47,375 nt of DNA. Origin: Pseudomonadota bacterium. GTDB lineage: Bacteria; Pseudomonadota; Gammaproteobacteria; Steroidobacterales; Woeseiaceae. Below the pieces are notes generated by a model. That model had not been told where the DNA came from and did no database searches. It saw nothing but the letters and a program-made list of their open reading frames with translations. Positions 1 through 47,375 of this stretch are shown here, piece by piece; the stretch's first letter is position 1, and each line of letters opens with the position of its first letter. Where the stretch lies: positions 1 through 47,375 of the forward strand of contig JACZWL010000024.1 of assembly GCA_022572185.1 (NCBI GenBank), in the 5' to 3' direction. The translations under genes were made by a program, and so were the position numbers.

Positions 1-1
1 G

Positions 2-562
<561 letters not shown>

Positions 563-611
563 GTCGCCTCGGCCCGACGCCAACGTGATAACAAACCTAA
601 GGACATCAACG

Positions 612-941
612 ATGAAAACGCCAATTTGCCCAACTTGCAGCTGTTCACTGGTAAGGTTGAAGATCAGCAAAGACAAGGCTGCAACCAGTCGCTATGAGGG
701 TGAGGAATACCACTTCTGTTGCCAGGGTTGCGTTGATATATTCGTGGCTGATCCGCAGAAATACCTGCAGGAGATCAGCGATTTTATTGTATGCCCCACC
801 TGCTTAGCGGAGAAACCGCGGCATTTGGCAGTCAAGGAAGAGATCGCCGGGCAAGAAGTCTACTTCTGCCGTTGCCCTCATTGCATCGACGCATTCAGAG
901 AAAAGCCGGACCATTACATAAATCGCCTTCTTGGAGTCTGA
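612..941 (+). CDS. double YHS/TRASH-like cysteine-rich protein of the mer block
   Basis: A 109-residue protein made of two similar cysteine-rich halves. The first has CPTC at residues 6-9 and YHFCCQGC at 33-40, followed by a DPxKYL-type tail. The second has CPTC at 61-64 and VYFCRCPHC at 83-91, followed by a KPDHYI tail. This layout resembles the small metal-binding YHS/TRASH domains found beside mercury and copper resistance genes. There is no signal peptide, so it is probably a cytoplasmic metal-binding or metal-trafficking protein. I chose the ATG at 612 over the upstream ATG at 585 because TAAGGA at 597-602 sits at a good distance before it and the conserved part begins there. It follows merA by 49 bases and probably shares its transcript. 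The function is inferred from context. Confidence 0.7.
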   Translation: MKTPICPTCSCSLVRLKISKDKAATSRYEGEEYHFCCQGCVDIFVADPQKYLQEISDFIVCPTCLAEKPRHLAVKEEIAGQEVYFCRCPHCIDAFREKPDHYINRLLGV

Positions 942-1071
942 CGGATGTTCCGATACGTTTCGGCTGACGGGTGTGTCCTTAAGTTTTCTGTAGAAACCAA
1001 GGCAACTGAGGTTGCTAATGTATCCGCTTCTTTTGTATAGACCCAGCAGAAATTGCGACGAGCCTTCGCTT

Positions 1072-1929
1072 GTGGCCGTCGAACGGCATCGTATAACGAA
1101 TATGTTTACCATGCTGTGCGTATTAATCTCAGGGGCATCTTGGGCGGCACCGATTGCTACCAACACCGCGCTCCCTTTGAGCACAGACGAGATCATTATT
1201 CGCGAGCAGTTTGTAATGACCCGTTCGTCGGACCACATTTCTGGCACGCGACGCGAAGTAGATCGCTTCGAATCCCGAACGGTGTTGGGCTACGGACTAA
1301 CGTCAAAGCTCGCACTTTTTGGCGTGTTGCCGATAGTCAACATCAATCACGAATTCGGGGATGTCGGCGCTTCCGAATTTGGCCTTGGCGATGCCGCGCT
1401 GTTCGCACGCTATGAAGTGTTTCGCTCCGACCGGCCAGGACGTACGCTCCGCATCGCGCCGTATGCCGGGGTCAGATTACCGACGGGACGAGACGGCAAA
1501 ACCGGTGATGGTTCAGTCGATGTTTTCGGAGGAATAATCGCGACTTTCGCCAGTACCCAATGGGTACTCGACACCCAACTGAGGTATGACTTTAACCGTG
1601 AAGCAGATGGATTCGAGCGCGGAGATTCCACGAGATTTGACACGTCCTTTCAGTATCGCTTAGCGCCTGGAAGAGTGACGAAAGATACCAAGGCGTTTGT
1701 TTTCGGTGTGCTCGAACTCAGTGCGAACCACTATGATCGCAATCGCTTCGGCGGCGTAACGGACCCGAACAGCGGCGGATTCCAGCTGTATCTGACGCCA
1801 GGCCTTCAGTATGCCACGCGGCGTTGGATTGCCGATCTTGGAGTCAGCGTTCCCATAGTGAACGACCTTAACGGTACGGCCTTAGAGCCTGATTACTCGA
1901 TTTTGACCAGCATTCGAATTAACTTTTGA
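1072..1929 (+). CDS. outer-membrane transporter-like beta-barrel protein
   Basis: About 285 residues. The N-terminus looks like a secretion signal: a basic stretch, then a hydrophobic run ending GASWAA, with cleavage before PIATN. The rest alternates polar and hydrophobic residues with many Gly, Tyr and Phe (GLGDAALFARYEVF, APYAGVRLPTG) and ends SILTSIRINF. A terminal aromatic residue is typical of outer-membrane barrels. It resembles the MetA-pathway/phenol-degradation transporter family and the transporter genes often seen in mer or metal-resistance operons. The start is uncertain: GTG at 1072 gives a basic n-region to the signal, while ATG at 1102 gives a shorter one; neither has a strong ribosome-binding site. 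It lies between the cysteine-rich protein and merP. A metal or organomercurial passage role is inference. Confidence 0.65.
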   Translation: MAVERHRITNMFTMLCVLISGASWAAPIATNTALPLSTDEIIIREQFVMTRSSDHISGTRREVDRFESRTVLGYGLTSKLALFGVLPIVNINHEFGDVGASEFGLGDAALFARYEVFRSDRPGRTLRIAPYAGVRLPTGRDGKTGDGSVDVFGGIIATFASTQWVLDTQLRYDFNREADGFERGDSTRFDTSFQYRLAPGRVTKDTKAFVFGVLELSANHYDRNRFGGVTDPNSGGFQLYLTPGLQYATRRWIADLGVSVPIVNDLNGTALEPDYSILTSIRINF

Positions 1930-1942
1930 AGGAGCAGCAACC

Positions 1943-2338
1943 GTGAGACGTAAGATTTTATTTTTAGTTGCATTAGTAGTGACCGGCACTGCGGTGCTGG
2001 CGGATGAGGTGCAGTACGACATTCGTGTAGATGGCATCACCTGCCCATTTTGTGTGGCGACGTCTGAACGGGCGTTAAAGAAGATCGATGGCGTCCACGC
2101 CGTCGGAAGCAACCTCGAAACGGGCACCATATTCGTCTGTGCCGATAGCCACGTAACGCTCACCGATGCCCAACTGAAACAGCTATTTCGCGATAAGGGC
2201 TTTACGTATCGATCTTTTGAGAAAACTTCCGCGTGTTCGATTGCCGGGCACGAGCATGACGATGAGGAATTGCAGGACATCCCAGAAGATCATGCCGATC
2301 ACCCAGACACCAAAAGCTTAGGGGAGGCTCGTGGCTGA
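1943..2338 (+). CDS. merP: MerP-like periplasmic mercury-binding protein with acidic/His tail
   Basis: A 131-residue HMA-domain protein. Residues 1-20 form a signal peptide (MRRKILFLVALVV...AVLA, cleaved before DEVQY). The metal-binding loop GITCPFC has Cys34 and Cys37, the pair that binds Hg(II) in MerP and hands it to MerT. Classical MerP is about 91 residues. This one carries an extra tail rich in His, Asp and Glu (AGHEHDDEELQ, EDHADH), which might bind metal too. Translation starts at GTG 1943, supported by AAGGAG at 1929-1934. The 3' end overlaps the next gene by 8 bases, as expected for coupled translation of a periplasmic scavenger and its membrane partner. The family assignment is firm; mercury specificity rests on the merA neighbour. 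Confidence 0.8.
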   Translation: MRRKILFLVALVVTGTAVLADEVQYDIRVDGITCPFCVATSERALKKIDGVHAVGSNLETGTIFVCADSHVTLTDAQLKQLFRDKGFTYRSFEKTSACSIAGHEHDDEELQDIPEDHADHPDTKSLGEARG

Positions 2339-2723
2339 ACCGACGACACCGCGCAAATGGGCTTGGCTCGTCCTCTTTACGTCCTCGACGACCCTCGTTT
2401 GTTGTGCGCTACCGATCTTGCTCGTCTCTCTAGGGCTTGGTGCCGTATCAGCCTCGCTATTTGCAAACCTGCCTTTTTTGGTAACGCTGGCTCAGTACAA
2501 GGGGTGGATGTTCACAGGCACCGGCGCCGTGTTGCTGCTCACCGGCTGGCTGCTGTTTCGGGCCGGCCGCGCGTGCCCGACCGATCCAGAATTAGCTGAA
2601 CTGTGCGCAAGAGCATATCTTTGGAATACCCGATTTCTCTGGGCATCCGTCGTAATTTGGGTGCTTGGTTTGGCAGCGGCCTATTTGGCACTACCGATCT
2701 ACCTGTGGTTCGGTAACGGTTAA
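2331..2723 (+). CDS. merT: MerT-like mercuric ion uptake membrane protein
   Basis: A 130-residue inner-membrane protein with about three hydrophobic segments (residues roughly 10-48, 58-77 and 101-125). The first segment carries a vicinal Cys24-Cys25 pair followed by ALPILLVSLGLGAV, the arrangement that receives Hg(II) in MerT. A second pair, Cys82 and Cys92, lies in the loop after the second segment, as in MerT. The likely role is passing Hg(II) from periplasmic MerP to cytosolic MerA. The only reasonable start is GTG at 2331, with GGGGAGG just upstream at unusually short spacing and inside the end of merP. The gene order (merA first, merT last) is reversed from the classical merTPA order. 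It could also be described as a MerC/MerF-like relative. Confidence 0.7.
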   Translation: MAEPTTPRKWAWLVLFTSSTTLVCCALPILLVSLGLGAVSASLFANLPFLVTLAQYKGWMFTGTGAVLLLTGWLLFRAGRACPTDPELAELCARAYLWNTRFLWASVVIWVLGLAAAYLALPIYLWFGNG

Positions 2724-3114
2724 CCAGCGTAGCCGCAAGCCCTACTAAGTGCCTTTGTGAAAATCGAGCGATGTCCGATGGCCAACACCAACTAACGTTC
2801 CGCGGCTGACTTTGATTTCGGTCATTTCCTTGGTGTAAAGAGCGACATCGTCTGTTTATTACCAGTTGACGCCGCACGGGGGGATCGAAACCCCAGCAGA
2901 GAGGATTAACGCAGGTGTTGCGTCGACCTGTGTGTGGCGAATTGTTAGTTTGTCGCATGAATCCGTGTGATTTCCAAATCCTGTAATGCCGGGGCTCATA
3001 AAGAAAATGCAAGTAGGAACTGGCTATCAGGTAATATACTGAGACTGCTTGACGGCATCAGCAATTGCTTTTGACTGTCACCCGGAATTGTCATGACGGC
3101 TAGTTGAGTAATAG
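2724..3114. other. 391-base gap between mer block and pncA
   Basis: I see no supported gene here. Reading frames on both strands are short or lack coding character. No clear hairpin followed by a T-run was found after the merT stop. The segment marks the border between the mer block and the NAD-salvage pair and presumably holds the pncA promoter, but I cannot point to convincing -35 and -10 boxes. Confidence 0.5.
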
Positions 3115-3711
3115 ATGCATACCGAAAGAGACCTTGCAATCGGAAAACACGACGCGCTTATCGTCGTCGATGTCCAGAACGATTTTCTCCCCGGAGGCGC
3201 TCTGGCCGTGAACGACGGCGACGCTGTCATTCCGCTGATCAATGAATGTATGCGACTGTCTACGGCCAAACGTTTACCGATATATGCGACACGTGACTGG
3301 CATCCCGTCGGTCACTGTTCGTTCGTGAAAAACGGTGGGACGTGGCCAAATCACTGTGTCGCAGACAGCCCAGGCGCGCAGTTCGCCGAAGACCTAGCAC
3401 TTCCGGACGACGTTATAATCGTTAACAAAGGGACAGACAGCGATAAAGAAGCGTACTCCGGATTTCAGGGCACCGATCTCTCGGATCAACTACACGCGAA
3501 TGGTGTCAAGAGGGTTATCATCGGCGGCCTCGCCACGGACTATTGTGTTCTGAACACGGTAAATGATGCATTAGCGAATGGTTTTGATGTCGTGCTATTG
3601 ACGCACGCGATTCGCGCCGTAGACTTGAACTCCGGCGACGGTGACCGAGCCATCGCATCGATGCGGGAACGGGGCGCAAAAATACATGATGGTTCCGTTT
3701 TGACAGATTGA
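3115..3711 (+). CDS. pncA: nicotinamidase
   Basis: A 198-residue isochorismatase-fold enzyme that hydrolyses nicotinamide to nicotinate and ammonia in cytoplasmic NAD salvage. The catalytic Asp19 lies in VVDVQNDFLPGG. The metal-binding residues Asp61, His63 and His67 lie in TRDWHPVGH. The catalytic lysine is probably Lys105 in NKGTDSD. The nucleophile Cys144 lies in LATDYCVLNT, preceded by the expected GG and cis-peptide region. Length and motif order match bacterial PncA. The ATG at 3115 has only a weak ribosome-binding site but gives the normal N-terminus. It overlaps pncB by 4 bases, so the pair is almost certainly one operon. Confidence 0.93.
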   Translation: MHTERDLAIGKHDALIVVDVQNDFLPGGALAVNDGDAVIPLINECMRLSTAKRLPIYATRDWHPVGHCSFVKNGGTWPNHCVADSPGAQFAEDLALPDDVIIVNKGTDSDKEAYSGFQGTDLSDQLHANGVKRVIIGGLATDYCVLNTVNDALANGFDVVLLTHAIRAVDLNSGDGDRAIASMRERGAKIHDGSVLTD

Positions 3712-5081
3712 CCGTGACATCTGCTGCATCATCTCAGCCGGCCGCTAGCGCACTGCTCACCGACCTTTATCAACTCACGATGCTGCAAAGCTATTACGAG
3801 TACGGCATGGAGGATACGGCTGTATTCGAGTTTTTTGTCAGACGCATGCCCGAGCATCGCAATTTCATGATATTCGCGGGCCTCGAACAGGTCATTGAGT
3901 ACCTCGAGAATCTGCATTTTTCGCAGGAGGAGCTTGAATGGCTTGAACGATCCGGGAGAGTTAACGTCGGGCTCGTCAATCGACTCGCGGAGTTTCGTTT
4001 TTCGGGCGATGTTCACGCGATGGCGGAGGGAACCCTGTTTTTTCCCGATGAACCCGTGCTACGCATCACCGCAGCACTGCCCGAGGCACAACTGATAGAG
4101 AGTCGCCTGATCAATATTCTGCACTATCAGACACTGATCGCCAGCAAGGCAGCGCGTTGCCGGCTCGTTGCCCCTGATAAGACCCTAATCGATTTCGGTA
4201 TGCGTCGGGCCCACGGTGCCGAGGCCGCTCTGCTTGCCGCACGGGCAAATTACATCGCCGGATTTGACGGCACAGCAACCGTTCAGGCTGAGCAGGATTT
4301 TGGCATTCCCATTTTTGGCACCATGGCCCATTCCTATATTCAGGCTCACCAGTCTGAATCGCAGGCATTTGAGAATTTCGCACATTCGCATCCGGACAAT
4401 GTCGTGCTGCTCATCGACACATATGACACGAGGCGCGGCGCAGAAAAAGTGGTTCGTCTGGCAAAGTCCCTGGAAAAAGAAGGCATAGCAATCAAAGCAG
4501 TCAGGCTGGACAGCGGCGATTTGCTCGATCTGGCGACGTCGGTACGAGACATTCTCGATGACGGCGATTGTGGTGATATCACGATATTCGCAAGTGGCGA
4601 TCTCGATGAGTACCGGCTTGCCGAGCTTATCGATAGCGGTTGTCCGGTCGACGCGTTTGGCATTGGGACCAGATTGGATATATCGGAGGATTCACCGTCC
4701 CTCGACTGTGTTTACAAACTGCAGGAATACTCAGGTCAAGCTCGACGCAAGCGATCGGAGGGCAAGACGACCTGGCCGGGGCGCAAACAGGTATACCGTC
4801 GCCGGGCAGATAACGGACGTTTCGAGAGCGACCTGGTGACATTGGCGAGCGATGCGCGCGGCGATGGTGAGGCCCTTATCGTGCCGATGATGCATAAAGG
4901 AAAGCGGATCGAGCCCGCGGAAACACTTGAGCGCATCCGTGAGCGGAGCAGCGACCAGCTCGCGTCTCTTCCCAGGCATCTAACAGCGCTTGACGTCTCA
5001 GCAAAGCGTTACCCCGTTGAAATGTCGCCCGGACTTAAAGACTTGGCCGAACAAGTCGATAAACATTTCTCCTGCGACTGA
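3708..5081 (+). CDS. pncB: nicotinate phosphoribosyltransferase
   Basis: About 457 residues. It converts nicotinate and PRPP (with ATP hydrolysis) to nicotinate mononucleotide, the step after PncA in the Preiss-Handler route. Family features are LLTDLYQLTMLQSYY at the N-terminus, the FFVRRMPEHRNFMIFAGLEQ segment, DFGMRRAHG, AGFDGT, FGTMAHSYIQAH (with the phosphohistidine-type His), LIDTYDT and VRLDSGDL. The start is unusual. The first candidate is TTG at 3708, overlapping the pncA stop (TTGA). GTG at 3714 is an in-frame alternative and would shorten the protein by only two residues. Coupled translation with pncA is likely. Confidence 0.93.
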   Translation: MTVTSAASSQPAASALLTDLYQLTMLQSYYEYGMEDTAVFEFFVRRMPEHRNFMIFAGLEQVIEYLENLHFSQEELEWLERSGRVNVGLVNRLAEFRFSGDVHAMAEGTLFFPDEPVLRITAALPEAQLIESRLINILHYQTLIASKAARCRLVAPDKTLIDFGMRRAHGAEAALLAARANYIAGFDGTATVQAEQDFGIPIFGTMAHSYIQAHQSESQAFENFAHSHPDNVVLLIDTYDTRRGAEKVVRLAKSLEKEGIAIKAVRLDSGDLLDLATSVRDILDDGDCGDITIFASGDLDEYRLAELIDSGCPVDAFGIGTRLDISEDSPSLDCVYKLQEYSGQARRKRSEGKTTWPGRKQVYRRRADNGRFESDLVTLASDARGDGEALIVPMMHKGKRIEPAETLERIRERSSDQLASLPRHLTALDVSAKRYPVEMSPGLKDLAEQVDKHFSCD

Positions 5082-5256
5082 GCTTGCCAAAATCTGCCGC
5101 ACGTCTTTATCAACCATCATCGCTTGGCGCTGTACCTCCTCAATAATCTTATTTTCATGTCAGGCGGCCATGTGTACGTAGTGGCGATGGGTCCGACCAA
5201 CCTTGCTGAGTTCGACGAATCGACCCTACCAACGGTCCTTAGGGCTACCCTTTAGC

Positions 5257-6798
5257 CTAACTCTTGGCCTCGGCTGCTTTTTCGCCGGTGACTATCCGAA
5301 CAAATTCCTCATCGCAAATATATCTGGTGGTGACTAATTCTTCCTGCATGATTTCCACATGCACGTCAAAGCGCCACAGGTGATGCAGATGTCTCATGAC
5401 TTCCTTCGCGTCGTCTTCGGCCAGCGGGATTCGGTCATGCTGCAGGTGACGAAGTGTGATAGAACGGTCGCCGCGCAAATCGACTTCCTGCACTTGGATA
5501 TTCGGCTCCTGTTCGCTAAGGTTGTATTGTTCGGCCAGTTCCTCTCGAATCCGCTGATAGCCGCTATCGTCATGGATTGCGGTAACTTCGATTTTCTCTT
5601 CATTATCGTCATCAAGAATACAGAAGAGCTTTAAATCGCGTATGACTTTGGGTGACAGAAACTGGAGGATGAAGCTCTCATCTTTGTAATTCACCATTGC
5701 GTGATGAACCGTATCCAACCAATCGCTTCCTGCAAAATTTGGGAAGAATTGTTTGTCTTCATCCGTCGGCTGTTCACACAGCCGCCGAATATCCGAAAAA
5801 ATGGCATAGCCCAGCGTGTATGGACTGATGCCGTTGAAGTAGGGTGAATCAAAGGTCGGTTGAAATATTGCGTTCGTATGGGACTGCAGAAATTCGAGCA
5901 TGAATCCGTCGGTCACCAACCCCTCATCATAGAGCGTGTGCAACAAGGTGTAATGCCAGAATGTCGCCCAGCCTTCATTCATGACCTTGGTCTGGCGTTG
6001 TGGATAAAAATACTGCGTGATCTTGCGGACGATTCTTACGACCTCACGCTCCCACGGTTCCAGCAGAGGTGAGTTCTTCTCGATAAAATAGAGTAAGTTC
6101 TCCTGTGGCTCCGGCGGGAATCTTGGCCACTCCTCAACCTTGGCCTCTTCCTTCTTCGGTATCGTGCGCCACAAGTCGTTGACTTGCGCCTGCAGAAATT
6201 CCTCGCGTTCGTGCTGACGACGTTTCTCGTCCTCAGCGGAAATCGGAGCGGGTCGACGAAATCGATCCACCCCATAATTCATCAGCGCGTGGCAGGAATC
6301 CAGCAGGGATTCAGTGGTCTCGACACCGTGTCGTTCTTCACATTCAGCAATATAGTTCTTCGCGAATAACAGATAGTTGACAATTGCACTGGCGTCGGTC
6401 CATGTCTTGAAGAGATAGTTGCCCTTAAAAAATGAGTTATGTCCGAAGCACGCATGTGCAATTACCAGCGCCTGCAACGTTAGTGTGTTTTCCTCCATGA
6501 GGTAGGTAATACAAGGGTTTGAGTTGATCACCAGCTCGTAAGCGAGCCCGATATGACCACGCCGGTATTTTTGCTTGGTGCTCAGGAATTGCTTACCGAA
6601 GGACCAGTGGTGATATCCGACCGGCATACCGGTCGAGGAATAAGCATCCATCATCTGTTCCGCGCTGATGATTTCGATCTGATTCGGGTAGGTGTCGAGT
6701 CCATAGCTTTCCGCAACGCGGGCCAGCTCGGTCTCGTAAGCTTCCAGAACCTCCAGAGTCCACTCTGATCCCTCGGCGATAGGTTTGCGTTTTTTCAT
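5257..6798 (-). CDS. SpoVR/YcgB family protein
   Basis: A 513-residue SpoVR-family protein, named after a Bacillus sporulation gene but widespread in non-sporulating proteobacteria as YcgB. The N-terminus ([41 protein letters not shown]) and the central part ([35 protein letters not shown]) are the conserved blocks. His and Glu residues such as those in [10 protein letters not shown] are invariant in the family, but no biochemical activity is settled. The ATG at 6798 overlaps the stop of the upstream VWA gene (6795-6798), so the two are translationally coupled. Together with prkA and yeaH it forms the conserved stationary-phase and nitrogen-stress triad of Gammaproteobacteria. Confidence 0.92.
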
Positions 6799-8066
6799 GC
6801 AGGTTTTCTTTCAAAAAGATCGTGAAACACCGGAAAAATGTCTGATGGATCTGCCACTTTTCTCATTGCAAAGCTATGCGAATACTCCTCCAGAATCTCT
6901 TCATAGGCATGCCAGAGCGCCTGATCCTCACCTGAGTTGATCTCGACATAGGCAAAATACTGCACTTTGGGCAGGATACTTTCCTCCAGCAAGTCACGGC
7001 ATTGCGGCGAATCGTCCGCCCAGTTCTCTCCGTCCGACGCCTGTGCCGCATAGATATTCCAGTCGCTTGTTGGATACCGTTCGCGAACGATTTGCTCCAT
7101 CAGCTTCAGGGCGCTGGATACGACCGTGCCGCCGGTTTCCCTCGAATAGAAAAAGTCCTCTTCGTCGACTTCGCTCGCAGCCGTGTGATGGCGTATAAAT
7201 ACGATCTCGATTTTGTGATAGTTACGCTTGAGGAACAGGTGCAGAAGGATAAAGAACCGCTTGGCTAAGTCCTTGATGTCCTGTGTCATGGACCCGGACA
7301 CATCCATCAGACAAAACATGACCGCGCTGCTGGTGGGTAAAGGTTGCTGGATGAAGTTGTTGTATTTGAGATCGAAATCGTCGAGAAACGGAATCTGATT
7401 CAGGCGCCGCTCAAGTCGGTCCAGCTCCGTCTTTATTTCGCGAACGCGGTCTTCGGACTCTGCCTGTTCTTCAAGAGTTTCAAGCTCTTCCTGCAGCGCC
7501 GTTATTTGTCGACGAATGGCGCCGCTCAGCGCGATGCGGCGGGCGTGGGCGCCGCGCAGCGACTTCGTTATGTTGAGGCGAGCCGGAATGCCTTCGCTGG
7601 TATACCCGCCCCTGATGAGTTTGTATGCCTCGGTGTCCTTGAGCTGTTTCTTGACGAGATTCGGCAGCTCCAGATCGTCGAACATGAAGTCGAGGAACTC
7701 CTGCTGGGTGAGCTCGAAAATGAACTCATCCATGCCCTCGCCGGTATTGCTGGGTTCTCCTCCGCTGCCGCCACTGCCAGCACCGCCGACAGGCCGTGCG
7801 ATTTTGTCGCCAGTAACAAATTCCTTGTTGCCGGGTAGAGTCTGCCGTTGACGCCCACCTTTACCATGGCGAAACTGTGGCTCTGAGACATCCTGCCTCG
7901 GGATGCTGACTTGGTCCCCTCGATCGGTGTCAGTGATGCTGCGCTTGTTTGCGGCATCAGAAACAGCCTCTTTGATGTGCTTGCGATAGCGACGCAGGAA
8001 GCGCTGCCGATTAACGGCACCCTTGTGCTTTCCGTTCGGTCGACGATCGATGATCAGGAATGCCAC
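6795..8066 (-). CDS. yeaH: YeaH/DUF444 family VWA-domain protein
   Basis: A 423-residue YeaH-type protein. The N-terminal third is basic and charged ([25 protein letters not shown]-like repeats), followed by a Gly/Ser-rich linker near residue 95 and a helical, charged region ([18 protein letters not shown]). A von Willebrand A-like domain begins near residue 250 with the MIDAS motif DVSGS ([11 protein letters not shown]), then [16 protein letters not shown] and GGTVVSS. E. coli YeaH is encoded beside the kinase YeaG, as here. Partner binding within the PrkA/YeaG system is the likely role; the target is unknown. It starts 6 bases after the prkA stop and overlaps spoVR. Confidence 0.92.
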
Positions 8067-8072
8067 GGAACA

Positions 8073-9995
8073 TCACTGCGACTTGCGTACCCGTAGAAAC
8101 CACTCCGACAACAGGCGTACCTGTTTTTCGGTGTAGCCGTGATCCGTCATCCTGCGCACGAAATCACGATGCTTGTTCTTGTCTTCCTCAGACGCTTTCG
8201 GGTTAAAGGAAATCACGGGCAGCAAATCTTCCGTACTGGAGAACATGTTCTTTTCGATCACCAGTCGCAGCTTTTCGTAGCTGTTCCAGGCAGGATTTTC
8301 GCCTTTATTGGCCGCGCGGGCGCGCAGCACGAAATTGACCACCTCGTGGCGAAAGTCTTTCGGATTGCCGATACCGGCCGGTTTCTCGATTTTCTCGAGT
8401 TCGTCGTTCAGTACAGCATGGTCAAGGATATCTCCGGTGTCCGGATTGCGGAAATCCTGATCCTGTATCCAAAGATCCGCATAAGTGATGTAGCGGTCAA
8501 AGATATTCTGGCCATACTCAGAGTAGGATTCCAGATAGGCTGTCTGAATTTCCTTGCCAATAAACTCGATATATCGCGGTGCGATGAACTCCTTTATGAA
8601 GTTCATATAGCGGTCACGTACATCGGTCGGAAACTGTTCCTGCTCAATTTGCTGCTCCAACACATAGAGCAAGTGCACCGGATTGGCCGCGATTTCCGAG
8701 GCGTCAAAATTAAACACTTTCGAGAGGATTTTGAATGAAAATCGGGTCGACAGACCATCCATGCCCTCTTCTACGCCGGCATTGTCCCGGTATTCCTGAA
8801 TAGACTTCGCTTTCGGGTCGATGTCTTTAAGATTCTCACCGTCGTAGATCCGCATCTTGGAGTAGATACTGGAGTTCTCCGGTTCCTTCAGCCGCGTCAG
8901 TATGGCGAACTGCGCCAGCATTCGCAGGGTATCCGGTGCGCAAGGCGCCGCATGCAACGCGCTGTTCCGTAGCAGCTTTTCATAAATCTCGATTTCTTCG
9001 GTGACCTGCAGGGAGTACGGGACCTTGACGATATAGACGCGATCAATGAATGCTTCATTTCTCCTGTTGTTCTTGAATTTCTGCCATTCAGCCTCGTTGG
9101 AGTGAGCCAGAATGATGCCGTCAAACGGTATCGAACCGATAGCCTCTGTACCGTTGTAATTGGTTTCCTGTGATGCTGTTAGTAACGGGTGTAATACCTT
9201 GATCGGTGCCTTGAACATCTCGACGAATTCGAGGATGCCCTGATTGGCTCTGCACAAGCCGCCAGAATAGCTGTACGCATCCGTGTCATTCTGTCGAAAT
9301 TCTTCCAGTTTTCGAATGTCTATTTTTCCAACGAGCGAGGATATGTCCTGATTGTTTTCATCTCCAGGTTCGGTCTTTGACACCGCGATCTGATTGAGTA
9401 TTGATGGATGATGTTTGACGACACGAAACTGGCTAACGTCGCCATTGAATTCCCGGAGACGCTTCGCCGCCCACGGCGACATGATGCTCGTCACGTATCT
9501 TTCTGGAATTCCGTATTCTTCTTTCAGAATTTGGCTATCTTCTAAAGGATTGAAAAGCCCCAAAGGCGTTTCCTGTACGGGGGAACCCTTCAGCGAATAG
9601 AAGGGAATTTTTTCCATCAATTGTTTTAGTCTTTCGGCCAATGAGGATTTGCCGCCGCCGACCGGGCCCAACAAATAGAGAATTTGTTTCTTTTCCTCCA
9701 GACCCTGCGCGGCGTGTCTGAAGAATGACACCATCTGCTCGATGCACTCTTCCATACCGTAGAAGTCGTCAAAAACCGAGTATCGTTTGATAACTTTGTT
9801 GGAAAATATTCTGCTTAGGCGTGCATCTTTCGATGTCTCAATCAATTCGGGCTCACCGATGGCGAGCAAAAGCCGCTGCGCCGCATTAGCGTAGGCAGTC
9901 GGATCTTCTTTGGAGATCTCTAGGTATTCTTTAAGGCTATATTCTTCTTGTTCTGTATCTTCGTAGCGGGTCTGGTAATTGCTGAAGATACTCAT
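8073..9995 (-). CDS. prkA: PrkA/YeaG serine protein kinase (AAA+ fold)
   Basis: A 640-residue PrkA-family protein, close to the 644 residues of E. coli YeaG. The N-terminus MSIFSNYQTRYEDTE is typical. A Walker A motif, GPVGGGKSS, lies at residues 110-118, inside the AAA-like domain. The C-terminal half holds the kinase-like region that gives the family its name (Ser/Thr kinase activity, and ATP-dependent proteolysis in some members). I chose the ATG at 9995 rather than the upstream ATG at 10031 because AGGAGGA (10001-10007 on the plus strand as TCCTCCT) precedes it and the conserved N-terminus begins there. It is first in the prkA-yeaH-spoVR operon. In enterobacteria this operon responds to nitrogen starvation and RpoS; I found no convincing sigma-54 site upstream here. 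Confidence 0.95.
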   Translation of the reverse strand: MSIFSNYQTRYEDTEQEEYSLKEYLEISKEDPTAYANAAQRLLLAIGEPELIETSKDARLSRIFSNKVIKRYSVFDDFYGMEECIEQMVSFFRHAAQGLEEKKQILYLLGPVGGGKSSLAERLKQLMEKIPFYSLKGSPVQETPLGLFNPLEDSQILKEEYGIPERYVTSIMSPWAAKRLREFNGDVSQFRVVKHHPSILNQIAVSKTEPGDENNQDISSLVGKIDIRKLEEFRQNDTDAYSYSGGLCRANQGILEFVEMFKAPIKVLHPLLTASQETNYNGTEAIGSIPFDGIILAHSNEAEWQKFKNNRRNEAFIDRVYIVKVPYSLQVTEEIEIYEKLLRNSALHAAPCAPDTLRMLAQFAILTRLKEPENSSIYSKMRIYDGENLKDIDPKAKSIQEYRDNAGVEEGMDGLSTRFSFKILSKVFNFDASEIAANPVHLLYVLEQQIEQEQFPTDVRDRYMNFIKEFIAPRYIEFIGKEIQTAYLESYSEYGQNIFDRYITYADLWIQDQDFRNPDTGDILDHAVLNDELEKIEKPAGIGNPKDFRHEVVNFVLRARAANKGENPAWNSYEKLRLVIEKNMFSSTEDLLPVISFNPKASEEDKNKHRDFVRRMTDHGYTEKQVRLLSEWFLRVRKSQ

Positions 9996-10031
9996 CTGGG
10001 TCCTCCTGGCATCTGCCGTTAGTTGATTCAA

Positions 10032-10762
10032 TCTACTTTATGTTATCGACCAAAGCTCACTAGTATTTAGTCAAATTCTACCACCACTAATTCACACCCA
10101 TCTGTCAATTCCGGAGGTGCAAGAATTGCAGTATATGACTTTCGCGCGCCACCTTTCTCGCTCATTGGGAAGAAGCATACCTGTAGCCTGCATTACATAA
10201 TGTGATGCAGCTATCAATCAGTGACATGCGGCATTTCGATAGAACATTTCTTGGATGCACTAGATAAATCAATTACTTAGTATGCGTCGAGGCGCTTAAT
10301 ATGGGGGCCAAAGATGTCCGAACCCTGTGTGTTGTGGGTCCCGATAATCCATGTCGTCTAATTCTATTACAGGTTTTGCAATGACTGGGCACCCCGTCCG
10401 GGCGAATTTCTATTACATAAGTGTCGGCAACGAATTACCGCGGAATCCGCACCCGTAACAATGTGTGCTGATTTAGAATCGGGGCAGCATAAGGCAAGCA
10501 TCCGATTGTTGACTGCCGGGATTTTGCCGGGATCAGTCCGGACCCGTTATGACTCTTTAGGAACCTGCGCCCGCGGGCGTCTCCAGCATGCCTATTAAAA
10601 ACAACTGCTTATAAACGCCCAAATGCCTTCGGGAGGCAGGGGCCCACTCAATCGAGGCACCGTGCCAACCGAATGCCTCGGCGCACTGTGAGTACGGTTC
10701 ACACCGACGAGCGCAGCGAGGACAGGCCGAAGGCCCATCCTCTCACCCCGACCAATTTTTCC
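10032..10762. other. long non-coding stretch between prkA and the integrase remnant
   Basis: About 730 bases without a supportable gene on either strand. The part nearest prkA (10032-10300) is AT-richer and presumably contains its promoter; a TTGACA-like hexamer on the minus strand at 10108-10103 has no properly spaced -10 partner. The part nearest the integrase remnant ends with a match to a tRNA 3' end (10737-10754). The rest looks like decayed DNA at the edge of an integration. Confidence 0.5.
10737..10754 (+). repeat. tRNA-Pro 3'-end match, probable integrase attachment half-site
   Basis: These 18 bases (ATCCTCTCACCCCGACCA) equal the end of a typical proteobacterial tRNA-Pro: the T-arm 3' strand, an acceptor strand that would pair with CGGGGTG, discriminator A and CCA. 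The 5' half of a tRNA is absent; upstream sequence only loosely recalls the T-arm. The site lies 9 bases beyond the stop of the tyrosine-recombinase remnant. Integrative elements that target tRNA genes recombine within the 3' end and often carry the integrase next to it, so this is probably a duplicated attachment core. The tRNA identity is from memory of tRNA-Pro sequences. Confidence 0.5.
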
Positions 10763-11127
10763 TTAAACTTCAATCACTTGTTTGTGGTCTACCCGACTAC
10801 TGCCATTTTGTGTGCCTGATCGTGTGAGAATCGTGTGAGCTGCAACCCGTAATACCGTGTTTGCTCGCCGTTCACACACTTTCTCGGCGGCTTCAGTCAG
10901 TCGAGCAATATCCGGTGCCGAGAAATGGTCGTGATTCGCTCGGACTTACGCCCCAATAAATCCTGCCGATCCTCAAAACCCACGCCAGCCGCTCGAAGCC
11001 TGTGCCCAAAAGTATGGCGAAGATCGTGCACCCGAAATCCAGGTAGCTTCGCCCGGTGCCTCGCCTTCCTCCATGCTGAATTGAGCATGTTGAACAGGTA
11101 ATTGCCTTTATAAGTGAAGACGAACTC
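10763..11127 (-). pseudogene. tyrosine recombinase (phage-type integrase) C-terminal remnant
   Basis: Only the C-terminal catalytic part remains: FTYKGNYLFNMLNSAWRKA, then GFRVHDLRHTFGHRLRAAG with the conserved HxxR, and DRQDLLG. Three faults argue that it is dead. The N-terminal half is gone, replaced in frame by a soxB/mgdA start. The usual LLGHK is LLGRK, losing a catalytic-pocket His. Near 10926-10928 one base is missing: after RITT the frame slips, and the true continuation HFSAPDIARLTEAAEK is read one frame over to a TAA at 10763-10765. In that continuation the expected catalytic Tyr (HYS) is Phe (HFS). It lies against a tRNA-Pro 3'-end match, as expected for an integrase next to its attachment site. 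Confidence 0.8.
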
Positions 11128-11268
11128 ATAGTAGGCACAAGCCAGACCGTGCCCGCCACCGCCGATGATGACAACGTCGTATGCCTTGCGCAGCGGCATT
11201 GGCGCAGGAAAATACCTCTCGCCTCGGTACTTCCGCCGTATTCGATACTTCAGTAGTGCGAGCGGCAT
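11128..11268 (-). pseudogene. truncated sarcosine oxidase beta-like / N-methylglutamate dehydrogenase subunit A start
   Basis: The first 47 codons of a FAD-dependent amine oxidase subunit. MPLALLKYRIRRKYRG leads into KAYDVVIIGGGGHGLACAYY, the dinucleotide-binding motif of sarcosine oxidase beta (SoxB) and of MgdA, a subunit of N-methylglutamate dehydrogenase. After ...AYY (about 11128-11130) the sequence changes abruptly, without breaking the frame, to integrase. It follows gmaS by 35 bases; an upstream in-frame ATG at 11310 would overlap the gmaS stop. In methylamine clusters mgdA follows the gmaS/mgs genes, so this is the right gene in the right place, cut off by a deletion or insertion. 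The remaining mgd genes are not in the window. Confidence 0.8.
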
Positions 11269-11303
11269 GTTAGTTACCAGTATCGGTTGGCGCCAGCGCG
11301 CGA

Positions 11304-12611
11304 TCAGCAATCAAGCGTATGCTCACTCTCCCATTGCGAAATATCCCTCGTGAATCGTAGCCATTCTTCGTGCTTCAGCTTGACGTAGCTGTCGATAAAT
11401 TCGTCGCCGAACGCCGTCCTCGCTACCTTGCTCGAGTCCAAAAGACGAATCGCATCCAGCAGATTCGCCGGCAACATGCGCACCTTCCTGAGCTTGTGTC
11501 GCTCCGTGTACATATTCAGATCGACTCGCTTACCGGGATCGCGCTTGTTCGCGACGCCATCCAGGCCCGCGGCAATCACCGCTGCCTGTAATAAGTACGG
11601 ATTGGTCGCGCCGTCCATCAGACGGATCTCGAATCGACCCTGATCCGGAATGCGCACCATGTGGGTGCGATTGTTCCCCGAATAGGTGATAGCGTTCGGC
11701 GACCAGGTTGCCCCGGATGAGGTAACCGCGGCATCGATGCGCTTGTAGCTGTTTACCGTCGGTATAAACATCGCCGCCATTGAGTCAGCGCTGTGTAAAA
11801 CGCCGGCCATGAACTGATAAGCCAGTTTTGACAGGCCCATTTCGTCGCGCTTGTTCAGGAACAGGTTTTTTTTGCCGGTCTTGTCCCACACGGAAACGTG
11901 GGCATGACAACCACTGCCGGTCAAGTGGCCGAATGGCTTCGGCATAAAAGTCGCGCGGTAACCGTGATTCTCGGCTATCGATTTGGTCATGAACTTAAAA
12001 AACGTATGACGATCGGCTGTCGTCAGGCAGTCCGAATAATCCCAGTTCATTTCGAACTGACCGTTGCCGTCCTCATGGTCGTTTTGATAGGGATTCCAGC
12101 CGAGACTTAGCATCGAGTCACAGATTTCACTGATCACCTCATAACGGCGCATCAGGGCTGCCTGGTCGTAACAGGGTTTTTCCTCTTTATCCCTGTCATC
12201 GGAAAGCCCGTCGCCCGACGCATTGATGAGGAAGAACTCGCACTCGACGCCCGTTTTGACTCGATAGCCCTTCTTCGCCGCAGCCGCAATCTGGCGCTTC
12301 AGTGCCACTCTTGGTGACGCCTCCACAGGCTTGCCGTCCATCCAGAGATCGGCGGCAAGCCAGGCGACTTCGGGTTTCCAGGGAAGCTGTATCAGGCTGT
12401 CAGGGTCGGGGATGGCGAACATGTCCGGATGCGCCGGCGTCATGTCCAGCCATGCTGCAAATCCGGCAAAGCCTGCACCGTTTTTTTGCATGCCGCGAAT
12501 CGCGCTGGCCGGCACCAGTTTGGCGCGCAGTTGCCCGAGCAGGTCGACAAAGCTGATGAGAAAATATTTGATGTTCTTGGCCTTAGCGGCGGCCGCCAGA
12601 TCTTTGGCCAT
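11304..12611 (-). CDS. gmaS: gamma-glutamylmethylamide synthetase / type III glutamine synthetase-like
   Basis: A 435-residue glutamine-synthetase-fold ligase. In the N-methylglutamate pathway GmaS joins methylamine to glutamate with ATP. Visible family elements are VDLLGQLRAKLVP, the metal-site segment TGVECEFFL, NDHEDGNGQFEMNW, the ATP/metal segment GSGCHAHVSVWD, the glutamate-binding region around NNRTHMVRIPDQGRFEIRLMDG, and NPYLLQAAVIAAG. The start at 12611 is supported by GGAGAAG upstream. It is fourth in the minus-strand order mgsA-mgsB-mgsC-gmaS, which distinguishes GmaS/GlnT from housekeeping GlnA. A 68-base gap containing a perfect inverted repeat separates it from mgsC. A role as a plain glutamine synthetase (GlnT) cannot be excluded. 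Confidence 0.82.
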   Translation of the reverse strand: MAKDLAAAAKAKNIKYFLISFVDLLGQLRAKLVPASAIRGMQKNGAGFAGFAAWLDMTPAHPDMFAIPDPDSLIQLPWKPEVAWLAADLWMDGKPVEASPRVALKRQIAAAAKKGYRVKTGVECEFFLINASGDGLSDDRDKEEKPCYDQAALMRRYEVISEICDSMLSLGWNPYQNDHEDGNGQFEMNWDYSDCLTTADRHTFFKFMTKSIAENHGYRATFMPKPFGHLTGSGCHAHVSVWDKTGKKNLFLNKRDEMGLSKLAYQFMAGVLHSADSMAAMFIPTVNSYKRIDAAVTSSGATWSPNAITYSGNNRTHMVRIPDQGRFEIRLMDGATNPYLLQAAVIAAGLDGVANKRDPGKRVDLNMYTERHKLRKVRMLPANLLDAIRLLDSSKVARTAFGDEFIDSYVKLKHEEWLRFTRDISQWESEHTLDC

Positions 12612-12644
12612 GGGGCTTCTCCTTATCGATTTGTTGGCGGTACC

Positions 12645-12677
12645 AGTGGTCCAACAAGGTTATATTGATGGACCACT
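12645..12677. promoter_or_regulatory. perfect inverted repeat between mgsC and gmaS
   Basis: AGTGGTCC at 12645-12652 and GGACCACT at 12670-12677 form a perfect 8-base inverted repeat around a 17-base AT-rich centre. It lies just after the mgsC stop and before the gmaS ribosome-binding site. It could be an operator (TGGTCC...GGACCA recalls GntR-type sites) or an RNA hairpin that sets relative expression of gmaS. No T-run follows, so it is not a standard terminator. Confidence 0.45.
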
Positions 12678-12679
12678 AG

Positions 12680-13996
12680 CTACTTGTTGTTGCCCGGGAT
12701 CCAGTTCGTTCCTGCTAACGGGACCTTCGCCATCGCCGCGGCTTCAATAGTCAGGGCAGTCAGGTCTTCCGGCTCCAGATTTAATACATGAGTCTTGCCA
12801 CACGCGCGAGCCAGTGTTTGTAACTCGAGCACCATCGTGGTCAGGTAATTCTTAAGCCAGCGGGCACCTTGCTCCGGCTGTAGTCGCTCCTCCAGCTCCG
12901 CGTCCTGTGTTGTTATACCGACGGGACATCTCCCCGTGTGGCAGTGGTGACAGTAACCGGGTGCCGTTCCCAATGCTTCGTAGTCCTCGACAAATATATT
13001 GCGATTGCACCCCATGGCGACCATTGCGGCACTGCCAATAGACACAGCATCGGCACCCAGTGCAAGTGCCTTGGCAACGTCTGCCCCGCTGCGTATCCCG
13101 CCGGATACGATGAGCTGAACCTTACGATGCATACCGAGTTCCTGCAGCGCTTCGACAGCCATGCGCACGGCCGGCAGCGTTGGAATGCCGACGTGTTCGA
13201 TAAATACGTCCTGCGTCGCAGCCGTGCCACCCTGCATGCCATCGACGACGATGACATCGGCACCGGATTTGACGGCCAGTGCGACATCGTAACTCACTCG
13301 CGTGGCCCCGATCTTGATGTAGATCGGGATCGCCCAGTCAGTGATCTCGCGCAATTCCTGAATCTTGATGGCCAGATCGTCAGGCCCCGTCCAGTCCGGA
13401 TGCCGGCAGGCGCTACGTTGGTCAATGTCCTGTGGCAAGTCACGCATCTCCGCCACACGTTCCGTGATCTTGTGTCCCAGCAGCATGCCGCCGCCGCCGG
13501 GCTTGGCGCCCTGCCCGACAACAACTTCGAGAGCATCCGCCCTCCTGACATCGTCGGGATTTAGCCCGTAGCGGGATGGCAGCACCTGATAGACAAGGAT
13601 CTTTGAGGACTGCCGCTCTTCTTCGGTCATACCCCCATCGCCGGTGGTGGTACTCGTGCCCATCGCAGTCGCCGCCCGGCCGAGCGCCTCCTTGGCGTTC
13701 GCACCCAAGGCGCCGAAACTCATGCCGGCAATCGTGATCGGAATCTTTAACTTGATCGGTCTCCTGGCATACCGGGTACCCAGCACAACGTCGGTAGCGC
13801 ACTTTTCCCGGTAGCCCTCCAGCGGGTAACGCGACATCGACGCGCCCAGAAATACCAGATCATCGAAAGTGGGCAGACTGCGCTTGGCACCGAAGCCACG
13901 GATTTCATAAATGCCCTGGTCCGCGGCACGATGGATCTCATCGAGAACCTGCTGGGAAAATGTGGCCGAAGCACGAAGAGATTTATTGTGGCTCAC
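12680..13996 (-). CDS. mgsC: N-methylglutamate synthase subunit C (glutamate-synthase FMN domain)
   Basis: A 438-residue protein equivalent to the central FMN/Fe-S part of glutamate synthase. IPITIAGMSFGALGANAKEAL and GTSTTTGDGGM are the FMN-barrel start. KPGGGGMLLGHK, IYIKIGATRV, DGMQGGTAATQ and LIVSGGIRSGADVAKALALGADAV are the phosphate- and substrate-binding barrel loops. CHHCHTGRCPVGITTQ carries the cysteines for a 3Fe-4S cluster. In the N-methylglutamate pathway MgsC makes N-methylglutamate with MgsA and MgsB from gamma-glutamylmethylamide and 2-oxoglutarate. Translation begins at GTG 13996, with GAGGAG (14002-14007 as CTCCTC) upstream. Rhizobial GlxD is the same type. Confidence 0.87.
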   Translation of the reverse strand: MSHNKSLRASATFSQQVLDEIHRAADQGIYEIRGFGAKRSLPTFDDLVFLGASMSRYPLEGYREKCATDVVLGTRYARRPIKLKIPITIAGMSFGALGANAKEALGRAATAMGTSTTTGDGGMTEEERQSSKILVYQVLPSRYGLNPDDVRRADALEVVVGQGAKPGGGGMLLGHKITERVAEMRDLPQDIDQRSACRHPDWTGPDDLAIKIQELREITDWAIPIYIKIGATRVSYDVALAVKSGADVIVVDGMQGGTAATQDVFIEHVGIPTLPAVRMAVEALQELGMHRKVQLIVSGGIRSGADVAKALALGADAVSIGSAAMVAMGCNRNIFVEDYEALGTAPGYCHHCHTGRCPVGITTQDAELEERLQPEQGARWLKNYLTTMVLELQTLARACGKTHVLNLEPEDLTALTIEAAAMAKVPLAGTNWIPGNNK

Positions 13997-14041
13997 GATC
14001 GCTCCTCAAGCATGCTACCCGGTACCCGAGACGTTTTCCGC

Positions 14042-14713
14042 TCAATAGTCATCGGCATGATCTATGTTGAAGTTGTATAGCTTGCGCGCCGATCCGTAGC
14101 GCCGAAAGTCATTCACATTCGCAGCAACGCCCGTTGCAGCCAACAACTGTTTCAGACCCTGAACGTGGTCTGCAGTCATTTCTTTTTCGATACAGTCCGC
14201 GCCCAGCTCGCCAACATTGCCGCGTACGTAAATAGTCGCCTCATAAATTGAGTCACCGAGGAAATCACCGGCATCGCCGCAAATAACCAGGCGGCCTTTT
14301 TGCGCCAGGAATGCACTCATGTGACCGACGCTACCGGCAACAACGATGTCGACACCTTTCATCGATATACCGCAGCGTGTGCTGGCGTCACCTTCTATAA
14401 TCAATGCCCCGCCCCGTCCGGACGCGCCGGCGTATTGCGACGCATTGCCCTTTACGCGCACAGACCCGGACATGATGTTCTCGGCAACACCCGGGCCCGC
14501 ATTGCCGGCAATGGTGATCTTTGCCTGCTTGTTCATGCCGGCACAGTAGTAGCCAACATGCCCATCGATCGATACCTCAACAGGCGCATCTATGCCGCAG
14601 GCTATGCAGTGTCGTCCGCCGGGATTCGTCACCGACAGTGTGCCGGATGGTGAATCATGAAGATGCTGATTCAATACACGAACAGAGTCAGTATTCAGAT
14701 CGAACGCCGCCAT
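14042..14713 (-). CDS. mgsB: N-methylglutamate synthase subunit B (GXGXG/GltB C-terminal domain)
   Basis: A 223-residue protein equivalent to the C-terminal beta-helix of glutamate synthase, with regular Gly-rich turns (GHVGYYCAG, GNAGPGVAENIMSG, GNASQYAGASGRGG, GSVGHMSAF, GDAGDFLG, GNVGELGADC). In MgsABC and in GlxC it is a separate polypeptide. I chose the ATG at 14711-14713, whose A is also the last base of the mgsA stop (TGATG), over a longer upstream start, because the family begins around AAFDLNTDSVRVLNQ and such one-base overlaps indicate coupling. A 45-base gap separates it from mgsC. Confidence 0.85.
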   Translation of the reverse strand: MAAFDLNTDSVRVLNQHLHDSPSGTLSVTNPGGRHCIACGIDAPVEVSIDGHVGYYCAGMNKQAKITIAGNAGPGVAENIMSGSVRVKGNASQYAGASGRGGALIIEGDASTRCGISMKGVDIVVAGSVGHMSAFLAQKGRLVICGDAGDFLGDSIYEATIYVRGNVGELGADCIEKEMTADHVQGLKQLLAATGVAANVNDFRRYGSARKLYNFNIDHADDY

Positions 14714-15606
14714 CAGTGGCCCCAGGTATAGACCGTTGCAGGTGCGGGCTCCCAGATCGTGGCGTTCGCGGCACCCGGCAGCTGCGCTATCGCGCGAAAT
14801 TCCGAAGACATTGCGACCCACTCGTCCGTTTCAGCCATAACCGCTGGCTTGCAGGCGATGGGATCACGCAGCACAGCAAAACCATCCTTCGTGCCTATCG
14901 CAAAGGTGTAAAAACCGTCCAGGTCCTTTAAGGCCCGGTTCAGAGCATCTTCCAGCGAGTCCCCCTCGCGCAGACGCCACATAAGATAGCCGGCAGCCAC
15001 TTCGCTGTCGTTGTCAGTTTGGATGTCCACGCCTTCGTCACGCAAAGTCCGGCGCAGCCGGTTATGGTTGGACAGCGAACCGTTGTGTACGAGGCAGAGG
15101 TCCATGCCTGTCGAGAACGGATGCGAGTGTTCGGTGGTTACGGCGCTCTCGGTTGCCATGCGCGTATGTCCGAGCGCGTGTGATCCATTGAGTTCATGTA
15201 GCCGGAACTGCCTGACGAACTCACGCGGCGGTCCCTTTTCCTTGTAAATCTCGATCGCGGAACCGGCGCTCATGATTCGCAGCTCGGGGTGCTGTGTTCT
15301 GAGCCAGTCCTGTACGGACGCCACTTGTGCAGATGCGATGACAACAGCGTGGCTGGCAAGAACGTCGAGTTTGACGTCGGATTTCAGCCGCGACGCCATC
15401 TCTGTCCGCAGCGCATCCCAGTCGTATTCGCCCGCGGCATGCAGAGTCAGCTTGCAACTCGAATCAGGAACGGGGTCGCGATAGAGGGCGATACCGGCAC
15501 TGTCCGGACCGCGGTCGCTCATCTCGACCAGCATGGCCGCGAGGAAACCGCCGAGCTCCGGATACAGGTCCTCATTTTTCAGATAAATGCCGACGATACC
15601 GCACAT
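14713..15606 (-). CDS. mgsA: N-methylglutamate synthase subunit A (class II glutamine amidotransferase)
   Basis: A 297-residue class II amidotransferase domain. The protein begins MCGIVGIY, so Cys2 becomes the N-terminal nucleophile after Met removal. SDRGPDSAGIALY, LGHTRMATESAVTTEHSHPF and LVHNGSLSNHNRLRR are the conserved glutaminase loops, and TDNDSEVAAGYL is the usual later block. In MgsABC it releases methylamine (in glutamate synthase, ammonia) from the gamma-amide for the MgsC site. It is the first gene of the minus-strand operon and diverges from the XRE-cupin regulator 110 bases away. It could be called GlxB in rhizobial naming. Confidence 0.87.
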   Translation of the reverse strand: MCGIVGIYLKNEDLYPELGGFLAAMLVEMSDRGPDSAGIALYRDPVPDSSCKLTLHAAGEYDWDALRTEMASRLKSDVKLDVLASHAVVIASAQVASVQDWLRTQHPELRIMSAGSAIEIYKEKGPPREFVRQFRLHELNGSHALGHTRMATESAVTTEHSHPFSTGMDLCLVHNGSLSNHNRLRRTLRDEGVDIQTDNDSEVAAGYLMWRLREGDSLEDALNRALKDLDGFYTFAIGTKDGFAVLRDPIACKPAVMAETDEWVAMSSEFRAIAQLPGAANATIWEPAPATVYTWGH

Positions 15607-15716
15607 GATTTATCCCGTGGTTTCCATGCAGAGCGCGATTTCGCAGTGTACACCCATATAAACTACTGTTAAAGTTATTTTCCTCTCATGAATATTTTGC
15701 GGCCAGGACCCTGATA

Positions 15717-16346
15717 ATGAGCAGACCGACACCAGCAAGCAGTATCGAAGATCCTGCCCATGTGCGGACCAGTGAAAATGCTTTGGAAAAGGCCATCGGC
15801 CGCCAGGTGAAGCGTTACCGGAAGCAGCTCGGGCTTACCATCACGGACATCTGCAGCCGGACCGGCTTATCGGCCGGCATGATGTCCAAGATCGAAAATG
15901 GCAATACGTCCCCTTCACTCGCCACACTCCGGTCGCTTTCCACCGCGCTTAACGTTCCCGTTACCGCCCTTTTTCGCGAGTTTGAAGAGCAGAGAGACGC
16001 GACCTTTGTAAAAGCAGGCCAGGGACTGGCGATCGAGCGGCACGGTACGCGAGCAGGGCATCAGTATCAGCTGCTTGGCCACAGTGTCCATAGCGATGTC
16101 TCGGTTGAGCCTTATATGATTACCTTGGAAAAGGCCTCTGAAGTATTCCCGATCTTTCAGCACGCCGGCGTCGAGTTCATTTTTATACTCGAGGGCAGCA
16201 TGGTTTATCGACACCTGAACGCGACCTTTACGCTGACGCCGGGCGACTCGTTGTTCTTCGATTCGGACGCACCGCACGGCCCGGAGGAACTTGTGGATCT
16301 GCCGGTGCGATTTCTTTCCGTGATGTCCCAGTCGAGTGACTCGTAG
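15717..16346 (+). CDS. XRE-family regulator with C-terminal cupin domain
   Basis: A 209-residue regulator. A helix-turn-helix of the XRE type lies at about residues 24-78 (GRQVKRYRKQLGLTITDICSRTGLSAG, then KIENGNTSPSLATL). A cupin domain follows at about 130-200 (HAGVEFIFILEGSMVYRH, LTPGDSLFFDSDAPHGPEEL) and probably senses a small ligand. It is divergent from mgsA; XRE-cupin regulators commonly accompany glx/mgs clusters. It very likely controls mgsABC-gmaS, possibly itself. The 110-base shared intergenic region (15607-15716) should hold both promoters; GTTAAAGTTATTTT lies there, but I cannot define an operator. Confidence 0.82.
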   Translation: MSRPTPASSIEDPAHVRTSENALEKAIGRQVKRYRKQLGLTITDICSRTGLSAGMMSKIENGNTSPSLATLRSLSTALNVPVTALFREFEEQRDATFVKAGQGLAIERHGTRAGHQYQLLGHSVHSDVSVEPYMITLEKASEVFPIFQHAGVEFIFILEGSMVYRHLNATFTLTPGDSLFFDSDAPHGPEELVDLPVRFLSVMSQSSDS

Positions 16347-16417
16347 CAACCCGGACAACAATTGCAGCCAATCAAATTCTTAACCGAACTTACGCAGTAA
16401 CTGATGAAATACGCGGA

Positions 16418-17578
16418 TCAGGTTTCGAATGGCCGCAGCAGGGATCGGGCGATAATGTGCCGCTGAATTTCGGAGGTGCCGTCCCAGATTCGTTCAATTC
16501 TGGCGTCCCGCCATAGTCGCTCGACCGGCAACTCCTCCATCAGGCCCATGCCGCCGAAAATTTGCACTGTGTCATCGGCGGCACGCCCGAGTGCCTCTGA
16601 CGCAAAGAGCTTCGCCATGGCAGCATCGTCAGGGGTCATGCTACCCTGATCGGCTTTTTTGCAAGCATGCATGACCAGCAGGTCCGATGCCTGCAGTTCC
16701 GTCGCCATATTGGCGAGCTTGAACGAGGTACCCTGAAAGTGTCCTATCGGTTTACCGAACTGTTCTCGCGTTGCCGCCCATTCCGTCGCCATTTTCAGCA
16801 ACCGCTCCATTTTTCCGCAGCTCTGTGCGCCAACCCAGACGCGCCCCATACTGAGCCATTTATTCGCTAAATCAAGGCCGTTGCCTTCCTCGCCGAGAAT
16901 CTGATCTTTGCTGACACGACAATTGTCAAAGCTGAGTTGATAGGTGCGGTAAGCCCGTTGACTGACACAAAGTGGGCCGAGACTTATATCGAAGCCTTTC
17001 TCGCCCCGGTCAACAAGAAAGGCGGTGATCCGCTTGCGCGGGCCTCGTGACGTCTCATCGATACCAGTAATAGCGAAAACGATTGCGAAGTCGGGCAGGC
17101 AGGGCGTACTGATGAAATGCTTGTAACCGTCGATGATGTAATCATCGCCATCTTTTACTGCTTTTGTCGTCATAGACATGATGTCGGATCCGGCACCGGG
17201 CTCTGTAAGAGCGAAAGCCTCATGTTTCTCACCGGTGACACAGGGCGTCAGATAATTGTTGATCTGATTTCCCTCACAGGCCAGTAGCAACTCCGTTGGC
17301 CGAGCGATATGGCCGGCCAGGCCGTAGCTCGCTTTGCCGAGTTCGCGCTCGACAAGTCCCATCGTCGTATAGTCCAGTCCGCCACCACCGACCGACTCCG
17401 GCAGATTGGCGGCGTAAAACCCCATCTCGATCGCCTTTGCCTTGATCTGATTACCGAGCTCCTCGGGAACTTCACCAGCGCGGTCTGCCTCTGCCTCGTA
17501 GGGATACACCTGCTCGTCGAGAAACGCCCTCAGCGAATCCAGCAACATGGTTTGCTCGTCGGTGAGCTGATAATTCAT
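16418..17578 (-). CDS. acyl-CoA dehydrogenase, probable gamma-butyrobetainyl-CoA dehydrogenase
   Basis: A 386-residue acyl-CoA dehydrogenase. Family signatures are ALTEPGAGSDIMSMTT (FAD-binding, near residue 125), GYKHFIS, REQFGKPIGHFQG and QIFGGMGLMEE near the C-terminus. The segment that normally reads IYEGTSEIQ is IWDGTSEIQ, with Asp in place of the Glu that serves as catalytic base in many family members. It starts 2 bases after the stop of the NDP-forming CoA ligase, so they form one minus-strand operon. Given the CaiD-like hydratase, carnitine dehydrogenase, BKACE and BCCT genes nearby, I infer that it oxidises gamma-butyrobetainyl-CoA to crotonobetainyl-CoA. The substrate is not shown by the sequence. 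Confidence 0.8.
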   Translation of the reverse strand: MNYQLTDEQTMLLDSLRAFLDEQVYPYEAEADRAGEVPEELGNQIKAKAIEMGFYAANLPESVGGGGLDYTTMGLVERELGKASYGLAGHIARPTELLLACEGNQINNYLTPCVTGEKHEAFALTEPGAGSDIMSMTTKAVKDGDDYIIDGYKHFISTPCLPDFAIVFAITGIDETSRGPRKRITAFLVDRGEKGFDISLGPLCVSQRAYRTYQLSFDNCRVSKDQILGEEGNGLDLANKWLSMGRVWVGAQSCGKMERLLKMATEWAATREQFGKPIGHFQGTSFKLANMATELQASDLLVMHACKKADQGSMTPDDAAMAKLFASEALGRAADDTVQIFGGMGLMEELPVERLWRDARIERIWDGTSEIQRHIIARSLLRPFET

Positions 17579-17580
17579 TA

Positions 17581-19680
17581 CTACTCCTCGAAAGAAAAAC
17601 TGATCAACGCATCAGCTGCAACAACGCCCTGCCCCTCCGGTAACACCAGAAGAGGATTGATATCAAGTTCCATCAAGCGGTCCCAGTTACTTTCGGCAAA
17701 CGCTGCTACCGACAGAACCGCGTCAACGATTGCAGTCATGTCCCCTGCCTTGTTTCCGCGAAATCCTTGTATCAAATTATAGGAAGAAAGCGATTCGACC
17801 GCTTTTGTAACAGCGGCGCGATCGGTGGGGAGCAGCAGACTAGCGCTATCGGCGATAAGTTCAACCAGGATGCCGCCGGCACCGATCACCAAAGCGGGTC
17901 CGTATTGATCATCTCGTTTGATGCCGATGATGAGTTCGGCAATTGCACCCGTTACCATCCGCTCCACCAGAAACCGCTCGGGTGCTCCGTGGCTTTCAGC
18001 AACAGACTCAGAAATGCTTGCGACCGCGGCGACCACATCATCGGCTGACTTCAGATTCAGGACCACCGCAGCCACATCGGATTTGTGCAGGAATTTTTCG
18101 CCGACCGCCTTCACCACGACTGGATACCCTATGCGTTCGGCGATTTCCGGTGCTTCCGCGGCGGCACCGACGTCGCCCTCCGGCACAGTCAGACCAAAAT
18201 CACGAAGTCGGCATTTGCTCTGGAACTCATCGAGAAACCTGACCGGTGCGTCGGGAGCGATTTCACCTGCGGCAAACTTTGGCAGAGTGGCGGCCCCTGC
18301 ACCGCTCGCGAGGAATTCATGGTATTTCGCAGCCGCAGACAGTGCGAACAGCGCATCGTCCAGCCCCTGCAGCGGCACGATGCCCTCGGCAATGAGCCGG
18401 TCGCGAATTTCCTCCGGCAGCAGTTCGCTAATCGTGCAGACAACAAATGCGGGCATGCCGGTCGCCTTGTGTGCGGCAATGAAAGCATCCAGTGTCATCG
18501 CCCATTCATCAACCTCGTCGGAGACAACGGTAGGATGGTCATAAATCAGCACGGCTGCATCGTGCTCACCTTCCATTGCCGTCGTGAAGCAGCGCTCCAT
18601 CGCAACCCGGTCTCCCCAGATCGAGGTGTTGTAATCAAACGGGTTCGACACGGTGACGTAGTTTGGAAATTGTGCCGCCAGGTTCGCCACTTGCGTATCT
18701 AAGAAAGGTTTCATCTCGATATCGATCTCAGCGGCCGCGTCCGCAATGACCGCCGCCTCACCGCCCGAGCAGGAAAGGCTGAAAATATTGCGTCCCGCCA
18801 ATGGCGCGCCAAGTTCGAATATTTTCAGGGTTTCAAGCAACCGGGTTAGCGAATTCACGCGAACAATGCCGAGCCGGTCAAACAAGGCATCGAAGAGCAC
18901 ATCGGAACCGGTCAGAGAACTAGTATGGCTGCCAGACTGACGGGCACTGGCATCGGTCTTGCCCACTTTCATGACGACGATCGGCACGTTTCGTTTCAGA
19001 GCCTGCAGAGCGGCACGGCTGAAGTGCTCAATGTCGTCGACACCCTCGATGTACAGACCAATCGCGACGACGCGATCGTCCTGTAACAGTGTATCGATAT
19101 AATCAGCCTGCCCCAGTACTGCCTGATTGCCGGCTCCTATCACGTGCGTGAAATTGACCGAGCGCTTGTTCATGGTGAGGTTCATTGCGATGTTGCCGCT
19201 TTGCGAAATCAACGCGATACCTCGTTCGACGGGCTTTCCGCCAAACAAATATGGCCAGAGCGCGCACTTTTCCAGATAGTTCACCAACCCGAAGCAATTG
19301 GGCCCCACGAGCGGCATATCACCGGCTGCCTTGACAAGTTTGTCCTGGAGCTTTTGCCCTTCTTCCCCCATCTCTGCAAAACCCGCGGCATAGCAGACAC
19401 AGCCTCCGGCCCCGGCGTCTGAAAGTTTCTGAACAATGTCGATAGTCAGTTCGCGTCTGACTGCTATGAACGCCGCATCCGGTGCCCGTGGTAAATCGTC
19501 AACGGATGGATAGCCTTTGAGTCCGGCGACTTCGCTGCGGCCGGGGTGAACCGGCCAGATCTCGCCATCGTACGCCAGTTCAAGATTCCGCCTGATCGCC
19601 ATTTCCGCGACGGTACCGCCGACAAAAGCGATACTTCGCGGTGAAAAAAGGCGCTCCAGATTGTGTGCGGGTGGGCTCAC
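17581..19680 (-). CDS. NDP-forming acyl-CoA synthetase, probable betainyl/carnitinyl-CoA ligase
   Basis: A 699-residue acetyl-CoA synthetase (ADP-forming) type protein. Its parts are an N-terminal CoA-binding domain (LFSPRSIAFVGGT, GYPSVDDLP, VGPNCFGLVNY), a succinyl-CoA-ligase-like domain (ISQSGNIAMNL, GAGNQA) with the phosphohistidine motif GSHTSSLTG near residue 250, and a C-terminal ATP-grasp domain (GYPVVVKAVGEKFLHKSDV, ELIIGIKRDDQYGPALVIGAGG, LDINPLLVLPEG). Such enzymes activate carboxylic acids to CoA thioesters through a phosphoenzyme. It precedes the acyl-CoA dehydrogenase and is divergent from the CaiD-like gene, so it probably activates gamma-butyrobetaine, crotonobetaine or carnitine. 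The substrate is inferred. Confidence 0.82.
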   Translation of the reverse strand: MSPPAHNLERLFSPRSIAFVGGTVAEMAIRRNLELAYDGEIWPVHPGRSEVAGLKGYPSVDDLPRAPDAAFIAVRRELTIDIVQKLSDAGAGGCVCYAAGFAEMGEEGQKLQDKLVKAAGDMPLVGPNCFGLVNYLEKCALWPYLFGGKPVERGIALISQSGNIAMNLTMNKRSVNFTHVIGAGNQAVLGQADYIDTLLQDDRVVAIGLYIEGVDDIEHFSRAALQALKRNVPIVVMKVGKTDASARQSGSHTSSLTGSDVLFDALFDRLGIVRVNSLTRLLETLKIFELGAPLAGRNIFSLSCSGGEAAVIADAAAEIDIEMKPFLDTQVANLAAQFPNYVTVSNPFDYNTSIWGDRVAMERCFTTAMEGEHDAAVLIYDHPTVVSDEVDEWAMTLDAFIAAHKATGMPAFVVCTISELLPEEIRDRLIAEGIVPLQGLDDALFALSAAAKYHEFLASGAGAATLPKFAAGEIAPDAPVRFLDEFQSKCRLRDFGLTVPEGDVGAAAEAPEIAERIGYPVVVKAVGEKFLHKSDVAAVVLNLKSADDVVAAVASISESVAESHGAPERFLVERMVTGAIAELIIGIKRDDQYGPALVIGAGGILVELIADSASLLLPTDRAAVTKAVESLSSYNLIQGFRGNKAGDMTAIVDAVLSVAAFAESNWDRLMELDINPLLVLPEGQGVVAADALISFSFEE

Positions 19681-19870
19681 GACGAACTTTTCCTGATTGA
19701 TTTCCCGAACGGATTACCGGCTACGAAGCATTGTCATAGTATCCTAAGGTTCTGACCGAGGATTGTCGTTATTTTTCGCCAGGATTCAAAGGTGTTCGAT
19801 ATCGCCGATGTTGCCTGTATATTTGGGCACAGGCTCTGCAGCCGCATCAATACTTTACGAGGAAGGCATT

Positions 19871-20671
19871 ATGCACGAACCAGTGAAAGTCACCCGTGAA
19901 GGCCGGGTGCTTATCGTAGTCCTGGACAGGCCCAAGGTGAACGCAATTGACCTCGAGACCAGTCGGAAGCTTGGTGCAGCTTTCGTCATGTTGCGTGACG
20001 ATCCCGATTTGTCCGTCGGCATCATTACCGGCGCCGGCGAGAAAATTTTTTCCGCCGGATGGGATCTCAAGGCGGTGAGTAGCGGCGAGATGCAGACAGA
20101 AAACTGGTGGGAAGATGACTATGGCCCCGGAGGATTTGCAGGTCTGACCGAACTCTGGGATCTGAACAAACCCGTGATAGCGGCGCTGAACGGTATCGTC
20201 ATTGGCGGTGGATTCGAACTGGCGCTTGCCTGCGACCTGATGATCGCCGCCGAGCATGTCACGTTTTCCTTGCCGGAGTTGCCTCTGGGCATGGTGCCCG
20301 ATGCCGGCGCAATCCAGCGTCTGCACCGGCGCCTGCCCTATAACAAGGCAATGGAGATGTATTTGCTCGGTCAGCGCATGTCGGCGCAGGATGCCGCAGC
20401 CTATGGCTTGGTTAACAAAGTCGTGCCAAAGGATCAGCTGATGGAAACAGCCATGGCATGGGCGAATCAGCTGTCGGAGGTCGCACCGCTTGCGCTGCAA
20501 TCCGTCAAGGAACTGCTCCGCGCCATCGAGCGCGACACAATTCAGGACGCTTTCGAGACGATGCGTACCGCGGACCTACCGAATTACCGACAGATGCTGA
20601 AGTCCGAGGATGCGCACGAAGGTGTCAGTGCATTCGTCGAAAAGCGCGACGCGAAATTCAAGGGCAGCTGA
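19871..20671 (+). CDS. CaiD-like crotonobetainyl-CoA hydratase (carnitinyl-CoA dehydratase)
   Basis: A 266-residue crotonase. Compared from memory with E. coli CaiD, long stretches agree: LDRPKVNAID, IITGAGEKIFSAGWDLKA, YGPGGFAGLTE, KPVIAALNG, GGGFELALACD, LPELPLGMVPD and EKRD near the end. The two glutamates of active crotonases are present at Glu116 (GGGFE) and Glu136 (LPE). The likely reaction is hydration of crotonobetainyl-CoA to L-carnitinyl-CoA, or the reverse. I chose ATG 19871 because GAGGAAGG at 19859-19866 precedes it; the longer upstream frame lacks family similarity. It is followed after one base by the carnitine-dehydrogenase-like gene. Confidence 0.85.
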   Translation: MHEPVKVTREGRVLIVVLDRPKVNAIDLETSRKLGAAFVMLRDDPDLSVGIITGAGEKIFSAGWDLKAVSSGEMQTENWWEDDYGPGGFAGLTELWDLNKPVIAALNGIVIGGGFELALACDLMIAAEHVTFSLPELPLGMVPDAGAIQRLHRRLPYNKAMEMYLLGQRMSAQDAAAYGLVNKVVPKDQLMETAMAWANQLSEVAPLALQSVKELLRAIERDTIQDAFETMRTADLPNYRQMLKSEDAHEGVSAFVEKRDAKFKGS

Positions 20672-20672
20672 C

Positions 20673-21635
20673 ATGGCACAGGCGTTTCAAGGCATCGATC
20701 CGAACGCAATCGCTCGCGTTTGCTCTATTGGGGCAGGGCCAATCGGCGCCGGGTGGACGGCTTTCTTGCTCGCCAGGGGCTATTCCGTCACAGCTTACAT
20801 ACATGAGCCCGGCGAGGAGCCATCACTGCGCGCCCTGATCGACACTGCCTGGGCCAGCCTGGAATCACTCGGACTGGCGCAAGGCGCTTCGCGCGATAAT
20901 CTCCGCTGCACGAGCGACCTGGCCGAGGCCGTTAGCGACGCAGAGTTCGTGCAGGAAAGTGCGCCCGAGGACATACAACTGAAACAGGCCTTATATGAAA
21001 AGCTCGGGCGCCTGGTTCCCGGCAATGTCGTCATCGCGTCGAGCACATCAGGGTTGCCAATGAGCGATATTCAGGCCAGATGCTCAACGCCGGAGCGAAC
21101 GGTCGTCGGCCACCCGTTCAACCCGCCGTATTTGCTTCCCCTCGTCGAGATTATCGGTGGCGCCGATACAGATCCGGCGGCCATTCAGTGGCTCTTCGAT
21201 TTTTATAAGGTCACCGGCAAAGCGCCGCTCATACTCAAGAAGGAGATTCCCGGCTTTATCGCCACCCGCCTGCAGGAAGCCGTATGGCGGGAAGCCCTGC
21301 ATATGATTGTTAACGACGAAGCCACGGTTGAGGACATCGACTTCGCTATCGTAAACGGTCCGGGACCCCGCTGGGCGATGATGGGGCCATGCCTGATCTA
21401 TCATATCGGCGGCGGCGAAGGTGGCATGGCTTACTGTCTGGATCAGTTCGGGCCGGCACTGAAGCTGCCATGGTCACGTCTCGAGGCACCCGAATTGACG
21501 CCGAAGCTCCGCGAGCAACTTATCGAAGGCAGCCGCCGCGAGGCCGGAGACCGTGACTACGCAATGCTCAACAGTGAACGTGATCGCGGCCTGGTCGCCA
21601 TTCAGAACGCGCTGAAAGCAAGCACCGGGAAATAA
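20673..21635 (+). CDS. L-carnitine dehydrogenase-like 3-hydroxyacyl dehydrogenase
   Basis: A 320-residue NAD-dependent dehydrogenase of the 3-hydroxyacyl-CoA dehydrogenase fold. The Rossmann motif GAGPIGAG is at residues 20-27. SSTSGLP and GHPFNPPYLLPLVEIIGG (with catalytic-type His147) follow, then KEIPGFIATRLQEAVWREALH and GPGPRWAMMGP. The ALKLPWSRLEAPELT stretch is characteristic of L-carnitine dehydrogenase rather than fatty-acid enzymes. It would oxidise L-carnitine to 3-dehydrocarnitine with NAD. The ATG at 20673 lies one base after the caiD-like stop, giving a tight two-gene unit. Many relatives have a fused or adjacent thioesterase; none is visible here, so release of carnitine from carnitinyl-CoA is unassigned. 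Confidence 0.85.
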   Translation: MAQAFQGIDPNAIARVCSIGAGPIGAGWTAFLLARGYSVTAYIHEPGEEPSLRALIDTAWASLESLGLAQGASRDNLRCTSDLAEAVSDAEFVQESAPEDIQLKQALYEKLGRLVPGNVVIASSTSGLPMSDIQARCSTPERTVVGHPFNPPYLLPLVEIIGGADTDPAAIQWLFDFYKVTGKAPLILKKEIPGFIATRLQEAVWREALHMIVNDEATVEDIDFAIVNGPGPRWAMMGPCLIYHIGGGEGGMAYCLDQFGPALKLPWSRLEAPELTPKLREQLIEGSRREAGDRDYAMLNSERDRGLVAIQNALKASTGK

Positions 21636-21677
21636 ATCGGACCACGACAGAAACCGAATTCACGGCTTCAGCGCCCG

Positions 21678-21700
21678 ATGTGATTGAAAAAAAATCACAT
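21678..21700. promoter_or_regulatory. perfect inverted repeat upstream of the LysR gene
   Basis: ATGTGATT at 21678-21685 and AATCACAT at 21693-21700 form a perfect 8-base dyad with a 7-base A-rich centre, 18 bases before the likely LysR start at 21719. It contains the T-N11-A pattern usual for LysR operators, so autoregulation is the simplest reading. The half-sites recall CRP (TGTGA/TCACA), but the 11-base spacing between them is wrong for CRP. Confidence 0.5.
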
Positions 21701-21718
21701 ACGCGTAACACTGTCGTC

Positions 21719-22663
21719 ATGCAAAGTCTGGGTTCCAAGCTGCCACCATTGAAAAGCCTGGTGGCTTTCGAAGCAGCGGCGCGGCACTTAAGCCTGACCC
21801 GTGCAGCCAAAGAGCTGGGAATCAGCCGTGAGGCTGTCAGCCGGCAGATCCGCGTGCTCGAAGAGCACCTCGGCATCAAGCTTTTCGACCGCCTTCACAG
21901 GGCGATCGCGTTGACATCATCCGGAAGAAAGTTTCAATCGGTCGTGCAGGAAAGCCTCGAGAACATCGCGTATGTAACCGGTGCTATACGGCGCCCGAGC
22001 CGGCCCTTCAAAGTTACAGTATCGGCTACCATTGCCATTGCCTCATTCTGGTTGACTCCGCGACTCGCCAGGTTTCGCCTGAGGCAGCCGAATGTCGAGA
22101 TTCATGTCGTGGTTTCTGATACGCCAAAGAACCTGATAGCAGACGGAATTGATGTCGGCCTTCGCTATGGCGATGGCAACTGGAAAGGACTCGATGCATC
22201 GCGCCTGTTCGGCGTTAACTGTTTCCCCGTCTGCTCACCGGAGTACCTCGAGGGCGCAGCTCCCTTGAATGAGCCCGCCGATCTGCTGCAGCATAATCTC
22301 GTGAATCTCGACGGAGTGGTCCATGCATCCGAGGACTGGTGGTGGTGGCTCAAAGAACAGGGTGTAGACGTGCCGAAGTCACTGAAAACGCTTGGCTTTG
22401 ACAGCTACGACAATGTCATGCAAGTCGCGCTGGACGGTCAGGGTGTGGCGCTGGGATTCAGTGGTTATGCTGCGGACCTGATAGAGCAGGGCCGATTGGT
22501 GCGCCCAATGGAGTCAGAACTGACAAGCGGATTTGCGGTTTATCTGGTCGTACCGAGTGGCATAAAACCGGCGCCCAAAGTCCAGGATTTCATCGACTGG
22601 ATTCTCGATGAAGCAGGCAAAGAAAGGGCTAAGCGTCCGGATTCGAGCGAGAGTGCTGTCTGA
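21719..22663 (+). CDS. LysR-family regulator (GcvA-like) of the carnitine cluster
   Basis: A 314-residue LysR regulator. The winged helix-turn-helix is at about residues 5-65 (LKSLVAFEAAARHLSLTRAAKELGI, SREAVSRQIRVLEEHLG, KLFDRLHRAIALTSSG). The effector domain follows (FKVTVSATIAIASFWLTPRLARF, DGIDVGLRYGDGNW), the GcvA-type subfamily. The ATG at 21719 is preferred; a GTG at 21680 lies within the inverted repeat. It lies between the catabolic genes and the convergent BCCT transporter gene, whose 3' end it overlaps by 35 bases. It probably senses carnitine, gamma-butyrobetaine or an intermediate. Confidence 0.83.
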   Translation: MQSLGSKLPPLKSLVAFEAAARHLSLTRAAKELGISREAVSRQIRVLEEHLGIKLFDRLHRAIALTSSGRKFQSVVQESLENIAYVTGAIRRPSRPFKVTVSATIAIASFWLTPRLARFRLRQPNVEIHVVVSDTPKNLIADGIDVGLRYGDGNWKGLDASRLFGVNCFPVCSPEYLEGAAPLNEPADLLQHNLVNLDGVVHASEDWWWWLKEQGVDVPKSLKTLGFDSYDNVMQVALDGQGVALGFSGYAADLIEQGRLVRPMESELTSGFAVYLVVPSGIKPAPKVQDFIDWILDEAGKERAKRPDSSESAV

Positions 22664-24149
22664 GCGACTTCGTCAGCGCGACTGCCATCGCCACACCAAT
22701 AAGGAGCAGCGGCAGTGAGCCAATGAGAACGGCGGATCGAATGATCGGCAAGCCACCCACAAGCATCATGAAAATCGGCAGCATACCGAGCATTGCAGCC
22801 CAGAATAGACGGTGCCAACGTGCGGGGTTTTCACCTTCTTTCAATTCCGATGTTGCGGTCGACGCCAAAGTATAAGATGCAGAATCGTACGTTGTTGCAA
22901 CTGAGATCACGCTTACGAGGGCAAACAGAGAGAGCGTCATCACGCTAAGGGGCAAGGTGGAAATAATACTGGCGACAGTTTCGTACATGCCGTGCTCTGC
23001 CAGATGCTGCGTTACCGACATGATGTTATTCAGCTCAAGGAACAATGAATAATTTCCCATGATGAAATAGAAGACCCAGCAACCGAGCGTGCCGAAGAAA
23101 ATCATGGAAAGGACTACCTGGCGAATCGTCCGGCCACGGGATATCCGTGTCACAAAAATGCCGATAGCGGGCGCAAAGGCAATCCACCACGCCCAGTAGA
23201 AAATCGTCCAGGTTTCGACAAAGCCGGTTTGATCGATCGGATCGGTCCACGACATCATGCGCACGAAATTTCCCAGCATGAATCCGATGGTGTCTGTGGT
23301 GGCCTTCAGGATAAAAAGCGTTGGCCCGACAACGAGAATGTATGCCATCAGTCCCAGTGCGAGATAAACGTTGATATCACTCAGGCGCCTGATTCCTTTT
23401 TCGATGCCGAGATACACGCTGAATGCAAATAAACCAATGCAGAAAAGCATCACGACGAGTTGCAAAGTGAACGATGTTTGTATGCCCAGGAGTTCCGCGA
23501 CGCTCGCGGCGATGGTAGGGGCGATTACGCCGAGCGATGTGCCTGCTCCCCCAATCAGTGCAATCATTATCGCCAGATCAACGGCCCGGCCTACCGGGCT
23601 GTTTTCGCCGGATGGACCAAGAATCGAATGCAATGCGGTGCTGGCACGCAAATGCGGCACGTTTTTGACATAGAAGGGATAGGCGATCGCGACCGTTGGC
23701 AGCGCATAAAAACACCAGGCGGTGATGCCCCAATGAAACGGGCCATAGGACGAAGCCCATGCAATTGCCTCAGCCGATCTGGGTTCGGCACCGAACGGCG
23801 GCGCATCGATATAGAAGGCCCATTCGACGCCGGCCCAGACGAGCAACGATGCACCGGTACCCGCACAGAACAGCATGCCCGCCCAGGAAAATGTCGAAAA
23901 ATCCGGCCTCTCGCCGTCGCCGCCCAGCTGAATATTTCCGTAAGGACCCAGGCTCAACCAGGCCAGATAGACTATCGTGCCAATACCGAACCATTGATAA
24001 AAAACACCGAGGTTCGAAGATATCCAGTTGTAAAGTTCCGAGACCACAGCGCCGGCACGCTCGGGCATCAAGCCCAGTGGGATACAGGCGACCACAACAA
24101 TGATGGCCGCTGTAAAAAATAGCACGCGATCAATCTTACGTCCCTGCAT
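22629..24149 (-). CDS. BCCT-family carnitine/betaine transporter
   Basis: A 506-residue betaine/carnitine/choline transporter with about 12 hydrophobic segments. The Trp-rich substrate-box region TIFYWAWWIAFAPAIGIFVT followed by RISRGRTIRQ is diagnostic. The Gly-rich segment GGAGTSLGVIAPTIA and DSASYTLAS further support the family. It lies in the inner membrane and imports quaternary ammonium compounds, usually with Na+. The regulatory N- and C-terminal tails are short, so a catabolic uptake role is more likely than osmosensing. It follows the BKACE gene by 20 bases on the same strand, probably as one operon, and converges with the LysR gene. Confidence 0.9.
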   Translation of the reverse strand: MQGRKIDRVLFFTAAIIVVVACIPLGLMPERAGAVVSELYNWISSNLGVFYQWFGIGTIVYLAWLSLGPYGNIQLGGDGERPDFSTFSWAGMLFCAGTGASLLVWAGVEWAFYIDAPPFGAEPRSAEAIAWASSYGPFHWGITAWCFYALPTVAIAYPFYVKNVPHLRASTALHSILGPSGENSPVGRAVDLAIMIALIGGAGTSLGVIAPTIAASVAELLGIQTSFTLQLVVMLFCIGLFAFSVYLGIEKGIRRLSDINVYLALGLMAYILVVGPTLFILKATTDTIGFMLGNFVRMMSWTDPIDQTGFVETWTIFYWAWWIAFAPAIGIFVTRISRGRTIRQVVLSMIFFGTLGCWVFYFIMGNYSLFLELNNIMSVTQHLAEHGMYETVASIISTLPLSVMTLSLFALVSVISVATTYDSASYTLASTATSELKEGENPARWHRLFWAAMLGMLPIFMMLVGGLPIIRSAVLIGSLPLLLIGVAMAVALTKSLRQHSRSNPDA

Positions 24150-24169
24150 GATGCAAACAATCCAGGTAG

Positions 24170-25051
24170 TTAATGGACGCGCAAGCCGAATTGTTCGCGC
24201 GCCTCGTCCGGTCCGACGACGCGGGCACCGAGGGATTTAATGATCTGTACCGCACGTTCGACCAGTTGCGCATTGGTCGCCAGCACGCCCCTTTCCAAAT
24301 AAAGATTGTCTTCCAGACCAACCCGCACATGTCCGCCAAGCAACACGGCTTGCGCCACCATCGGCATTTCCATCCGGGAAATGCCGAAGCCGGTCCAGTT
24401 TGCACCAGCAGGAAGTGCATTACGCAACGCCAGCATGCTATCTGTGTCTGACGGCGCTCCCCACGGAATACCAAGGCAAATCTGAAACAGTGGTGGGCTG
24501 TCGATCAATTCCTCATCGATCAATTGCCGGGCAAAGCGGATGTCGCCAAGATCGTATACTTCCATTTCCGGCTTGACGCCCCAACTCTGGATCAACTCAG
24601 CTTCCCTTCTCAGACATTGCGGTGTGCTGATATAAATTTCGTTATCGCCGAAGTTCATCGTGCCGCAATCGAGGCTGCAGATCTCGGGTTGCAACGCCTC
24701 GACATGCGCAAGCCGTTCCTCTGGCCCGACATTATCTGTACCCGGTCCGGGCATGGCCGGATCTTCATCACTGGGAAACCAGGCGCCGCCCATCCCCGCA
24801 GTCAGGTTGATAACGACATCGGTATCACTTTGCCGAACAAGCTCAACCGCCTGTCGAAAAAGCTCGACATCACGGGATCCCTGGCCGGTCTCAGGATCTC
24901 GTACATGAACGTGAACTATGGCAGCACCGGCCTGCGCCGCAGATATTGAAGCCTCGGCAACGCTCTCCGGCGTTACCGGTACGCCGGAGTGCTTGCCGAC
25001 GGTATCGCCGGCACCGGTCACGGCACAGGTAATAATGACGTTATGATTCAT
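24170..25051 (-). CDS. BKACE (DUF849) beta-keto acid cleavage enzyme, probable dehydrocarnitine cleavage
   Basis: A 293-residue TIM-barrel protein of the BKACE family, which cleaves beta-keto acids with acetyl-CoA. The Zn-binding pair His47-x-His49 lies in [11 protein letters not shown], close to the N-terminal [15 protein letters not shown] strand. [16 protein letters not shown] near residue 242 is the conserved C-terminal block with the Zn- and substrate-site residues. BKACE members beside carnitine dehydrogenase convert 3-dehydrocarnitine and acetyl-CoA to glycine betaine and acetoacetyl-CoA. The neighbours here (LcdH-like, CaiD-like, BCCT) support that substrate strongly. It is first in a minus-strand pair with the transporter. 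Confidence 0.85.
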
Positions 25052-25265
25052 ACTCGCACCTTTCTCGAGCGTACTCTATCAGCCACTCTACCTTAGTCAT
25101 TGAGACAATGCCTCAAGCACTGGTTGCGGCTACACGATGCTTGAGCACCGCCTTACATAGTCCAGGTATGCTGTATCGGTTGGCCAACGACGTTAAAATA
25201 TTGTGTAAGCTGCTGAATCGTATCTCTGCATGAACCCGCGATCAGTTGACATGGAAAGCAAAACA

Positions 25266-26159
25266 ATGCACCAAGCCAGTATGAGCATTCCTGAGTACAC
25301 AGCGCCGGCTACTCTTGACGATGCTTTGGGCATTAAGAAGGAGCGGGGTGCAGAGGCCAGGGTGATAGCCGGCGGGACGGACTTGATCCTGAGGATGCGG
25401 GATAAGGTCTTTTCTCCGTCTGTGTTGATTGATCTTCGGCGCTTATCGCTGGATGGCATCGCACTTTCTGACAATGAGTTGCGCCTTGGCGCTTTTGTTT
25501 CGCTGTCACAGGTACTCGAGAGCGCCGATATAGAAAGGCTTTTTCCGGCGTTACCCGCAGGCTGCCGGGAGTTTGCCGGGCCGCCGATCCGTAACCGGGG
25601 AACGCTGGGCGGCAATATTGTCAATGCGTCTCCTGCCGCGGATCTGGTGCCGCCACTTATCGCTTACGACGCAAGTATCGTATTGAGTTCCTCCGACGGC
25701 GAGCGTGTCCTGCAATTAATGGCGTTCTTTGTTGGGCCGGGTCAAAGTGTGATGGAGCCGGACGAGATTCTGACGGAAATCAGACTGCCGCTGATGCCTG
25801 CTTCATCGGCCGCAACCTTCATCAAGCTCGGGCAGCGACGGTCGATGGCAATCTCCCAGGTGAACCTGACGACGAGGCTTAGCGTTGACGAGTCGAGTAT
25901 GGTGAGCGAGGCGCGCATCGTATTGGGTTCCGTCGCCCCCGTGCCGATGCGTGCTGTTGCGGCTGAGGAATTCCTTCTGGGTAAGGAACTGTCGGAGAAA
26001 CTGCTAAATCGAGCTGCAAAGAAGGCGCGCGACGAGGTCACGCCGATTTCGGATGTCCGAGCGTCGCTTTCGTATCGCCTGGAGATGGTGGAAGTGTTGG
26101 TTCGACGAGCACTGCTTGCGACCTGGGATGAGTTGAGAGGGAGTGCGCCTGATGGGTGA
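25266..26159 (+). CDS. molybdenum hydroxylase FAD subunit (CoxM/XdhB-like)
   Basis: About 297 residues with the two FAD-binding motifs of the medium subunit: AGGTDLILRMRD and IRNRGTLGGNIVNASPAADLVP. The C-terminal domain SVAPVPMRAVAAEEFLLGK is also typical. Electrons pass from the Mo centre through the 2Fe-2S subunit to this FAD. Four in-frame ATGs (25230, 25251, 25266, 25281) are possible. I chose 25266 because GGAAAG lies just upstream; 25281 (MSIPEYTAPATLDDAL) fits family length equally well. The gene heads a tight three-gene operon with overlapping stops and starts. Confidence 0.85.
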   Translation: MHQASMSIPEYTAPATLDDALGIKKERGAEARVIAGGTDLILRMRDKVFSPSVLIDLRRLSLDGIALSDNELRLGAFVSLSQVLESADIERLFPALPAGCREFAGPPIRNRGTLGGNIVNASPAADLVPPLIAYDASIVLSSSDGERVLQLMAFFVGPGQSVMEPDEILTEIRLPLMPASSAATFIKLGQRRSMAISQVNLTTRLSVDESSMVSEARIVLGSVAPVPMRAVAAEEFLLGKELSEKLLNRAAKKARDEVTPISDVRASLSYRLEMVEVLVRRALLATWDELRGSAPDG

Positions 26160-26649
26160 GATGAATATCGAGTTCAATGTGAATGGCAAGCAGGTGCGGG
26201 TTTCGGCTGAGCCCAATAAGACGCTCCTCTATGTGCTTCGTGGAAACCTTGGTCTGACGGGAACCAAGGATGGCTGCAGCTCCGGGGACTGCGGTGCCTG
26301 TGTTGTGATGCTCGACGGCAGGCCTGTGAACTCATGCATGGTGCTGGGACCGCAGGTGGAAGGTTCTTCAGTTGTTACCATAGAAGGGCTCGCCAGTAAT
26401 GGTGAATTGCATCCGCTGCAGCGTACCTTCGGTGAGACCTGGGCTTTTCAATGCGGGTTCTGTACGCCGGGGATGCTCGTTTCCTGTTATGCGCTGCTGG
26501 AGTTGAACGACCACCCTTCGCGCGAAGAAATACTAACCGCGATTGCGGGGAATTTCTGTCGTTGTACGGGCTATCAGGCTGTGATCAAAGCGGTAGAGCA
26601 GGCGGCGGCGGAATTGCGGGCTGCGAAAGGAGGCGCGGGGAATGACTGA
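26152..26649 (+). CDS. molybdenum hydroxylase 2Fe-2S subunit (CoxS-like)
   Basis: A 165-residue two-cluster iron-sulfur subunit. The N-terminal ferredoxin-like domain has CSSGDCGACVVMLDG and a further Cys in VNSC. The C-terminal helical domain has CGFCTPGML and GNFCRCTGY for the second 2Fe-2S cluster. All eight cysteines are present. I chose ATG 26152, which overlaps the end of the FAD subunit gene by 8 bases and has GAGGGAG upstream; ATG 26161 is the alternative. It relays electrons between the Mo site and FAD in the cytoplasmic complex. Confidence 0.9.
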   Translation: MGEMNIEFNVNGKQVRVSAEPNKTLLYVLRGNLGLTGTKDGCSSGDCGACVVMLDGRPVNSCMVLGPQVEGSSVVTIEGLASNGELHPLQRTFGETWAFQCGFCTPGMLVSCYALLELNDHPSREEILTAIAGNFCRCTGYQAVIKAVEQAAAELRAAKGGAGND

Positions 26650-28924
26650 ATCAGCTATCGTCGGCCAGTGGACCGCAGCGCCGGGCGCAGAAGAAATCGT
26701 GACCGGGAAAGCTCGGTATTGTCCGGACATTCAGTTGCCGGGATTGCTTTGCGGCAAACTTTTGTACAGTCCGCATGCGCGGGCGCGAATCAGAAAGCTC
26801 GATGTCCGCAAGGCAAGAAACATGCCCGGTGTGTTCGCCGTGATCACACACGCCGATATTCCCGGAGAGAACAGTTACCTGTATGCGGAACCGGATCAGC
26901 CGCTTTTGGTTGTCGATGAGGTTCGTTTTCAGGGGGATGCCGTTGCCGCGGTGGCTGCCGTGGATGAGCGGACGGCTGATGCGGCGTTGGCGGCGATTGA
27001 AGTCGAGTATCAGGAGTTGCCGGGGATCTTCGATCCGCTTGAAGCCATGCAACCTGGCGCCGATCAGGTTGTGCAGGGTGAAGACAACGTCATGATGAGC
27101 CAGATGTACAGGGCAGGCGATGTCGAGGCGGCGATCGCGTCCGCAGACGTCGTGATCGAGAACACCTATCGCACCCAGTGGGCTGAACAGGCGTTTCTGG
27201 AGATGGAAGGGGGCGTTGGACTCGTTGATGATGAAGGTGGGATCACGGTCTATTCCTCCTGCCAGGCGCCGCACCGGGACAGGATGCAGATTGCACGGGC
27301 ACTGGCTATGCCGGAGAGCATGGTACGCGTCATCACACCCTACATCGGTGGTGCTTTCGGGGCTAAGGACGAGGCGCACGTGCAAATACACGCAGGGCTC
27401 CTGGCGCATGCCGCCCAGCGTCCCGTTCACCTCATCCGCGAGCGCAGGGAATCCATGCTGACGCACGTGAAGCGTCATCCGATGATCATTGATTACACCA
27501 CTGCCGCAACGAAAGAAGGGAAGCTTTTGGCTGTGAAAGCGAGGGTGATTGCGGATGCGGGTCCGTACACGAATTCTACGCATGAAGTGCTCAATAAGTG
27601 CGGTGAGTTCATCGGCGGGCCGTACAAAGTAGAGAATGTGGAAGTCGAGAAGATCGGGGTGCGCACCAACAATCCGATCACAGGTGCATTCAGGGGATTC
27701 GGTGCGCCGCAGGCCGCATTCGTTTACGAGTCGCAGATGGACGACCTGGCGCGGAAACTCGGCATGGACCCGTTGGCAATACGCCTGCTGAATGGTGTTG
27801 AGACCGGCACAAAAATGTACACGGGCGTGGTGATCCGGGAAGGGACGGCGATGAAGGCGTCCCTGAATAAGGCCGCGGAAATGATCGAATGGGAGAAACG
27901 GGACCAAGTCGAGCGCCGACCGGCCCGCCATCTTAGAAGAGGCTTTGGAATGGCGACGATCCTGAAAGGCTCAGGACTCGGGCGCGGCTTGGCAGATCAT
28001 GCCGGCGTGGTGCTGGAAATGCACCGTGATGGTTCCGTGGTCCTGCAGAGTGGCGCTGCGGATATGGGCCAGGGCATTGTCACCGTCATGGCGCAGCTCG
28101 CCGCCGAGAGGCTTGGCATTGGCATGTCCTCTGTGCGGGTGGTCAGGGCGGACACGGCCAAGTCGCCGGATGCCGGCGCGTCATGTGCCAGCCGACAGGC
28201 GATGGTGTCAGGCAATGCGGTGCTCGAGGCAGCGGACACGATCCGTGACACGCTGCTGACGATGGCGGCCGGCAAAACGAAAATCGCAAGGGACCGGCTC
28301 GATTTGAAAGCGGGCAGATTGACCGTGGATGGCGAACCGCACGAGTTAACAGTCAAGGATCTCGCTTTGCGTGCCGGCATCTGGGGCTACCCGCTGCATG
28401 CGGAAAGCCTGGTCCACTTCGAATATCCAACCGATGTCCCTGATGTTACCTACCGTTTCAGCCAGGAAGTTTTTCAGTTCTGCACCCAGATCGCGCAGGT
28501 GCTGGTGGATTGCGAGACCGGCCAGGTCACCGTGGAAAGGCTGATCGCCGTTCACGACGCGGGGAAAATGATCAACCCGGGCGGTGTTTACGGGCAGATC
28601 GAGGGAGGTATCGCGCAGGGCATCGGCTATGCACTCACCGAGGAACTCATCGTAAAAGAGGGCCACACACAGAACCCCTCACTCGAGAATTACGTGATAC
28701 CGATGGCGTTCGACATACCGGAACTGGAAATGGAAGTGCTGGAAATACCTGAGCCCCTGGGTGCGCCACTGGGTGCAAAAGGAATCGCCGAGTCACCCAT
28801 CATTCCCACAGCCCCAGCCATCCGCAACGCCATATACGATGCGATTGACAAACCACTCTACGAGCTTCCAATGACCGCGGAGCGCGTGCTGCCTGTTCCT
28901 GATGCGGGTTCAATCAGGCACTGA
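26642..28924 (+). CDS. molybdenum hydroxylase large subunit (xanthine-dehydrogenase family)
   Basis: A 760-residue Mo-cofactor subunit. GGAFGAKDEAHVQIHAGLLA, TGAFRGFGAPQAAF and SGAADMGQGIVTVMAQ are the cofactor-binding loops. GAPLGAKGIAESPIIPTAP carries the active-site Glu near the C-terminus. The active-site loop of CO dehydrogenase (AYRCSFR) is absent; the loop here reads GASCASRQAMV, as in XDH/PucD-type hydroxylases. A hydroxylation of an N-heterocycle, purine or aldehyde is therefore likelier than CO oxidation; the substrate is unknown. AAAGGAGG precedes the ATG, which overlaps the small-subunit stop. No Mo-cofactor insertion chaperone (CoxF/XdhC) is nearby. Confidence 0.9.
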   Translation: MTESAIVGQWTAAPGAEEIVTGKARYCPDIQLPGLLCGKLLYSPHARARIRKLDVRKARNMPGVFAVITHADIPGENSYLYAEPDQPLLVVDEVRFQGDAVAAVAAVDERTADAALAAIEVEYQELPGIFDPLEAMQPGADQVVQGEDNVMMSQMYRAGDVEAAIASADVVIENTYRTQWAEQAFLEMEGGVGLVDDEGGITVYSSCQAPHRDRMQIARALAMPESMVRVITPYIGGAFGAKDEAHVQIHAGLLAHAAQRPVHLIRERRESMLTHVKRHPMIIDYTTAATKEGKLLAVKARVIADAGPYTNSTHEVLNKCGEFIGGPYKVENVEVEKIGVRTNNPITGAFRGFGAPQAAFVYESQMDDLARKLGMDPLAIRLLNGVETGTKMYTGVVIREGTAMKASLNKAAEMIEWEKRDQVERRPARHLRRGFGMATILKGSGLGRGLADHAGVVLEMHRDGSVVLQSGAADMGQGIVTVMAQLAAERLGIGMSSVRVVRADTAKSPDAGASCASRQAMVSGNAVLEAADTIRDTLLTMAAGKTKIARDRLDLKAGRLTVDGEPHELTVKDLALRAGIWGYPLHAESLVHFEYPTDVPDVTYRFSQEVFQFCTQIAQVLVDCETGQVTVERLIAVHDAGKMINPGGVYGQIEGGIAQGIGYALTEELIVKEGHTQNPSLENYVIPMAFDIPELEMEVLEIPEPLGAPLGAKGIAESPIIPTAPAIRNAIYDAIDKPLYELPMTAERVLPVPDAGSIRH

Positions 28925-30341
28925 CCGTGGGTCTCCGCTCCGACCACGGCCGTGCCTGTTCAAGTTGTCCCGCCAGGCGTATGAGCGTCGCTTCGTCACC
29001 GTAACGCCCCAGCAATTGTACGCCGATTGGCAGGTCGTCTTTGTTCCAGTAAAGCGGCAACGAAATGCCCGGCTGGCCACTGGCGTTCGCTATCAAGGTG
29101 AACCCCGTGTATTCGCCGAGCCGTTCAATGTGTTGCTCGCGTGTCTCGGGCGTGTAATCGAAATAACCAAGCGGCACGGGCGGCTGCGCAAGAGTCGGCG
29201 TGAGCCAGATGTCGTAGGTGCTAAAGAAAGCAGCAGCATCACGGCTTGCTCTTTGCACATCCTGGACCGCCATCAGGTAATCGCCAGATATCAGCCTTTC
29301 ACCGCGCAGATACGTGCGCCAAGTCGCAGGTTCGAACAGGTCTTCCTCAATCGCGCGGCCACTACGTCTCGCCCAGTCCTTGATAGCCCAGCACAGAAAA
29401 CCCGCCCACACGCTTCCAAACGACTTGAACAGGCGCTTGCCGTCCAGAGACGGCGATGCTTCAACGACGTCGTGTCCCAGGTCTTCGCATAGTTTCGCCA
29501 CCGATTCGGCAGCGTTGACACAGTCCGGGTGGGCCGGCACGCCGGTCAGCGGCATAGTCCCGAAGCCGATTCGCAGCCGATCCGGCGCCATTGCAGCCTC
29601 TTCGGCAAACGGATGCTCAGGCGGCGCAGGGAAATACGGATCCCCTGGTGCCGGACCGGCCGTGGCATCCAGAATCGCGGCGCTATCCCGCACGGAACGC
29701 GTCACGACATGATCACAAAGCAATCCGTTGGCCACATCGCCTATCTCAGGTCCAAGGGGATTTCGTCCCCGGGTGGGCTTGAGGCCGACCAGACCGCAAC
29801 AGGATGAGGGTACGCGTATCGAGCCGCCACCATCGTTGGCGTGTGCCGCAGCCACCATGCCGGCGGCAACGGCAGCCGTCGAGCCACCACTGGAACCGCC
29901 GGTAGTCCGGCTCGTATCCCAGGGATTCCGGCAAGCACCAAACTGCCGCGGCTCTGTCGTCGGCAGCAGCGCGAATTCCGGAGTGTTGGTCTTGCCCAGG
30001 ATGATCAGGCCAGCTTTCCGGTAGCGCCGCACCAGCTCGCTGTCTTTAGGGGAAATGTAATGGCCCGCCAGAAACGCAGACCCCTCGGACAAGGGCGTGC
30101 CCGCGTATTCCGCCAAGACGTCCTTCAGGAGAAATGGCACGCCCGCGAACGGCGCGTCGATCGATGCAACTTCGGCAGCGTCCCTCGCGCGCTCGAACAA
30201 AGGCGTGATGATGGCATTCAGTTCTGGATTCAGTCGCTCGATCCTGCCGATCGCAGCTTCCACCATCTCCGCGGGCGTCACTTCCTTGCGCCGAACAAGC
30301 TCAGCCTGCGCAGTGGCATCCAGAAAGGCCAGTTCGTCCAT
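28914..30341 (-). CDS. amidase-signature family hydrolase
   Basis: A 475-residue amidase. The catalytic Lys lies in PFLLKDVL, and the Ser-rich signature [15 protein letters not shown] with [19 protein letters not shown] supplies the cis-Ser and nucleophile Ser of the Ser-cisSer-Lys triad. It resembles the 6-aminohexanoate-cyclic-dimer hydrolase/GatA-like group; the substrate is not predictable. I chose the ATG at 30341 (MDELAFLD) with GGAG about 11 bases upstream over a 5' extension of 35 residues that looks non-coding. The gene converges on the molybdenum hydroxylase large-subunit gene and overlaps its 3' end by 11 bases. The two could act in sequence on an N-heterocycle, but that is a guess. 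Confidence 0.85.
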
Positions 30342-30548
30342 GGTCACATTGATCTCCAAATACGTTCGGCTGTCATTGACGACCGATAATGCCGTATCTC
30401 GAGTGTATCGTGAATGGCGTTTGTTACTCAGGCAGCGTTCGTGCATTTACTCAAGGAGGCAGTGAACGATTCAACCGTGCTTGACCGACACGATATGTCG
30501 TAGCTAAATGGCTCGGTTGGACGACTGAAATGGACACCCGGAGAACTG

Positions 30549-31715
30549 ATGGATTTCTCGCTGACAACGGACCAGCAGGCAGTAAGCGATGCGGTACAGA
30601 AGATCTGTGCCGGATTCGATGACGATTACTGGCTCGAACGCGACAAGAGCGGCGAGTTTCCCGAAGATTTCTACCGGGCGATCGCAGACGGTGGATGGCT
30701 GGGAATTGCGATGCCCGAGGAGTACGGCGGCGCAGGCTTGGGAGTAACCGAGGCAGCATTGATGATGCACGCAGTGGCCGGCTCTTCCGGCGCAATGAGT
30801 GCGGCATCGGCGATTCACCTGAATATTTTCGGCCCGCATCCGATCGTCGTCTTCGGTAGCGACGAGCAAAGGAAGCGCTGGCTCCCGGACCTGATCGAGG
30901 GTCGATGCAAATCCTGTTTCGGCGTCACCGAAGCGGACGCCGGACTGAATACTACTTCGATCAAGACGCGCGCCGATCGAACCGGCGACGGCTACGTCAT
31001 CAACGGCAAGAAAATCTGGACATCCTGCGCTCAGGTCGCCGACAAGATCCTGCTGCTTACCCGCACGACACCCAAGGAAGAGTGTGCGCGCCCAACAGAA
31101 GGCATGACGTTGTTCTACACGGATTTAAACCGCGATTATTGCGATGTCCGCTTGATTCCTAAAATGGGACGTGCGGCGGTCGACTCGAACGAAGTCTTTA
31201 TTGATGCACTGCCGGTGCCACTGGAAGACCGGATCGGTGACGAGGGCGAGGGCTTTCGGCACCTGCTGCACAGCCTCAATCCGGAGCGCATATTAATAGC
31301 TGTCGAGGCGATTGGCATTGGTCAGAATGCTTTAGGTCGCGCCACACAATACGCAAAGGACCGGGAGGTGTTCGATCGCCCCATCGGCCAGAACCAGTCG
31401 ATTCAGCATCCACTGGCACAAAGCTGGATGGAGCTGGAAGCGGCCTTTCTCATGGCAATGCGTGCCGCCTCCCTTTACGACGACGGCAAGCCCTGTGGCA
31501 TCGAAGCCAATGCCGCAAAATACCTCGGCGCCGAGGCCGGATTCCAGTCCTGCACCCGTGCCGTGATGACACATGGCGGCATGGGTTATGCGAAGGAGTA
31601 CCACGTCGAGCGACTACTTCGCGAAGTGCTGATTACGCGCCTGGCACCTGTCAGTCCGCAACTTATTCTTTGCAATATCGCAGAAAAAGCGCTCGGTTTG
31701 CCGAAATCTTATTGA
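30549..31715 (+). CDS. acyl-CoA dehydrogenase lacking the usual catalytic Glu motif
   Basis: A 388-residue acyl-CoA dehydrogenase. MPEEYGGAGLG, FGVTEADAGLNTTSIKTRA (FAD-binding), YVINGKKIWTS, DREVFDRPIGQNQSIQHPLA and THGGMGYAKEYHVERLLRE are family blocks. The C-terminal position that usually reads Y-E-G-T-x-E-I-Q is ITRLAPVSPQLI, without the catalytic Glu. This APVSPQ form recurs in a subset of the family whose base must lie elsewhere. GGAG precedes the ATG. It begins a catabolic region with a CoA-transferase, crotonases, an SDR and an acyl-CoA ligase (30.5-39.0 kb). The substrate is unknown. Confidence 0.85.
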   Translation: MDFSLTTDQQAVSDAVQKICAGFDDDYWLERDKSGEFPEDFYRAIADGGWLGIAMPEEYGGAGLGVTEAALMMHAVAGSSGAMSAASAIHLNIFGPHPIVVFGSDEQRKRWLPDLIEGRCKSCFGVTEADAGLNTTSIKTRADRTGDGYVINGKKIWTSCAQVADKILLLTRTTPKEECARPTEGMTLFYTDLNRDYCDVRLIPKMGRAAVDSNEVFIDALPVPLEDRIGDEGEGFRHLLHSLNPERILIAVEAIGIGQNALGRATQYAKDREVFDRPIGQNQSIQHPLAQSWMELEAAFLMAMRAASLYDDGKPCGIEANAAKYLGAEAGFQSCTRAVMTHGGMGYAKEYHVERLLREVLITRLAPVSPQLILCNIAEKALGLPKSY

Positions 31716-31732
31716 GCTCGCTCCCTGTATTA

Positions 31733-32998
31733 CTAAGCCACCAGGGAATGCCAGTCGGCACGCAGTTGATCACGAAACTCCGGCGCAGCAATTTCGATAA
31801 GTGCCTCAGCCCGGGCTGATATGGGCAGATGCCGGATACGGCGTGCGCCGTATTCGGTAACAACGTAGTCGACGTCGGTACGCAACGCGGTCGCTGCGGT
31901 GTTTCGGCCCAGCGCCGTGACGAGCCGCGATTTTTCGCCGCCAGCGGCGGTTGCGCTGAGTGCAACGATGGAGCGCCCGCCGCACGACAGGGCGGCGGCG
32001 CGCATCATATCGACCGCACCGCCGGTGCCGCTCATTTGCCGGCCAGCCAGCATATCGGCGTTTACCTGGCCAAAGAGATCGACTTCAAGGGCGGAATTAA
32101 TCGAAACAAAATTGTCGATCTGACGGATCACACCGACATCGTGAGTGTGGCTCACCGGGCGAAACCTGAGTTCCGGCGCGCTCCCTGCCCAATCGATCAA
32201 TGCCTGACTGCCAAGCGTGGTGCCGGCCACGATTTTGCCGGTGTCAATGTTTTTTTGACGGCCGGTGATGTTGCCGGCCCTGGCCAGAACCATCACAGCG
32301 TCGGAAATCAGGCCTGAGTGAAACCCGAGATCATTCTTGTCCGAGAGTGCGCCCAGGGTTGCGCTTGGGATGCCGCCGAGTCCGATCTGGATACAATCGC
32401 CATCGTTTATAAGTTCGGCGATATGATGCCCGATCTCGCCGGCGGTCTCATTGACTTTGGCGTCCGGAAAGACAGGAACCGGGCGGTTACAGGCAACGGC
32501 GAAATCGAGCCTGGCCGGCGGCAACGTCGGTGAATCAACCGGGACCGGCTGCTGTTCGTTGATTTCGGCAATGACCAGTCCTGCTTTGTCGAGCACGGCG
32601 GGCAGGAAGTCGGCGCTGATCCCGAGCGATACAGAGTCGCCTTTTGCCGGAGGTAACTGCGCCAGGACAGCATCTATCTTCAGATCGTTTTCCAGGAAGT
32701 CGAAGATTGCACTGTATTGCATAGGAACAAATTCCGTCCGGCCGGCGGAGATGGACTCTTTATTTTGAGGCGTAGCAAAAAACGCTGTGGATCTCGCTTC
32801 GGGATGCAATTTGGAGAAATCGAAACCATTGATGCCGGGGATGGAGACCGATACAAAATGTATGCCTGCACAGCGGTCAGGCTGACGCTGCAAAGCGGCG
32901 AGAATTTCACTCGGTTCCGCGGTGGCGCCGGCCACAAATACGGTCATTCCCGCCTCTATAAATCCGGCGACCTCATCCGATTCAATCCATCGTTTCAT
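31733..32998 (-). CDS. acetyl-CoA hydrolase/transferase family CoA-transferase
   Basis: A 421-residue CoA-transferase of the acetyl-CoA hydrolase/4-hydroxybutyrate CoA-transferase type. IQIGLGGIPSATLGAL, GFHSGLISDAVM and FVSINSALEVDLFGQVNAD (the catalytic Glu lies in the SALEVDL segment) are conserved, and GGAVDMMRAA and VVTEYGARRIRHL close the protein. It would move CoA between a pathway acid and acetate or succinate. I chose the ATG at 32998 with AGGAA upstream; a longer frame to 33043 adds residues with no similarity. It is on the opposite strand to its neighbours, with its stop 17 bases from the acyl-CoA dehydrogenase stop. Confidence 0.85.
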   Translation of the reverse strand: MKRWIESDEVAGFIEAGMTVFVAGATAEPSEILAALQRQPDRCAGIHFVSVSIPGINGFDFSKLHPEARSTAFFATPQNKESISAGRTEFVPMQYSAIFDFLENDLKIDAVLAQLPPAKGDSVSLGISADFLPAVLDKAGLVIAEINEQQPVPVDSPTLPPARLDFAVACNRPVPVFPDAKVNETAGEIGHHIAELINDGDCIQIGLGGIPSATLGALSDKNDLGFHSGLISDAVMVLARAGNITGRQKNIDTGKIVAGTTLGSQALIDWAGSAPELRFRPVSHTHDVGVIRQIDNFVSINSALEVDLFGQVNADMLAGRQMSGTGGAVDMMRAAALSCGGRSIVALSATAAGGEKSRLVTALGRNTAATALRTDVDYVVTEYGARRIRHLPISARAEALIEIAAPEFRDQLRADWHSLVA

Positions 32999-33191
32999 CG
33001 TCGTTCCTATTTCTGCGGCTCCATCGCCGCGGTGGTCCTCCACTATCTGCAGCTGGTATTGAGTTAGTCAAATCGAGCACGCATACTGCTTGCCTTGCTC
33101 GCCAAGGGCAAATGCTTCGTCGCAGCCTTGCCTCGATGCGCATCAGCGGCACACAACGATACGAGATCAATCAGAAGAGGAGAATACCGGG

Positions 33192-34199
33192 ATGGATGTT
33201 GGATTGTCACTTGGGATAAGTTCGCGCGAGCCGATCCTTCATAACGTCGAGGTCGTGCAGCATGCCGAGAAACTGGGGTTCGATAGCGCGTGGATTGCCG
33301 ACTGCCAATTGTCAATGAAAGATTGCTTTACTGCCCTCGCCTTGTGCGCCGTCAATACTTCGAAAATATTTCTTTCGACCGGCGTAACCAATCCGCTGAC
33401 GAGGCACCCGAGTGTTCTTGCGAACACGTTTACCGCGCTCAATGAAGTCAGCAATGGTCGTGCGCTGGTTGGCTTAGGTGTTGGCTGGACCGGTGTATTC
33501 CCGATCGGTCTGAAACCCGCCACGATCAAGCAAATGGAAGAATCAATCATTACGATTCGCAAGCTCTGCTCGGGCGAAGAGGTACCCGGCGGTGAGCGCG
33601 GTCCCTACGAGATGGTGACTGGCAAGGGTCCGATTCCGATATACATCGCGGCCAATCAGCAGCGCATGCTGCGACTGTCCGGGCGGGTTGCCGACGGCGT
33701 GATCCTGATGGGCGGTGCAAACGAGGAATTCCTAAGCTGGCAAATCGATCTCGTCAAGGAGGGGGCCGAACAAGCCGGGCGCTCGATGGACGATATCAAA
33801 CTGCATCTCTGGTCCAATATCTCGTTTTCCGAGGATCATGAGCAGGCGCGCGACGATGTCAGCCACTGGGTCACGTCACAGGCGGAGACGTTCGCGAAAT
33901 GGCGCGAACTCCCCGACTTCCTGCAACGTTTCAAAGCGGACTTTGAAGCGGCTTCGAAAGCTTACGATCGCCTCGAGCACATGTCTCAACATGCCGAACA
34001 CAAGGGCGTCGTGTCGGGGGAACTCATCGACTATCTGGCGCTGGTGGGTTCTGCCGAGGAATGCCTGGAAAGGATACGCAAGCTCGCCAGGCTTGGTCTC
34101 GACGGCGTGACATTGGCGTTCCGTGCAGGCGGCAGAAAGGAACGCATGGACGAGATTCATGAGGGGATCATCAAGCCCCTCAAGGAATTGGCAGCCTGA
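33192..34199 (+). CDS. luciferase-like (LLM) flavin-dependent oxidoreductase
   Basis: A 335-residue TIM-barrel flavoprotein of the LLM family. GLSLGISSREPILHNVEVVQHAEKLGFDSAWIAD, TGVTNPLTRHPSVLANTFTALNEVS, GRALVGLGVGW and PIYIAANQQRMLRLSGRVADGVIL are typical of the methylene-tetrahydromethanopterin-reductase-like/F420 branch. Members use FMN or F420 and act as monooxygenases or reductases. AGAGGAG at about 33175-33181 fixes the ATG at 33192. It leads a plus-strand run of six closely spaced genes (LLM, hydrolase, crotonase, SDR, ligase, crotonase). Cofactor and substrate are unknown. Confidence 0.85.
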   Translation: MDVGLSLGISSREPILHNVEVVQHAEKLGFDSAWIADCQLSMKDCFTALALCAVNTSKIFLSTGVTNPLTRHPSVLANTFTALNEVSNGRALVGLGVGWTGVFPIGLKPATIKQMEESIITIRKLCSGEEVPGGERGPYEMVTGKGPIPIYIAANQQRMLRLSGRVADGVILMGGANEEFLSWQIDLVKEGAEQAGRSMDDIKLHLWSNISFSEDHEQARDDVSHWVTSQAETFAKWRELPDFLQRFKADFEAASKAYDRLEHMSQHAEHKGVVSGELIDYLALVGSAEECLERIRKLARLGLDGVTLAFRAGGRKERMDEIHEGIIKPLKELAA

Positions 34200-34220
34200 C
34201 AACCGCATCAAGACTCGAAC

Positions 34221-34982
34221 ATGAGCGAGCGCCCAACTGCAGTCCTTATCCATGGCCTTTCCGAGACTCGCGCAGTGTGGTGGCGACAGGTATCTTTCCT
34301 GCAGCCCTCGATGCGCGTCATTACTTATGACATCAGGGGCTTTGGCTCCAGCCCGACCGGCGCCGCAAACGGCACAGTGCGGCAGATGGCGGACGATCTT
34401 GCGCAGTTACTGAGCGCGTTCGAAACAGGTCCGGCGTGGCTGGTCGGTTTCTCCATGGGCGGTGTCATTTCACAACGCTTCGCGCTGGATTTTCCCGAAC
34501 TGACCAAAGGCCTGGTGTTGATCGCCAGTTCCTGTGCCGTCGGCCGCGGTGGCAGGGACTTCTTCAAACATCGCATCGAGCAGGTTAAGAATGGCGGGCT
34601 CGAGAGCCTTGCTGAGGCCAATGACATCGACGCGCACGGATGTTTCCATACGGGAAACGAAGACCTCATCAATGAATACAAAGAACTGCGCGTGGGTGCT
34701 GTCCGGGACCCGGCGGGCTACCTGAACGCTTGCCATGCAATGTTAGCGATCGGCGAGAACCCACTGACGCCGGAGTTGACTGCTGTCCGCTGTCCGACGT
34801 CAGTGATCGCTGGCGAGTATGATCCTTACTGTCCGCCCAGAGCATCGGAAATGATTTCAAGCGCCATACCAGGCGCCGAACTCACGGTGATCAAAGACGC
34901 AGGCCATTGCATGCAGTTCGAGGCGAGCGATAGTTTGAACAAGCACATCGCGGATTTTATTGGCCGCCATGATTCGACGTAA
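34221..34982 (+). CDS. alpha/beta-hydrolase
   Basis: A 253-residue alpha/beta-hydrolase. The oxyanion-hole HG lies in VLIHGLSETRAVWW. The nucleophile elbow is VGFSMGG (Ser near residue 76), the acid is Asp in AGEYDPYCPP, and the catalytic His is in IKDAGHCMQFE. Size and motifs fit carboxylesterases, ring-opening hydrolases (MhpC-like) and 3-oxoadipate enol-lactonases (PcaD-like). It follows the LLM gene by 21 bases and precedes the crotonase by 18, so it is in the same operon. Lactone or ring-product hydrolysis after oxygenation is plausible but unproven. Confidence 0.85.
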   Translation: MSERPTAVLIHGLSETRAVWWRQVSFLQPSMRVITYDIRGFGSSPTGAANGTVRQMADDLAQLLSAFETGPAWLVGFSMGGVISQRFALDFPELTKGLVLIASSCAVGRGGRDFFKHRIEQVKNGGLESLAEANDIDAHGCFHTGNEDLINEYKELRVGAVRDPAGYLNACHAMLAIGENPLTPELTAVRCPTSVIAGEYDPYCPPRASEMISSAIPGAELTVIKDAGHCMQFEASDSLNKHIADFIGRHDST

Positions 34983-35000
34983 CGTGAACAGGCAAGCAAC

Positions 35001-35795
35001 ATGAGCGAAGACAAGAACCGTTCGGAAGGCGAACCGCTGAAATGGGAGAGGCGTAAAGAGATTGCGATCCTGACCTTGAACCGACCGCATGCCATGAATT
35101 CTTTCGATCTCGAACTCATGGCAGAGCACCGGCGCCGCCTGGAGGAGTTCGCAGCAGATGACGAACTCCGTGTTCTTGTGTACACGGGCGAAGGGCGTGC
35201 GTTCTCCACCGGCATCGACATCAAGAAAGCGCCGGATTTTCTCCATTGGGGCGCCGAAGACAGGCATCGCACCTGGGTGACTCCATGCTCGATGGAAATC
35301 AGCAAACCCACGATTGCCGCCGTAAACGGTTATGCGTTCGGCGGCGGCTGCGAACTCGCATTGGGCTGCGATATTCGAATTGCCTCCGAGAAAGCCGTGT
35401 TCGGTCTTCCCGAGGTGTTGTTAGGCGCCCTGCCCGGTGGCGGCGGCACGCAGACCCTTCCCAGGCTGATCGGTCTCGGCGATGCTCTGCTCCTGATGCT
35501 GACCGGAGAATCGATCGATGCAGCAGAAGCGTTGCGTCTGCGCCTGGTGCAGAAAGTGGTGCCCGACGACCAGTTGCTGGATGAAGCATTGAACATTGCC
35601 GAAGCGATCTGCCGTGGCGGGAAAAATGCCGTTCCCATGATCAAGGAAGTCGCCACGAAAGGGCTTGCGTTGCCGATAGCGGAAGCGCTGTGGCTCGAGC
35701 AGGTCTACTTTCAGCGCAACCGCGAAGAGGCGATTGACGAGATAGAGGAGCGGTTGCGCGCTTTTCAGGAACGTAGCAAGAAGGGCAAGAAATAA
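35001..35795 (+). CDS. enoyl-CoA hydratase
   Basis: A 264-residue crotonase with both catalytic glutamates (GYAFGGGCELALGCD and FGLPEVLLGALPGGGGTQ), so ordinary hydration of a 2-enoyl-CoA is expected. LNRPHAMNSFD and STGIDIKKAP form the CoA-binding and oxyanion region. The stop overlaps the next start by one base (TAATG), so it is coupled to the SDR gene. Hydration here followed by oxidation by that SDR would make a beta-oxidation-like pair. Confidence 0.87.
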   Translation: MSEDKNRSEGEPLKWERRKEIAILTLNRPHAMNSFDLELMAEHRRRLEEFAADDELRVLVYTGEGRAFSTGIDIKKAPDFLHWGAEDRHRTWVTPCSMEISKPTIAAVNGYAFGGGCELALGCDIRIASEKAVFGLPEVLLGALPGGGGTQTLPRLIGLGDALLLMLTGESIDAAEALRLRLVQKVVPDDQLLDEALNIAEAICRGGKNAVPMIKEVATKGLALPIAEALWLEQVYFQRNREEAIDEIEERLRAFQERSKKGKK

Positions 35796-36595
35796 TGGAC
35801 CTGGAACTGAACAACAAGACAGCCATCGTAACCGGCGGTGCATCGAACATCGGCAAGGCCATCGCCGAAGGTTTTGCCGCAGAGGGTGCCAATGTCGTGG
35901 TCGCGGACATCGACAAAAAACAGGCCGAACGAGTCGTAAAAGAACTCAACAAAATGGGCAATGGCGATGCAATATTCTTTGAGACCGATGTTACTGACGC
36001 GACTCAGGTTGAACAATTGGCGGCACAGACACTGGAGCGCTTCGGACAGATCGATATCCTCGTGAACAATGCCGGCTGGACAGCGAACGACCTTTTTCTG
36101 AACAAGCCTGTCAGCGATTTCGAGCGCGAGATCGCCATCAACTTGTGGGGGCCGATAAACTGCATCAGGGCCGTCGCGCCATCGATGATCGACCGCTCCT
36201 ACGGCAAAATCATAACGATAGGATCCGATGCAGGTCGGGTCGGCGAATATAACGAAGCCGTATACAGTGCCTGCAAAGGTGGTGTCATCTCCTTGAGCAA
36301 GGCACTCGCGCGCGAATTCGGCAAATATAATCTGAACGTCAACGTGGTGTGTCCGGGGCTGACCCTGCCCGAAAGTGCTGACGATGCGGGCGCCGAGAGT
36401 CTCTGGCACGAGGGCAGTCACCAGAGCCGGATATTCCAGGACGATGCGGTGCTGGCCAAAGTCGTGCGTCGCTATCCGCTGAGGCGACATGGCGTACCGA
36501 ACGACATTGTGCCACTCGTGCTGTTACTGGCGTCGGACAAATCGTCCTACACCACGGGCCAGGTCGTCAGCGTCAGTGGCGGTTACGCGATGTAA
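35795..36595 (+). CDS. short-chain dehydrogenase, BadH-like
   Basis: A 266-residue SDR. The cofactor motif GGASNIGKA, the NNAGW motif, the catalytic Ser in ITIGSDAGRVG and the YxxxK in AVYSACKGG are present, and the end TGQVVSVSGGYAM is typical. From memory it resembles BadH (2-hydroxycyclohexanecarboxyl-CoA dehydrogenase) more than FabG: DILVNNAGW, SDAxRVG, EAVYxACKGG and NVVCPG are shared. It could oxidise a cyclic or branched 3-hydroxyacyl-CoA. It shares a base with the preceding crotonase stop and lies 8 bases before the ligase gene. Confidence 0.85.
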   Translation: MDLELNNKTAIVTGGASNIGKAIAEGFAAEGANVVVADIDKKQAERVVKELNKMGNGDAIFFETDVTDATQVEQLAAQTLERFGQIDILVNNAGWTANDLFLNKPVSDFEREIAINLWGPINCIRAVAPSMIDRSYGKIITIGSDAGRVGEYNEAVYSACKGGVISLSKALAREFGKYNLNVNVVCPGLTLPESADDAGAESLWHEGSHQSRIFQDDAVLAKVVRRYPLRRHGVPNDIVPLVLLLASDKSSYTTGQVVSVSGGYAM

Positions 36596-36603
36596 GGCCA
36601 TCC

Positions 36604-38250
36604 ATGAATCAACAGCCACCGAAATTATGTGATTCGTACCGTGCACAAGGTTACTGGACGGATCGGCTGCTGACGGATTTTTTGGAAAGTGCCGTCGAAC
36701 GTTCGCCCAACAAGATCGCCGTCGTGGACGAACGTTTCGATCCCATCAGCTACGCGAACCTCGCTAAAGAGATATCCCGCCTCGCCGCTGCATTGCAGGC
36801 ACACGGCATCGGCCGCGGCGACAAGTTCATCATTGCACTGCCGAACTGGCAGCACGTTACGATCTTCATGCTCGCCCTCGGTTACCTCGGTGCAGTGTCC
36901 GTGCACATGCCGATCGCGGGCAGGGAACATGAATTTGGCGGCGTGCTGAAAGTAAGCAACGCCAAAGGCATCGTCGTGGCTGGCGAGTTTCGGGGCTTCA
37001 GCTTTGTCGAAATGATCGATGGCATTGTCGACGACTTTCCGTCTCTGACGACCCGGATTACCGTGGGATCGAACCAGGATGACCCCGGGTGGACGGGGTA
37101 TGACCGCCTGCTGGCCGAAGCGCCATCCGATGCACCGCAAGCCGGCGAGCCGGTCACGCCTTCGGACCTCATGTTCCTGTTGTTTACCTCAGGATCGTCC
37201 GGTGAGCCGAAGGGCGTCATGCACAGCTCGAACACGCTCACCGCGATGAATGCCGGGGTGGCGCCGATATATGATCTCGGACCCGACGATGTGATATTCA
37301 CCGCCGCCCCGCTCGGTTTCTCGGGCGGTCTGGTACACGGCGTGCGGCTGGCACTGTTTCTCGGCTCGACAGTAGTGCTACTGGAATCGTGGGATGCGGA
37401 TCGTGCCCTGGAGTTGATGGCACGAGAAAAAGCCGCCTATTGCATATTGACCCCAACGTTGCTGCGCGACCTGCTCGACAGCACGGTATTTCCCAAATAT
37501 GCCGATCAATTGGCGCTGCGGGTCATCCTTTGCGGCGGTGCTTATGTGCCCGAAGACCTGCTGCGGCTGGCCCGTAAGAAGCTGCCTGCTACGCTGACCT
37601 CGGTCATCTGGGGCATGACCGAAGGCATAGGCAGCGGATGCCCGCCCGACACGCCGAAGGAAAAATTAGTGACGACAGATGGCCGGCCCTTTCTCGGCAC
37701 ACAGCTTAAAGTGCTGAGGGAAGACGACACCGAAGCCCCACCAGGAGAGGAAGGTGCCCTCGTGATGCGTGGCCCGCAGCGATTTCTTGGCTACTTCAAT
37801 CGCCCTGATCTGGACCAAGAGATGTTCCTCGAGGATGGCTGGTTCCGAACCGGAGACATCGCGTCGCTCGACGAGGAAGGCTATCTGAAAATCACCGGGC
37901 GGCAGAAAGAAATTATCATTCGCGGCGGCGCCAATATATCGGTGGCAGAAATCGAGGCAAAGCTTATCGGCGACCCGAGAATAGAGCAGCTTGCGATCGT
38001 CGACGTACCCGATGAGCGCCTCGGCGAGCGCTTGTGCGCTTGCGTGGTTCCGAAGAACGCGGATGTCAAGCTGACGCTCGACGACATAACAGAAATCGCC
38101 AGTCGGCAGGGCCTTGCCAAGTACAAGTGGCCGGAATACCTGGAGATTATGGATGCGCTACCCTTGAGCCCAGCCGGAAAAATCAAACGACCGGCCCTGA
38201 AGGAATTTGTATTGAGCAGAATTGAGTCAAGGGATGCCGGTCATGGCTGA
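36604..38250 (+). CDS. AMP-forming acyl-CoA synthetase, cyclohexanecarboxylate-CoA-ligase-like
   Basis: A 548-residue ANL-superfamily ligase. The P-loop-like motif is LFTSGSSGEPKGVMHS. GMTEGIGSG (A5-type), GWFRTGDIASLDEEGYLKITGR and IIRGGANISVAEIE mark the hinge and C-terminal domain, and the catalytic Lys is in LSPAGKIKR. The N-terminus (YRAQGYWTDRLLTDFLE) is of the AliA/cyclohexanecarboxylate-CoA-ligase and aryl-acid ligase type. It presumably activates the pathway's carboxylic acid. The last codons overlap the next crotonase by 8 bases. Confidence 0.87.
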   Translation: MNQQPPKLCDSYRAQGYWTDRLLTDFLESAVERSPNKIAVVDERFDPISYANLAKEISRLAAALQAHGIGRGDKFIIALPNWQHVTIFMLALGYLGAVSVHMPIAGREHEFGGVLKVSNAKGIVVAGEFRGFSFVEMIDGIVDDFPSLTTRITVGSNQDDPGWTGYDRLLAEAPSDAPQAGEPVTPSDLMFLLFTSGSSGEPKGVMHSSNTLTAMNAGVAPIYDLGPDDVIFTAAPLGFSGGLVHGVRLALFLGSTVVLLESWDADRALELMAREKAAYCILTPTLLRDLLDSTVFPKYADQLALRVILCGGAYVPEDLLRLARKKLPATLTSVIWGMTEGIGSGCPPDTPKEKLVTTDGRPFLGTQLKVLREDDTEAPPGEEGALVMRGPQRFLGYFNRPDLDQEMFLEDGWFRTGDIASLDEEGYLKITGRQKEIIIRGGANISVAEIEAKLIGDPRIEQLAIVDVPDERLGERLCACVVPKNADVKLTLDDITEIASRQGLAKYKWPEYLEIMDALPLSPAGKIKRPALKEFVLSRIESRDAGHG

Positions 38251-38995
38251 TAATGCCCGGGTTTTCATCACGACTAACGCCGACGTATGCGAGCTCGTGC
38301 TCGATAACCCGGGCCGCAAGAACGCACTTTCCCTGGCCTTGCTGGCTGATCTCAACGAAAAGCTTGCCATTGCATTAGATAACGACGCACGTGCCGTCAT
38401 TCTAAGCGGTTCCGGAGATGTATTCAGCGCCGGTGCGGATTTCGCAGACCTCACCGGAACAATCGATGACCTGGCGATGGACGACGCGATCGAGAAGGCC
38501 GTAATCCAGATCCGCGATATGCCGGCTCCCGTTATTGCAGCAATCGAGGGACCTTGCATGGGTGGTGCCGTCGATATCGCGCTGGCCTGCGACTTTCTGG
38601 TTGCATCCAAAGATGCTTTTTTTGAGGTGCCGGCTGCTCGCCTGGCGCTTCTTTACAATCCCGAGGCCGTGAGGCGCTGGCGTGCCCGCCTGAGCGGCCT
38701 GACACTGCGACGCATGTTAATTCTCGGTGAACGATTCACGGCAGCCGAGGCGCTTCAAGCCGGTGTCGTTTCACACCTTGCAGCTGAAGGCTCCGCGCTG
38801 GAAAAATCACGCGAGCTTGCAGGCCGTGCCGCTAAATGCAGTCGCGATGCTGTCGCTGCCACCAAGGGCCTGCTCGTCGCGCTCGAGGCCGGCGAAACGG
38901 ACCTGGCACGCTGGGAGAAAATCCGTGAGCAAATACTCGACTCACCCGAGCGTCGCGAGTCCGTTGCCCGCGCAAGGGATTCGACAGACAAATAG
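38243..38995 (+). CDS. divergent crotonase-family protein without hydratase glutamates
   Basis: A 250-residue crotonase-fold protein. The N-terminal LDNPGRKNALSLALLADL and FSAGADFADL oxyanion region are normal. At the first catalytic position GGAVDIALACD has Asp where hydratases have Glu, and at the second EVPAARLALLYNP lacks the usual PE. It therefore is unlikely to be a standard enoyl-CoA hydratase; isomerase, hydrolase, decarboxylase or ring-cleavage activity is possible. I chose ATG 38243 with AAGGGA at 38229-38234 upstream; ATG 38234 and TTG 38222 are earlier in-frame options. It is last in the plus-strand run. Confidence 0.8.
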   Translation: MADNARVFITTNADVCELVLDNPGRKNALSLALLADLNEKLAIALDNDARAVILSGSGDVFSAGADFADLTGTIDDLAMDDAIEKAVIQIRDMPAPVIAAIEGPCMGGAVDIALACDFLVASKDAFFEVPAARLALLYNPEAVRRWRARLSGLTLRRMLILGERFTAAEALQAGVVSHLAAEGSALEKSRELAGRAAKCSRDAVAATKGLLVALEAGETDLARWEKIREQILDSPERRESVARARDSTDK

Positions 38996-39327
38996 CTGTA
39001 AGGGCTGCAGGTTCCCGGCATGAGGGTCGGATGGGCGGACTCCTGCTGATGGGGACATCGTGATACTGTCGAAAGCATCTACCGGCTACCCAACAAAGTG
39101 ACGCAAATCTCGCGTGACAATAATGTTACGCAAGGGAGCCCGATTTCTTACGTTTACCTGCTCCCTCAAATGGATTTTAATTACCGATGTATGCGCCTTA
39201 TGGCTGGATTGCCAATAATGAGCGGAACGAGTCGCTCGAGACATAAAAGTCAGCCAAACGGAGTAGAATTGTCGGTAGCAGAGGCCGGTTGATCTTTATT
39301 TAATTCCTGACGGGGGAGCTAAAAGTG
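38996..39327. other. 332-base intergenic region before the TonB-dependent receptor
   Basis: No gene is supported. It contains two dyads: GCGTGACA/TGTTACGC (39112-39131, one mismatch) and a perfect 7-base hairpin AGGGAGC (39133-39139) with GCTCCCT (39160-39166) around a 20-base loop. The receptor's ribosome-binding site GGGGGAG lies at its end. Promoter boxes could not be assigned with confidence. Confidence 0.5.
39112..39131. promoter_or_regulatory. near-perfect palindrome upstream of receptor gene, possible operator
   Basis: GCGTGACA and TGTTACGC pair at 7 of 8 positions around a 4-base ATAA centre. The dyad is about 200 bases before the receptor start and about 115 bases after the crotonase stop. 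Its compact form resembles a repressor or activator site. No adjacent regulator gene exists to match it with. Confidence 0.35.
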
Positions 39328-41808
39328 ATGGCTAAGACCACTAAGCAGCGGGACCGTGAACCGCAACCGCGCCGCAGCGCTGTATCGCATGCGGTAAAAA
39401 CCCATATTCAATCCAGACGAAACCAGTACCTGGCAGCCGCCGTCGTTTCGGGCGCGCTGGCCATGCCGCAGCAGGCACCGGCCCAGGACCTGGTGCTTGA
39501 GGAAGTAATTGTAACCGCCCAGAAGCGGTCGCAGAACTTGCAGGATGTCCCCATTAGTATAACGGCGTTAGATTCCGGCGCACTCGAAGAGCTGGGGATA
39601 ACCAACTTTGAAGAATATATCAACATGCTGCCAAACGTGTCCTACAAAGCTGTCGGGCCAAGTACGGCAACCATCTACATGCGCGGTGCCTCTGATGGCG
39701 GTGATGGAAACGCGTCCGGGTCACAGCCCAGTGTCGGGATGTATCTTGATGAGGCGCCGCTAACGGCGATCGCAGCGAATGTCGATGTTCATATCTATGA
39801 TATCGAACGCATCGAGGCCCTGGCCGGCCCGCAGGGAACCTTATATGGCGCCAGTAACCAGTCCGGCACCCTGCGCATCATTACCAACAAACCTGATTCG
39901 AGCGAATTTTCTGCCGGTTTCGATGTCGGCGGTGCCAGCACTGATGGTGGTGCGGGCAGTTATTCAATCGAAGGTTTTGTCAATGCTCCGTTGAGCGATA
40001 AGGCAGCTATTCGGCTGGTCGCGTGGAATATAGAGGATGGTGGTTGGATTGATAATGTCCCGGGTACGCGAACGTATGTTTTGGACAGTGGTGCAACGGC
40101 TACGTTAACCAATGACAGTTTGGTCGGTAACGATCAAAACGAACTCACTAAAAGCGGCTTACGTGCTGCACTGAAAGTGGATCTGAATGATACCTGGACA
40201 GCTACCTTCGGCGTGCTTTACCAGACACAGGATACAGACGGTACCTGGGATCACGATCCGGGACCGCTTAATCCCGATACGGGTATCATCTACGCCAGGT
40301 TTGATCCAGGCGGAACCCGAGACATTGGTGTTCATGTGCCAGCGGGTGAACAGAAAATCCAGCGTTTTAACGCGGACTCCAGTGATGAAGACTTGATCCT
40401 GGGCTCCTGGACGCTCGAGGGTGAAGTTGGCAACGCCAACTTAATTTACGCGGGATCTTATATGGACCGCGATGTGGAATACCAGGCGGATTACAGCGCC
40501 TATGGTGTATACCAGTACTTCGTGCCCTACTATGTCTGTGAATATACTTCGTATCTCGGCGTGCCCAGACCCAACGCTATTCCCTGTACTACTCTCAACG
40601 AGTTCTATACGGAAGATAATAATTACGAGCGCCAGACCCACGAGTTGCGCCTCGCATCATTGGGCGAAAGCCGCCTGCACTATACGGTCGGCGCATACTT
40701 TACTGAAATCACCCATACCTACCTACAGCAATGGCACCAGCCCGGCATGTCCCCGGCCCTTGAAGTGGGTGGGGGAGCTAACGTTTTTTTCAGGACCGAT
40801 CAGGAGCGTACTGATCAGCAAACCGCCGTATTTGGCGAATTGACGTATGACCTGACTGATTCCTTCAGTATTAGCGGCGGGCTTCGATATTTCTGGAATG
40901 ACTCAGAATTGGTGGGTGTTGTAGGTTGGGGACCAGGACAGGACTTTGGGACAGGTCAGTCCGATAGGGATACACCAGTCAATCTGACGATCGATGACAA
41001 TGACATTATTTTAAAAGGGAATGCCACCTGGAGATTGACGGATAATCATTTGGTCTACTTGACCTACTCGGAGGGCTATCGACCCTCCGGTATAAACCGG
41101 GATCCGGGCCTTATCGCTACAGCAGGTACTCAGACCTGGATTCCAGATACAGTTACAAATTATGAGTTTGGCTGGAAAACAACCTTGCTGGATGGGCGGA
41201 TGCGCTTTAATGGCGCAGTCTTTTTTGCGGACTGGGATGATATTCAATATACCGTTTATGATTTCGATTTATCGGCTTGCTGCGGCAACGTATACAATCT
41301 TAGCACCGCAGAAATGAAAGGGGTCGAAGCTTATACCACTGTCCTGATCTCGGAGGGATGGTCAATTTCCGGAGCTATAGCCTACGTTGATGCAGAAACT
41401 ACGGCTGATTTTGTCATACCCAGTGGACTTCTGTCGGTTCAGTCCGGAACGAAGTTGCCGAATATCCCCGAGGTTAAGGGTAACGTGTCGACTCGATTTG
41501 AGTTTGGCCTGGGAAATCTGAATGCCTATGGGCAAATAACTGCCCAATATACTGGCAGTAGCTTCAATCAAATTACGACGGGTGATCTGTCAGGCCTGAA
41601 ACATTGGGATCTCAGACGAAAGCAGGACAGCTATGTTAATGTAAACCTCAGAGCTGGTATTGATCAGGACGAATGGGGCGTGGACCTGTATGTTAATAAC
41701 GTCACCGACGAAGTTGCTGAATTGTTCATTCAGGCGAGGCCGTACGAACAATCGATTACCACCAATCGGCCTCTTACGTTTGGAGCGAGGCTCTGGATGC
41801 GCTTCTAA
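39328..41808 (+). CDS. TonB-dependent outer-membrane receptor
   Basis: An 826-residue receptor. A long basic N-terminus leads to a signal-like stretch (YLAAAVVSGALAMPQQAPAQ). The plug domain begins with LEEVIVTAQKRSQNLQDVPISI and continues YIRGASD-like (TIYMRGASDGGDGN), VGMYLDEAPLT and IERIEALAGPQGTLYGAS. The rest is a 22-strand-type barrel ending TFGARLWMRF with a terminal Phe. This is the oxidative-catabolism subtype common in marine Gammaproteobacteria and sphingomonads, which import hydrophobic compounds, glycans or siderophores with TonB energy. The start is ATG 39328 (GTG 39325 also possible) after GGGGGAG. The ligand is unknown; it may serve the preceding catabolic cluster. Confidence 0.9.
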   Translation: MAKTTKQRDREPQPRRSAVSHAVKTHIQSRRNQYLAAAVVSGALAMPQQAPAQDLVLEEVIVTAQKRSQNLQDVPISITALDSGALEELGITNFEEYINMLPNVSYKAVGPSTATIYMRGASDGGDGNASGSQPSVGMYLDEAPLTAIAANVDVHIYDIERIEALAGPQGTLYGASNQSGTLRIITNKPDSSEFSAGFDVGGASTDGGAGSYSIEGFVNAPLSDKAAIRLVAWNIEDGGWIDNVPGTRTYVLDSGATATLTNDSLVGNDQNELTKSGLRAALKVDLNDTWTATFGVLYQTQDTDGTWDHDPGPLNPDTGIIYARFDPGGTRDIGVHVPAGEQKIQRFNADSSDEDLILGSWTLEGEVGNANLIYAGSYMDRDVEYQADYSAYGVYQYFVPYYVCEYTSYLGVPRPNAIPCTTLNEFYTEDNNYERQTHELRLASLGESRLHYTVGAYFTEITHTYLQQWHQPGMSPALEVGGGANVFFRTDQERTDQQTAVFGELTYDLTDSFSISGGLRYFWNDSELVGVVGWGPGQDFGTGQSDRDTPVNLTIDDNDIILKGNATWRLTDNHLVYLTYSEGYRPSGINRDPGLIATAGTQTWIPDTVTNYEFGWKTTLLDGRMRFNGAVFFADWDDIQYTVYDFDLSACCGNVYNLSTAEMKGVEAYTTVLISEGWSISGAIAYVDAETTADFVIPSGLLSVQSGTKLPNIPEVKGNVSTRFEFGLGNLNAYGQITAQYTGSSFNQITTGDLSGLKHWDLRRKQDSYVNVNLRAGIDQDEWGVDLYVNNVTDEVAELFIQARPYEQSITTNRPLTFGARLWMRF

Positions 41809-41828
41809 CTCTGATTGAATTTTGTAAG

Positions 41829-41868
41829 AAAAAGGGGGGGTGACATTCGTCACCCCCCTTTGTTTTGT
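41829..41868 (+). terminator. strong rho-independent terminator after the receptor gene
   Basis: A G/C-rich hairpin: AAAGGGGGGGTGAC at 41831-41844, loop ATTC, and GTCACCCCCCTTT at 41849-41861, with one extra G on the left arm. It is followed by TGTTTTGTT. It lies 20 bases after the receptor stop and should end its transcript, so the sulfotransferase gene has its own promoter. Confidence 0.9.
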
Positions 41869-41960
41869 TACGGGAAGGACATACAAGACCAGTTTGTCGG
41901 ATGATGTATTAACATAGAATGTCCCTTTACCGCACTTGCCAACGCCAAACACCACAAAAT

Positions 41961-43976
41961 ATGAACGCGAAGACAGATCAAAATACCGGCGATCTCAAGA
42001 TGGCAGTCTCGAACGCTATGCGATTGCTGAGCGAGGGGCAGTCTGAACTTGCCAGGGAACAAGCGGAAGAAATACTGCACCAGTTTCCTGATGAGGTGAA
42101 CAGCCAATTTGTCGTGGCTGTCGCCACGCGGGATCGGGGAAACAGCGAAGAAGCCGTGGAAGAATTGCAGACACTTATCCGGCGGGTACCGGATTTTGCA
42201 CTGGCGCACCAGGAACTGGGCTTCGCGCTTGCGGAGTCCGGTCAGACTGCGGAAGCCATCGACTCTCTTCGACAGGCAGTCAGCATCGAATTCAAAATGC
42301 CGGCTGCCTGGAAACTCATGGGAGAGCTTTACCTTATTGATGAGGATGAGGAATCCGCGAGTGAGGCAATCAATCAGTACGTGCTGGCCTCGTCAGACAG
42401 TCCTGGGTTGCACGCCGCTGTTAAGCTGTTCAAGGCCGGCAAAATCGGCAAGGCAGAACGATTATGCCGAAAGTTTCTGTTTGAAAATCCATCGAACGTC
42501 AACGCGATTCGACTACTGGCCGACATCGGTGTCAAAGTCGGCGTATTGGACGATGCGGAAAATCTACTCGAACGCTGCCTCGAACTTGCACCGGATTTTC
42601 ATCTGGCGCGCCTGAATTACACAACAGTCCTTAGCAAACGGGAAAAGCTTAAGAAAGCGCTTGAACAGGCAGATTACTTACTGGAAGTACAGCCGCAAAG
42701 GAAATTCAACTTCTTGCTGCTTCGCGCTTCGATTCTCGTGAAAATGGGCGACTATGACGGTGCTTTGACCTGTTACGAGTATCTGCTATCCAACTACCCG
42801 CCACGAGCAATGGTAACACTCAGTTATGCGCACGCATTGAAAACGGTCGGCCAACAAGAGAACGCAATTAGAGCGTACCGTCGAACAATTGATCTTAAAC
42901 CCAGTTTCGGCGACGCTTACTGGAGTCTTGCCAATTTAAAAACGTTTCGGTTTGAGGATGACGAGATAGACGCGATGCGCGCCGAAATCGACAAGGACAC
43001 GGTAACGCAGGAAGATCATTTTCATCTTTGCTTTGCGTTGGGCAAGGCCCTGGAAGACCGCAAGCAATTCGATGAATCGTTTAGTTATTATCAACTCGGC
43101 AACGACATAAAGGAGAAACTGGAAAAATACAATCGAGACAAAAACAAATCCGCCGCGCAACGAGTCAGCGAAGTGTGCACGGAGGAGTTGTTTTCTAGCA
43201 AAGCGAATCTCGGAAACCAGGCGCCCGATCCGATTTTTATCGTCGGTTTGCCGCGCTCAGGTTCGACACTACTGGAACAAATTCTGGCAAGCCACTCCCA
43301 AGTAGATGGGACCAAAGAACTCGTCGAAATACTATCGATTGTCAGACGGCTGAGCGGTAAGAAGAAGAAAACAGATGTGTCACGCTACCCTGAGCTGTTA
43401 GCAGAATTAAGCGCCAGTCAGCTCAAGGATCTGGGTCAGGAATATATTGATCGAACTCGCCTTCAAAGAGGCGACTGTGCATTTTTTATCGACAAAATGC
43501 CGAATAACTTCCTGCACGTTGGCTTGATCCATTTGATACTGCCCAATGCCAAGATAATCGATGCTCGACGGCACCCGATGGCAGCCTGCTTCAGTGGTTT
43601 CACACAACTTTTTGCCAGTGGCCAGCGCTTCACTTATGGCCTTACCAATATCGGTAGTTATTATCGCGATTATGTAGGCGTCATGGACCATTGGGGTCTC
43701 GTATTACCTGGTCGGGTCCTCCTGGTTCAGTACGAGGACGTCGTCGCTGATACAGAGATCCAGGTCAGAAGAATCCTGGACTACTGCGATTTGCCGTTCG
43801 AAGAAGCCTGTCTGCAGTTCCATCAAACCGAACGTGCCGTCCGGACCGCAAGCTCTGAACAGGTTCGTCAGCCGATCTACACCGGCGCGTTGGAGCACTG
43901 GCGGAATTACGAAAAGCATCTAGACGAACTCAAGAACGCCCTTGGGCCAGTACTTGACAGGTATCCACCGGACTAG
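41961..43976 (+). CDS. TPR-repeat sulfotransferase
   Basis: About 671 residues. The N-terminal 400 residues consist of tetratricopeptide-type helical repeats (ALAHQELGFALAESGQTAEAI, KAERLCRKFLFENPSNVNA, ENAIRAYRRTIDLKPSFGDAYWSL). A sulfotransferase domain follows from about residue 425 with the PAPS-binding 5' loop FIVGLPRSGSTLLEQIL, DKMPNNFLHVGLI, ARRHPMAACFSGF (3'-phosphate region) and VQYEDVV. Such proteins are a common partner of TonB-dependent receptors in marine bacteria. The acceptor is unknown. I chose ATG 41961 (MNAKTDQN) over 41919 because the latter begins in sequence without similarity. Confidence 0.85.
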   Translation: MNAKTDQNTGDLKMAVSNAMRLLSEGQSELAREQAEEILHQFPDEVNSQFVVAVATRDRGNSEEAVEELQTLIRRVPDFALAHQELGFALAESGQTAEAIDSLRQAVSIEFKMPAAWKLMGELYLIDEDEESASEAINQYVLASSDSPGLHAAVKLFKAGKIGKAERLCRKFLFENPSNVNAIRLLADIGVKVGVLDDAENLLERCLELAPDFHLARLNYTTVLSKREKLKKALEQADYLLEVQPQRKFNFLLLRASILVKMGDYDGALTCYEYLLSNYPPRAMVTLSYAHALKTVGQQENAIRAYRRTIDLKPSFGDAYWSLANLKTFRFEDDEIDAMRAEIDKDTVTQEDHFHLCFALGKALEDRKQFDESFSYYQLGNDIKEKLEKYNRDKNKSAAQRVSEVCTEELFSSKANLGNQAPDPIFIVGLPRSGSTLLEQILASHSQVDGTKELVEILSIVRRLSGKKKKTDVSRYPELLAELSASQLKDLGQEYIDRTRLQRGDCAFFIDKMPNNFLHVGLIHLILPNAKIIDARRHPMAACFSGFTQLFASGQRFTYGLTNIGSYYRDYVGVMDHWGLVLPGRVLLVQYEDVVADTEIQVRRILDYCDLPFEEACLQFHQTERAVRTASSEQVRQPIYTGALEHWRNYEKHLDELKNALGPVLDRYPPD

Positions 43977-44377
43977 CCTGAAGTGATGCTGAAGCAGCTT
44001 GAAATGATCGTCGGTACGTTCCGATCAGGCGCCTGCAACCATTATTTATCGCGGGTATCGATCGGTCTCAGCGGGCAAATGTGAAAGCTTACCTTATATA
44101 CAATCGAGCCACTCGGCGTATGTCACCCAAAAATCCACACAGAGCATTGTTCTTCTTCCTGTCCTTGGCGAATTGATATTCATGCCGCCATGGACAAGCT
44201 GTCAGACGCTCAACCGATGCGCTTTTTTCAGGCCTTCCAGTTTCGCAGTCTTCGTTTCGATCGTCCAGGTCTCATAGACTGGCGGTCGACTCGACTCCAG
44301 CCTCTCGGCCACTTTGCCCGCCGGATTACAATTTCACAATAGATAAAAACGTGTACCCCATTAGGAATAAAATGCTC
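43977..44377. other. 401-base gap between sulfotransferase and toxin gene
   Basis: No full gene is supported. On the minus strand a 36-codon stretch from GTG 44312 to TGA 44202 (KVAERLESSRPP, KLEGLKKAHRL) looks coding-like, but has no good ribosome-binding site and stops lie just before it. It may be a remnant of a plasmid or accessory gene. Confidence 0.4.
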
Positions 44378-44665
44378 CTATTCAAAAATATCCGGCCATT
44401 TTCTTGACGTGTGGTACACGCTCAGAATCTGTATCTCTTTCTTTTTGATGCGATAGGGCACGATGTATGGCAGACCATATACAACCAATTCGTAGGTGCC
44501 GCGCACACGCCCCGTTCGACCGATCTTCGGATGCTCTTCGAGTTGATTGACAGCAACCCGTATCCGTTGAGCAACTTCAAGAGCTACCTGCGGTTTGTCC
44601 TTGGCGATATAGTCCTGAATACTCTCCAGCGCACGTGCTGCTGGTTTGGTCCAACGAATACGCAC
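44378..44665 (-). CDS. RelE/ParE-family toxin
   Basis: A 95-residue ParE/RelE-fold toxin. MRIRWTKPAARALESIQDYIAKD, the Arg/Gly segment HPKIGRTGRVRGTYELVVYGLPYIVPYRI and ILSVYHTSRKWP are typical of the plasmid-stabilisation ParE group, which inhibits gyrase or, in RelE members, cleaves mRNA. The start lies 2 bases after the antitoxin stop, so the order is antitoxin then toxin, the usual one. The pair sits next to an IS element at the edge of accessory DNA. Confidence 0.87.
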   Translation of the reverse strand: MRIRWTKPAARALESIQDYIAKDKPQVALEVAQRIRVAVNQLEEHPKIGRTGRVRGTYELVVYGLPYIVPYRIKKKEIQILSVYHTSRKWPDIFE

Positions 44666-44667
44666 GA

Positions 44668-44907
44668 TCAGGCCTCTTTGTATTTATTGAATATCCTCTC
44701 CATCTCGACGTCACCGGCGAACCGGCCTGCATCGGCAGACTTGATCCCCTCTTTAACGCGTTCATCCTGCCACGCATGCAGTTCCAGAAGCTGGTCTATC
44801 GCCTGATTGACCAGGTAATTGCGTGATCTGTCCTGTTGTTTCGCAAGCTTGTCCAATTGCTTGACCTTTTTGCGGTCCGTCCGAACACTAAATGCCTCTG
44901 TGCCCAT
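44668..44907 (-). CDS. ribbon-helix-helix antitoxin (CopG/ParD-like)
   Basis: A 79-residue antitoxin. The N-terminus MGTEAFSVRTDRKKVKQLDKLAKQ followed by DRSRNYLVNQAIDQLL is the ribbon-helix-helix DNA-binding fold, which represses its own operon. The C-terminal part (WQDERVKEGIKSADAGRFAG) is the usual toxin-binding tail. I chose the ATG at 44907 because the ribbon strand begins there; an upstream ATG at 44931 adds eight residues. Confidence 0.85.
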   Translation of the reverse strand: MGTEAFSVRTDRKKVKQLDKLAKQQDRSRNYLVNQAIDQLLELHAWQDERVKEGIKSADAGRFAGDVEMERIFNKYKEA

Positions 44908-45010
44908 CTGATTCTCATCCTTTCGGTTCACTACGGTTCATACTGATTACAAAATAATTATACAACAGAATCTGCCTGTCCGTCCCACTTAATTGTCGTG
45001 CCCTTCAGGG

Positions 45011-45028
45011 GGTATTGACAAGTTAACT
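45011..45028 (+). repeat. IS6 left terminal inverted repeat
   Basis: GGTATTGACAAGTTAACT, an exact reverse complement of the right end at 45782-45799. Confidence 0.9.
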
Positions 45029-45063
45029 ATTCAGCCCAAGCAAATTTGAGCAGATATTGCCCA

Positions 45064-45759
45064 TCACGCCACAGCGTAATTCCAAGACGCAAAAGCACGC
45101 AAGCGGAAAAACCTATAGTTCTTAGCTGAAACAAGGTGACGGCCAAGATTGAACAAATTGTAAACAGCCGCATGTACAGTCAGGAATCGCTGCGCTTGTT
45201 GCATTGATTTGAATCGACGCATGACCCGTTCTCGAACTCGCGTTGGCTGATGGGAAAGTTCTGCCCTGTTATTGGCATATTGCGATGTATCATGAATCGT
45301 ATCTGGGATGAGTTCACGATGTGCGACGCCGTAACTTCTCAACTTGTCCGTGACAATCTTTCTGGGTTCCATTCGATGTGCCTTCAATAGTCGTTTGAAG
45401 AAGCGCTTAGCGGCCTTGCCGTCACGTCGACGCTGCAGAAACACATCGACGATTTCGCCGTCCTGATCGACAGCGCGCCATAAATAATGCTGCTTACCAT
45501 CAATCTTCACAAAGACTTCATCAATGAAAAATGTATCTCCGTAGCCCTGGTGCTTCTTCTTCAAGCGACGAACATACTGCAACCCGAATTTAATGCACCA
45601 CAGACGAATTGACTCGTAGGTGACGGTGATTCCACGCTCAGCCAGCAAATCTTCGATATCTCGATGACTCAGGCTAAAGCGATGATAGAGCCACACAGCA
45701 TACTGAATAATTTCCGGTGGAAATCGGTGACGCTTGTATAGTGTGGTTGATTTTTTCAT
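45064..45759 (-). CDS. IS6-family DDE transposase
   Basis: A 231-residue transposase, the normal size for IS6 (IS26-like) enzymes. RHRFPPEIIQYAVWLYHRF and the DIEDLLAERGI helix-turn-helix start are characteristic. The DDE acidic residues lie in FFIDEVFVKIDGK, IVTDKLRSYGVA and NNRAELSHQPTRVRER. The reading frame is intact, so the element may still be active. Confidence 0.93.
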   Translation of the reverse strand: MKKSTTLYKRHRFPPEIIQYAVWLYHRFSLSHRDIEDLLAERGITVTYESIRLWCIKFGLQYVRRLKKKHQGYGDTFFIDEVFVKIDGKQHYLWRAVDQDGEIVDVFLQRRRDGKAAKRFFKRLLKAHRMEPRKIVTDKLRSYGVAHRELIPDTIHDTSQYANNRAELSHQPTRVRERVMRRFKSMQQAQRFLTVHAAVYNLFNLGRHLVSAKNYRFFRLRAFASWNYAVA

Positions 45760-45781
45760 CCGGCAATTACGCTCTATCGCC

Positions 45782-45799
45782 AGTTAACTTGTCAATACC
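45782..45799 (-). repeat. IS6 right terminal inverted repeat
   Basis: AGTTAACTTGTCAATACC on the plus strand, an exact reverse complement of the left end at 45011-45028. Confidence 0.9.
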
Positions 45800-45824
45800 T
45801 ATTGTCATGATCGGCTTACTGCTT

Positions 45825-46061
45825 TCAGCGATTCCAAACACGGGACGCTAGATCCCGCAGGTCTCGATAGACAGCTTCGGGACATTCCCGTTTGCCTGTC
45901 AGATAGTGCCACGGCGAAAAATTCAGCCATTCGCAGAGCGGCGGACTTAATTGATGCGAAACAAGCTCATATTGCTCACACAATACATACAAGGCTGTGG
46001 GGATTTTAAGATGTTCGGCAACAGCCGATGCCGTAAAGCCAGCCTTCCTCCCGAAATGCCC
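45825..46061 (-). pseudogene. C-terminal remnant of an unidentified protein
   Basis: The minus strand carries about 78 codons open from after a TGA at 46062-46064 to a TGA at 45825-45827. They read with real coding character (AGFTASAVAEHLKIPTALYV, CEWLNFSPWHYLTGKRE, AVYRDLRDLASRVWNR) but no start codon with a ribosome-binding site is present. Just upstream, another frame also looks protein-like (CERLRAFREEGW), which suggests a frameshift. I do not recognise the family. It abuts the IS6 element and is probably a casualty of insertion or deletion there. Confidence 0.4.
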
Positions 46062-46327
46062 TCAGTCGCTCGCAGGTTTTTACTACGTAACTATTTTCCG
46101 TGTGAAAGCTCTGATTTTTCTGCGTTTGTGTTCTTACGCTCATTCATCATCCAGTAGATTCGCGGCAATTTCACAGTTCAACCGGTCTGCTTGATATTCG
46201 TATTTATCCGTATATCTTGCTTTCCGCATATGTGGCACAGTTCTTGGACTACAGGAGATGACTCTGAAAGCGTGAATAAAGCCGCTGAGAGGTGAAAAAA
46301 GGGGCCTAAAATAACGCTGGAATGGTA

Positions 46328-46693
46328 ATGCCCAACCACGTCAATCGTTTTTACGCTGCCGTTTCGGTGCTGGCCGGTCATGGCCATGTAAAACAACGGC
46401 TGGTAAAAGCCTACGAAGAAAATTTGGCTTTCATCGAAGACGAAGGCCTGCCGATTGCTGTCAAACAGTCGTTTGCCGATCTTAAACACATGATGAGTCG
46501 GGTTGACCCGGTGAAGCGGGAGGGGCGGATCCGCGCTTCAATCCGCAAGATGTCAGTCGATGAAGCCGACGAGTGCGCACACAAGATAATCGATCTTTAC
46601 AGAGACCTGATTCGGTACAGCGGCAACGTTCACGAGCCACTGCCGATTGGGAAACGGCCGGTTGTTCCGCCGGTCTTAACCAAATCGTGCTGA
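46328..46693 (+). CDS. hypothetical protein, about 121 residues
   Basis: A helix-rich soluble protein (MPNHVNRFYAAVSVLAGHG, VKQRLVKAYEENLAFIEDEGLP, DEADECAHKIIDLYRDLIRY) with a Pro-rich tail ending TKSC. No signal or membrane segment is visible. Base composition and the charged amphipathic pattern support coding. I do not recognise a function. The start is uncertain between ATG 46322 and 46328. Confidence 0.6.
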   Translation: MPNHVNRFYAAVSVLAGHGHVKQRLVKAYEENLAFIEDEGLPIAVKQSFADLKHMMSRVDPVKREGRIRASIRKMSVDEADECAHKIIDLYRDLIRYSGNVHEPLPIGKRPVVPPVLTKSC

Positions 46694-46789
46694 AAAGTGT
46701 GCAATTTTCAGACGCCACAAATGTGTGATCTTCGACCAGCATTGACATCCAACTTCTCGATTGGCCAGACTATTTATCGTCTTGCCTGA

Positions 46790-47056
46790 CTAGTAGCCCA
46801 GGGTATCAAGTATGCTGCGAACATCTGAGCTTCTGACGCAGATGCAGCTCAGGGTTTGTCTGGAGCGTCCCTCACACAACTCGGTATAGCCAAGTGCGCA
46901 TCGAGGTTTACGTCGTTCTTCACGAATTGACTCTGCCTCCAGCCGTTTCTCGACCTGAGACCAGTCAGCAGTACGGTGCGCCTCCTCGATTAATTCTGTG
47001 GTGGCGGGCGCGCAACCAAACAACAGGAAAGGTATGAGGAGTTTGACAATGTTCAC
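46790..47056 (-). CDS. small putative lipoprotein
   Basis: An 88-residue protein starting at GTG 47056. A short lipoprotein signal (NIVKLLIPFLLFGC) has an LLFGC lipobox, so Cys15 would be lipidated and the mature part anchored in a membrane facing the periplasm. The mature part is charged and helical (EEAHRTADWSQVEKRLEAE, EERRK), then has four cysteines that may form disulfides (CALGYTELCEGR, SCICVRS). The function is unknown. The ribosome-binding site is weak, which lowers certainty. Confidence 0.6.
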   Translation of the reverse strand: MNIVKLLIPFLLFGCAPATTELIEEAHRTADWSQVEKRLEAESIREERRKPRCALGYTELCEGRSRQTLSCICVRSSDVRSILDTLGY

Positions 47057-47257
47057 TTAATCTACGCCAGAATGCTTTCCTCCAAAAACTCGTTCTTGTT
47101 ATTGATTCGTGAATACAACAAAAGACGCTTGCTCGATATCCGTATTTATCGCCATAGGTAGGTGAAAACACTGATACGGTTTGCGTCCATATAACGCACG
47201 ATCTAATTCAGTTTCAGTGCTAGAAGTGGAACCCAGCGAGTATGGCGCGAGTGAAAT

Positions 47258-47375
47258 ATGACCGATCAATCGACCGATTATTGCTTTACCTCGGACCTTT
47301 TTGAAATTGAATCGGGTGAGGATGAACAGACAAACCCGTACCGGTACGTCAAGCAGTTGTCTCATTGGTTGGCGG
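47258..47375 (+). CDS. hypothetical protein, 5' part only
   Basis: A plus-strand frame opens at ATG 47258 and runs to the window end without a stop (39 codons). It reads MTDQSTDYCFTSDLFEIESG, then GEDEQTNPYRYVKQLSHWLA. An acidic opening, a GEDExTNP segment and a following helix resemble, from memory, a small conserved hypothetical family. The ribosome-binding site is weak. An 88-codon minus-strand frame over the same bases has less coding character. Confidence 0.55.
   Translation, partial: MTDQSTDYCFTSDLFEIESGEDEQTNPYRYVKQLSHWLA

Follow-up and report, generated by a model that had tools for sequence, protein, structure and literature searches.

A truncated N-methylglutamate operon and a second gmaS locus that likely completes the pathway in a Woeseiaceae assembly

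The N-methylglutamate (NMG) pathway of the bacterium studied here is likely divided between two loci. The first, in the window (the whole 47,375-nucleotide stretch that was analysed), would be an operon truncated by a deletion, and the second, on another contig of the same assembly (C59), would supply NMG oxidation. The pathway is probably whole in this genome and the scar an ordinary one. As a single contig can make a pathway look broken while the missing part sits elsewhere, annotation of the NMG pathway should seek mgd genes genome-wide, not beside gmaS only. The locus also represents a further case of an operon that has seemingly moved between lineages.

The window locus and its junction with an integrase relic

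MgsABC and GmaS are enzymes that turn methylamine and glutamate into NMG. In the window, the genes for the three MgsABC subunits lie in order ahead of gmaS on the reverse strand, and all four are open and belong to the expected families. The glutamine amidotransferase-like subunit is encoded by mgsA (14713-15606), which is 87-90% identical to its counterparts in loci L023, L024, and L027. The GXGXG-motif subunit gene mgsB (about 14042-14713) was recognised by a domain match, and its start was set from homologs, the listed ORF beginning further upstream. The glutamate-synthase-like FMN subunit gene mgsC (12680-13996) matched Pfam Glu_synthase (2.2e-92) and is 91-94% identical to those of the same three loci. 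The product of gmaS (11304-12611), gamma-glutamylmethylamide synthetase, scored 664.8 bits with TIGR03105 against a curated type III cut-off of 469.6 bits, and its best solved relative was 7cql (600 bits). Judged by alignment spacing, its residues W303, D178, E187, and R315 are the equivalents of Trp300, Asp177, Glu186, and Arg312 named for the solved GmaS in the available text of PMC7948447. In the alignment, W303 replaces the flap Glu of glutamine synthetase, and the catalytic Asp, Glu, and Arg are present. Pairwise dN/dS values, which, being long-term averages, give no date for the deletion and no proof that the genes function today, were 0.035-0.111 for mgsA, mgsB, mgsC, and gmaS against L023, L024, and L027, and for gmaS also against C59; the four genes look conserved. 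A divergent HTH-cupin regulator gene (15717-16346, forward strand; Pfam HTH_3 and Cupin_2) precedes mgsA, and the same gene adjoins mgsA in L023, L024, L027, L030, L033, and others.

Beyond the regulator, positions 16418-25051 hold genes for acyl-CoA dehydrogenase, CoA ligase, enoyl-CoA hydratase, hydroxyacyl-CoA dehydrogenase, and a LysR regulator, together with genes named by eye as a BCCT-type transporter and an enzyme of keto-acid cleavage; the group resembles a cluster for carnitine-type breakdown. In G030, too, mgsA is immediately preceded by the first two of these genes. Furthermore, a set of hydratase, SDR, hydrolase, flavin-dependent, and CoA-transferase genes at 31733-38995, 16-27 kb from mgsA, was found by eye in much the same form beside gmaS in L027 (9319-14868).

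The four-subunit MgdABCD set is incomplete in the window, where just the first 47 codons of mgdA (soxB-like), counted from the ATG, are left (11128-11268, reverse strand; TIGR01373 match and homology to mgdA of C59). A single ORF (10897-11310) fuses this remnant to an integrase tail and matches both NCBIfam TIGR01373 (soxB; profile positions 5-48 of 407, E 4.4e-08) and Pfam Phage_integrase (E 5.4e-07), the mgdA frame entering the C-terminal part of the integrase and reaching a stop at 10897. The earlier note had described mgsABC and gmaS as intact and in order and mgdA as stopping after 47 codons in frame with an integrase remnant, and it was right in these points, in the gene names, and in the scar. 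Similarity to the intact C59 copy begins at 11128 and reaches the end of that contig (88.3% DNA identity over 1058 bp), and 10737-11128 is 87% identical over 393 bp of DNA to a full-length integrase locus of G086. The homology limits of mgdA and of the relatives' full-length 381-aa integrases thus meet at 11127/11128, with about one shared base. Because these limits are sharp on both sides, the assembled sequence truly contains this join, which is no chance motif, and it is most simply explained by a deletion that fused mgdA with an island integrase. A structured RNA in the scar was not supported, as no Rfam match at E<=1 was found in 10000-11200 and the folding z-score was -1.65, with 15 of 200 shuffles equally stable.

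The integrase tail (10763-11127, reverse strand; Pfam Phage_integrase) corresponds to about residues 261-381 of 381, numbered by eye. It contains one frameshift near 10925, and no complete open integrase gene was found there. A Phe occupies the place where relatives carry the Tyr of the HYS motif, which is presumably the catalytic Tyr. A 67-aa fragment of the tail was matched at E<=1e-15 in 23 of 107 genomes of the family, the window's own assembly (G000) included, and was 93%, 91%, and 85% identical to the 381-aa integrases of L149, L150, and L151. Those integrases are full length and two of the three lie beside an intact tRNA-Pro, whereas the window retains a frameshifted tail. Of the four loci examined, L150 and L151 have tRNA-Pro(CGG) directly beside the integrase, L152 has tRNA-Arg there, and at L149 no tRNA was found.

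Next to the tail lies a dispersed repeat (10501-10777, unstranded), in which repeat and tRNA comparison showed fragments matching the 3' end of tRNA-Pro, one at 10624-10644 and another from 10737 onward; no whole tRNA was found in this stretch. On its right side the repeat looks like the 3' end of a tRNA-Pro interrupted by an insert, and partial copies occur between genes on C32, C51, C56, and C70 of the same assembly (L115-L118). The repeat could be what remains of an attachment site, or else a small element that the integrase mobilised. By eye, almost the same transposase-like ORF occurs at 45064-45759, towards the window's right end, and at L117 879-1580 on C51.

An assembly chimera at 11127/11128 is very unlikely. 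The join is known from the assembled sequence, and its exact 30-base junction was absent from viral_contigs, a weak point as that collection is not expected to hold such sequence; however, the integrase tail has undergone decay of its own (the frameshift) and adjoins an attachment-site-like repeat, as an old relic would, although a false join could also show these features. Under a deletion, the window would once have carried a complete mgsABC-gmaS-mgdABCD operon in the neighbourhood of a genomic-island integrase that occupied a tRNA-Pro-type attachment site. Judged by the meeting homology limits, the deletion, sharing about one base, would have fused mgdA at codon 47 with the integrase at about codon 261, and the same event would have eliminated mgdBCD, the remainder of mgdA, and two thirds of the integrase gene. 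MgsABC and gmaS would have stayed intact and, from what is known of these families, may still turn methylamine and glutamate into NMG.

A second gmaS locus on contig C59

The assembly comprises 3142915 bases in 99 contigs and is reported to be 96.08% complete and 0.46% contaminated. A soxB family search of it gave 10 matches, among which only that on C59 was strong and full length (482.8 bits; the next scored 76.5 bits). On C59, the contig end truncates a second gmaS (residues 143-435, 91% identity), and behind this gene come soxB, soxD, soxA, and soxG, which make up all four MgdABCD subunits; the C59 soxB shares 88-90% identity with the soxB genes located immediately after gmaS in G012 and G057. 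The four sox proteins score below their NCBIfam cut-offs (483/529.45 bits for soxB; 66.1/116.5, 847.5/1164, and 34.1/143.95 bits for the other three). Their membership of the sox superfamily is plain, and their exact substrate, NMG or sarcosine, is assigned from context: the set is named NMG dehydrogenase because gmaS adjoins it and because relatives keep contiguous operons. The mgsABC genes of the C59 locus, where gmaS meets the contig end, were not found in the assembly, in which the search for a further mgsC gave just two hits, one at 32% (139 bits) and one at 49% over 95 residues (33 bits). From the mgsC and soxB searches, therefore, MgsABC was found in the window alone within this assembly, and a sox set of this type on C59 alone.

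The earlier note had suggested that the second half of the pathway might lie elsewhere in the genome and had proposed a search for mgdABCD or soxBDAG. If C59 is indeed part of this genome, the set found there bears out that suggestion; it is the finding that the note had named as removing the metabolic puzzle, which it mostly dissolves. The other proposal, that the cell makes NMG which it cannot oxidise, gained no support in this analysis.

It is unlikely that C59 is misbinned DNA of a related bacterium, which would leave the genome with the truncated operon only. Such a reading would fit the two gmaS copies, which are as far apart as copies from other genera (87.1-90.4% DNA identity among four sequences over 876 columns), and the base composition of C59 does not discriminate. 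However, the reported contamination is low, as given above, and both metA and 14.2 kb of C59 are single copy in the assembly. A repeat of ~71 bp common to C13, C59, and C70 also speaks against misbinning, weakly, as G011 and G060 hold similar stretches with weaker matches. Composition was rejected as a means of placing C59, as it fits relatives as well as this genome; the leftmost 4.7 kb (L015) correlated with the window at 0.61-0.75 and the rest of C59 at 0.95-0.96. Two further origins were not favoured: a strain duplicate, as the 14.2 kb and metA have no second copy, and a recent duplication of gmaS within the genome, as the two copies are as divergent from each other as from those of other genera. 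With C59 taken as part of this genome, its gmaS-soxBDAG locus, read directly from the contig, would supply NMG oxidation in the same cell.

Operon arrangement and spread among relatives

Among the 60 genomes searched, five, G000 included, had a GmaS match at E<=1e-100. In L024 and L033, the regulator, mgsABC, gmaS, soxB, soxD, soxA, and soxG stand all together, and L023 and L030 keep the same order up to a contig end inside soxA (soxD was looked at in L023 alone). The regulator and sox genes of L023, L024, and L030 are 80-94% identical. In G030, which like G008 belongs to the same family as G000, a gene named by eye as a transporter comes after mgsABC-gmaS, and the closest soxB (71%) is on a separate contig. 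The closest soxB of G061 (61%) likewise lies off the gmaS contig. A wider survey took the best 80 of 573 candidate gmaS loci, with L029, L031, and L032 taken as the same as L024, L025, and L026. No mgsC of >=60% identity was found within 600 bp upstream of gmaS in 35 of these best 80 loci. In the other 45, soxB was directly downstream in 9, sox genes were elsewhere in the locus in 5, 2 were too short, and 29 had mgsC beside gmaS and no sox gene within the available locus DNA.

These 29 loci could be read as a sign that mgsABC-gmaS has a role outside methylamine oxidation, such as the nitrogen storage or osmolyte function raised in the earlier note. Among the nine genomes searched for SoxB at E<=1e-30, moreover, eight had a match, those of G060 being just 46-48% identical, and G062 had none. 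Such a purpose is nevertheless extremely unlikely for the window genes, and no support for it was found: a full sox set stands behind the second gmaS of this assembly, split operons have been published (available text of PMC4543880), and G060 and G062 are genomes without stated completeness. It is likewise very unlikely that part of the group (this genome if C59 is misbinned, possibly also G060 and G062) would carry mgsABC-gmaS without a matching dehydrogenase and make NMG for another use, with mgd lost recurrently as the operon moves between lineages. We favour the reading with two loci and oxidation from C59, against which speak the possible misbinning of C59, the sub-cut-off scores of its sox proteins, the lack of an mgsABC match for its locus, and the longer end branch of the window gmaS.

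The gmaS sequences of the window, C59, G012, and G057 form an unresolved group (support 97/100), in which the end branch of the window copy measures 0.064 versus 0.034 for that of C59. The window gmaS is 88-90% identical in DNA to those of G012, of another genus, and G057, of another family, whereas the rpoB DNA of G000 is 77-78% identical to that of G012 (two pieces) and 73% to that of G057. The gmaS and rpoB identities fit lateral transfer, and the operon seems to have moved between lineages. As far as the available text of PMC5023228 goes, inheritance of gmaS is mostly vertical, with some transfer at higher ranks. The marker first considered for vertical descent, prkA, which stands in a row with the SpoVR and DUF444 genes at 5257-10031, was unusable, as it matched G000 only among seven genomes at E<=1e-50, and rpoB was taken instead. 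A literature search on Woeseia and N-methylglutamate turned up no paper, which does not show that nothing is in print.

The SoxD (delta subunit) proteins beside C59-type SoxB (L119-L134; L146, L163-L167) are without two cysteines found in SoxD of sarcosine oxidase structures, which we take to bind zinc. All seven SoxB matches of >=58% identity stand beside SoxD without the two cysteines, and the nine of <=50% comprise eight beside SoxD with them and one for which no SoxD was found. As a mark of NMG dehydrogenase the cysteines were rejected as not diagnostic, since they are kept in Rhizobium, Sphingobium, and Methylobacterium replicons with mgs-gmaS and absent in Paracoccus aminophilus.

Comparison with known systems

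The GmaS of Rhodovulum sp. 12E13 (PDB 7cql; available text of PMC7948447) matches that of the window over its whole length with the key residues present; it comes from another class of bacteria, and the window GmaS is known from sequence. For operon layout, the chromid pAMI6 of Paracoccus aminophilus JCM 7686 is described in the available text of PMC4543880 as bearing mgsABC-gmaS and mgdABCD in two putative operons, and the record agrees. It resembles the present case in having mgsABC-gmaS as one unit and mgdABCD as another, but neither of its units is broken and about 7 kb separates them, its soxB shares 46% identity with the C59 soxB, and that text describes no deletion scar. On plasmid pLVM1 of Methylobacterium sp. 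DM1, mgsABC-gmaS likewise has no adjoining sox genes, and soxBDAG lies about 60 kb off on the same plasmid; unlike in the window, no remnant of mgdA is annotated after gmaS in the stretch examined. The sox genes of Rhizobium bangladeshense p2 and Sphingobium xenophagum pSH1 are on the other side of mgs. Given these arrangements in P. aminophilus, DM1, Rhizobium, and Sphingobium, a divided pathway is ordinary, and what is particular to the window locus is its visible deletion scar.
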